This document shows, one piece after another, positions 1 through 33,589 of a DNA stretch of 33,589 nt. The notes beneath the pieces are model-generated. The model saw nothing but the letters and a program-made list of their open reading frames with translations, searched no databases and had not been told where the DNA came from. Position 1 is the first letter of the stretch. Each line of letters opens with the position of its first letter. Origin of the DNA: a virus. The translations under genes were made by a program, and so were the position numbers. Where the stretch lies: positions 1 to 33,589 of the IMG/VR virus record IMGVR_UViG_3300042914_005450, one strand, 5' to 3'.

Positions 1-1083
1 ATGAGAAAATTTATATTCGCACTTTTACTAACATTACCATTTAATAACTCATGGTGTCAAGCTCCTGAAAAAATGAGCTACCAGGCGGTTATACGCAACA
101 CAAGTAATCAGCTAGTTGTGAGTCAAACAATTGGAATGCGTGTCAGTATACTTCAAGGCTCCCCTGCGGGCACTGCGGTTTATGTCGAAACACAAATGCC
201 ATTGAGTAATGCTAATGGATTGGTTAGCATTGAAATAGGAAGTGGCTCAATGGTTTCAGGCAGTTTTAATGGAATTGATTGGGCAAACGGACCATTCTTT
301 ATACAAACTGAAACGGATCCAACTGGTGGAACTTCATATACTCTAACTGGAACAAGCGAATTACTAAGTGTTCCTTACGCTTTGCATGCGAAGACAGTTG
401 AAATAGAACAAGACACTACAATCTGGAAGCTCAATAGTTCTAATGTTTATTACAATGGAGGAAATGTTGGAATTGGGACTTCTAATCCTATTCATCCATT
501 TCATGTAATTGGAAATGTAATGAGCGAGAATGGCGCCTTCATTTCAAAAAACTCAGGAACACCTATTTTTCAATTAAATAGATCTGGTGTATTATGGGAA
601 AGTGGAATAAATTCCTCAGATAATTTTTACATAGGAAATTCTATTGGTTCAAAGTTGACAATATTAAATTCAAATGGTTATATCGGTATAGGTACAAGTA
701 ATCCTACATGGCCACTATCTTTAACCGGTAGTGCACAGTTCAGTGGCGTTCCAACTCCAGGACTAGTTTTGTCTCCTAGTTCGGGATCTACCAAAATTGC
801 AAACATTTTTCAATCCACCGATGTTCTTATATTTGGTTCATACGGGTTAAATAACATTGGAAGTATTAATCTAAATGCTCCAGCTGGTAGTTTCCAATTT
901 GATGCAAATGGAAATTTTGGATTAGGCATTGTACCAGTTCGCAAACTACATGTGAACAGTGTAATGCGATTGGAGCCAATCAACGTTGCCCCATCTTCAC
1001 CAGCAAAAGGTGATATGTATTTTGATGGCATCCTAAATAAACTTAGGGTTTATGATGGCACTACTTGGCAAAATTGCTGGTAA
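1..1083 (+). CDS. Secreted surface/fibre-like repeat protein
   Basis: A 360-aa protein with a clear N-terminal signal peptide: Lys/Arg at residues 2-3, a hydrophobic core FIFALLLTLPF, and likely cleavage near residue 20. The mature part is rich in Gly, Ser, Asn and Thr. It contains recurrent NVGIGTSNP / YIGIGTSNP motifs (around residues 154 and 226), and FGLGIVP near 303 is a degenerate third copy. It ends in a GDMYFDG..NKLRVYDGTTWQ tail. That pattern is typical of Bacteroidota extracellular proteins that resemble phage tail-fibre repeats. No catalytic motif, C-terminal sorting domain or membrane anchor is visible. The exported, repetitive character is well supported; the biological role is unknown. 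The window begins exactly at its ATG, so its promoter cannot be seen. A strong terminator follows. Confidence 0.75.
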   Translation: MRKFIFALLLTLPFNNSWCQAPEKMSYQAVIRNTSNQLVVSQTIGMRVSILQGSPAGTAVYVETQMPLSNANGLVSIEIGSGSMVSGSFNGIDWANGPFFIQTETDPTGGTSYTLTGTSELLSVPYALHAKTVEIEQDTTIWKLNSSNVYYNGGNVGIGTSNPIHPFHVIGNVMSENGAFISKNSGTPIFQLNRSGVLWESGINSSDNFYIGNSIGSKLTILNSNGYIGIGTSNPTWPLSLTGSAQFSGVPTPGLVLSPSSGSTKIANIFQSTDVLIFGSYGLNNIGSINLNAPAGSFQFDANGNFGLGIVPVRKLHVNSVMRLEPINVAPSSPAKGDMYFDGILNKLRVYDGTTWQNCW

Positions 1084-1146
1084 ATAATAGATTTTTAATT
1101 TTGATGATCCTGAACAGATCAAGTCCATCTAAAAAATTTAAAAACC

Positions 1147-1175
1147 AAGAGCCTCCATTTTGAGGCTCTTTTTTT
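1147..1175 (+). terminator. Rho-independent terminator
   Basis: A perfect 9-bp stem AAGAGCCTC / GAGGCTCTT with a 6-nt loop is followed by a T run. It lies about 65 nt after the stop of the secreted-protein gene and isolates that gene from the next unit. Confidence 0.9.
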
Positions 1176-1210
1176 GTCCAGTAGTTTACTACATCTAATT
1201 ATTTAACTAT

Positions 1211-1300
1211 TTCCGCTGGAAATCAGAGTTCCGTTTACTGGAAATCAATGTCCTTGCCTATTTCACAGGAAGAAAGGATCGGTTACTCTCGTTTTATAAA
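1211..1300 (+). repeat. 90-bp leader repeat, copy 1 (R1)
   Basis: This 90-bp segment aligns without gaps to 1969-2058 with roughly 18 mismatches (about 80% identity). Both copies lie between a terminator and the start codon of a small gene of unknown function. R1 carries TTCCGCTGGAA and TTCCGTTTACTGGAA, two inverted TTCC/GGAA units, followed by a conserved block TATTTCAC(A/C)GGAAGAAAGGA. It could be a shared promoter/leader, a recombination site, or both. Confidence 0.75.
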
Positions 1301-1318
1301 TTAATAAAACAGGTAAAT

Positions 1319-1897
1319 ATGAAATCGAAAATCAAAACGAAAAGGAATTTTTCAATTACGAATTGGGAAATAGCAACGACAATAGTCGGAGCACAATTAC
1401 TATTAGACATTGACCCAGGTGAAATGAACTTGGAAAAGGTTCAAAAAGAAATAATAGAAGATGTGTTTTTTTCTAATCTTCTCAATGAAGGGAAAGAGAG
1501 AGTTAACTCAGGGGATTGTGATGAAGAAGAAATAGAAGTGTATAAATCCATAGCATTAAACACCCTTGTTATTCAATTCATGCTTGAATACACTTCAGTT
1601 GTCCAAGATTCGCCACTAAGCCTTCAATCAATTTCACAATTAGACCTACCTTTTGACGAAAATGGAGCTAACGATTATATTGCTAATCTGACATTTGCTT
1701 CCGATGAAGAAAAACAAATTGCGTATTCGTTTTATTCCAATTCTTGTTCAGTTGCTCATGAAATAATGAATAATGAAGAGGTAATGAACATTATTGTCAC
1801 TATTTACAAATTACTTATTTCTGATATTGAAATGAAAAAGAAGCATTTGATGGTTCATAAAACTTTAGTCGAACTAAAGTTTATAAATTTCAATTAA
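1319..1897 (+). CDS. Hypothetical protein, small acidic
   Basis: A 192-aa protein that I do not recognise. It is acidic and predicted mostly helical from composition, apart from a basic N-terminus (MKSKIKTKRNF). It has no signal peptide, membrane segment, metal-binding cluster or catalytic motif that I can see. The gene stands alone: a terminator precedes it, a second one follows about 24 nt after its stop, and its upstream region is repeat R1. The next gene (2078-2755) has the same architecture behind R2, yet the two proteins show no convincing sequence similarity. That arrangement suggests cargo genes carried in interchangeable cassettes. The gene itself is likely real, because the frame is long, intact and bracketed by expression signals. 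Its function is unknown. Confidence 0.65.
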   Translation: MKSKIKTKRNFSITNWEIATTIVGAQLLLDIDPGEMNLEKVQKEIIEDVFFSNLLNEGKERVNSGDCDEEEIEVYKSIALNTLVIQFMLEYTSVVQDSPLSLQSISQLDLPFDENGANDYIANLTFASDEEKQIAYSFYSNSCSVAHEIMNNEEVMNIIVTIYKLLISDIEMKKKHLMVHKTLVELKFINFN

Positions 1898-1920
1898 GTG
1901 TAACCTCAAAAATCACTTTT

Positions 1921-1948
1921 AAGCCCCTTAGAGTAAGGGGCTTTTTTT
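1921..1948 (+). terminator. Rho-independent terminator
   Basis: A perfect 10-bp stem AAGCCCCTTA / TAAGGGGCTT with a GAG loop is followed by a T run. It ends the 192-aa gene and directly precedes repeat R2. Confidence 0.9.
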
Positions 1949-1968
1949 ATTCAAGGTAATTCTTAATC

Positions 1969-2058
1969 TTCCATTGGAAAAAAGAGTCCCGTTTGCTGGA
2001 AATCATTGTCCCTGACTATTTCACCGGAAGAAAGGAACGGCTAAACTCACTGTATAAA
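1969..2058 (+). repeat. 90-bp leader repeat, copy 2 (R2)
   Basis: Second copy of the 90-bp leader at 1211-1300, aligned without indels over its length at about 80% identity. It ends 19 nt before the ATG of the next gene, as R1 does (18 nt). The motif GTCCCGTTT in this copy recurs as its reverse complement upstream of the recombinase at 18764. Confidence 0.75.
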
Positions 2059-2077
2059 CAATTTAAATAGATAAATT

Positions 2078-2755
2078 ATGAATGAGAACAATGTAAACTT
2101 GGAATTAGACGCTGTAAAACTTATGTCTGACTCCTACCAAACTGCAGGTATTATAGTAGCAGAACGAATCCTGTTCGGGAAAATTTTTAATTCGAAAGAT
2201 ACTGCACTAAGTGATTGTCTAATTTCCTCTGATCAACTTGAAGGGGCGATTAATTCGATATTGGATATAGATGATTCTGATCTACAGGGGGACGAGCTTG
2301 ACTTTCTTTATTATAAAAAATGTATAGTCGCGGCAACATTAAGTGTTGACTCTTTTGGAATTGCAAAAAGAGGAAATATGAATAGTTTAAATTATCATGT
2401 TGATGTTTCAATCAAGCAGTTCTTAGAAAAAGTTCTAAATAAATATCCTAATTTTTCGGGATACAGCGTTGATTATCTTGTTAGTAAAACAGATTCGATA
2501 GTAGAGAAGTTGTTAGATGTCTATTCCGTTAGTAACGCAATTGATGAATTGGCTCAAATTTTTCAGAGTCCATATCTTACAGACAAACAGAAGAAAGACG
2601 CTCTACAAAAGGTATTAAAATCCTTAAATCCTAGACTATATTTGGATTTCAAATCATCAGTTGAATACTTCTCAGAACACTTCCCTTCACTTGAAGAGTT
2701 TTACATCTTCGACTCAGAATTCAATGAAGACTATCCAACACTCTGGTTTAATTAG
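2078..2755 (+). CDS. Hypothetical protein behind leader repeat R2
   Basis: A 225-aa protein of unknown family. It is acidic and probably all-helical, with no export signal, membrane helix or recognisable enzyme motif. The start is the ATG 19 nt after repeat R2. A bidirectional terminator begins 18 nt after the stop, so the gene is an isolated monocistronic unit. It shares its leader, but not its coding sequence, with the 192-aa gene upstream. This pattern fits either duplication of a regulatory or recombination element with different cargo, or extreme divergence after gene duplication. I cannot assign a function. Confidence 0.65.
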   Translation: MNENNVNLELDAVKLMSDSYQTAGIIVAERILFGKIFNSKDTALSDCLISSDQLEGAINSILDIDDSDLQGDELDFLYYKKCIVAATLSVDSFGIAKRGNMNSLNYHVDVSIKQFLEKVLNKYPNFSGYSVDYLVSKTDSIVEKLLDVYSVSNAIDELAQIFQSPYLTDKQKKDALQKVLKSLNPRLYLDFKSSVEYFSEHFPSLEEFYIFDSEFNEDYPTLWFN

Positions 2756-2772
2756 TTGGTGAATGTATCATC

Positions 2773-2800
2773 AAAGCCCCTCACTCCGAGGGGCTTTTTT
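2773..2800. terminator. Bidirectional terminator between convergent genes
   Basis: A perfect 10-bp stem AAAGCCCCTC / GAGGGGCTTT with a 5-nt loop and T/A runs on the two sides. It separates the plus-strand 225-aa gene from the minus-strand gene, whose stop codon (2781-2783) lies inside the hairpin. It can therefore serve both. Confidence 0.85.
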
Positions 2801-3512
2801 CATAAACCACAGACCTTATCATGTCATACAACATCCCCTCGTGCAATTCGGCCAATTCTAACGCATCCGTTTCAATCGTGAGTAAGTTAGCTTGGATCTC
2901 ACGCTCCGGGATGATCAGGAGAGCCAAATCAAGATCAACATTGTAATCGAAATCATACATCCTATACCCTGCTACAAACGTTGCAGGTCTGAATACAAGC
3001 GGAAGTGCTGGCGGATAATCTGCATTTTCTGATGGCTGACCAGATTTAATTTTATCAATAATTATGTCTGTCACCTTTGTAATAAGCTCGCCTCTTTCCA
3101 TGAATTGAATCTCCGGTAATTCGGTCGTGATAGCATCCCTCCTACAAACAATTGTCTTTGCTGGAATCCACAATGAAAGGTTATTCGTTCTAGGATTGAA
3201 CGCTCCACTATAAACGACACCTTCAACCTTAAAGGAGAAAGGTACAAAATTGTTTTTAGGAAGGGGTTGTTCGCTATTCCAATTAATGGCTGTTCGTATC
3301 CATTCAACGACCCCAAATTCAATGGTCTCAAACCATTCTGGCGGAGATTTGAGCAGTTCAAATTCCTCATGATAAGAACGCCTGTCGGGTGTTTCCAACT
3401 CAAAATATCTAGAATCATAGTTTACCCTAAGAATAAATCCTGCGGTAATGAAAATATACTCGTTACTTGCTTTCAAGTAGTCGATTGGTCTTATATCTGT
3501 TGGAATTATCAT
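2781..3512 (-). CDS. Hypothetical protein (minus strand)
   Basis: A 243-aa protein from the ATG at 3510-3512; a GTG at 3537-3539 would add nine residues. I prefer the ATG because AGGAG lies 11 nt upstream of it. I do not recognise the family. The sequence has an aromatic, beta-rich middle (for example FSFKVEGVVYSGAFNPR and LSLWIPAKTIV) and an acidic helical C-terminus. No signal peptide or membrane helix is visible. It is convergent with the 225-aa gene and divergent from the winged-helix-like gene at 3690, with a 47-nt near-palindrome in the shared upstream region. The long intact frame and flanking signals support a real gene. Confidence 0.6.
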   Translation of the reverse strand: MIIPTDIRPIDYLKASNEYIFITAGFILRVNYDSRYFELETPDRRSYHEEFELLKSPPEWFETIEFGVVEWIRTAINWNSEQPLPKNNFVPFSFKVEGVVYSGAFNPRTNNLSLWIPAKTIVCRRDAITTELPEIQFMERGELITKVTDIIIDKIKSGQPSENADYPPALPLVFRPATFVAGYRMYDFDYNVDLDLALLIIPEREIQANLLTIETDALELAELHEGMLYDMIRSVVYEKSPSE

Positions 3513-3544
3513 ACAGTATATATCTCCTGTGAGCACCACTAATT

Positions 3545-3591
3545 ACGGTCTTAAAACATGTTTACTTTAAGTAAACATAATTTAAGACGGT
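3545..3591. promoter_or_regulatory. 47-nt nested palindrome, probable operator
   Basis: The inner palindrome ATGTTTACT-TTA-AGTAAACAT (3558-3578) and the outer arms ACGGTCTTAAA / TTTAAGACGGT (one mismatch) share the same centre at 3568. A further palindrome GGAAAATTTCC sits at 3596-3606. The element lies between the divergent genes 2781-3512 (minus) and 3690-4265 (plus), a usual place for a shared operator. Confidence 0.6.
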
Positions 3592-3689
3592 AATAGGAAA
3601 ATTTCCGTTAGCAACTTTTATTCTCATCCTTACAAACTTTCCCGTGTTTCGATTACACTCGCTTTGTTGAACAATTAAAATCAAACAAA

Positions 3690-4265
3690 ATGAAAAATGA
3701 CGAAGTAATCGAACTAGTATTGGAACTGTACACGACCAATACTAAACTTACAGCAAAGGAAATCCATGAGTTAATTCCTGTGGACATTGCAATCATACAA
3801 GTGCATAAAGCCCTGAAAACATTGCAGGAACACAAAATATTGAAAGAACAACTTTCACTTGATGTCAAATACTACTCACTTATTGGAAGTATAAAAGAGA
3901 AAAAGACTAAAGTTAATGTTGACAAAGGTGGTCGAGATGTATCTAAATACAAATTCAACGGTCAGGAATATGGAAAAAGTAGATTAGCTCATGCGATCAT
4001 ATCAACTTATGCAAAGAAGGCAAAGCCTACCTTCAATCAATTGTGTGAGGTATTCCCTGTAAAACTGATTCCACCCTATGGATTGATAAGTCCTAAAGCA
4101 GCAGCAATGGAAGTAAGTAAAGATCGTGCTCGATTTTTTTTGAAAGATCATGAGCTTATCGAGCTTCCTGATGGACCTATTTGTGTGAGTAATCAGTTTA
4201 CCAAAGACAGGATAGAAAAACTCATTAGGATTGCCCAGGAGGATTTAGGATATAAGATTGGGTGA
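3690..4265 (+). CDS. Winged-helix-like protein, putative regulator
   Basis: A 191-aa protein. Residues about 1-65 look like a winged-helix fold: short helices, then AKEIHELIPVDIAIIQVHKALKTLQEHKILKE and a short wing. A basic linker follows. The C-terminal part begins KYKFNGQEYGKSRLAHAIISTYAKKAKPTFNQLCEVFP and continues to RFFLKDHELIELPDG. I have the impression of a domain that recurs in uncharacterised bacterial proteins, but I cannot name it. It may bind the palindromic region 100-145 nt upstream and control itself and the divergent gene; that is inference from position only. A terminator starts about 23 nt after the stop. It is not part of the restriction operon, which begins 220 nt later behind its own leader. 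Confidence 0.55.
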   Translation: MKNDEVIELVLELYTTNTKLTAKEIHELIPVDIAIIQVHKALKTLQEHKILKEQLSLDVKYYSLIGSIKEKKTKVNVDKGGRDVSKYKFNGQEYGKSRLAHAIISTYAKKAKPTFNQLCEVFPVKLIPPYGLISPKAAAMEVSKDRARFFLKDHELIELPDGPICVSNQFTKDRIEKLIRIAQEDLGYKIG

Positions 4266-4287
4266 ATCAATGGAACATCTGTAATTG

Positions 4288-4314
4288 AAAAGAGGCTTAA
4301 TGCCTCTTTTTTTT
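4288..4314 (+). terminator. Rho-independent terminator
   Basis: A perfect 9-bp stem AAAAGAGGC / GCCTCTTTT with a TTAAT loop and a T run. It separates the winged-helix-like gene from the defence operon. Confidence 0.88.
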
Positions 4315-4485
4315 GTCTAAATCCCTTGAAAAACAAAGGTCTCAACCAAAAATAATTCACTAAGGCAACCAATGAGAAATTGCACCGTCTTTATTGCAGT
4401 AAAGATGAACTATACAAAATATCTACTGATTTATTTGGTGGAACCAAAATAATTTCCGAGTTTTGTAAACAGTAAAGTAAAACTG

Positions 4486-5064
4486 ATGTCAAAAACACAT
4501 TTAAGTAATATATCGAAAGTTGATTCCGGCAAGTCATTTAGGCAACGAATCGAAGATGAACCCAATGGTAATTGTTTAGTGATTCAAATGAAAGACATTT
4601 CAAATGAACAACTCACTATTTCTGGCTCTCCTCATTCTATTCTAATAGACGAAATGAATTCAAGTCAGTTGCTCGCATCTGGTGATATTTTGTTCATGGC
4701 AAAAGGGAATAACAACTTCGCGGTGATGTACGCCTCTGACCAGCCTGCTGTAGCGGTTTCACTATTCTTTATCATCAGACCTAATCGTGACAAGGTTGAT
4801 CCTGAATATTTGACATGGTATCTTAATGCGCCAACTGCTCAATCTTACTTTCACGAAAACAGACTGGGAGCATCAGTAGGTAATATTCGCAAAGAAGCGC
4901 TGGAATTATTGGAGGTTGAGCTCCCTTGCATGGATAGACAAAAGCAAATTGCTAAGTTGAACAATCTACTCCGTAAAGAAAAGGCATTAACAAATGAGTA
5001 CATTGAAAAGAAAGAAGTGTTCTTGAATCAAACTATGATGAATTTAATAAATCAAAACCTATGA
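4486..5064 (+). CDS. Half-length type I specificity (HsdS-like) protein
   Basis: A 192-aa protein resembling one target-recognition domain plus one conserved helix of a type I S subunit; a normal HsdS has two of each. It has the beta-rich TRD pattern with ASGDILFMAKGNN near residue 65, a PEYLTWYLNAPTAQSYF helix, a GNIRKEALELLEVELP strand and the P..D.QKQIA motif, then a long coiled helix to the C-terminus. The family role is DNA sequence recognition for an HsdM complex, where half subunits can dimerise. It is the first gene of a tightly packed 13.7-kb operon. Its stop overlaps the next start by ATGA. It differs in sequence from both TRDs of the full HsdS at 7482. It could instead be a specificity module serving the two unknown proteins that follow. 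Confidence 0.7.
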   Translation: MSKTHLSNISKVDSGKSFRQRIEDEPNGNCLVIQMKDISNEQLTISGSPHSILIDEMNSSQLLASGDILFMAKGNNNFAVMYASDQPAVAVSLFFIIRPNRDKVDPEYLTWYLNAPTAQSYFHENRLGASVGNIRKEALELLEVELPCMDRQKQIAKLNNLLRKEKALTNEYIEKKEVFLNQTMMNLINQNL

Positions 5065-5576
5065 GGCTAGATGTAAGTTATAAAATTGTCAATAACGAAT
5101 TTGACAAGGAATATGCCGAAGAATACAACGAGGGAGAGCCTGGTCCTGGCAACATGAAATATCATGAAACCTGGAAATATCGAATTGAAAAAGTAAAGCA
5201 ATTTTCACAAGAAGAAAATGCAACTCTTGAGATTATAGGTATTAACGAATCAGGAGGAAAACATACCTTTCAAATTAACAATCTTTTCCACTTAAGCTGT
5301 GAATTGAATAACGGAAGCTTTGAAGATTTTTATGTCTCAAATGAGCTGATTAGAAACACGCACGCAACAAAGGACAAGAAAAGTAACAATAGATTTTATT
5401 TCTATTTAGACGTAAAAAATCCTTTCGTAATCATCAATGACACCAGTTATATTGTCTCTGATGATTTACCAGAGGAATTAACCTCTCAGAAATGGGAATC
5501 ACTGACGCTCCCTACAGAAGTAAAAAGTAAACTAATTGAAAAATCAGGCTCGATTGCTCGACGCTTTAATGACTAA
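5061..5576 (+). CDS. Hypothetical protein in RM operon
   Basis: A 171-aa protein translationally coupled to the half-HsdS gene by an ATGA overlap. I do not recognise it. It is hydrophilic, with an acidic Glu/Asn-rich N-terminus and a beta-rich middle (ATLEIIGINESGG, FHLSCELNNGSFEDFYVSNELI, RFYFYLDVKNPFVIIN). There is no membrane segment, signal peptide or nucleotide-binding motif. Its fixed position between a specificity protein and hsdM suggests an accessory role in the restriction system, but nothing in the sequence shows what that is. Confidence 0.6.
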   Translation: MRLDVSYKIVNNEFDKEYAEEYNEGEPGPGNMKYHETWKYRIEKVKQFSQEENATLEIIGINESGGKHTFQINNLFHLSCELNNGSFEDFYVSNELIRNTHATKDKKSNNRFYFYLDVKNPFVIINDTSYIVSDDLPEELTSQKWESLTLPTEVKSKLIEKSGSIARRFND

Positions 5577-5580
5577 AATT

Positions 5581-5955
5581 ATGGAAACTACAACCAACCC
5601 TCATGATGTTTCACCATGGCTCAAATTGAGTTTTTTAAGCAATACACATAAAGCCGTAATTGAATTGAGAGAACCAATTATGGTAAACGGTGAAAAACTT
5701 AACCAAATCGCATGTTCGATAACAGCACCGAAAACTGAAATGAAGTCGTTTAAAAAAGCTGACGGTGGAATAGTAATTCTTTCACAAGTAAAAAGTTGGC
5801 CATTTATTCTTTACAGAGAATTGAATGCTTATAATAATTCGAAGGATGATGCGTATAAGCAATCATTTGTAAAAAGCGTTGATCATGAAAATGTATTAAG
5901 TATAACCTTGTATGACCTAAATGGAAATATTGTATTAAAGCAAGAAAGCAACTAA
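5581..5955 (+). CDS. Hypothetical protein in RM operon
   Basis: A 124-aa protein starting at the ATG four nt after the previous stop. In-frame ATGs at 5536 and 5569 lie inside the previous gene and are less likely. The leader (TAAAATTATGGAAAC) closely resembles that of hsdM (TAAAAATATGGAAAC). No family is recognised. The sequence is a small, probably beta-rich globular protein (KAVIELREPIMVNGEKLNQIACSI and IVILSQVKSWPFILYREL). The gene ends four nt before hsdM. Function unknown. Confidence 0.55.
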   Translation: METTTNPHDVSPWLKLSFLSNTHKAVIELREPIMVNGEKLNQIACSITAPKTEMKSFKKADGGIVILSQVKSWPFILYRELNAYNNSKDDAYKQSFVKSVDHENVLSITLYDLNGNIVLKQESN

Positions 5956-5959
5956 AAAT

Positions 5960-7480
5960 ATGGAAACGAAAACAAAACCAACAACAGACGAAATAAACGC
6001 GGCCTTATGGTCTGCATGTGATAGCTTTAGAGGATCTATCGATTCGCAGGGATACAAAGATTATATCTTGGCGTTCTTGTTCTTTAAATACCTAAGTGAT
6101 AAGTACCGGGATAAGTACAACGAGTTCAAAATGCTATATGGTGAAGATGAAGAACTGATTCAACGTAAGTTGAGCAGAGAACCCTTTATTCTACAAGAAG
6201 ATTGCACCTTTGAATATGTGGTGGAGAACAAAAACGATCCACAACTTGGTCAGTTCTTGAACAAAATATTTGAGAAAATTGAGGATGACAACAAAAAGAA
6301 ACTAGGTGGTGTTTTTGGTGATTTGGATTTCAACTCTAGTTCTAAATTGGGCGACACAAAAGACCGCAACCGTAGACTAAAAAACCTCATAGAAGATTTT
6401 GATAAACCTAAGTTGGATTTCCGACCCTCTGTAATTGGAACGGAAGATATTATTGGAAACGCTTACATGTATCTCATTGAACGATTTGCAGAAGGTGCTG
6501 GGAAGAAAGGCGGAGAATTTTTTACGCCACATGAAATATCTGTATTGTTGGCCAAGTTGATGAAACCAGAAACAGGTGCTAGAATATATGATCCTACCTG
6601 CGGGTCGGGTTCTTTATTGATAACAGTTGCAGAAGAAGTACCTTTTAAGAAGGGGACTTCAATAAGAGATTGTTCATTATACGGACAAGAAAGCAATGGT
6701 GGAACCTGGGCTTTGGCTAAGATGAATATGTTCTTACACGAAATGGATGCTGCTCAAATTGAGTGGGGCGATACCATTAATAACCCGAAACTGATTGAAG
6801 GCGATCACTTAATGAAGTTTGATGTGGTCGTTGCAAATCCCCCATTTTCGCTGGATAAGTGGGGACATGATAGTGCTTCTGAAGATGTGTACAAAAGATT
6901 TACGAGAGGTGTACCACCAAAAACTAAAGGCGATTACGCTTTCATCTTACACATGATAGATTCTGCGGTTGAAGGAAGTGGTAAAGTGGGTGTGATTATT
7001 CCGCATGGTGTTTTGTTTAGAGGAAGTACCGAACGCACCATTCGTGAAAATTTAATTCGTGAAAACCTATTGGAAGCGGTGATTGGCTTACCGTCTAACT
7101 TGTTTTTTGGAACGGGAATTCCTGCTGCTATCTTGTTGTTCAACAAAGGAAAAAAGCACAAAGATGTTTTATTTATCGATGCGAGTAAGGATTTTGAATC
7201 CGGTAAAAAACAGAACAAATTACGTGCACCACACATGCAGAAAGTGATGGATGCTTTTAATGACTTCCAAAGCATTGAGAAGTACGCTCATCGTGCAACG
7301 TTTGAAGAAATTGAAGGTAATGATTTTAACTTAAACATACCACGCTATGTAGATACGTTTGAAGCAGAAGAAGTGGTGGATTTGAAACAGGTGCAAAGAG
7401 ATATTGAAACACTTGAGACAAATTTAACCAAGGTGAAAACGGAGATTAAAAATTATTTACAAGAATTAGGCTTAAATTGA
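5960..7480 (+). CDS. hsdM: Type I restriction-modification DNA methyltransferase subunit HsdM
   Basis: A 506-aa HsdM of normal length. The N-terminal helical HsdM_N domain (about 10-150) includes LWSACDSFRGSIDSQGYKDYILAFLFFKYLSDKY. The N6-adenine methyltransferase domain follows, with the FFTPHEIS entry motif near residue 188, the SAM-binding motif DPTCGSGS at 211-218, and catalytic motif IV NPPF at 293-296. The C-terminus ends in a coiled helix, as expected for contact with HsdS. It transfers a methyl group from SAM to adenine in the sequence set by HsdS, protecting host DNA. All key residues are present, so it should be active. It is followed one nt later by hsdS. Confidence 0.95.
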   Translation: METKTKPTTDEINAALWSACDSFRGSIDSQGYKDYILAFLFFKYLSDKYRDKYNEFKMLYGEDEELIQRKLSREPFILQEDCTFEYVVENKNDPQLGQFLNKIFEKIEDDNKKKLGGVFGDLDFNSSSKLGDTKDRNRRLKNLIEDFDKPKLDFRPSVIGTEDIIGNAYMYLIERFAEGAGKKGGEFFTPHEISVLLAKLMKPETGARIYDPTCGSGSLLITVAEEVPFKKGTSIRDCSLYGQESNGGTWALAKMNMFLHEMDAAQIEWGDTINNPKLIEGDHLMKFDVVVANPPFSLDKWGHDSASEDVYKRFTRGVPPKTKGDYAFILHMIDSAVEGSGKVGVIIPHGVLFRGSTERTIRENLIRENLLEAVIGLPSNLFFGTGIPAAILLFNKGKKHKDVLFIDASKDFESGKKQNKLRAPHMQKVMDAFNDFQSIEKYAHRATFEEIEGNDFNLNIPRYVDTFEAEEVVDLKQVQRDIETLETNLTKVKTEIKNYLQELGLN

Positions 7481-7481
7481 T

Positions 7482-8642
7482 ATGGAATATCCAAAAGAAT
7501 GGAAGGTAAAATCATTTGAACAACTTTTTGAGTTTAAGAATGGTGTGAATTCGGATAAATCAAGTTATGGTGAAGGTGGTGTTAAATTCATTAATGTCAT
7601 GGAAATCATTTATAATGACTACATCACATTTGACATGATACCTGGTGCTGTAAAAATTAGGGAAGACCAAAAGGAATTATACTCAGTAAAAAATGGGGAT
7701 ATTTTGTTTAATCGAACCTCTGAGACAACTAACGAAATTGGATTATCTGCAGTATATAATGGCAATGGAGAAGTAACTTTTGGCGGTTTTGTTATCAGAG
7801 GAAGACCAAAAAGTAAAGAAATTAATAATGATTTCAAACGGTACTGTTTTAGGGCGGATTATGTTCGAAAACAAATCATAGTTCGAGGGCAAGGAGCAGT
7901 TCGTTCAAACATTGGACAGGCCGATTTAAGTTCTGTAAAAGTTGCCATTCCACCAATGATTGAACAACAAAAAATAGCAACTATCCTAATTAAATGGGAT
8001 GAGTTAATTGAATCACAGACAAGACTTATTAAAGCCAAAGAAAAACAGAAAACTAGTTTAATGCAGAAATTACTAACTGGTGAGGTGAGGTTTCCAGGGT
8101 TTGACGATGAGATCGATTACACGTTATTGGAGGAGGTTTTAGATTACGAACAGCCAACAAAGTATATCGTAAAATCAACTGAATACTCTGCTGATTATCC
8201 TACGCCAGTGTTAACAGCTGGTAAAACTTTTTTGCTCGGATATACAAATGAATTAGATGGGATTTTTAAGGATGATTTACCTGTAATTATTTTTGACGAC
8301 TTTACTACAGCAAATAAGTTCGTTGATTTTCCCTTTAAAGTAAAATCGTCCGCAATGAAAATATTAAAGCCTAAATCAAGTGATATTAACATTCGCTATA
8401 TCTATGAAATAATACAAACCCTATGGTTTGCTCCAACTGATCATAAAAGATATTGGATTTCTGAATATAGTCAATTAGAAATTCCTTTACCAAGTAAAGA
8501 AGAACAATTTAAAATCGCAGAATTTGCTACCTCATTGGAAATTGAACTTCAATCCTTAAAAGATGAATTAGATTCGATAAAACTTCAAAAGAAAGGATTG
8601 ATGCAGCAGTTATTGACCGGGAAAATTAGAGTGAAGGTATGA
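7482..8642 (+). CDS. hsdS: Type I restriction-modification specificity subunit HsdS
   Basis: A 386-aa two-domain S subunit. TRD1 occupies about residues 1-160, followed by the first conserved helix region (P.IEQQKIATIL..WDELIESQ...EKQKTSLMQKLLTGEVRFPGF, about 160-206). TRD2 (about 210-340) precedes the second conserved region, SKEEQFKIAEFA..., ending in LMQQLLTGKIRVKV. The protein reads two half-sites on DNA and scaffolds two HsdM and, for restriction, HsdR. Its stop overlaps the ATG of the next gene (ATGA). A diverged copy of the LTGKIRV end occurs 420 nt later as an isolated scar, showing that this junction has been rearranged. Confidence 0.92.
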   Translation: MEYPKEWKVKSFEQLFEFKNGVNSDKSSYGEGGVKFINVMEIIYNDYITFDMIPGAVKIREDQKELYSVKNGDILFNRTSETTNEIGLSAVYNGNGEVTFGGFVIRGRPKSKEINNDFKRYCFRADYVRKQIIVRGQGAVRSNIGQADLSSVKVAIPPMIEQQKIATILIKWDELIESQTRLIKAKEKQKTSLMQKLLTGEVRFPGFDDEIDYTLLEEVLDYEQPTKYIVKSTEYSADYPTPVLTAGKTFLLGYTNELDGIFKDDLPVIIFDDFTTANKFVDFPFKVKSSAMKILKPKSSDINIRYIYEIIQTLWFAPTDHKRYWISEYSQLEIPLPSKEEQFKIAEFATSLEIELQSLKDELDSIKLQKKGLMQQLLTGKIRVKV

Positions 8643-9061
8643 AAGTAAAAGGATTACACAGTGTAGCCTCCAATTCGGGATTACTTAAACCAACTTCTGG
8701 AAGAGTAACAGAAACCGATGGAAATACAACACGATACATAAAAGCTGAATTTGATTGGATAGAAATTAAAAAAGGAAGATACATCCATGATGGAACTTCT
8801 CACCCACTTCGCGCAGGTGATGAAAAATACTACAAACGAATGTACTGTTTAGAACATGATGACAGAGTGGTTTATTGGCTCGATACCTTCGGTAAGCATT
8901 CAAGTAATCATGGTCACCATGTCAGTTTTTCATGGCGTGAGCATCAAACATTCCTTTGGCAACAAAATGATCATTGGCTTCAAAAGGAAGAAAATGTGCG
9001 TTATATCGTGAATGTGGTTTTTCTTGTTATTGGAGTGGTTATCGGTATTAAACAATTGTAA
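8639..9061 (+). CDS. Small protein with C-terminal membrane helix
   Basis: A 140-aa protein coupled to hsdS by an ATGA overlap. Residues about 1-118 are soluble and rich in His, Tyr and Trp, including a HSSNHGHH stretch (87-94) and SFSWREHQTFLWQQNDHWLQ. Residues about 121-138 form a hydrophobic helix (YIVNVVFLVIGVVIGI), so the protein is likely tail-anchored with the bulk in the cytoplasm. No enzyme family is recognised. The gene sits between the hsdS end and the second hsdS-tail scar, so it may be a cargo gene brought in with an hsdS allele. A membrane-linked accessory or effector role is possible but unproven. Confidence 0.6.
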   Translation: MKVKGLHSVASNSGLLKPTSGRVTETDGNTTRYIKAEFDWIEIKKGRYIHDGTSHPLRAGDEKYYKRMYCLEHDDRVVYWLDTFGKHSSNHGHHVSFSWREHQTFLWQQNDHWLQKEENVRYIVNVVFLVIGVVIGIKQL

Positions 9062-9062
9062 T

Positions 9063-9131
9063 ATGAGAAGAAGACTGGTTTTTAATGAAGGGCTTATTCA
9101 GAAATTCTTAACGGGTAAAATTAGGGTATGA
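9063..9131 (+). pseudogene. hsdS 3'-end remnant (scar)
   Basis: A 22-codon frame opening with ATG and ending in FLTGKIRV plus stop. It matches the final residues of the intact HsdS (LTGKIRV preceded by a GL..Q helix end), with similar but diverged nucleotides. The LTGKIRV end is characteristic of HsdS, and no HsdS coding sequence precedes it here. It therefore looks like what is left of a second hsdS after recombination or gene insertion. Its stop overlaps the ATG of the protease gene (ATGA), just as intact hsdS overlaps its own downstream gene. Confidence 0.75.
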
Positions 9132-9943
9132 TAATTAAAGACAAAATGAGAGAACAAATTGAGGCAACTTCGACATTAGCTCAAAAGTATACCTGTCAGT
9201 TATTCTACAATCTTAAGAGAATTGGAAGTGGCTTCTTTATTCAAATTGACAACGAATATTTTCTCATTTCTGCTGCTCATGTTCTCGAACTCCAATTCAT
9301 AGAAGGGATGAAATTTCCTAATGGAAAAGAACTCGTAGCAATTAATGGACATCTTTTGATAACCATGCCTCCCGAAGGGTTTTCAAGAACATCTGACAAA
9401 ATTGATTTTTCTGTAGTCAAGTTGAATCAAGAAACGGTTGATGAAGTCAAGAAACAATTTGAGTTCTTACCGGCAGATCATATTGAGATTGATCATAAGC
9501 CACAAGAAGCCCCACAGTACCTTTTGTTTGGCTATCCTAATGACTGGACAACTGTAATCGCTGAAAAAGAGCAGATTATCCCTAAACCACTTATCATGCG
9601 AACGAAGATGATTGATATAGATACTATCAACTTGGAAAGCTATGAAAAAGGGTCAAAATTTGCAGTTGAATTTGATCCATTAAAGTTCCAAAGTGATGAT
9701 GGCGATTTTCAAAAGAAACTACCTAATCCAAAGGGAATGAGTGGCTCTGCCTTATGGTACATTCCATTCAAAAAATTTGTAGAATCAGGTGAGGTCGAAA
9801 TTAAATTGATTGGATTGGTTACAGATTATCATGGAGGAAGAGACAACGTAATTGCCGCCACAAGTATTTCGGTTATCACTAGAGCTATTCGAGATAAGTT
9901 GAAAGCAAATAATAAAGAATTGAAGATAAAAACAAATAATTAA
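9128..9943 (+). CDS. Trypsin-like serine protease
   Basis: A 271-aa protein with a complete chymotrypsin-fold triad signature: GSGFFIQI then SAAHVLE (His51), DKIDFSVVKL (Asp93) and the nucleophile motif GMSG (Ser205). There is no signal peptide or membrane helix, so it should act in the cytoplasm, unlike the usual exported trypsin-family enzymes. No PDZ domain is present. It is coupled to the hsdS scar upstream and abuts the SEC-C gene with no gap. In this operon it is a candidate effector or processing enzyme activated by its neighbours; that is inference. A second member of the same family is encoded at 26191-26982. An alternative start is the ATG at 9146. Confidence 0.8.
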   Translation: MIIKDKMREQIEATSTLAQKYTCQLFYNLKRIGSGFFIQIDNEYFLISAAHVLELQFIEGMKFPNGKELVAINGHLLITMPPEGFSRTSDKIDFSVVKLNQETVDEVKKQFEFLPADHIEIDHKPQEAPQYLLFGYPNDWTTVIAEKEQIIPKPLIMRTKMIDIDTINLESYEKGSKFAVEFDPLKFQSDDGDFQKKLPNPKGMSGSALWYIPFKKFVESGEVEIKLIGLVTDYHGGRDNVIAATSISVITRAIRDKLKANNKELKIKTNN

Positions 9944-11227
9944 ATGGACATTTCTATCACTATAGACAAATCAACTTTTCAAATGCTTAGCTATCCTGAG
10001 TTATTGAGATTGAGTAGTTATTACAAACATAATATTGCTCCTGTTTTGGTAATGGAAATAATGGGAGACCTTAAAAAAGAAGTGACTGATGGAAAGACTC
10101 CAAGCGAAGAACGTGTAAAGGATTTTGCAAAAAAGTTATTCCCGGTTCACACTAGTGTTAATAGCTACTACAGAAACTTAGTGAAAGGTGAGTTAATGGG
10201 TCGTGGGGTTACATTTGATGGACGACCTCATGTTGATGTTGAAAAGATAGTTCAAGCGGAGGATGGGTCTAAAGGATTCGTTATTCAAGAGACACAAGAA
10301 GAAAAATCAATCTATAAATGGAAAGCCGGAAACTTCAGCGAAGCAGACAAAGAGCTTTCTGAACTTTGGCGAACAATAACTACTCAAGAAAATCTACTTA
10401 AGAATTTACAGAAGATACTTCAATCAAACAAAAATGGAGAAAAAATAAGAAACACTAAGGAATTAAATGATAAGGTTGAAGCCATCCTAAACGATTATGA
10501 CAAACAGGATAGTCTCTTAGTTTTTCTAATCGATAATTACGGGGAAAATGAAATTGATGGCGGAGCAATCTTTGAAAGATATTTGATTGAAGGCAGGCCA
10601 CTTCTTAAGGATTTTGCGCCTTACGCAGCACATTGTATAAAAGTTGACCTTTTATTTCATTACGGATTAATGCATGAAGTGATTGGTACAAGACCAACTA
10701 ATCGAGTTGACCTAGAATACTTATACTACTTACCATTTTGCAACATCTTTACTTCAAACGATAAACTTCATAAGTTACTTGCACCATTACTTATTAGAGA
10801 AGATCAAAAGTTTATTATTGGTCAAGAACTTAAAAATGACTTTAAAAACATTGTTGAACACCTTGAATCTGGTGGAGATGAATTGATGAAAAAGCATGCC
10901 CATGAACCCCCAATAATAGAGTCATCTTTGACCTTTCAACTATGGAAAGAGTATTTTGGTTATCCCCAAAAAAGTAATCTAAACAGAAAGATGACTGACC
11001 AAGATATGGAGTACATGAAAAAACAAATGGACAAATTCATCCGAGCTTCTAAAGGTGAAAAAGTAGAATTTGAAGAAGGCGAAGAAGAACAATTCATTGT
11101 CAAAACATCTTGGTTAAGCAAAGATGATCCTTGTTATTGCGGAAGCGGAAAAATAATAATAGAATGCTGTATGACAAACGACCAGTTTAATAAACAAAGT
11201 GAAAACCCGAATAAACCTCAATTATGA
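9944..11227 (+). CDS. SEC-C zinc-motif protein
   Basis: A 427-aa protein. The C-terminus has a SEC-C metal-binding motif, DPCYCGSGK...CC (Asp395, Cys397, Cys399, Cys408, Cys409). The last ligand is Cys rather than the common His-type ending, and the KKYKKCC consensus is changed to KIIIECC. The N-terminal 380 residues are not recognised. They include a charged helical middle (about 140-190) and a conserved-looking block, DLEYLYYLPFCNIFTSNDKLHKLLAPLLI (about 268-296), which could be a nuclease-like or PIN-like core, but I cannot confirm this. SEC-C motifs often mark protein-interaction modules. The gene starts immediately after the protease stop and overlaps the Argonaute-like gene by ATGA, so the three are probably made in fixed ratio. 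Confidence 0.7.
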   Translation: MDISITIDKSTFQMLSYPELLRLSSYYKHNIAPVLVMEIMGDLKKEVTDGKTPSEERVKDFAKKLFPVHTSVNSYYRNLVKGELMGRGVTFDGRPHVDVEKIVQAEDGSKGFVIQETQEEKSIYKWKAGNFSEADKELSELWRTITTQENLLKNLQKILQSNKNGEKIRNTKELNDKVEAILNDYDKQDSLLVFLIDNYGENEIDGGAIFERYLIEGRPLLKDFAPYAAHCIKVDLLFHYGLMHEVIGTRPTNRVDLEYLYYLPFCNIFTSNDKLHKLLAPLLIREDQKFIIGQELKNDFKNIVEHLESGGDELMKKHAHEPPIIESSLTFQLWKEYFGYPQKSNLNRKMTDQDMEYMKKQMDKFIRASKGEKVEFEEGEEEQFIVKTSWLSKDDPCYCGSGKIIIECCMTNDQFNKQSENPNKPQL

Positions 11228-13518
11228 TGAAATTGAATTACTTTCCTATACAATTTGAATTTGAAGATTATCAAATAATTTCTGAGCCATACTCGGACGA
11301 CAGACTGAAAGAACTAAGGACTCAACATAACGATTCGTATTCATTTTTTAGGGATGGTGATTCTATTATAATATCCAACAAAAACGACGAGAGTTCTGTT
11401 TTGTCTGGTAAGGTTACCAAAAGGAATTTATTCGATAATTCAAATGTCTCATCTTCATTAATTAAGCATATTTTTTTTAGAACTTTTAAAGATCGTTTTG
11501 ATGGGTTTGTTCCTATCAGCTTTTATCCTTTTAAATTTTATTCAAGGCAAGACAAGGATGATCTAATCTTAAGTTATTTACCAGATGAACTAAAACACAA
11601 AATTTCATATAAAAAGCTTATTGAACTTGAATTAAGAGAGATTGTTATTAATGATGAGCGATCCTTTGCGTTTGTGATTAATATTCGCAGAAATTGGGTG
11701 TTTGAAAAAACCTGTCAAGATCTTTATAACGAAGGATTTGAACTAACAGGGTATGATGTTTTACACATTGATGTTCTTCCAGGACTTGACAATATTCTTG
11801 CTCCCAATGAGGATTATATTGGTACAATAATTAATATAGAAGGAGAGAGTGCAATAGTCAAAACCAACGAAGGCGAAGAATCCTATTTGCTACAAGACCT
11901 GTCAATTCGAAAGTCAAAACAAAACATTCAGTCCTACTTGCGCTTTTGCACATCAAAGGAAAAGTGTGAGGAAATTTTACTTGCTGTAAATAATGAAAGA
12001 ATTAAAAAACAAAACCCAGTTGAACAATTTAATGAAATTAAAAATATAGCAAAACATCTTTTTACAAATAATGGATCAACAATTCTTTTTCAAAATAGAG
12101 ACGGATTTTGCTTTAGAGTCAGTAATGAACCGATGGATGTCTCTAACAAAATTCAACTTAAAACACCCACTTTTATTTTTGATCACGCTGGAACCAAGAA
12201 AAATAGCGTAAATGCTGATATGGGTTTATCAAATTTCGGCCCCTATGACAGTATAAGTTTCGACATCAAAAAACCAAACATTTTAAGTATCTGTCACAGG
12301 TCCAAAAGAGGAAATTTCACAAAATTTCTTTCGGATATTTCTGAAGGACTTGCAGACTCAAAATATTTTAAAAAAGGTCTGTTAAAAAAGTATGAACTCC
12401 AAGAAATTAATTTTGACATACAAGAGGTGTCAGATTATCGAGTAGAAGATTACTTCTCAGTCATAAGTAGTTATGAAGGTGAGAAACCTCATATTGCAAT
12501 TATTGAAATACCAGACAGCTTTAGGGAACTCAGGGATAATGAAAATCCTTACTATAAGATAAAGGCAAAGCTACTCTCTTTGGAGATTCCAGTTCAATTT
12601 GTAAGAAGTTCGACAGTTTTGAAGTATAACGAATACATTTTAAACCCTCTGGCTCTTCAGTTATATGCTAAATTAGGAGGGACTCCATGGGTTCTTCCAG
12701 CACAGAGGTCCGTAGATCGAGAAATTGTAATAGGCATAGGCCATAGTTGGGTACGAAGCAACCAATACAAAGGAGCTGAAAGTAGTCGTGTTGTAGGAAT
12801 AACAACATTCATGTCTAGTGATGGTCAGTATCTTTTAGGAGATAAAGTCAAAGACGTTGCTTATGAGAATTATTTTCAAGAATTATTGAGTAGTTTAAAA
12901 TTATCTATTAGAAGACTTTCCGAAGAGTATGCCTGGCAAAATGATGATACTGTTCGACTGATTTTCCACATTTTTAAACCAATAAAGAATATTGAGTTTG
13001 ATGTCATTAGTCAATTGGTAAAAGAAATTTCTCAGTTTAAAATCAAATTTGCATTTGTTACAATAAGTAAAAAACATCCGAGCATCCTATTTGACACTAA
13101 TCAACAAGGTGTAACAAAATGGGGTACGAATGAAAAAGTTGGGCAATACATTCCTATAAGAGGAAACAATGTGTTTTTAGACGAAGAAACAAGCATAGTT
13201 CAGATGCTCGGCGCCAATGAATTGAAAACATCAAAACATGGAATGAGTACGCCAATTCAAATTAAAATTCGAACTCCTAAAGGAAACTACAGTGACCCAG
13301 ATTTGCGTGACATGATGTTTTATGATTTAACATACATAACCCAACAAATTTTCTCATTTACCTATTTATCATGGAGAGGATTTCTTCCTAGGGAGGAACC
13401 AGCAACAATGCTGTATTCAAACCTTATATCTCGTTTGTTAGGTAAAATGAGAAGTATACCAGAATGGGATGCTGACAAATTGAATTATACTTTAAAAAGG
13501 AAAAAATGGTTTTTATAG
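11224..13518 (+). CDS. Prokaryotic Argonaute-like protein, PIWI active site degenerate
   Basis: A 764-aa protein with the length and C-terminal layout of a long pAgo. The N-terminal/L1 part contains PISFYPFKFYS. A small beta domain near 200-235 (DYIGTIINIEGESAIVKTNEGEE) is in the PAZ position. The MID domain holds PHIAIIEIP, then Tyr443-Tyr444-Lys445, Gln458 (IPVQF) and Lys483 (AKLGGTPW), the pattern that grips a guide 5' phosphate. The PIWI domain starts IVIGIGHSW, where Gly506 replaces the first catalytic Asp. The HRDG-type motif is FHIFKP (581-586), again without Asp. The C-terminal PATMLYSNLISRLLGKM helix is typical of PIWI, without the His/Asp. So guide binding is plausible and slicing is unlikely. 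It overlaps its neighbours on both sides. Family assignment is by motif reading only. Confidence 0.75.
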   Translation: MMKLNYFPIQFEFEDYQIISEPYSDDRLKELRTQHNDSYSFFRDGDSIIISNKNDESSVLSGKVTKRNLFDNSNVSSSLIKHIFFRTFKDRFDGFVPISFYPFKFYSRQDKDDLILSYLPDELKHKISYKKLIELELREIVINDERSFAFVINIRRNWVFEKTCQDLYNEGFELTGYDVLHIDVLPGLDNILAPNEDYIGTIINIEGESAIVKTNEGEESYLLQDLSIRKSKQNIQSYLRFCTSKEKCEEILLAVNNERIKKQNPVEQFNEIKNIAKHLFTNNGSTILFQNRDGFCFRVSNEPMDVSNKIQLKTPTFIFDHAGTKKNSVNADMGLSNFGPYDSISFDIKKPNILSICHRSKRGNFTKFLSDISEGLADSKYFKKGLLKKYELQEINFDIQEVSDYRVEDYFSVISSYEGEKPHIAIIEIPDSFRELRDNENPYYKIKAKLLSLEIPVQFVRSSTVLKYNEYILNPLALQLYAKLGGTPWVLPAQRSVDREIVIGIGHSWVRSNQYKGAESSRVVGITTFMSSDGQYLLGDKVKDVAYENYFQELLSSLKLSIRRLSEEYAWQNDDTVRLIFHIFKPIKNIEFDVISQLVKEISQFKIKFAFVTISKKHPSILFDTNQQGVTKWGTNEKVGQYIPIRGNNVFLDEETSIVQMLGANELKTSKHGMSTPIQIKIRTPKGNYSDPDLRDMMFYDLTYITQQIFSFTYLSWRGFLPREEPATMLYSNLISRLLGKMRSIPEWDADKLNYTLKRKKWFL

Positions 13519-14396
13519 AAGAAAAACATAAATACTTGAATGAGATTCAAAGTCGACCAAAACTATATGCTTTGTCATGCTTACTTTGGGGGAATCCTAT
13601 TAACACAATTCAAGAAGAACTAAACGAGATTGATGAAATTTATATTAATTGCATTCAAGCTATAAAAGCAGACTCGATTGAACTTTTCAAGAAACAGTAC
13701 GAACTTATTTCAAAAAGGAAAGTAGTTGAAAATTCATCCGCGCCTTTTGTGCATGACGATTTTTTGATTTTTGTATTGATTGTTGGGGTTGTCAAATTTG
13801 AGCAAAATATGAATTGGTTAATCAACTTGGTACATTTAAAAGTGAAGAATAAAACAACAAATACCTTTGAAAATTTACTCACAAAAAATTATCAAAGTAA
13901 GACAAATAATCAGTCTATAGTTTTAACATTTCTATTTATCATAAATAAATCTAATATTACAAATGATTTACTAAAAGATTCTTACCAAGACATAATTGAT
14001 CTAAACCAGACATTCGCAGATGAATTCTTAAAAATATGTCACTATAGAGCTTTTGATTTGATTTTTCAATATAAAATTCCAAGAGATTCTGATCAAATTG
14101 CAAGACTTATGCTTTTTGAAGATAGGTTTAAAAAAAGAATTACTGTATTCAGCTATATCTCATACCACCTTATTCTAATCGTTCTTCTCGTATTCTCATA
14201 CTGGATTTTGCAGAAATTACCTGCTGAATGGAAATCTAATATTAATGATGTAGGGATTTTAATCGGTATAGCAGGTGTTGGATTGATAGGGAACCTATTA
14301 CCGAAACTAAAGAAAAACTTTAGAGATTTGAACCTAAGTCTTTTTGGTTACAAAGGAGAAGATAATTACAAATCAAATAAGAATATCGAAGGATGA
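13506..14396 (+). CDS. Membrane protein with two C-terminal helices, putative effector
   Basis: A 296-aa protein whose ATG lies 13 nt inside the end of the Argonaute-like gene, so translation is coupled. Residues about 1-210 are soluble and helical, with a hydrophobic patch near 85-97. Two membrane helices follow at about 213-237 (FSYISYHLILIVLLVFSYWIL) and 248-268 (VGILIGIAGVGLIGNLLPKL), then a short basic tail. No family is recognised. Some inactive long-B pAgos are known to work with small membrane proteins that damage the membrane after target recognition, and this gene has the right position and topology for such a partner. That function is inference. It ends in an ATGA overlap with hsdR. 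Confidence 0.65.
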   Translation: MVFIEEKHKYLNEIQSRPKLYALSCLLWGNPINTIQEELNEIDEIYINCIQAIKADSIELFKKQYELISKRKVVENSSAPFVHDDFLIFVLIVGVVKFEQNMNWLINLVHLKVKNKTTNTFENLLTKNYQSKTNNQSIVLTFLFIINKSNITNDLLKDSYQDIIDLNQTFADEFLKICHYRAFDLIFQYKIPRDSDQIARLMLFEDRFKKRITVFSYISYHLILIVLLVFSYWILQKLPAEWKSNINDVGILIGIAGVGLIGNLLPKLKKNFRDLNLSLFGYKGEDNYKSNKNIEG

Positions 14397-17300
14397 CAAT
14401 GTACACAGAAATAAAAGACTCCCAAGAACCAGCATTAGTTTTACTTCAAAAACTAGGATGGCAATACATTTCACACGAACAAACAATTACAGAACGTAGT
14501 GAAATACTGAGCAATGTTGTATTGGAAAATATCCTGGAGCAACAACTTCATAAAATCAATTCCTACGAATACAAAGGGAGCTCCTATAAATTCTCGCAAG
14601 GCAATGTGCATGACGCCATTTACACCTTAAAGAATTTGCCAGATGAAGGTTTGGTGAAGACCTCTGAACGTTTATTTGATCTCATCAATTTAGGGAAGAG
14701 TTTTGAAGAGAATGTACACGGAGACAAGAAAAGTTTCAGCATGCAGTACATTGATTGGAACAATATTGAAAACAATGTATTCCACGTTACGGATGAATTT
14801 GTTGTACAAGGGCTCACGGAAACCAGAAGACCGGATTTAGTATTATTTATCAATGGTATTCCTTTCGTAGTCATCGAAAACAAACGCAGAGATAAGAAGG
14901 GTTCTACTAAAGAAGCCATCTCTCAATTCATCCGAAATCAAAAGAAAGAAGATGGTATTCCCAAGCTCTTTCATTTTTCACAATTATTAATTGCAGCACA
15001 GCCAGACGAAGTGATGTACGGTACCACCAACACCCCCGATAAATTTTGGGGTTTGTGGAAAGAACAAACTGAGATTGAAAAAGAGGTACAAGCTTTATTA
15101 ATTTCAACGGCTAATGGTCAACGAAGTGAAGATAGATTACCAACAGAACAAGACAGAATGTTGTACTGTTTGTGCAGACCAGAACGAGTATTGGAACTCG
15201 TATACAAGTTTTTAGTCTTTGATGGAAAAGTAAAAAAAGTAGCACGTTACCAACAATACTTTGCCGTTCAAAATGCCTTGAACAGGGTGAGCGAATTTGA
15301 TGAAGAAGAAAAACGTAAGGGTGGAGTAATTTGGCATACCCAAGGGAGCGGAAAGTCACTCACTATGGTGATGCTTGCCAAGTCTATTATTTTGGATAAC
15401 AAAATTAAAAATGCGCGAATCATTGTGGTTACAGATAGGGTTGAATTGGATAAACAAATCTTCGAGACCTTCCAGAAATGTGGTAAGCAACCAGTGCGTG
15501 CTAATAGTGGTAATCATTTAATTGAACTGGTACAAGAAAGCAGTGTAGAAATCGTCACTACAATAATTGACAAGTTTGAAACCGCATTGAAGCGTAAAGA
15601 TTTCAGAAACAAATCAGAGAATATTTTTGTGTTGGTAGATGAAAGTCACCGAAGCCAGTATGGTAAAAACCACGCCTTGATGAAGAAGGTGTTGCCAAGA
15701 GCCTGTTACATTGGGTTTACTGGAACGCCATTAATGAAAGAAGAAAAAAACACGGCAAACAAATTCGGTGGTTACATTGATAAGTACACCATAGATCAAG
15801 CAGTTATAGATGGCGCTGTTTTGCCGTTGTTGTACGAAGGAAGATCGGCAAAATTAACCGTAAATCAAGAACAAATAGATAGAGGTTTTGACCGTTTAGC
15901 AGAACCGTTGAATGAGTATCAACGAAAAGATTTGATGCAGAAATTCTCATCAATTACAGAGATTTACAAATCCCAACAAGTAGTAGAAGAAATTGCGTTT
16001 GATATTTCGGAACATTACTGCAAAAACTGGAAAGGAACAGGGTTTAAAGCGATTCTTGCCGTACCATTAAAAGATACAGCCATTAAATACCAAAAGTATT
16101 TTGAAGGTCAGACTAACCCCAAATTAAAAATGGATACTGCGGTTATCATTTCTGCTTCAGACACAAGAGTTGATCATGAAGAAGTGGAGGATGAAGTAAC
16201 CAGTGATGTGCAGCAATACTTTAAGAAAATTAATCAACGTCATGGTTCAGTTGAAGCCTTTGAGGAAAACGTAACCAACAAGTTTAAAGACTCGGATGAT
16301 GAGATTGAAATGCTCATTGTTGTAGGAAAACTACTAACAGGTTTTGATGCTCCAAGGTGTAATACATTATACATAGCAAAACCTTTGAAAGAACATGGAT
16401 TGTTGCAAGCCATTGCACGAGCCAATCGTTTGTATGAAGGGAAAGATTACGGATACATCGTAGATTATGTAGGTGTATTAGGTGATTTAGATAAGGCGTT
16501 AACTCAATACAGCGCACTTGAAGAATTTGATGAAGGCGATATTGCGAGTGCAATCCTAAAGATAGATGAAGAAATCAATAAAATTCCTCAGTATCATTCT
16601 GACGTGTGGGATGTTTTTAAAGATGTAAAGAACAAGCACGACATCGAAGAAATGGGTCGCTATTTAGCACCAAAAGATATACGCGATACATTCAGAGAAA
16701 AACTGATTGTCTTTGCCAAATCCTTGCAAGCTGGTATGGCTTCGGATGTCTTTTACAAGTTATTCAATGAGTACAGACAAATCACCTTCTTAAAAGATTT
16801 GAAGTTCTTTCAGAGCTTAAGAACCGCTGTTCAGATTCGTTATTCAGAAAAGATAGATTACAAAGAATATGAGGGACGAGTGCGTAAATTACTAGACATG
16901 CAAATTGGCGTTGATGGTATTGAGCAAACATCTGAACCGATTAATATTTTTAATGAAGAACTCTTCAAAAAAGAAGTAGAGCGTTTAACTGGTTCTGTTG
17001 CTTCTAAGGCGGATGCAATCGCATACAGAATGAAGAAAGTGATTACAGAGAAGATGGATGAGGATCCTATATTCTTCAAGAAGTTTGGTAAGTTGATTGA
17101 CGAAGCTATTCAGGCATTCATTGATAAACGAATCACAGAAGCAGAGTACCTAAAACAAATGTTGGAAGCAAGAAAGAATCTTGTTGAAGGAAGTTTTAGT
17201 GATGTGCCTGGCAACTTAAAAGGAAATCCAGAAGCTCGTGCATTTTATGGAATTGTAAAAGAAGTATTGAGTGGTGAGCTACCTCAGTCAAATTTAACAG

Positions 17301-17524
17301 AAGTGAATGACCAATTGGCTCAGGCAGGAATTGATCTCTCAGAAATCATACAACACTTAGTCATACGAGATTGGAAAAAGAATGATGACGTTCAAAAGCA
17401 AATGAAGAATGATGTTGAAGATTATCTGTTGGACAAACGAAAAGAGTTTGGCGTTGAGTTGAGTTTTACCCAATTGGATAAAATACTGGATGAAGTATTA
17501 AAGGTTGCTAGAAACGTATTTTAA
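14393..17524 (+). CDS. hsdR: Type I restriction endonuclease subunit HsdR
   Basis: A 1043-aa HsdR of normal length. The N-terminal PD-(D/E)xK nuclease has Asp148 (RRPDLVLF) and Glu162-x-Lys164 (VIENK). The SF2 translocase follows with Walker A GSGKS (318-322), DESH (416-419) in the Walker B position, GFTGTPL, and motif VI region LLTGFDAPRCNTLYIAKPL...ARANR. The C-terminal helical domain binds the HsdM/S core. It translocates and cuts unmethylated DNA using ATP. All key residues are present. The start overlaps the membrane-protein gene by ATGA; an in-frame ATG at 14399 is an alternative. In ordinary type I loci hsdR lies next to hsdM/hsdS, whereas here 5.8 kb of other genes come between. Confidence 0.95.
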   Translation: MTMYTEIKDSQEPALVLLQKLGWQYISHEQTITERSEILSNVVLENILEQQLHKINSYEYKGSSYKFSQGNVHDAIYTLKNLPDEGLVKTSERLFDLINLGKSFEENVHGDKKSFSMQYIDWNNIENNVFHVTDEFVVQGLTETRRPDLVLFINGIPFVVIENKRRDKKGSTKEAISQFIRNQKKEDGIPKLFHFSQLLIAAQPDEVMYGTTNTPDKFWGLWKEQTEIEKEVQALLISTANGQRSEDRLPTEQDRMLYCLCRPERVLELVYKFLVFDGKVKKVARYQQYFAVQNALNRVSEFDEEEKRKGGVIWHTQGSGKSLTMVMLAKSIILDNKIKNARIIVVTDRVELDKQIFETFQKCGKQPVRANSGNHLIELVQESSVEIVTTIIDKFETALKRKDFRNKSENIFVLVDESHRSQYGKNHALMKKVLPRACYIGFTGTPLMKEEKNTANKFGGYIDKYTIDQAVIDGAVLPLLYEGRSAKLTVNQEQIDRGFDRLAEPLNEYQRKDLMQKFSSITEIYKSQQVVEEIAFDISEHYCKNWKGTGFKAILAVPLKDTAIKYQKYFEGQTNPKLKMDTAVIISASDTRVDHEEVEDEVTSDVQQYFKKINQRHGSVEAFEENVTNKFKDSDDEIEMLIVVGKLLTGFDAPRCNTLYIAKPLKEHGLLQAIARANRLYEGKDYGYIVDYVGVLGDLDKALTQYSALEEFDEGDIASAILKIDEEINKIPQYHSDVWDVFKDVKNKHDIEEMGRYLAPKDIRDTFREKLIVFAKSLQAGMASDVFYKLFNEYRQITFLKDLKFFQSLRTAVQIRYSEKIDYKEYEGRVRKLLDMQIGVDGIEQTSEPINIFNEELFKKEVERLTGSVASKADAIAYRMKKVITEKMDEDPIFFKKFGKLIDEAIQAFIDKRITEAEYLKQMLEARKNLVEGSFSDVPGNLKGNPEARAFYGIVKEVLSGELPQSNLTEVNDQLAQAGIDLSEIIQHLVIRDWKKNDDVQKQMKNDVEDYLLDKRKEFGVELSFTQLDKILDEVLKVARNVF

Positions 17525-17526
17525 GA

Positions 17527-18228
17527 ATGGGAAATACAGTTAGTTACGGCACCACAAATATTAAGTATTCTGTTGAAAGGCGAAATAGAAAAACCCTAGC
17601 AATAGAAGTCCACCCCGACAATACGGTCTGGGTAATTGCCCCCATTGATGCTAACGATGAAGAGATTCAAAGTCGAGTAGAAAAGAAAGCACCATGGATA
17701 GCCAAGCAACAACGATTCTTTAATGGTCGTCCAGATAAAGTAACCCAACCTGAATGGGTTAGCGGTGAAAATATCTTTTACTTAGGACGTCAATACCGAT
17801 TGAAAATCCATGAAGGCGAACCAGATATAAAATTAGCCGGCAAGTATCTGAATGTAACCGTTAAGGACAAAGAAGATAAAAAGAAGATTTCGGATCTTGT
17901 TAACACCTGGTACTTACAACACGCCAGAATAAAGTTTGAAGAAAGAATGGCACTACTCCATCCTATTCTTGAACGCGAGAACTTGAAGATGAATTCTTTG
18001 ATGATTCGGAAATTAAACAAACGTTGGGGCAGTTGCACAGCAAAGGGAAACATTGTTGTGAACGCAGATTTAATCAAGGCCCCCATCAACTGTATCGACT
18101 ACGTTTTGATTCATGAGCTTTGCCATTTGAAGTATCATGACCATAGCAATAAATTTTGGACGCTATTAAATAAGTACTGCCCGAATTGGGTGAAGACGAA
18201 GGAGAGATTGGAGAATTTTAATTTTTGA
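17527..18228 (+). CDS. YgjP-type (DUF45/M48-like) metallopeptidase
   Basis: A 233-aa protein of the YgjP/DUF45 family. Its N-terminal beta region ends in WI..Q and the YLGRQYRLKI motif. The catalytic part has LNKRWGSCTAKGNIVVNADLI, then HELCH (His196, Glu197, His200) and His206 (HDHSNKFW) as the likely third zinc ligand. Members of this family are frequent companions of type I hsdR genes; the substrate is not established. The gene starts two nt after the hsdR stop, so it is the last tightly linked gene of the operon. All metal ligands are present and it should be an active peptidase. Confidence 0.88.
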   Translation: MGNTVSYGTTNIKYSVERRNRKTLAIEVHPDNTVWVIAPIDANDEEIQSRVEKKAPWIAKQQRFFNGRPDKVTQPEWVSGENIFYLGRQYRLKIHEGEPDIKLAGKYLNVTVKDKEDKKKISDLVNTWYLQHARIKFEERMALLHPILERENLKMNSLMIRKLNKRWGSCTAKGNIVVNADLIKAPINCIDYVLIHELCHLKYHDHSNKFWTLLNKYCPNWVKTKERLENFNF

Positions 18229-18268
18229 GAATGGTAAGACAGGTGTTCATTTGAAGGATATATAGTAT

Positions 18269-18517
18269 ATGCCAACATCGAACTACTCCTATAAATTCCA
18301 ATTCATTGGTGAAGATGGTCTCTACAATCTGCAAGTATCTGACGACACTTTAATGTACCGTCTGATATTTCCAAATTCCAAATATGTTACCGGTTCTTCA
18401 ATTGCAATTCTGAATGCAAGGGATTCAAATGTACTTAATGAATATGAAGATGGCCTGATTGTGAATTGGATCCATGAAATACTTTCAAGTTTCGGATTCA
18501 AAATTTCCGCGAGGTAG
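18269..18517 (+). CDS. Small hypothetical protein
   Basis: An 82-aa protein starting 40 nt after the metallopeptidase gene and ending about 65 nt before a terminator. The sequence looks like a small globular beta/alpha protein (YSYKFQFIGEDGLYNLQVSDDTLMYRLIFP...). There is no recognised motif, signal or membrane helix. It may be the last gene of the restriction operon, since no terminator lies between. A function cannot be given. Confidence 0.5.
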   Translation: MPTSNYSYKFQFIGEDGLYNLQVSDDTLMYRLIFPNSKYVTGSSIAILNARDSNVLNEYEDGLIVNWIHEILSSFGFKISAR

Positions 18518-18580
18518 AAACAAACTAAGTTCCTTCGCATATAATTTATAGTTTGATAATAAAATTCATTTTTTTGTTTT

Positions 18581-18614
18581 AAGCACTTCGGCATTTTGTC
18601 GAGGTGCTTTTTTT
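18581..18614 (+). terminator. Rho-independent terminator, end of defence operon
   Basis: Stem AAGCACTTCG / CGAGGTGCTT (10 bp with one G-U pair) and a 9-nt loop, followed by seven T. It is the first strong terminator after 4314, consistent with one transcription unit from about 4.4 kb to here. Confidence 0.85.
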
Positions 18615-18641
18615 GTCTCACTTTCATCAAAACGAGGACAT

Positions 18642-18721
18642 TCGCTGGAAACCAGCATCTTAAGCTGTACTGCTCGAAACTTTGTCCTGTTTACATAGAA
18701 AATCTGCTATAAACGGGACAA
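18642..18721. promoter_or_regulatory. Repeat-like region upstream of tyrosine recombinase
   Basis: Contains CGCTGGAAACCAG (18642-18654), 12 of 13 bases identical to the R1 motif at 1214-1226. It also has an inverted repeat TTGTCCTGTTTA / TAAACGGGACAA (18682-18693 and 18710-18721, one mismatch). The right arm includes AAACGGGAC, the reverse complement of a 9-nt word in R2. It may be an operator for the recombinase gene starting 43 nt later, or a recombination site. Confidence 0.45.
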
Positions 18722-18763
18722 TCGCATCCAGAATTCGCTTAAACTCGTCATAAATGGAAAATT

Positions 18764-19345
18764 ATGACGAAAAGACAAACTACAACTTCCGGCATGGACT
18801 GGAATACAATGCTCGGATTAAGCGACCGAATAAAAAGAGATGAAGAATACAGGGATTATCTTCTCATAACCATGGGATGCTACTTTGGTTTACGAATCGG
18901 CGATCTACTCTCTATAAAATGGTGTGATGTTATAAATAAAGAAGAACTCGTCATACAAGAATCCAAAACCAAAAAATCAAGAACCATTTCCTTCAATGAA
19001 AAAGTAGTCGAGGCAATCAACCTTTGTTCAAATGAACTTAGGTCGAAAAATTCACATTGGAATAGCGAATACGTTTTCGCGAATCGATGGGGCGGTCAAT
19101 TGTCGGTGTCTTATATTAATAAGCGCCTCAAAGTAATTTTCGGGAAGTACAACGTGCGTGTTCAAAATCCAAGTTCTCATACCTTGCGGAAAACATTCGG
19201 AAAACGCATATATGAAATGGATGGTCAATCTGATCGTTCACTAATATACTTGTCCGATATTTTCGGTCATAGTTCAACTGCTATAACACGATCATATATC
19301 GGAATCACACAGGATCAGATTAAAGATGTGTATTTGAGCTTATGA
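18764..19345 (+). CDS. Minimal tyrosine recombinase (catalytic domain only)
   Basis: A 193-aa site-specific recombinase that retains the full catalytic set: Arg44 (FGLRIGD), a Lys in the KTKKSR beta-hairpin near 70, His139 and Arg142 (HTLRKTF), His169 (FGHSS) and the nucleophile Tyr178 (RSYIG). Only about 30 residues precede the catalytic domain, so the usual N-terminal core-binding and arm-binding domains are missing; typical integrases have 300-400 residues. It should be able to cut and rejoin DNA, but its target specificity may come from another protein. It opens region 3 and overlaps the next small gene by ATGA. Confidence 0.85.
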   Translation: MTKRQTTTSGMDWNTMLGLSDRIKRDEEYRDYLLITMGCYFGLRIGDLLSIKWCDVINKEELVIQESKTKKSRTISFNEKVVEAINLCSNELRSKNSHWNSEYVFANRWGGQLSVSYINKRLKVIFGKYNVRVQNPSSHTLRKTFGKRIYEMDGQSDRSLIYLSDIFGHSSTAITRSYIGITQDQIKDVYLSL

Positions 19346-19527
19346 AAACGAAGGAAGAATTAAAAAGAGAAGTAAGCCGCTTGGCCAAGCGAATTAAAGT
19401 ACAAAGGGCGAAACTCTGGTCGCTTGTTAAGATGGAAGAATTTGAGGAAGCAGAGCTTGTTAAGAATGAGATCCAGGTCTGCCAAAAACAATTGCTTGAT
19501 ACTTTGATTGGTAGCGAAAATAATTAG
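19342..19527 (+). CDS. Small coiled-coil protein
   Basis: A 61-aa, highly charged, all-helical peptide coupled to the recombinase by an ATGA overlap. The pattern W.LVKMEEFEEAELVKNEI resembles a UVR-type helical hairpin (YE.A...R..I), but the match is weak. It could assist the recombinase, since it is made with it and that enzyme lacks its own N-terminal DNA-binding domain; this is inference. Confidence 0.5.
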   Translation: MKTKEELKREVSRLAKRIKVQRAKLWSLVKMEEFEEAELVKNEIQVCQKQLLDTLIGSENN

Positions 19528-19558
19528 GAGTAGATTTGAACCTATAAATAGGTTCTAT

Positions 19559-20350
19559 ATGAAGTTCAAGAGTGCAAATATTCCAAATGAAGAAGGTAAA
19601 GAATTCGATATTAATGAGTTTAATCGTGTTCTAATATTTCCTGATTTAGTTTCATACTCACCTAGTGAAGTCAAGATTTTGGTTGAAATAAGAATAAGTG
19701 AGTTAGAATACCAAATAGATCAGCTTGGACTTATGGAAGGTATTGATTTACTTTCAGAAGAAGAGTATCATGTTTTAAATTTGGATTTTGCTAATAGGAT
19801 GAAGTCCGATCCTTTGCCTTCTAATGGATACAATGGGTTATTGTTGGATTGGGTATCATTCGAAAAAACAAGACTGATTGACAAACTTATTATTCTAAAA
19901 CCAGAAACAAAAAAAACAAAGGAAATTGCTAGAGAAACCTATTCCGTTGCTAATAATTTAGCTATAAAAAATTATGCTCATCTTGGGGATGATATTCTAA
20001 TTTTAAGAAATGTTTTACGTGATAATTTGTTCATCGATTCATCAACTAAAGCCAATGAATTTTCACGAATATTTTCTGAGAAGAATGTTGATTCAAAATT
20101 AATTTGGCAAGGAAGTCAAGCTGAACTCTCTTACTTGATTAAATCAATTATGCCGTGGTTGGTTACAAAACGTAATTACCTAAAAAGAACTGCTAAAATA
20201 TTTACGAAACCTGATGGGAGTTTGTTTGATTCAAGAAATATTGGCAACCCCAAAAGCGACATTCCAGTTGAACGGGAAAAAGTACTCCGTAAAGCGTTAG
20301 AACAATTTATCAGCAATATTGAATCAGAAAGAAGGCGACATACAAACTAA
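19559..20350 (+). CDS. Hypothetical Bacteroidota mobile-element protein
   Basis: A 263-aa protein from the ATG at 19559; the frame is open back to a TTG at 19508, within the previous gene. It is mostly helical. Near residue 195 it has SKLIWQGSQAELSYLIKSI, a motif type also seen in RteC-family and other Bacteroidota element proteins (compare LTWSLSKYDLVELILAL in the RteC at 28740). The rest is not recognised. It ends before a terminator 45 nt later and may be co-transcribed with the recombinase. Confidence 0.55.
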   Translation: MKFKSANIPNEEGKEFDINEFNRVLIFPDLVSYSPSEVKILVEIRISELEYQIDQLGLMEGIDLLSEEEYHVLNLDFANRMKSDPLPSNGYNGLLLDWVSFEKTRLIDKLIILKPETKKTKEIARETYSVANNLAIKNYAHLGDDILILRNVLRDNLFIDSSTKANEFSRIFSEKNVDSKLIWQGSQAELSYLIKSIMPWLVTKRNYLKRTAKIFTKPDGSLFDSRNIGNPKSDIPVEREKVLRKALEQFISNIESERRRHTN

Positions 20351-20394
20351 GTAGTCTTTTCGTACTCCTTAACACTCAGCACAACACTCCGTAG

Positions 20395-20424
20395 CCCCCT
20401 ATAACATGCGTTTTAGGGGGTTTT
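20395..20424 (+). terminator. Rho-independent terminator
   Basis: Stem CCCCCTA / TAGGGGG (20395-20401 and 20414-20420) with a 12-nt loop region and TTTT. It ends the recombinase unit. A TACATTTG box at 20431-20438 fits the Bacteroidota -7 element (TAnnTTTG) for the following gene, but no clear -33 box was found. Confidence 0.7.
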
Positions 20425-20478
20425 CTGTTTTACATTTGTTGTGTAGATAAGAGTTAATAATTAAAAAAATAAATGGTT

Positions 20479-20802
20479 ATGAAAAATTCAAACACAGCAG
20501 TTCAAAACATCCTGAAAGGATATGTAAAATGGCTAAACTCATCATACTTTTATAAAGTTGGTGATAATCTTAAAAAATTCAAAAGTGGTCTTCCTTATGC
20601 CAACTACTTGGAAATGGCAATTTTGGATTTAGGTATTAACCCACAAGAATTCTGTCAGTATTCTAAACCAGGTTTATTAAAATCATTTGCAAGTAGATTA
20701 GAAACATCTACTCAGTTTCTTAGAAGAGAGGCTAAAATTCAATCAGATATTCTTTCCGCTTTCAGTGCGTACATCAAGTATAGTATCGCAACATCTAAAT
20801 AA
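20479..20802 (+). CDS. Hypothetical protein
   Basis: A 107-aa helical, basic protein from the ATG at 20479; an ATG two codons earlier at 20473 is equally possible. Not recognised. It has no signal peptide and no obvious DNA-binding motif. It stands alone between a terminator upstream and the palindrome cluster at 20818-20884 downstream. Confidence 0.5.
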   Translation: MKNSNTAVQNILKGYVKWLNSSYFYKVGDNLKKFKSGLPYANYLEMAILDLGINPQEFCQYSKPGLLKSFASRLETSTQFLRREAKIQSDILSAFSAYIKYSIATSK

Positions 20803-20817
20803 TATAATATAGAAATC

Positions 20818-20884
20818 AACGGAGTGCACACCGTTCTATATTTCCAAGCGCTTGGATTAAACAATTCGAAAATCAACGTTTAAT
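20818..20884. promoter_or_regulatory. Cluster of three palindromes upstream of parB-like gene
   Basis: Three inverted repeats lie in 67 bp: AACGG-N8-CCGTT (20818-20835) with GTGCAC in its centre, the perfect palindrome CCAAGCGCTTGG (20844-20855), and ATTAAAC...GTTTAAT (20856-20884). The cluster ends 15 nt before the ParB-like start. It may be an operator for that gene or a ParB-type binding site. Confidence 0.5.
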
Positions 20885-20899
20885 CTAATTCAAATAATC

Positions 20900-21553
20900 A
20901 TGTTTAAAGTAAAAACTGTCAAGGTCTCAGACCTTAGCATACACCCTTCTTATGCCTTAATTTATGAAGTAAACAATCGTCAAAGAGAGATCTTAAAAGA
21001 TTCTATTCTTAAGACTGGTGGCTTATTAGAGCCTATCGTAATCAATGAACTAAATGAAATTATTCATGGTGTTCAAAGGTACCTGGTTTATCAGGAATTA
21101 GGTTGGCAAGAAATACCTACGAAGCTATTTAATAAGGCCAAGAGTGAGGATGATGTTTTCTACATCATCTCATTCAACCGCCACCGGGATAAATCTATGC
21201 TAGAACGTTGGAACGAGATTGAAACTCTTAAAGCGTATTGGTTAAAAAAACAAGGTCAAAGAACTGATCTCCTTGAAGGCCAGACTGAATTTGATAAGTT
21301 AACAACACGTGCAAAGTTGTCACAGCACTGCAATATTTCAGAAGGTAATGTCTATAAGATTGAAAAGGTAGCCGAAAGCCATTTACACTATTTCAACCTA
21401 ATAAGCACAGGTGAAATGTCACTGCATGAAGCCTATTTACGAGCAACCGGAAGGTTTGTAGAAAAAACCGACAAGGATGTCAATGAACCAAATGGTGAAG
21501 TATTAGAAAAACTATACAATCACTGTTGTCCAAATTGTAACACAAAATTTTAA
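20900..21553 (+). CDS. ParB-like nuclease/CTPase-domain protein
   Basis: A 217-aa protein whose first 80 residues match the ParB/Srx fold: VSDLSIHP, then LKDSILKTGGLLEPIVIN and HGVQRYLVYQELGWQEIPTKLF (box II-like G..R at 57-60). A helical DNA-binding region follows (TRAKLSQHCNISEGNVYKIEKVA). The C-terminus has a short CC..C cysteine cluster (CCPNC) that could bind zinc. No ParA partner is present. It is 11 nt upstream of a C5 DNA methyltransferase, a pairing seen for ParB-domain proteins in mobile elements. Roles in element maintenance or in directing the methylase are both possible. Confidence 0.75.
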   Translation: MFKVKTVKVSDLSIHPSYALIYEVNNRQREILKDSILKTGGLLEPIVINELNEIIHGVQRYLVYQELGWQEIPTKLFNKAKSEDDVFYIISFNRHRDKSMLERWNEIETLKAYWLKKQGQRTDLLEGQTEFDKLTTRAKLSQHCNISEGNVYKIEKVAESHLHYFNLISTGEMSLHEAYLRATGRFVEKTDKDVNEPNGEVLEKLYNHCCPNCNTKF

Positions 21554-21564
21554 AACCTATAACT

Positions 21565-22587
21565 ATGAAAAATGTAGAAAAATTTGAAGCCTCAAAGTTT
21601 AACAAGGTGATTCCAATTGTAAAAGAAATTGCCATAACATTAATATCCCTATTCGCAGGATGCGGTGGTTCTAGTCTTGGATACGAAATGGCTGGTTTTT
21701 TAGAACTGCTGGCCATTGAATGGGATGCACACGCTAGAAAAGTGTTTGCACTCAACTTCCCTAACGTCAAGTTAGAAAACCTTGATATAGAAAAGTTAAC
21801 AGGCGAACAGCTCCTTGAACTAATTGACAAAGAACGTGGTGAACTCGATTTCTTTGACGCTTCACCTCCTTGTCAAGGATTTTCGCAATCTGACACGAAA
21901 CGTGATGCAGATAACGAGAAAAATAAACTCTACTTCAAGACCATTGAGTTAATCAATGATGTACAACCAAAAGTATTCTGCATAGAAAATGTGGTTGGGA
22001 TGCGCAGAGGTAAAATGAAAGTAGCCTGGAACAATATCGTTGATGCGTTTGAAAAACTTGATTATCGAGTAGAGTTCAAAGAAGTTAAAGCTGAGGAATA
22101 CGGTGTCCCACAGGCAAGAAGGCGAGTTATTGTTCTTGGAGTTAGAAATGATATTCAAAAGATGTTCAACATTGGTGATCTGTTTCCTCAGACAAGATTA
22201 ACTAATGTTGCTGAAATGTCAGTCGGAGCTCACGTTCCTAATATTATCGGTTTTTCCCCTGGTCAATTTCAAGATAGGTTTATTCCAGTTACACAACCAA
22301 TGTGCACCATTACCAAAACTATGTCTGCATGGTTTTATGAAAAAGATGGTATGAGAAGGCGACCAACAATATCTGAATTGAAGGTATTGTCCTCATTTCC
22401 AAAATCATTCGAGTTTATTGGTTCCGACAATCAACAATGGGCGCGTATAGGCAATGCTGTGCCACCAAATATTACTAGAACTATAGGTGAGCATGTAAAA
22501 CAAAATATACTGACCCAAGAGGTGTTAAATTACTTCCATCCTACTGTCAATATTGACTCAATTGAAGATATGCGTATTGCGGCTTAA
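21565..22587 (+). CDS. C5 cytosine DNA methyltransferase
   Basis: A 340-aa methyltransferase with all main motifs: motif I SLFAGCGGSSLGYEMAG (29-44), motif IV PPCQGFSQ with catalytic Cys103, motif VI ENV (141-143), motif VIII QARRRV, and motifs IX/X RRPTISELKVLSSFP...ARIGNAVPP. It methylates cytosine C5 in a sequence that cannot be read from the protein. The target-recognition segment between VIII and IX is short. The first 25 residues before motif I are an unusual Lys-rich lead. No cognate restriction endonuclease is recognised nearby, so it is probably an orphan methylase that protects the element or regulates genes. Confidence 0.92.
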   Translation: MKNVEKFEASKFNKVIPIVKEIAITLISLFAGCGGSSLGYEMAGFLELLAIEWDAHARKVFALNFPNVKLENLDIEKLTGEQLLELIDKERGELDFFDASPPCQGFSQSDTKRDADNEKNKLYFKTIELINDVQPKVFCIENVVGMRRGKMKVAWNNIVDAFEKLDYRVEFKEVKAEEYGVPQARRRVIVLGVRNDIQKMFNIGDLFPQTRLTNVAEMSVGAHVPNIIGFSPGQFQDRFIPVTQPMCTITKTMSAWFYEKDGMRRRPTISELKVLSSFPKSFEFIGSDNQQWARIGNAVPPNITRTIGEHVKQNILTQEVLNYFHPTVNIDSIEDMRIAA

Positions 22588-22608
22588 AACAAACACTTTA
22601 TTAATCAA

Positions 22609-22631
22609 GCAGGGGCCTTAATGGCTCCTGC
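22609..22631. other. Hairpin without T tract
   Basis: GCAGGGGCC-TTAAT-GGCTCCTGC forms a 9-bp stem with one G-T pair between the methylase stop and the next start (22647). No T run follows. It could be a weak terminator, an mRNA-stabilising hairpin or a protein-binding site. Confidence 0.5.
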
Positions 22632-22646
22632 ATAATCCACAAATAA

Positions 22647-22898
22647 ATGAGCAATAACGAAATAGACACATTCGATCAGCAATTTGAAAATATATCACAT
22701 AGGGCTGTAAAAGGTTTTCAGGATGACATACTTGATTTATTGGTTACTGATTCAAATTTCTTTGGCAACAGTCCAACTGAACTATTGTTAATTGAAGATG
22801 GTACTGAGCTATTTGAATACATCATCAATGATGAATATTGGTTACGTCATTGGAGTATCTACCTCATAAGACAAATCATGAGTTTAGTTTATGAATAG
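22647..22898 (+). CDS. Small acidic hypothetical protein
   Basis: An 83-aa acidic, helical protein about 60 nt after the methylase gene. No family recognised. It has many Asp/Glu and aromatic residues (FDQQFENISHRAVKGFQDDILDLL, YWLRHWSIYLIRQI). Small acidic proteins in mobile elements can be DNA mimics, but there is no specific evidence for that here. A hairpin follows about 40 nt after its stop. Confidence 0.5.
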   Translation: MSNNEIDTFDQQFENISHRAVKGFQDDILDLLVTDSNFFGNSPTELLLIEDGTELFEYIINDEYWLRHWSIYLIRQIMSLVYE

Positions 22899-22938
22899 TC
22901 ATGCGAAACATCTATCATCCATCTAATATAATTAATAA

Positions 22939-22968
22939 GAAACCTGTTAGAAGTCCCTGACAGGTTTC
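22939..22968. terminator. Hairpin, possible weak terminator
   Basis: A 12-bp stem GAAACCTGTTAG / CTGACAGGTTTC (one G-T pair) with a 6-nt loop lies after the 83-aa gene. The following CTTCT is a poor T tract, so termination efficiency is uncertain. Confidence 0.5.
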
Positions 22969-23041
22969 CTTCTAAATGGTTAAGAAATTTAGATTTTGAG
23001 AGAGGGATAGTATATAAGTATGATGTTCATTGTTTTGCGCC

Positions 23042-24481
23042 ATGGGAGGTAAACATAAAAGAAAATATAATGTAAATCCTTTAACAGGTGTGCTGCCAAT
23101 AGGACTTGACAGTGTGGAGGATTTAGTCCACGGTACAAGTTTATGTCCTGATAGGATTAAAGTATTACTTCATCAGATATACACTTGCTGGATTTTTGAT
23201 GAGTTGAACGAGAAGAAACGTGACCGACATTTTCACAAAGAAGGATGGGTCAATCTTTCTTCAATTCGATTGAGTTCGCTCCTAACAGCAAATTATAGTT
23301 CTTATGAAAAGTTCCTAGAAGATAATAAGATAATCGAAATAAAAAGAACCCATACTGGAACGAAAAGCTATGTCAGCGGTGTGAGATGCACTCCATACAG
23401 GATTAATCCCACCTTACTAGTTCCAACTAACAAAAGAAGATTCAAACATGAAAGAATTCATGATTATAAAACTTTAAAAGCAATACAGTTAGATAAAAAA
23501 AACTTTCAGCAAGATCTGTATTCTGATGACATCACATCTATCATTCCGTTCTGCACGATCCATAAAAAAATGGAAAGCATGCTTTCTAATTTTTACTTCG
23601 ATGTAGACGGGTTAAGTGAATTTGTTTCCAAGGTCGCTACAGGTCAAATCAAATTGAAACGTAAGACAACAAGAGGTGTGCTTGATGCTGAAATGATTGC
23701 GTACCTGATTAATGATCATAGTGCTCCTAAACCAATTGTATGTGCTTTTGGAGAACGCTTTCATACTTCGTTTACAAGATTGCCAAGAGAGTACCGCGCC
23801 TTCTTGCGATTACAAGATGTGAATGAACAATTATGCTCAGTAGATATTTCTAATTGTCAGCCGTTTCTAGTTTCTTTGATTATTAGTCATCCTCAAATTG
23901 TAAAACGAATTCTCCCGGAATTCACTACCGTTTTGGATAAGATTGAACGCCTTCATCTGTTAACAGCCTTTCATTTCGATGAACTTTGCACAGATGGTGG
24001 GATCTATGGGTTTTGGTTGGAAAACAGACATGACTTGAGCAACCGTGACGAAGCGAAGGATGAATTCATTAAGCGAATACTGTTTGATTCGGATAACTAT
24101 AAAAAGAAGAAGTTCGAATTTGCAAAACTCAGATTCAAAAGTTTGTTTCCAGATGTGGCAGAGGCTATTTCAATTATGAAGAATGTGGATGAAAAAGAAC
24201 TCCCGCTTATTAAGGATTTGTATCTGGACAAAAGCGGAAAATTTGGTGGTAAGAAATATTATCACAAAACCATAAGCGCAATGTGTCAAAGGTTAGAGTC
24301 CAGAATTCTTACAGGTCTTATTGTACCTGCCCTTATTAAAAATGATTTAGGTCCCTTTCTCACTATACATGATTCGGTACTTATTCCTGAATCCAAATCA
24401 GAGCATGCAAAAAAGATCTTTGAAGATTGCTTCATTCGGTTAGGTGTTAAACCTCCACATGTCAAAATTGACACTTATTGA
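23042..24481 (+). CDS. Divergent single-subunit polymerase-like protein (PolA/T7-type palm)
   Basis: A 479-aa protein from ATG 23042; a TTG four codons earlier is possible. The C-terminal half carries what look like the three motifs of Pol I/T7-type polymerases in order: motif A VDISNCQ (Asp268), motif B RDEAKDEFIKRILF (Arg335, Lys339, Phe342), and motif C TIHDS (His443-Asp444-Ser445). A Q-containing helix (Gln416) precedes motif C. Compare the general patterns DxSxxE/Q, RxxxKxxFxxxYG and HDE/HDS. There is no 3'-5' exonuclease domain, and the N-terminal 200 residues are unassigned and basic. It could copy element DNA or RNA, or be a primase-like enzyme. The assignment rests on short motifs and needs structural comparison. 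It stands alone between two inverted-repeat regions. Confidence 0.5.
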   Translation: MGGKHKRKYNVNPLTGVLPIGLDSVEDLVHGTSLCPDRIKVLLHQIYTCWIFDELNEKKRDRHFHKEGWVNLSSIRLSSLLTANYSSYEKFLEDNKIIEIKRTHTGTKSYVSGVRCTPYRINPTLLVPTNKRRFKHERIHDYKTLKAIQLDKKNFQQDLYSDDITSIIPFCTIHKKMESMLSNFYFDVDGLSEFVSKVATGQIKLKRKTTRGVLDAEMIAYLINDHSAPKPIVCAFGERFHTSFTRLPREYRAFLRLQDVNEQLCSVDISNCQPFLVSLIISHPQIVKRILPEFTTVLDKIERLHLLTAFHFDELCTDGGIYGFWLENRHDLSNRDEAKDEFIKRILFDSDNYKKKKFEFAKLRFKSLFPDVAEAISIMKNVDEKELPLIKDLYLDKSGKFGGKKYYHKTISAMCQRLESRILTGLIVPALIKNDLGPFLTIHDSVLIPESKSEHAKKIFEDCFIRLGVKPPHVKIDTY

Positions 24482-24592
24482 TCGATTTCTTTCCTCGAGC
24501 CTCATTCTAGACAGAGAAAACAAGCAACATAAGTATACAAGCTCACTTTGGTCAATATAAACTGAGGTTATTTCCACAGTTCTGGAACAAAG

Positions 24593-24651
24593 GTTACAGT
24601 CCAACATATTAGAAAAAGAACATGATAATCTTGTTCCTTTTTAACTGTAAC
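24593..24651. promoter_or_regulatory. Nested inverted repeat upstream of HTH gene
   Basis: Outer arms GTTACAGT (24593-24600) and ACTGTAAC (24644-24651) are perfect. Inside, AAAAAGAACA and TGTTCCTTTTT form a second pairing with one bulge. The element ends 12 nt before the excisionase-like gene, so it is a candidate operator or recombination-protein site. Confidence 0.45.
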
Positions 24652-24663
24652 AGCTAATCTCGC

Positions 24664-24942
24664 ATGAAAGAAGGATTTGATGAAGCGCTTCAGCTTCAAT
24701 TAAAAGCACTCACGGATAGATTAAAATCGCTAGAATCTAAGATTGGGTTTTCACAAGAACTTGAATCTATAAATGATTGGATTGACGAAGAATCAGCGAA
24801 AAGAATTACGGGGCTTGGAAAGTCAACATTATATGCTCTTCGCAAAAGCGGCAAGTTGACCTTTTCGAGATTGAATAAACGTAAACTATTCTATCGAATC
24901 AGTGATTTATCAAGACTTCTGGACGAAAACGAGAAAGCATAA
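24664..24942 (+). CDS. Helix-turn-helix excisionase-like protein
   Basis: A 92-aa protein with an N-terminal coiled helix (about 5-30) and a MerR/Xis-like winged HTH (WIDEESAKRITGLGKSTLYALRKSGKLTFSRLNKRKLFYRISDLSRLLDE, about 40-88). In Bacteroidota elements such proteins sit just upstream of the integrase and act as excision factors or regulators. Here the integrase ATG follows 10 nt after the stop, so the two are co-expressed. Confidence 0.75.
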   Translation: MKEGFDEALQLQLKALTDRLKSLESKIGFSQELESINDWIDEESAKRITGLGKSTLYALRKSGKLTFSRLNKRKLFYRISDLSRLLDENEKA

Positions 24943-24952
24943 AAATAAAGAA

Positions 24953-26185
24953 ATGGAATATATTGATAAACAACCTTATTCATTAAAAGTAATCGGTATC
25001 CCAGTTGGTGAAACTGAAGTATCAATTTATATTAGACTAATTCTGAACCGTCAGAAAACAGAATTTGCTATTGGTGTAAAAGGTATTTTGGCCGAATGGA
25101 TTGGACCTGATAGTAGGTTTGATAATTCAAGAGGATACAATAATTACCTTAACAACAATATTAAGGACGCTATTGGAAAAGTTTATCAGTCTTATGTTAA
25201 AATAAGAAATGGTGGAGTGAAGCCAACCGCATTGAAAATCAAGTCTGTTTTTAAAGGAGAAGAGTCGTTCATTAAATCACCATTACTGATTAAATGCTTG
25301 GAGGATCACATAAAGACAATGGAACAATTACCTGATACTTATGCTATTGGAACAATTGCTCACTACCACACCTTAAAGAAATATCTTGTTGAGTTCTTAG
25401 CACAGAATGACATTACTAAAATGCGAATAGATGAATGGAGGCGTAAGCATTTTGTTCAATTCGAGCAATTCATGCTGACCAAACCTAATGAACTTTTGAA
25501 ACGCCCTATTGGTCGAGCAACATCCAACAAATACATTTCGAAATTGAAGGTGGTTTTTAATAGTGCGCTTGCTAATGAAATAATAGTTTTAGATCCTACA
25601 AAAGGATTCAAAATGGAACGAGTTTCAGGATCAAGGGAATACTTGACTGCTGATCAAGTTCAACTTATAGAATCGCATGACCTAGGTGGTAATGAATCAC
25701 TTAATAGAGTTAGATGGATCTTTTTATTCTCTGTGTACTCAGGTTTAAGATTCTCAGATGCTATGAGTTTGAAACGATCCGACATTATCGAAGAATCCGA
25801 TGGTAATTTCTACATTGATGTTATTCAAAAGAAGACTCAACAACCGCTTTACAGACCACTTCTTGGCAAAGCTATAAACATCTATCAAAAGTTTAAACAT
25901 GACGACCCAGAATCATCCTATGTGCTCCCAAGAATATCCAACCAAAAGACAAATGCTTATTTGAAAGTAATAGCAGATCTCTGTGGGATTAAGAAAACAC
26001 TATCTCATCATATCGCCAGACATACCTTTGCTACTACTGTCCTATTGGACTCTGGAATTGATCTAAAAGCAACATGTTTCTTTATGGGACATTCTTCCGT
26101 TAGAACGACAGAAGTGTATGCAAAGATTACTAAGAATAGAGCTGTGGATGTTGTTAATCAACTAAATTTAGTTCACAGTCAATGA
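24953..26185 (+). CDS. Tyrosine-type site-specific integrase
   Basis: A 410-aa integrase of normal length. The ATG at 24953 is chosen; the frame is open back to 24902, within the HTH gene. An N-terminal arm-binding region and a SAM-like core-binding domain (about 105-225) precede the catalytic domain, with Arg266 (SGLRFSD), a beta-hairpin Lys (QKKTQQPL), His353 and Arg356 (HHIARHTF), His380 (MGHSS) and nucleophile Tyr389 (EVYAK). All catalytic residues are present. It integrates or excises the element of region 3, together with the HTH protein. It ends five nt from the convergent protease gene. Confidence 0.92.
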   Translation: MEYIDKQPYSLKVIGIPVGETEVSIYIRLILNRQKTEFAIGVKGILAEWIGPDSRFDNSRGYNNYLNNNIKDAIGKVYQSYVKIRNGGVKPTALKIKSVFKGEESFIKSPLLIKCLEDHIKTMEQLPDTYAIGTIAHYHTLKKYLVEFLAQNDITKMRIDEWRRKHFVQFEQFMLTKPNELLKRPIGRATSNKYISKLKVVFNSALANEIIVLDPTKGFKMERVSGSREYLTADQVQLIESHDLGGNESLNRVRWIFLFSVYSGLRFSDAMSLKRSDIIEESDGNFYIDVIQKKTQQPLYRPLLGKAINIYQKFKHDDPESSYVLPRISNQKTNAYLKVIADLCGIKKTLSHHIARHTFATTVLLDSGIDLKATCFFMGHSSVRTTEVYAKITKNRAVDVVNQLNLVHSQ

Positions 26186-26190
26186 AAGAT

Positions 26191-26982
26191 TTATCCCATT
26201 TCATTTATCATTGCTATAACTACATCAATTTTTGTTGCAAGAATTGCTTTATAGCCAGGATTAGTTTCTTTTTGTATGACAACGCCAATCAAATGTTTTT
26301 CGGTTGTTCCGAAAAAATTCCAGAACCCACTTCCACTCATCCCTGTAATGTCGGGAGATAAATGTGGATGTGGGTTAATTGCATTTGTGACTTCACCGTC
26401 AAATTTAAAAGCTAAAGTGGTTTCTTCTGTAAATCCAAGTCTTTGAAAATTGTAATCAAAAATAGGCTCTGTTTGATAAGAATATCCTATGGATTTAATT
26501 TCATCTTTTAACCATTTTTTTTCAGTTCTTGTCAAAGGGAATCCTACTGAGAAGTACGCCGAAGTATCTTGTAAATGATGATTTTCTCCTATTTCACTAA
26601 TTTGAATTGGACGAAAATTTTCCAATAATTTATCTCTGCTATATTCATCTACTTTCAAGATTGAAATATCTATTTTATCATCATCTCTATTTCCCGAAGT
26701 TGGCATTGGAGATGAATGAATTCTTCCACCTATTGTAAGCTCTACATCTTGAAGTAATACGAAAGTATCATTATAATGTTCGGCTAAAACATGTGCAGCC
26801 GTCACCACATAATAGTTTTCGTGAATCTTCAAGAATAACCCACTGCCAACTGGTTTAATTTGTTCGTTTTCATCATTGCAGAAAAAACAAATAGTCGATT
26901 GAAATGAGGTGTTTAGACGAGGATAAAAAATCCTGCTTTTTAGTTGATTGACCTTTCTGAGAATTTCAATGTCTTTAGCCAT
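26191..26982 (-). CDS. Trypsin-like serine protease, second copy of family
   Basis: A 263-aa cytoplasmic-type protease with the triad His64 (TAAHVL), Asp105 (DDKIDISILKV) and Ser216 (GMSG), preceded by GSGLFLKI. It has no signal peptide. Motif sequence, spacing and length match the protease at 9128-9943, so the two are homologues, though overall sequence has diverged. It is a lone minus-strand gene convergent with the integrase, typical of cargo at an element edge. No Argonaute, SEC-C or HsdS gene is adjacent, so this family can occur without them. Confidence 0.8.
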   Translation of the reverse strand: MAKDIEILRKVNQLKSRIFYPRLNTSFQSTICFFCNDENEQIKPVGSGLFLKIHENYYVVTAAHVLAEHYNDTFVLLQDVELTIGGRIHSSPMPTSGNRDDDKIDISILKVDEYSRDKLLENFRPIQISEIGENHHLQDTSAYFSVGFPLTRTEKKWLKDEIKSIGYSYQTEPIFDYNFQRLGFTEETTLAFKFDGEVTNAINPHPHLSPDITGMSGSGFWNFFGTTEKHLIGVVIQKETNPGYKAILATKIDVVIAMINEMG

Positions 26983-27195
26983 TTTACAAGTTGTTTAATT
27001 CTGAATTAGATGGATAAAGATATGATCATTTCACATTCGTACAATTCACTTTGTTAACTATTTAAGAATCGTTCGACTTTGCTTCGCTTGGTTTTAAGTA
27101 TTTATTATAGCGTAACAGTACCATAGCTTTCAGAACAGGGCTCTGGCTCCGTCCAGACCGCTTCTAGTGTTTCTCAAACAAACACAAAAGCACGT

Positions 27196-27232
27196 AAAAC
27201 CCTTGAAAACGCTTAGTTTTCAAGGGTTTTTT
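27196..27232. terminator. Strong rho-independent terminator
   Basis: A perfect 15-bp stem AAAACCCTTGAAAAC / GTTTTCAAGGGTTTT with a GCTTA loop and T run on the plus strand. No plus-strand gene directly precedes it, which suggests that its original gene was removed or lies in the junction region. Confidence 0.88.
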
Positions 27233-27276
27233 GTTTCTAGTAAGTTTCATTTAAAATCAAAAAATTACATAATATA

Positions 27277-27424
27277 GGTAACCTAATCGGTTACCAAAAA
27301 AAAAGATTGTAATTTTGGGTAACCGAGACATAGCTCAAGAAGCTGAATTTTAGATAATTACAGCGTTTGTATTTGAAAAAGTTTTGATATCGAAAACAAA
27401 AACAGGTAACCGATAGCGGTTACC
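27277..27424. repeat. GGTAACC site array upstream of integrase
   Basis: Five GGTAACC/GGTTACC heptamers occur in 148 bp. One pair is inverted at 27277-27295 (5-nt spacer). A single copy lies at 27318-27324. A second inverted pair, GGTAACCG-ATAG-CGGTTACC, is at 27405-27424. The last ends 31 nt before the integrase ATG. Candidates are integrase arm-binding sites, an attachment site or an operator. Confidence 0.65.
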
Positions 27425-27455
27425 GTTTAAAACGAAACTTTTAAAATATAGTGTT

Positions 27456-28691
27456 ATGAATCAAAATTATGCCCTCCTGTTCTGGTTGAACAGAAGCAAA
27501 GCAAGAAACGGTAAAGCACCCATTTACTGTAGAATTACCATTGACGGTAAGCGAACAGAAATTTCCATGCGTCAAAGCGTTGATCCTGTCAAGTGGATTA
27601 CCCAAGCAGGACAAGCAAAACCCCACACCACCGAATTGCGGATGCTCAACAATTATTTAGAAATGGTAAAATCCAAGGTGTACAAACATTTCATGGAACT
27701 CAACGCCAAAGATATGTTTATTACTGGCGAAATGCTAAAGAACCTATTGTTCAGTGTTGACGAAAAACAACACTCTATCATTTCCACCTTTGATTATCAC
27801 AATCAAAAAATGAAAGAACGCATAGGAATTGACGTAGTGCCATCTACCTACATTAAATTCAATACCGTTTTAAGCAAATTGAAATTATACCTGAAAGCAA
27901 ACCACAAACGCAGCGATATGTTTCTCACCGAATTAAACCATCGCTTTGTAGTTGATTTTGAACATTACTTACGCGTAAAAGAACAAATCGCTCACAATAC
28001 AGCAATGAAATACATTACCATGCTTAAAAAGGTGGTAAACATGGCTGTTAACAACGATTGGTTAGACAAAAATCCTTTTGTGGCATTCAAATGCACCAAG
28101 CACAACGTACACCGAGAAATACTTGACGAAGCAGAAATCATCCGTTTACATGAAAAAGAATTTGATCATGAACGCTTAGAAGAAGTGCGGGACATCTTTC
28201 TATTTTGCTGTTATACCGGATACGCATTTGCAGATGTTGAAAAACTCAAACGCACCGATTTGGCAATAGGAATTGATGGAGATACCTGGATCTTTGCCAA
28301 GAGAAAGAAAACAAACACGGTTTCCAACGTGCCTCTCTTACCCCAAGCGGAAGAAATCATTCAGAAATACAGCAACCACCCACATTGTGTTAGAACCGGA
28401 GTACTTTTACCGGTAAAATCAAACCAAAAAATGAACGCCTATTTAAAGGAGATTGCTACGTTATGCGGAATTAAGAAAGAACTGACCATGCACATCGCTC
28501 GACATACATTTGCAACGACCGTTACCCTATCCAACGGTGTGCCTATTGAAACCGTTTCTAAAATGCTCGGCCATACCAAATTAGCAACGACACAGATTTA
28601 CGCAAGAGTTTTGGAGCATAAGGTTAGTGAGGACATGCAAAAACTGAAAGAAAAATTTTCAATAAAAATTCAGAAAAAAGACGTGATTTAA
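27456..28691 (+). CDS. Tyrosine-type integrase lacking the first catalytic Arg
   Basis: A 411-aa Bacteroidota integrase with an N-terminal arm-binding domain (about 1-90, LFWLNRSKARNGKAPIYCRITIDGKR), a core-binding domain (about 105-210) and a catalytic domain. His346, Arg349 (HIARHTF), His373 (LGHTK) and nucleophile Tyr382 (QIYARV) are present. At the first catalytic Arg, however, the sequence is CYTGYAFADV, with Ala257 where Arg is expected. The CTnDOT integrase is a known active enzyme with the same kind of substitution. It probably moves the element of region 4 and may bind the GGTAACC array just upstream. Confidence 0.9.
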   Translation: MNQNYALLFWLNRSKARNGKAPIYCRITIDGKRTEISMRQSVDPVKWITQAGQAKPHTTELRMLNNYLEMVKSKVYKHFMELNAKDMFITGEMLKNLLFSVDEKQHSIISTFDYHNQKMKERIGIDVVPSTYIKFNTVLSKLKLYLKANHKRSDMFLTELNHRFVVDFEHYLRVKEQIAHNTAMKYITMLKKVVNMAVNNDWLDKNPFVAFKCTKHNVHREILDEAEIIRLHEKEFDHERLEEVRDIFLFCCYTGYAFADVEKLKRTDLAIGIDGDTWIFAKRKKTNTVSNVPLLPQAEEIIQKYSNHPHCVRTGVLLPVKSNQKMNAYLKEIATLCGIKKELTMHIARHTFATTVTLSNGVPIETVSKMLGHTKLATTQIYARVLEHKVSEDMQKLKEKFSIKIQKKDVI

Positions 28692-28739
28692 TCAGCTAAT
28701 TTTCAGTCGTAGAAACTTCAAAACTTAAAATTTTGAGGT

Positions 28740-29543
28740 ATGAGTACGTACAAAGGGATGTTCACAGCGTACAATTCAGAAATATCAGAGTTGTACAAGA
28801 AGCGAACTGATAACAAGGAAAGAGCTGATAATATCGTTGAACTAAGCGACGTGCTTCTCGGAAAATTGAGAGCGACTTTTGAAAAAGAAGGCTTTACCGA
28901 CAAGCAAGAAGAAATTCAATTTTTCAAGGAAATAAAACCTAAGATTGTGGCTCATCGCATCGCAAACAGCATGTTGCTTGACTTATATTTCAAGCAGCGT
29001 TTGGGCGAAGAAGAACTTGAAAAAAACAAGTTGGAAAAGCTAATCCAACTTAGAACGTACTTTGCGGAATACCAAGAATTTTACAAGTACATCAGTTCAG
29101 GAAATCACTGCCGTGACGACCAATACTTCACGCTGGTTTCAACGAAGAACGACATCATTACTAAAATTCTTCCGGATATTGACCGTAATTTTTCAACCGG
29201 TTACGATATGTTGTTGGCCAATATGTATGCTTATGACATCATGCGTGAAAAAGCCGAAAGTTTGGATGAAAAAGAGTACAAACCCGTTCCGCAATTAACG
29301 TGGTCCTTGTCTAAATACGACTTAGTTGAATTAATTCTGGCACTTCATTCTTATAAAGCATTTAATAATGGAAAAACCGATTTGAAAGATGTTGCCTCAG
29401 CATTGGGGCAAATCTTCAATATGAACTTAAATGACATCAATAGAGCTTCTTTTTCTATAAAAAACCGAAAAAAAGAAAATACCAAGTTTTTGTATGAATT
29501 AGCAGGGAATCTCAATCGAATTATTTCAGATTCAAATAGATAG
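28740..29543 (+). CDS. rteC: RteC-family protein
   Basis: A 267-aa helical protein. Its C-terminal half (PQLTWSLSKYDLVELILALHSYKAFNNGKTDLKDVASALGQIFNMNLNDINRASFSIKNRKKENTKFLYELAGNLNRII) matches the RteC family of Bacteroidota conjugative transposons. In CTnDOT, RteC activates excision genes. Here it lies 48 nt after the integrase and 300 nt before the HTH/replication genes, a sensible place for a regulator of the element. Confidence 0.85.
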   Translation: MSTYKGMFTAYNSEISELYKKRTDNKERADNIVELSDVLLGKLRATFEKEGFTDKQEEIQFFKEIKPKIVAHRIANSMLLDLYFKQRLGEEELEKNKLEKLIQLRTYFAEYQEFYKYISSGNHCRDDQYFTLVSTKNDIITKILPDIDRNFSTGYDMLLANMYAYDIMREKAESLDEKEYKPVPQLTWSLSKYDLVELILALHSYKAFNNGKTDLKDVASALGQIFNMNLNDINRASFSIKNRKKENTKFLYELAGNLNRIISDSNR

Positions 29544-29856
29544 CAATTAAAATCACGGAAATTGTATGTTTTTTAAGGTAGCTTTCCTATTAAAAACCTG
29601 AAATTTCAAGTAGTTATACGTGTCATTTTCCGAATAACTACGCAAGCCATCTCTGTTTTTAGGTTGATTTAATTCGGTGATTTTTTCACTGATGAACGAA
29701 TTGTTACTTTTTGAAACCTTGAAAAACATTGTAAACAAAGACTTTTCAATCAAATCACTTTAAATGAATGAATTATTTCTACCAACTGCGGTAATGTTGG
29801 ATAATTATTGATTGGACGACCTAGAAATTTGCCACTCGATATCAAAACTTTTAAAA
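29544..29856. other. Intergenic region before HTH/replication genes
   Basis: 313 nt, AT-rich. A 66-codon minus-strand frame (29553-29753) exists but has no supporting context. TTG 29812 opens the HTH frame early, without family support. No clear operator palindrome was seen. As the gap between RteC and the HTH/rep operon, it probably holds that operon's promoter. Confidence 0.4.
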
Positions 29857-30174
29857 ATGCAAATTTCAGTAGTAACTAAAGAAGACCTGGAGGTATTCAA
29901 AAATGACCTTTTAGGCGAAATGGAAAAAATCCTCAAGAGCCATAAACTCAAATCAGAGCAAACTGCATTTGGGAATTTTCCAAAGGATAGAAAATGGATG
30001 AAATCCACCGAAGCACGAAAGATGCTAAACATCTCTCAGGGTACATTCCACAAACTTAAAATCAATGGCATTATCCCCTACAGCCGAATTGGTAAAGTGT
30101 GTTTGTACGACTACGATGAATTAGTAAAAATTATCCAAGCAAATAAAATCCACAATGGCATCTTTCGATTATGA
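29857..30174 (+). CDS. Helix-turn-helix element protein
   Basis: A 105-aa protein from ATG 29857 (MQISVVTKEDLEVFKNDLL). That opening is the usual one for this Bacteroidota family, so I prefer it to the TTG at 29812. A coiled N-terminal helix is followed by a Xis/MerR-like winged HTH (KWMKSTEARKMLNISQGTFHKLKINGIIPYSRIGKVCLYDYDELVKII). Likely an excision or replication regulator. Its stop overlaps the start of the replication initiator gene by ATGA. Confidence 0.75.
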   Translation: MQISVVTKEDLEVFKNDLLGEMEKILKSHKLKSEQTAFGNFPKDRKWMKSTEARKMLNISQGTFHKLKINGIIPYSRIGKVCLYDYDELVKIIQANKIHNGIFRL

Positions 30175-30851
30175 ATTACATCGCTCACTTGACGGCTGTC
30201 ATGGAACGCATCACCAAGGACGATCGGCTCAATCCAAGTCACGTCAGTTTGTATTTAGCACTTTTTCAATTCTGGAACATGAATCGTTTTAACAATCCCA
30301 TTTCCATTCATCGGGAAGACACCATGCGTTTGTCCAAAATAGGTTCTAAGAACACCTATCACAAGTGCATTACTGACTTGAGCAATTGGGGATTCATCAA
30401 GTATTGCCCTTCTCACAATCCCATGAAAGGAAGTACCGTGAAGATGTACAATTTCGGTACAAGTAGTGGGACAACTACTGGGACAAGTAGTGGGACAACC
30501 TCTGAACAAGTACCGGTACAAGCACTGGTACCTTCTATAAACAATACAAACAATAATAAACTATCTAAACAGAATAAACAAGGAGAGCGTAAAACGAATT
30601 TTACGCCACCATCACTGGAAGATGTTTTAGAATTTTTTAAAATTCAAAAGTTTGAATTGGAAGAAGCTGAACCTTTTTTCTTGTACTATCAGGCAAATGG
30701 TTGGCTTGTCGGTAAAACCAAAATGAAAAACTGGCAAGCGGCCGCAAAAAATTGGATCCTCAGAAGCAAAAAGTTCCAATCTGAAAAAGCGGGCAAACTC
30801 GCTCCTCATCAATTACACGCTAAACACACCAATTATGAAGAAACCTTATAA
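30171..30851 (+). CDS. Putative replication initiator with embedded repeats
   Basis: A 226-aa protein. The N-terminal 90 residues look like a winged-helix initiator domain (LNPSHVSLYLALFQFWNMNRFNNPISIHREDTMRLSKIGSKNTYHKCITDLSNWGFIKY). A low-complexity Gly/Thr/Ser linker (about 95-115) is encoded by 12-bp repeats. The C-terminal domain, VLEFF...FFLYYQANGWLVGKTKMKNWQAAAKNWI, is typical of replication proteins in Bacteroidota elements and phages. The gene overlaps both the HTH gene and the downstream ATPase gene, giving an initiator/helicase-loader pair like phage lambda O/P. Confidence 0.65.
   Translation: MNYIAHLTAVMERITKDDRLNPSHVSLYLALFQFWNMNRFNNPISIHREDTMRLSKIGSKNTYHKCITDLSNWGFIKYCPSHNPMKGSTVKMYNFGTSSGTTTGTSSGTTSEQVPVQALVPSINNTNNNKLSKQNKQGERKTNFTPPSLEDVLEFFKIQKFELEEAEPFFLYYQANGWLVGKTKMKNWQAAAKNWILRSKKFQSEKAGKLAPHQLHAKHTNYEETL
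30456..30532. repeat. 12-bp iteron-like repeats, candidate origin
   Basis: Four direct 12-bp units (GGTACAAGTAGT, GGGACAACTACT, GGGACAAGTAGT, GGGACAACCTCT) lie at 30456-30503. Degenerate units GAACAAGTACC and GGTACAAGCACT continue to 30532. An AT-rich stretch (about 30533-30583) follows at once. Iterons plus an unwinding region inside the initiator gene match the lambda O/ori layout. Confidence 0.55.
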
Positions 30852-31485
30852 CCCGTCGACGGATAAGCCTTTTTTCATAGACGAGGAAGGCGCTCGTAAT
30901 TACAATTTTGGAAATACAATTCAATTTTTACAGCACAAAGGCAAACAAAGATTTGGTCAAAACTTCAAAATTCAAAAAGAAGATTTGCCAATCATTTCAA
31001 AGCTTTTAGTCTATTTCACAAAATGCGATGATTTATGCAAGGAAAAAGGCATTGATCCAAAGAAGGGCATTTTACTCGCTGGTCCTATCGGCTGCGGTAA
31101 AACCTCACTCATGACCCTGATGACAGAATTCACCTTTGAAATCAACCACTTTTTCATTCGTTCCTCACGAGCCATTGCAGCTGAGTTCCACGAAGAAGGT
31201 TATCAAGTTATTCAGAAATATTCCTGGTCACCAAAGATTTATTGCTTCGATGATTTAGGCGTGGAACAAAACACGAAGTACTACGGGAACGAATGCAACA
31301 CTATTGCTGAAATCCTCCTGAATCGCTACGATTTGATGATAAGGCAAGGATATGTCACACACGCCACCACCAACCTCAGCGCATCCGATTTGGAAGCACT
31401 TTATGGCAATCGCTTACGCTCCCGAATGCGTGAAATGTTTAACCTCATCGCTTTTCCAAACAACACACCAGACAAACGAAAATGA
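30835..31485 (+). CDS. DnaC/IstB-type AAA+ ATPase, putative helicase loader
   Basis: A 216-aa ATPase with Walker A GPIGCGKT (83-90), Walker B YCFDDLG (Asp139, Asp140) and a sensor/arginine region TTNLSASDLEALYGNRLRSRMREMF. There is no transposase next to it, so a replication role (loading the replicative helicase at an origin) is more likely than IS21-type IstB transposition. It overlaps the initiator gene by 17 nt. Confidence 0.82.
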   Translation: MKKPYNPSTDKPFFIDEEGARNYNFGNTIQFLQHKGKQRFGQNFKIQKEDLPIISKLLVYFTKCDDLCKEKGIDPKKGILLAGPIGCGKTSLMTLMTEFTFEINHFFIRSSRAIAAEFHEEGYQVIQKYSWSPKIYCFDDLGVEQNTKYYGNECNTIAEILLNRYDLMIRQGYVTHATTNLSASDLEALYGNRLRSRMREMFNLIAFPNNTPDKRK

Positions 31486-31527
31486 ACGTATTTCTACGCA
31501 AATCCAATAGTACTTATACTATATTTC

Positions 31528-31543
31528 TTAGTACATGTACTAA
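31528..31543. promoter_or_regulatory. 16-bp perfect palindrome
   Basis: TTAGTACATGTACTAA lies between the ATPase gene and the amidase gene. A related inverted pair, TAGTA-CTTA-TACTA, sits just upstream (31509-31522). It is a candidate operator for the amidase gene 143 nt downstream. Confidence 0.45.
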
Positions 31544-31685
31544 ATTTTTTCCCTTAAAGAGAATTTCAAAAGCGATAATTCATAACAAATTAAAGGCAAG
31601 GGCACCTGTGAGCTTCAAACTTATTCAGAGATAGCTCCTAAGGGTAAATCCTCACTCACTAATCAATAATTAAATTTAGAAAATC

Positions 31686-32312
31686 ATGATTAATCTTATT
31701 CAATCTCCACTTAACAAAGCACAGTATTATCCCGAAGCACACACGAAGAAACAGATCGTGTTGCACCATACCGTCAGTGGCCCAAGAGCAACTAGCGTTA
31801 TCAACAGTTGGGGCTATACCCCTGTCCGAGTTGCAACAGCTTTTGTCATCGATGGCGAAGGAACCATTTACCAATGTTTCAGTTCCGCCCATTGGGCACA
31901 TCACTTGGGCACTCATAACCCAAACAACACCCAATTAAACCAACAATCCGTAGGAATAGAAATATGCAATTGGGGAGCTTTGGTTGAAAAAGGCGGTAAA
32001 TTTTACTCCACCTTCAACATTGAAGTTCCAAAAGAAGAAGTCATTGATTACGGCATGCAATGGCGCGGACATCGTTATTTCCAAAAATACAAAGACGAGC
32101 AATTGGAATCCTTAAAAATCCTACTCGAATACCTGTGTGAAAGATACAAAATTCCCAACACTTACCAACCCGATATGTGGAAGCTAAACTCCCAAGCCCT
32201 CAATGGAACACCAGGAATCTGGACTCACGTCTCTTTCCGAGCTGATAAATCCGACTGCCACCCCCAATTAAGTTTGATTAATTTGTTGAAGTCTTTGAGT
32301 GAGGTAAGGTGA
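31686..32312 (+). CDS. N-acetylmuramoyl-L-alanine amidase (Amidase_2 type)
   Basis: A 208-aa peptidoglycan amidase: zinc-ligand motif LHHT (His27-His28), core SVGIEICNWG, and the C-terminal ligand region THVSFRADKSDCHP (His181, Asp190, Cys191, His192). It cleaves the bond between N-acetylmuramic acid and the stem peptide. No signal peptide or holin is seen, so delivery to the wall is unexplained. In a mobile element such an enzyme may aid DNA transfer through the wall or be a phage-derived lysin. It is a separate unit, with about 200 nt of upstream DNA. Confidence 0.85.
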   Translation: MINLIQSPLNKAQYYPEAHTKKQIVLHHTVSGPRATSVINSWGYTPVRVATAFVIDGEGTIYQCFSSAHWAHHLGTHNPNNTQLNQQSVGIEICNWGALVEKGGKFYSTFNIEVPKEEVIDYGMQWRGHRYFQKYKDEQLESLKILLEYLCERYKIPNTYQPDMWKLNSQALNGTPGIWTHVSFRADKSDCHPQLSLINLLKSLSEVR

Positions 32313-32350
32313 AGTCAATTTGTTATATTCTTTCTTAAAATGCGTTTAAA

Positions 32351-32370
32351 AGTAAACAAATTTGTTTACT
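32351..32370. promoter_or_regulatory. 20-bp perfect palindromic operator
   Basis: AGTAAACAAATTTGTTTACT is a perfect palindrome ending 39 nt before the ATG of the XRE antitoxin gene. This is the expected place and form of a HigA-type autoregulatory operator. The half-site AGTAAAC/GTTTACT also builds the palindrome at 3558-3578, in the opposite arrangement. Confidence 0.7.
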
Positions 32371-32409
32371 ATAAAACTAAATGCTAACTTTGAAAAAAAG
32401 CCAAGGAAT

Positions 32410-32934
32410 ATGTTGCCAGAAATTTCAAAAATAAAAGGAATTCATCCCGGAGCAATTTTAAGAAGAGAACTGAAAAATCGAGGAATGAAAAGTAATGAAT
32501 TAGCCGAATTGGTTAATGAATACAAACAGACCATTAGTGCCATTCTCAATGAAAGAAGAAGTATTAATCCTGGACTTTCAATCAAATTGGCAGAGCAATT
32601 AGACGTTGCTGAGGATTACTTCATGCACTTGCAAGCCAGTTACGATGTAAAAAGAGAATTGGAACAACATCATTCTGAAAAAAGATCCCCAAATCTTAAG
32701 AAGATTCGCAAGATACTTTTTTGGGACACAGATTTCGATCAATTAGATTGGGAGAGACAAAAATCAGCAATTATCAAGCGAGTATTCGAACGAGGAAATG
32801 ACATCGAGATTAGAGAGATTATTTCTTTTTATGGCCCGTCAACGGTTAATAAAACAATTCACTTGGCTAAGAATGATTTCCTTCCGACCTTCAATCAAAA
32901 TGTAAGAAAGTACCTAACTAAAGACAACGTATAA
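32410..32934 (+). CDS. HigA-like XRE antitoxin with DUF6922-type C-terminus
   Basis: A 174-aa protein from ATG 32410. The open frame reaches a TTG at 32362, but that lies inside the operator palindrome, so the ATG is preferred. Residues about 8-75 form a HigA-type XRE HTH (IHPGAILRRELKNRGMKSNELAELVNEYKQTISAILNERRSINPGLSIKLAEQL). Residues about 98-143 (IRKILFWDTDFDQLDWERQKSAIIKRVFERGNDIEIREIISFYG) look like the DUF6922 unit that usually accompanies AbiEii-type toxins. It probably neutralises the next gene's product and represses the operon through the palindrome. The toxin start lies two nt after its stop. Confidence 0.8.
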   Translation: MLPEISKIKGIHPGAILRRELKNRGMKSNELAELVNEYKQTISAILNERRSINPGLSIKLAEQLDVAEDYFMHLQASYDVKRELEQHHSEKRSPNLKKIRKILFWDTDFDQLDWERQKSAIIKRVFERGNDIEIREIISFYGPSTVNKTIHLAKNDFLPTFNQNVRKYLTKDNV

Positions 32935-32935
32935 A

Positions 32936-33589
32936 TTGAATATACTTTATAGAAATACCGTTTCAGACACCCTTTGGGAATCATTGAAAAAACTAATGGA
33001 ATTAGAAGAATTAAATTCTTTCCGTTTGGTTGGCGGCACTTCCCTGAGCTTGCAAATAGGACACAGAATGTCAGTCGACATTGATTTATTTACTGATGCA
33101 GTATATGATTCCATCGATTTCAATCGAATTGATGAGATAATTTCCTCAACTTTTCAACTAGTTGATATGGGGTATGGAGGGAATAATTCAATGGGCAAAT
33201 CATACTATGTAGGAACATCAAAAGACGATTTAGTTAAATTGGATATTTTCTATACGGACCCATTTATTTACCCGGAAATAACAATGGAAGGTGTTCGTTT
33301 TGCGGGTTTAGAAGAAATCGCAGCAATGAAATTAGAAGTGATTGGTAACGGAGGAAGAAAAAAAGACTTTTGGGACCTACATGAATTATTGGAACATTAT
33401 TCACTTGCTCAAATGATTACATTTTATGAAAAACGATATCCTTATAGTTTTTCAAAAGAAGAAATAATAGCAAGACTTACATTTTTTGAAAATGCAAACG
33501 AAGATTTTGACCCCATTTGCCTTCGCAAGAAATACTGGGAATTAATAAAATTGGATTTTGAAGAAAGAGTTAAAAAAGAATTTAATTAG
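32936..33589 (+). CDS. AbiEii-type nucleotidyltransferase toxin
   Basis: A 217-aa protein of the AbiEii/AbiGii nucleotidyltransferase family: LVGGTSLSLQIGHRMSVDIDLFTD with the GG-S and D-x-D pair (Asp48, Asp50), third acidic residue Asp103 (LDIF), and RKKDFWDLHELLEHY near 141-155. The start is TTG at 32936, because no ATG occurs before the conserved region and the spacing to the antitoxin stop (one base) fits an operon. Such toxins add nucleotides to tRNA or other targets and cause growth arrest, including abortive phage defence. Complete in the window. Confidence 0.88.
   Translation: MNILYRNTVSDTLWESLKKLMELEELNSFRLVGGTSLSLQIGHRMSVDIDLFTDAVYDSIDFNRIDEIISSTFQLVDMGYGGNNSMGKSYYVGTSKDDLVKLDIFYTDPFIYPEITMEGVRFAGLEEIAAMKLEVIGNGGRKKDFWDLHELLEHYSLAQMITFYEKRYPYSFSKEEIIARLTFFENANEDFDPICLRKKYWELIKLDFEERVKKEFN

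Follow-up and report, generated by a model that had tools for sequence, protein, structure and literature searches.

Background

The Elizabethkingia BPAM system (Song et al. 2023) lowered the viability of E. coli by about a thousandfold, and both the pAgo and its full-length partner were required for this, as given in the available part of the report (PMC10620215). In the same part, cells also died without other plasmids, and a pull-down found no contact between the pAgo and its partner (PMC10620215). In a different locus, an M48 peptidase accompanies DarTG2, which occupies the interval from hsdS to hsdR, and the accessible portion of that article calls the site a potential recombination hotspot (PMC12255303). 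Protease-activated nucleases were acquired by Hachiman, AVAST, Lamassu and DRT, and canu is also named, in the section of the source at hand (PMC12799240).

Here we consider a type I restriction-modification (RM) operon in which an Argonaute, a membrane protein, a protease and a SEC-C protein are encoded between hsdS and hsdR. An initial annotation had proposed that these four genes are one module. Among the open-licence PMC papers found on pAgo with hsd or SEC-C and on SEC-C/PIN proteins in defence, none describes the present combination in its title or in the opening of its abstract. Embedding is reportedly the topic of a 2024 preprint by Payne.

Results

Organization of the operon

The window, i.e. 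the whole stretch of DNA that was analysed, is a virus-collection record of 33.6 kb (33,589 nt). When 20 window proteins were compared with PHROGs, amidase, ParB-like, DnaC-like and integrase families were matched and no structural virus family was matched at the thresholds used, so that "mobile element" is a safer label than "phage". The region 18764-33589 carries three integrase-type genes and genes for a C5 DNA methylase, a ParB-like protein, a DnaC-like protein and an amidase, together with an AbiEii gene.

A co-directional array extends from 4486 to 18228 and is flanked by two terminator-like hairpins (Table 1). Its order is: half hsdS, two small ORFs, hsdM, hsdS, ORF140, protease, PIN-SEC-C, pAgo, bAgaM, hsdR and YgjP peptidase. 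An S1-like gene ahead of hsdM is recurrent in many related hsd operons. The distances at the junctions (negative values are overlaps) are -4 nt for hsdS/ORF140, +66 for ORF140/protease, 0 for protease/PIN-SEC-C, -4 for PIN-SEC-C/pAgo, -13 for pAgo/bAgaM, -4 for bAgaM/hsdR and +2 for hsdR/YgjP. The operon is probably expressed as a single transcript; sigma-70-like sites were at chance level only, and the region of the 66-nt gap folded no better than its shuffles (z 0.60). The gene set and the coordinates of the initial annotation were confirmed, and both the nesting between hsdS and hsdR and the tight coupling to the hsd genes are borne out by the gene order and the junctions. Its count of four genes in this interval overlooked a fifth, ORF140, and its claim that all the junctions overlap or abut fails at ORF140/protease.

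Table 1. Features of the operon and of its flanks (window coordinates)
Feature	Position	Strand	Basis
Terminator-like hairpin, before the operon	4287-4311		consensus match only
Half-length hsdS-like gene, first of the operon	4486..5064	+	Pfam Methylase_S E 9.9e-10
hsdM, type I methyltransferase	5960..7480	+	PADLOC MTase_I E 5.5e-140
hsdS, specificity subunit	7482..8642	+	Pfam Methylase_S E 1e-19
ORF140, one hydrophobic C-terminal stretch	8639..9061	+	flanked by two hsdS 3' tail copies
Stray duplicate of the hsdS 3' end, between ORF140 and protease	9090..9128	+	motif scan
Probable trypsin-like serine protease	9128..9943	+	catalytic triad, profile match
PIN-fold protein (predicted), helical insertion, C-terminal SEC-C-type tail	9944..11227	+	AF2, PIN matches
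Long-B pAgo, guide-pocket residues kept, PIWI probably inactive, 764 aa	11224..13518	+	PADLOC pAgo_II E 2.7e-262
bAgaM-type membrane partner of pAgo	13506..14396	+	PADLOC Aga_Unknown E 3.5e-92
hsdR	14393..17524	+	Pfam SWI2_SNF2 E 3.8e-83, HSDR_N E 1.3e-38
YgjP-like metallopeptidase, last gene of the operon	17527..18228	+	Pfam PF01863 E 2.5e-60
Terminator-like hairpin, after the operon	18581..18609	+	consensus match only

The hsdS-hsdR gap as a cargo slot

In related operons the gap between hsdS and hsdR is a slot for cargo genes. An hsdR match with E <=1e-100 was present in 55 of 395 Bacteroidota genomes, and we took 29 operons, precisely 27 loci from among these hsdR matches plus L166 and L167. 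L204 and L211, in which hsdS was not found, were dropped from the slot count, leaving 27 operons to be scored. We considered the gap as filled if a same-strand ORF of at least 90 aa lay between hsdS and hsdR, and this was so in 25/27 operons, or in 23/25 without L166 and L167, which had been chosen for PIN-SEC-C. Of 91 mechanically called cargo ORFs, 90 were scanned with Pfam (one, labelled as a piece of hsdS, was omitted), with the hsdM-hsdS and hsdS-hsdR gaps pooled. The 25 leading Pfam families, out of 50, included RhuM (10), Fic (10), SMODS (5), AGS_C (3), DncV-like (3), DUF3800 (3) and SAVED (2), and, as singles, SduA, patatin, SLATT_4 and kinase proteins. In the window, the gap is occupied by tightly spaced known or candidate defence genes.

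In the 66 nt upstream from the protease gene, the hsdS 3' end is present as a stray duplicate, in which 33 of 45 aligned nt are identical to the genuine hsdS tail (8595-8633). For ORF140, which precedes it, Pfam, PADLOC, NCBIfam and PHROGs yielded nothing better than E 0.01. Three hsdS tails are interspersed among the cargo genes of L166 (8611-8649, 9068-9106 and 9937-9975), with DNA 80-86% identical. Extra tails were confined to the window and L166 in a strict motif scan of the window and the 29 hsd loci, a scan that misses many true tails, since 14 of the 29 loci had no tail motif at all. The extra tails suggest that recombination at the hsdS end may be a route by which cargo is loaded.

The Argonaute and its membrane partner

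The 764-aa protein and the product of the next gene are the known BPAM pair, so that the new multi-part pAgo arrangement proposed initially is, as regards pAgo and the membrane protein, one already described. The former had been annotated as pAgo-like with a dead PIWI, which the analysis upheld. In fact, its PADLOC pAgo_II match spans residues 2-764, the NCBIfam model ProtArgonAgoRhdb matches it as well, and its matches among solved structures include EcAgo 23wq (E 4.4e-75, residues 3-764) and 6d8a (E 6.4e-69), which we take to be RsAgo. All five aligned sequences share the guide-pocket residues Y443, K447, Q458 and K483. H507 and H582 occupy the positions that we take, from the presumed PIWI catalytic motif, for its first and second catalytic Asp, which supports, as far as residues can tell, a PIWI without activity.

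The partner had been described as a two-helix membrane protein. Hydrophobic stretches at about residues 211-240 and 246-268 agree with this, but the simple hydropathy scan also gave a further one at 78-99. Its family, Aga_Unknown in PADLOC, probably corresponds to bAgaM/og_100 and adjoins pAgo also in L156, L158 and L161. Matches to the pAgo with E <=1e-15 were present in 23 of 395 Bacteroidota genomes and were full-length in 6; three of these six have an Aga_Unknown partner, and the 13-nt overlap is identical in two. A pAgo relative with an Aga_Unknown-type partner is also carried by the Hymenobacter plasmid L004. The closest relative of the pair is that of L156, with a pAgo 63% identical to the one in the window. 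The phage collection contained no pAgo match. Viral contigs scanned with the single pAgo, the single PIN-SEC-C or the two-sequence alignment A2 gave no relatives, and those scanned with alignments A1 and A3 gave 5 and 3 loci, respectively.

Two observations concern the surroundings of these genes. The kwaA-kwaB (Kiwa) genes lie 350 nt upstream of the pAgo/bAgaM pair in L156 (7244-8634), and in L004, L005, L157 and L015 pAgo starts 43 to ~117 nt after restriction-like methyltransferase/helicase genes.

The PIN-SEC-C protein

The gene between the protease and pAgo had been annotated as encoding a SEC-C protein. Its CxC..CC tail is present and aligns with that of relatives, although the window copy scored worse than E 0.1 with Pfam SEC-C; the protein is, however, chiefly of predicted PIN fold, and its likely role changes accordingly. 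No Pfam family covers its body, and a PDB sequence search with the PIN-SEC-C profile gave nothing significant (best E 0.16), hence the fold is a predicted one. The AF2 model, obtained from a 64-sequence alignment, has a pLDDT of 92.3 and a pTM of 0.90. Foldseek alone gave no match with E under 0.001, and realignment placed PIN domains first: SMG6 2hwx (Z 8.7, 3.4 A over 137 residues), then PAE2754 (1v8o, 8.2), VapC4 (8.0), other VapC proteins (7.5 to 6.0), an exosome PIN domain (6.0) and Rae1 (5.1), where a best Z of 7-8 is common by chance arrangement without true kinship. PIN or PIN-like proteins fill all 26 top rows, the last at Z 5.1, and other folds appear from Z 4.1; PAE2754 and rows 16, 17, 19, 20 and 22-26 are those that we presume to be PIN or PIN-like. 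We assigned the PIN fold because the top rows are unanimous and the acids are conserved. Precisely, D8 and E38 are found in 62/62 letters of the alignment and D273 in 63/64, while D256, found in 64/64, was required by the search pattern that retrieved most members.

The protein is a candidate nuclease. In the model, the PIN core would comprise residues ~1-45 and 250-300, with the helical insertion between them. A degenerate pattern derived from three relatives retrieved 101 stretches in genome contigs. The SEC-C-type tail was present in 15 of 102 classified PIN loci (105 were given and 3 were unclassified), and PIN-SEC-C in 2 of 395 genomes, the centre genome itself included. Membership in the HamM-type nuclease-protease pairs was considered and rejected: these have an MBL fold, and the structures matched by the model are PIN domains.

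The protease

The trypsin-like protease of the initial annotation stands as probable. Its residues His51, Asp93 and Ser205 are invariant in six aligned sequences, the window copy included, and its profile matches SplE 5mm8 (E 0.0011); but Pfam Trypsin_2 was reached only at E 0.038 and the AF2 model, built from 3 sequences and too poor for searching, has a pLDDT of 44, so that the fold is no more than probable. A second trypsin-like protease is encoded on the minus strand of the window (26191-26982); it is seemingly solitary, 27% identical to that of the operon, and adjoins an integrase gene. Family members in L009, L010 and L011 also look solitary. In L235, a family member overlaps the end of a gene that is nuclease-like by eye, matching PADLOC PD-T7-5 at E 5.3e-8 and no Pfam family.

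Co-occurrence of the four genes

We considered 15 loci with pAgo relatives (4 plasmid, 5 viral-contig and 6 genome loci), some of which end early on one side: L007 begins 924 nt before the gene and L156 stops ~480 nt past the partner. A profile search of their ORFs of at least 100 aa found PIN-SEC-C or the protease of the operon in none of the 15. Conversely, of the 8 genomes in which a close PIN-SEC-C relative occurs, 7 gave no match to window-type pAgo at E 0.001, and the remaining genome had two distant pAgo matches. The closest relatives of PIN-SEC-C are two proteins, 64% identical, whose genes also occupy hsdS-hsdR gaps, with neither window-type pAgo nor protease: in L097 the gene is immediately 3' of hsdS and is followed by a DUF3800 gene, and in L087/L166 it is downstream of a TIR gene. 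The former operon, of a Cyclobacteriaceae hsd locus, carries a different pAgo (6756-8000; PADLOC pAgo E 8.9e-116, 25% identical to that of the window) 8 nt after YgjP, an arrangement also found in L126 and L167; PIN-SEC-C and some pAgo therefore share an operon there.

A second protease/PIN pair, with 28 nt between the two genes, occurs in Chitinophaga skermanii (L123). Elsewhere the SEC-C-bearing PIN genes are preceded by hsdS, a TIR gene or DUF4238 genes, the last at three loci, two of them near-identical. In sum, pAgo and bAgaM are a conserved pair, protease and PIN were seen together twice, and all four genes once. In the loci examined the four genes do not recur as a module, and their common coupling, as proposed initially, is unsupported; the neighbourhood survey that had been suggested found no conserved neighbours for the set, but did find the pAgo/membrane protein pair conserved.

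Discussion

We consider the locus as a type I RM operon in which BPAM and a protease/PIN pair form two separable cassettes for abortive infection between hsdS and hsdR, and we give this reading a probability of about 0.7. Comparison with relatives suggests that the extra genes were acquired separately, as backup defences, and are not the parts of a single new machine. The conserved pAgo/partner pair, a PIN-SEC-C separable from it in relatives, the filled slot and the protease/PIN pair of L123 argue for it, as do the precedents of DarTG2 in the hsdS-hsdR gap (PMC12255303) and of the protease-activated nucleases (PMC12799240), both within the available portions of those papers. However, the overlapping junctions from the protease to hsdR suit a coupled unit equally well, the PIN-SEC-C operon of L097 has its own, different pAgo 8 nt past YgjP, the protease/PIN pair is known at two loci while other PIN-SEC-C genes have different upstream genes, and the fold comes from a model for which Foldseek gave no E under 0.001, chance often producing best Z values of 7-8.

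In such stacked cassettes, restriction would act first, and the cassettes would act if the invader survives. The long-B pAgo, guide-loaded and cleavage-dead, may recognise nucleic acid of the invader and license bAgaM, which, if it is toxic here, would damage the membrane so that the cell is killed or arrested. PIN-SEC-C would be a latent effector of the RNase type, able to shut down the infected cell once released, and the protease, its likeliest partner here, may cut it and so activate it. Against such a sensing of invaders, the published BPAM also kills without other plasmids and the pull-down showed no pAgo-partner contact, in the part of the report available (PMC10620215).

The consecutive junctions of 0, -4, -13 and -4 nt would also fit one integrated four-gene system, in which guide-loaded pAgo would detect the invader and turn on the protease; the protease would in turn release the PIN-SEC-C nuclease, and bAgaM would serve as a second effector. 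Nuclease-protease pairs are indeed borrowed by unrelated defence systems, according to the accessible text (PMC12799240), and L097 combines a different pAgo with a 64% identical PIN-SEC-C in one operon. We regard this reading as unlikely: none of the 15 pAgo loci, including L156 with its 63% identical pAgo, has PIN-SEC-C or the protease, and 7/8 genomes with a close PIN-SEC-C have no match to window-type pAgo. The protease and PIN-SEC-C might by themselves be a two-gene pro-nuclease system that would add a second nuclease fold to the published nuclease-protease pairs, which we consider rather unlikely. The pair recurs in L123, the L235 protease-family member overlaps a nuclease-like gene, and a long insertion splits the PIN core in the model, active-site-blocking insertions being a hallmark of the published nucleases in the portion at hand (PMC12799240). 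Nevertheless, there are PIN relatives that are similarly long, and therefore have the insertion, but have no protease next to them, and the protease family members at 26191 and in L009, L010 and L011 look solitary.

It is rather doubtful that PIN-SEC-C is a PrrC-like guard, namely a latent RNase silenced by HsdMSR and freed when a phage blocks restriction, with the protease and pAgo as bystanders. The PrrC gene lies between hsdS and hsdR. PIN-SEC-C is right after hsdS in L097 and within the gap in L087/L166, and in L225 (5664-11278) a type III-like Mod-Res pair ends 50 nt before it. L225 is a contig of a viral collection, with phage-like genes by eye. In the part of the article available, PrrC is described as always accompanying a type Ic hsd locus, with the R-M protein keeping it silent (PMC3874168). 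RM-type genes were present in 4/15 SEC-C-bearing PIN loci and in 3/87 loci without SEC-C (Fisher p 0.008, with kinship ignored and locus lengths differing), and the counts were the same with RM queries taken from the tested loci or from elsewhere. On the other hand, in this same test 11 of the 15 SEC-C-bearing loci have no RM gene (3 of 105 loci being unclassified), and position weighs little by itself because hsd gaps hold many unrelated cargos. Very improbable, finally, is a three-tier system assembled in the hsd operon by hsdS-tail recombination, where HsdMSR would restrict and either guide-loaded pAgo or a blocked HsdMSR would trigger the protease, making the PIN-SEC-C RNase active, while bAgaM would open the membrane. 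We know of no earlier Argonaute system wired to proteolysis, nor of an earlier PIN-fold pro-nuclease in bacterial immunity.

With the stacked cassettes as the preferred reading, the locus points to a Bacteroidota hsd lineage in which the hsdS-hsdR gap is a standing slot for defence genes, and shows that a slot of this kind can harbour a BPAM-type Argonaute. The PIN fold with a helical insertion, sometimes with a SEC-C tail, defines a family without a Pfam model that is a testable candidate effector. If the protease activates PIN, proteolytic activation of nucleases in immunity would have arisen with more than one nuclease fold.

The BPAM Argonaute part was already known, and so was hsdS-hsdR cargo beside an M48 peptidase, in the available part of that study (PMC12255303). 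As in the published BPAM, within the accessible part of its description, pAgo is upstream of its membrane partner and PIWI is inactive (PMC10620215), but in the window the pair is nested in an hsd operon and has the protease and PIN-SEC-C genes directly upstream. PrrC, in the portion considered, resembles the putative RNase PIN-SEC-C in that its gene, of RNase type, sits in a type I hsd locus (PMC3874168), with an ATPase/ACNase architecture as opposed to the predicted PIN fold of the window protein. In the nuclease-protease pairs, a protease gene adjoins a nuclease gene within another defence locus, as do the probable protease gene and the candidate nuclease gene here; in the section of the source available, however, the published nuclease is of MBL fold and that of the window is PIN-like, so the window pair is no member and the likeness is an analogy only, and the published trypsin-like proteases are fused to a defence enzyme and downstream, whereas that of the window is separate and upstream (PMC12799240). 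The RptR-RMS-DarTG2-M48 island, as far as the available text describes it, shares with the window both the cargo in the hsdS-hsdR gap and a metallopeptidase gene after the operon, the cargo of the window being pAgo/bAgaM and protease/PIN instead of DarTG2 (PMC12255303).

Follow-up and report, generated by a model that had tools for sequence, protein, structure and literature searches.

A predicted divergent polymerase of the TV-Pol family encoded beside a tyrosine integrase

The locus

The window is the whole stretch of DNA analyzed here, 33,589 nucleotides that make up positions 1 to 33,589 of the IMG/VR virus record IMGVR_UViG_3300042914_005450. At 23042-24481 on its plus strand lies an open reading frame that runs from an ATG at 23042 to a stop ending at 24481 and encodes 479 residues, with a TTG at 23030 as a possible alternative in-frame start. 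We assign the product to the transposon-virus polymerase (TV-Pol) family (Iyer, Abhiman and Aravind, 2008; PMC2579912), and the surrounding features are as follows.

18764-19345, plus strand: short tyrosine recombinase of 193 residues (family match; homologues in TV-Pol loci L102, L109 and L119)
20900-21553, plus strand: ParB-N-like protein (E 7e-4, below Pfam's cut-off)
21565-22587, plus strand: C5 cytosine DNA methylase (family match; homologues in TV-Pol loci L102, L109, L112 and L053)
22647-22898, plus strand: 83-residue open reading frame between methylase and polymerase, no match
22932-22975, no strand assigned: imperfect inverted repeat upstream of the polymerase gene, possibly a terminator or regulatory site
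24664-24942, plus strand: HTH_17 protein, by its family match a likely excisionase or regulator
24902-26185, plus strand: tyrosine integrase with SAM-like and weak arm domains (family match; its relatives adjoin other TV-Pols)

The linkage to an integrase, an HTH factor and a C5 methylase, which a preliminary description of this DNA had drawn from the letters alone, thus holds. No helicase or SSB-like partner was recognized among the neighbors scanned (the C5 methylase, the 83-residue frame, the HTH_17 protein and the integrase; small frames were judged by sequence only). Near the polymerase gene no convincing iterons, tandem repeats or att repeats were found, and a promoter scan gave chance-level results.

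Elsewhere in the window, a class II pAgo gene (11224-13518; PADLOC E 2.7e-262) and its Aga_Unknown partner (13506-14396; E 3.5e-92) are preceded, within the region 9128-14396, by a 271-residue frame that looks trypsin-like by eye and has no family match and by a 427-residue frame without matches. A type I restriction cluster (hsdM-like at 5960, hsdS-like at 7482, hsdR at 14393) surrounds these genes. Directly after the integrase, on the minus strand, is a trypsin-like peptidase gene (26191-26982; PADLOC LmuA, E 2.7e-13, with RT-protease models weaker). Three strong hairpins lie in 27196-27424, between both integrase genes, with a 15-bp stem at 27196-27230 and GGTAACC stems at 27277-27295 and 27405-27424, and these may mark an element junction or integrase sites. 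What follows (27456-33589) is an apparent second integrative element with an integrase, RteC, an HTH protein, an AAA ATPase, an amidase-like frame, another HTH protein and an AbiEii-like nucleotidyltransferase. No virion genes were recognized in the record, whose content resembles a genomic island more than a virus. The presence of type I restriction, pAgo and AbiEii-like genes in the same window would suit a polymerase-derived protein that serves defense or element competition and not replication. We consider this very improbable, in that members of the family occur on many contigs of large phages and close to integrases, not mainly in defense contexts, and PADLOC gives no match for the polymerase protein.

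Relatives and conserved motifs

Searches with the single sequence returned no relatives from IMG/VR, GTDB contigs or plasmids. Distant homologues were detected by tblastn in metagenomic phages of 595-735 kb (22-27% identity), and the alignment built from them (A1) seeded a profile search of IMG/VR that yielded 80 loci. A search with a larger alignment yielded 40 loci in genomes, mostly of Bacteroidota, the others being Ignavibacteriota, Chlorobiota, Planctomycetota, Verrucomicrobiota and one MAG labelled Rhizobium. The 68-sequence alignment used below draws on both phage and bacterial-genome relatives. By profile search, the family is present in 20 of 296 genomes (about 7%) of the phylum of a Hymenobacter genome (G012, Bacteroidota), some of the 20 matches being weak or partial. 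In the tree, the window protein groups with the viral sequences of L006 and L053 (support 98/75) on long branches, and the deep nodes are poorly resolved. In one Hymenobacter genome (G007, locus L094) the TV-Pol matches number four, spread over four contigs, and one has an in-frame stop. Genes of TV-Pol type also occur on two Polaromonas plasmids and a 35-kb Hymenobacter plasmid (L164, L165 and L127); the Polaromonas plasmids are of 11.2 kb, with the gene annotated as a Clp N-terminal protein, and of 7.2 kb, with the gene adjoining repA. These plasmid-borne genes are possible tractable test systems.

The features of the polymerase gene, all on the plus strand, are given with their counts in the alignment.

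23042-24481: TV-Pol-type A-family polymerase gene, 479 residues (reading frame, alignment, AF2, Foldseek, VIA-align)
23042-23521: N-terminal domain, residues 1-160, probable winged helix (AF2 pLDDT 78.8; weak structural matches)
23507-24478: thumb-palm-fingers core, residues 156-479 (VIA-align Z 15-17 against A-family polymerases)
23756-23758: R239, putative beta-hairpin arginine (68/68; positional match to the conserved Arg of PMC2579912)
23843-23860: motif A, D268-I-S-N-C-Q273, with the putative catalytic Asp and Gln at the position of Pol I E710 (D268 and Q273 68/68)
24044-24085: fingers O helix, R335xxxK339...F348 (R or K at 335 in 66/68; K339 67/68)
24287-24301: Q416xxE419-S420, Pol I Q849 region (Q 63/68, E 68/68)
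24362-24376: motif C, T441-I-H443-D444-S445 (D444 68/68, H443 67/68)

The motifs of the preliminary description correspond to residues 267-273 (VDISNCQ), 335-348 (RDEAKDEFIKRILF) and 441-445 (TIHDS), so that its numbering of Asp268 and Asp444 is correct. Six residues are invariant in the 68 sequences (R239, D268, Q273, Y322, E419 and D444), and nearly so are K339, H443 and N271 (67/68 each) and also K380, P370 and Q416. Judged by this conservation, the motifs exceed chance, which confirms their reading as motifs A, B and C of a Pol I/T7-type polymerase.

Neither Pfam, NCBIfam nor PADLOC models match the 479-residue protein, and the Pfam model DNA_pol_A (PF00476) is absent among the matches of all 68 family members, while the same model detects Pol I in 17 of 19 host genomes. 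No exonuclease domain is found among the listed matches, and about 155 residues precede the polymerase core. The predicted polymerase is, as had been supposed, minimal and divergent and has no recognized exonuclease. PHROGs gave one weak match, to phrog_4756 (function unknown; E 0.0041), over about 60 C-terminal residues, and the best match to it within the family reaches 3e-7.

Predicted fold and active site

Sequence searches of the PDB gave chance-level matches only, and a fold comparison was therefore needed. The AlphaFold2 (AF2) model, made with the family alignment, has a pLDDT of 84.9 and a pTM of 0.67. Foldseek against the PDB returned A-family polymerases among the matches listed (best E 9.3e-5) with low whole-protein TM-scores (0.26-0.43) and large rmsd, and we base the conclusion on the fold instead on VIA-align over residues 156-479. 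Over approximately this span Pol theta scores Z 17.0 (277 residues, 3.7 Å), T7 DNA polymerase Z 16.6 and Bst Pol I Z 16.3. The match to a polymerase fold on which the preliminary description had staked its proposal is thus seen with both programs.

In the model D268 ends the strand 263-269, H443-D444 occupy the turn joining strands 440-442 and 445-449, and the helix 335-348 carries RxxxK. This predicted placement of D268 and H443-D444 is as expected for palm motifs A and C, and from the fold match the two aspartates would lie close together; R239, by its position in the sequence, would belong to a beta-hairpin. We take the Pol I equivalents, by motif spacing, to be R668 for R239, D705 for D268, R754 for R335, K758 for K339, Q849 for Q416, H881 for H443 and D882 for D444. 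As far as the alignment tells, the catalytic residue set of an A-family polymerase is intact.

Two positions of the predicted active site bear on the choice of sugar. At motif A +5, all 68 family members have Gln (Q273), where Pol I (E710) and CcPol (E174) have the Glu that discriminates against ribonucleotides (PMC7581432). The Polaromonas and Microcystis phage proteins have His there. Directly after the motif C Asp, 64 of the 68 sequences have Ser. An HDS motif C is also found in T7 RNA polymerase. With these residues the polymerase might use either ribo- or deoxynucleotides, and the natural Gln at the steric gate offers a clean test of sugar selection.

These same features bear on whether the protein could be a single-subunit RNA polymerase of the T7/mitochondrial kind, which would transcribe the genes of the element from its own promoter or make RNA primers. 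The HDS of motif C, the lack of Glu at the steric-gate position, a VIA-align score of 14.8 for yeast mitochondrial RNA polymerase and a weak match of one relative to the RNA_pol model PF00940 (E 0.0011; none for the window protein) are in its favor. However, the fold searches rank DNA polymerases above it, the gate residue is Gln and not the Gly of T7 RNA polymerase, and 479 residues are far below the size of that enzyme, so that we hold this reading to be improbable.

The N-terminal domain, modelled alone as residues 1-160, has an AF2 pLDDT of 78.8. Foldseek found nothing significant for it (E 0.15 or worse). With VIA-align, the best rows include plasmid replication initiator domains (Z 7.0, 6.8, 6.5 and 6.2) and ORC2 winged helices (Z 5.0-6.1), which point the same way but are all within the background of unmatched models, and in the RepA_N-type comparison the initiator-type chain matches have an rmsd of about 6 Å. 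The model suggests that the domain is probably a winged helix, and it might bind an origin. Such binding is part of a reading in which a single protein would be initiator, primase and polymerase at once, an origin-binding winged helix joined to an A-family polymerase that primes on its own, without an SSB partner or dedicated helicase. Its relaxed sugar choice would follow from the replacement of the ribonucleotide-rejecting Glu by an invariant Gln. We regard this as unlikely.

Assignment to the TV-Pol family

TV-Pols were described as having a thumb, a beta-hairpin Arg, a palm with two Asp and HTH fingers with RxxxK, without a nuclease; they reside in mobile elements and viruses, and subsets are linked to integrases/resolvases or to D5 helicases (PMC2579912). 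With hhalign, the profile of the 68 sequences aligns to four TV-Pol-type proteins with a score of 45.5 (P 3.8e-5; the highest of 60 column shuffles reaches 17.2) and to host Pol I with 24.1 (shuffle maximum 23.1). The reference comprises four sequences only, from two Polaromonas plasmids, a Calothrix plasmid and a Microcystis phage (MAP_030). MAP_030 is taken as the Microcystis phage TV-Pol by its motifs and the adjoining transposase gene, as the main text of PMC2579912 names no gene, and similarity to MAP_030 led to the plasmid proteins. A search of Microcystis phage LMM01 with the A3 profile gave no match, although the profile-profile comparison links MAP_030. No matches were obtained with a three-sequence TV-Pol profile in 295 genomes of the class of G009, a result that is not informative.

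From the sequence comparisons and the model, we conclude that the 479-residue protein is a divergent A-family polymerase of the TV-Pol family, predicted to be catalytically intact. The preliminary description had thought it possibly new, but this architecture in mobile elements has been known since 2008 (PMC2579912), and the protein does not represent a novel type of polymerase. The TV-Pol clade to which it belongs is real and poorly covered by databases: it is widespread, in about 7% of the sampled Bacteroidota genomes and in many large phages, and invisible to Pfam and NCBIfam.

Proposed role in the element

The setting of the relatives was compared for 16 stronger matches in 13 genomes; since four share one genome, the matches cannot count as fully separate observations. 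Of the 16, 7 have a Phage_int_SAM_5 integrase no farther than 8 kb away (0.28 expected; binomial P 5e-9), 9 have one no farther than 16 kb away (0.54 expected), and no D5_N (D5 helicase) match was found near any of them. Among 137 near neighbors of relatives on genome contigs, Phage_integrase is the commonest family (16), ahead of other integrase domains and HTH_17. Locus L102 has, consecutively, an integrase, an HTH-like protein, a short recombinase, a ParB-like protein, a C5 methylase and a TV-Pol. Because L102 thereby repeats the order ParB-like protein, methylase, polymerase seen in the window, the C5 methylase is probably part of the polymerase-carrying element.

We propose, with a probability of roughly 0.65, that the protein is a TV-Pol-kind polymerase of a Bacteroidota-type integrative element, a primase-polymerase that replicates the excised element with recruitment by its N-terminal domain and with host helpers. 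Priming is inferred from the prediction that TV-Pols are primase-polymerases (PMC2579912) and from the priming by CcPol-MP (PMC7581432). In the proposed mechanism the integrase would excise the element, the N-terminal winged helix would recruit the polymerase to element DNA, and the polymerase core would synthesize a primer de novo and then extend it, while the host would supply helicase, SSB and the bulk of synthesis. The HTH_17 protein may regulate excision, and the C5 methylase may protect or mark the element.

For CcPol, which is Pol I-like and as of 2020 was the only TV-Pol characterized biochemically, primase activity has been demonstrated in vitro: priming of DNA with dNTPs requires its SSB-like partner MP (CcPol-MP), and without MP the enzyme carries out primer extension only (PMC7581432). 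By analogy this would speak against a primase role here, in that no such partner was recognized. Thus a serious rival is a primer-dependent polymerase for repair or gap filling, which would only extend existing 3' ends and would not prime; it might act, for example, where integration leaves gaps or during conjugative second-strand synthesis. The behavior of CcPol without MP fits it, as does the finding of neither an SSB nor a helicase partner. On the other hand, several large-phage loci pair a TV-Pol with a Pol A, where a second extender would be redundant and priming fits better, and the displacement of primase-polymerases by TV-Pols also argues for priming (PMC2579912). We judge the primer-dependent alternative to be doubtful.

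In these pairs (viral-contig loci L004, L007, L013, L014, L018 and L023) a distinct Pol A gene, lacking an exonuclease, comes after the TV-Pol gene, an arrangement that points to different functions for the two products. The Pol A gene encodes about 430-460 residues, and in the L004 pair (2923-5369) its start overlaps the stop of the gene before it. The two-polymerase pair merits a study of its own.

Comparison with known systems

The window protein resembles the TV-Pols of the 2008 description in its predicted minimal thumb-palm-fingers core without exonuclease, with the beta-hairpin Arg, the two Asp and the RxxxK fingers motif, and in its mobile-element and virus setting with lambda-type integrases. 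The Bacteroidetes, Planctomycetes, Verrucomicrobia and Proteobacteria reported there recur here (PMC2579912). In contrast to one TV-Pol subset, no D5 helicase was found near the 16 matches above, and in contrast to the subset with a predicted all-helical N-terminal domain, the window protein probably has a winged helix (PMC2579912). It differs from the Polaromonas and Microcystis phage proteins by Gln in place of His at motif A +5.

With cellular DNA polymerase I (PF00476) it shares the predicted fold and, by position, the catalytic residues, whereas the exonuclease domains are absent, E710 is replaced by Gln and E883 by Ser, and there is no Pfam match. Aeromonas and Rheinheimera phage proteins, annotated as uncharacterized or as DNA polymerase, are structurally similar at 12-14% sequence identity, and from their length our guess is that they are members of PHROG 4756.

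Like the CcPol-MP and PolA-SSB primases of SCC elements, it joins an A-family polymerase domain to a site-specific recombinase element, and a role in element replication is proposed for both (PMC7581432, PMC10061031). CcPol is near Pol I, has the steric-gate Glu, keeps part of the exonuclease domain, requires MP for priming and is encoded in a helicase operon, and none of these features was recognized for the window protein. This clade, with its Gln gate, its probable winged helix and the apparent absence of partners, is a useful test case within TV-Pol, and as it has no recognized SSB or helicase partner it allows a direct test of whether a bare TV-Pol starts DNA.
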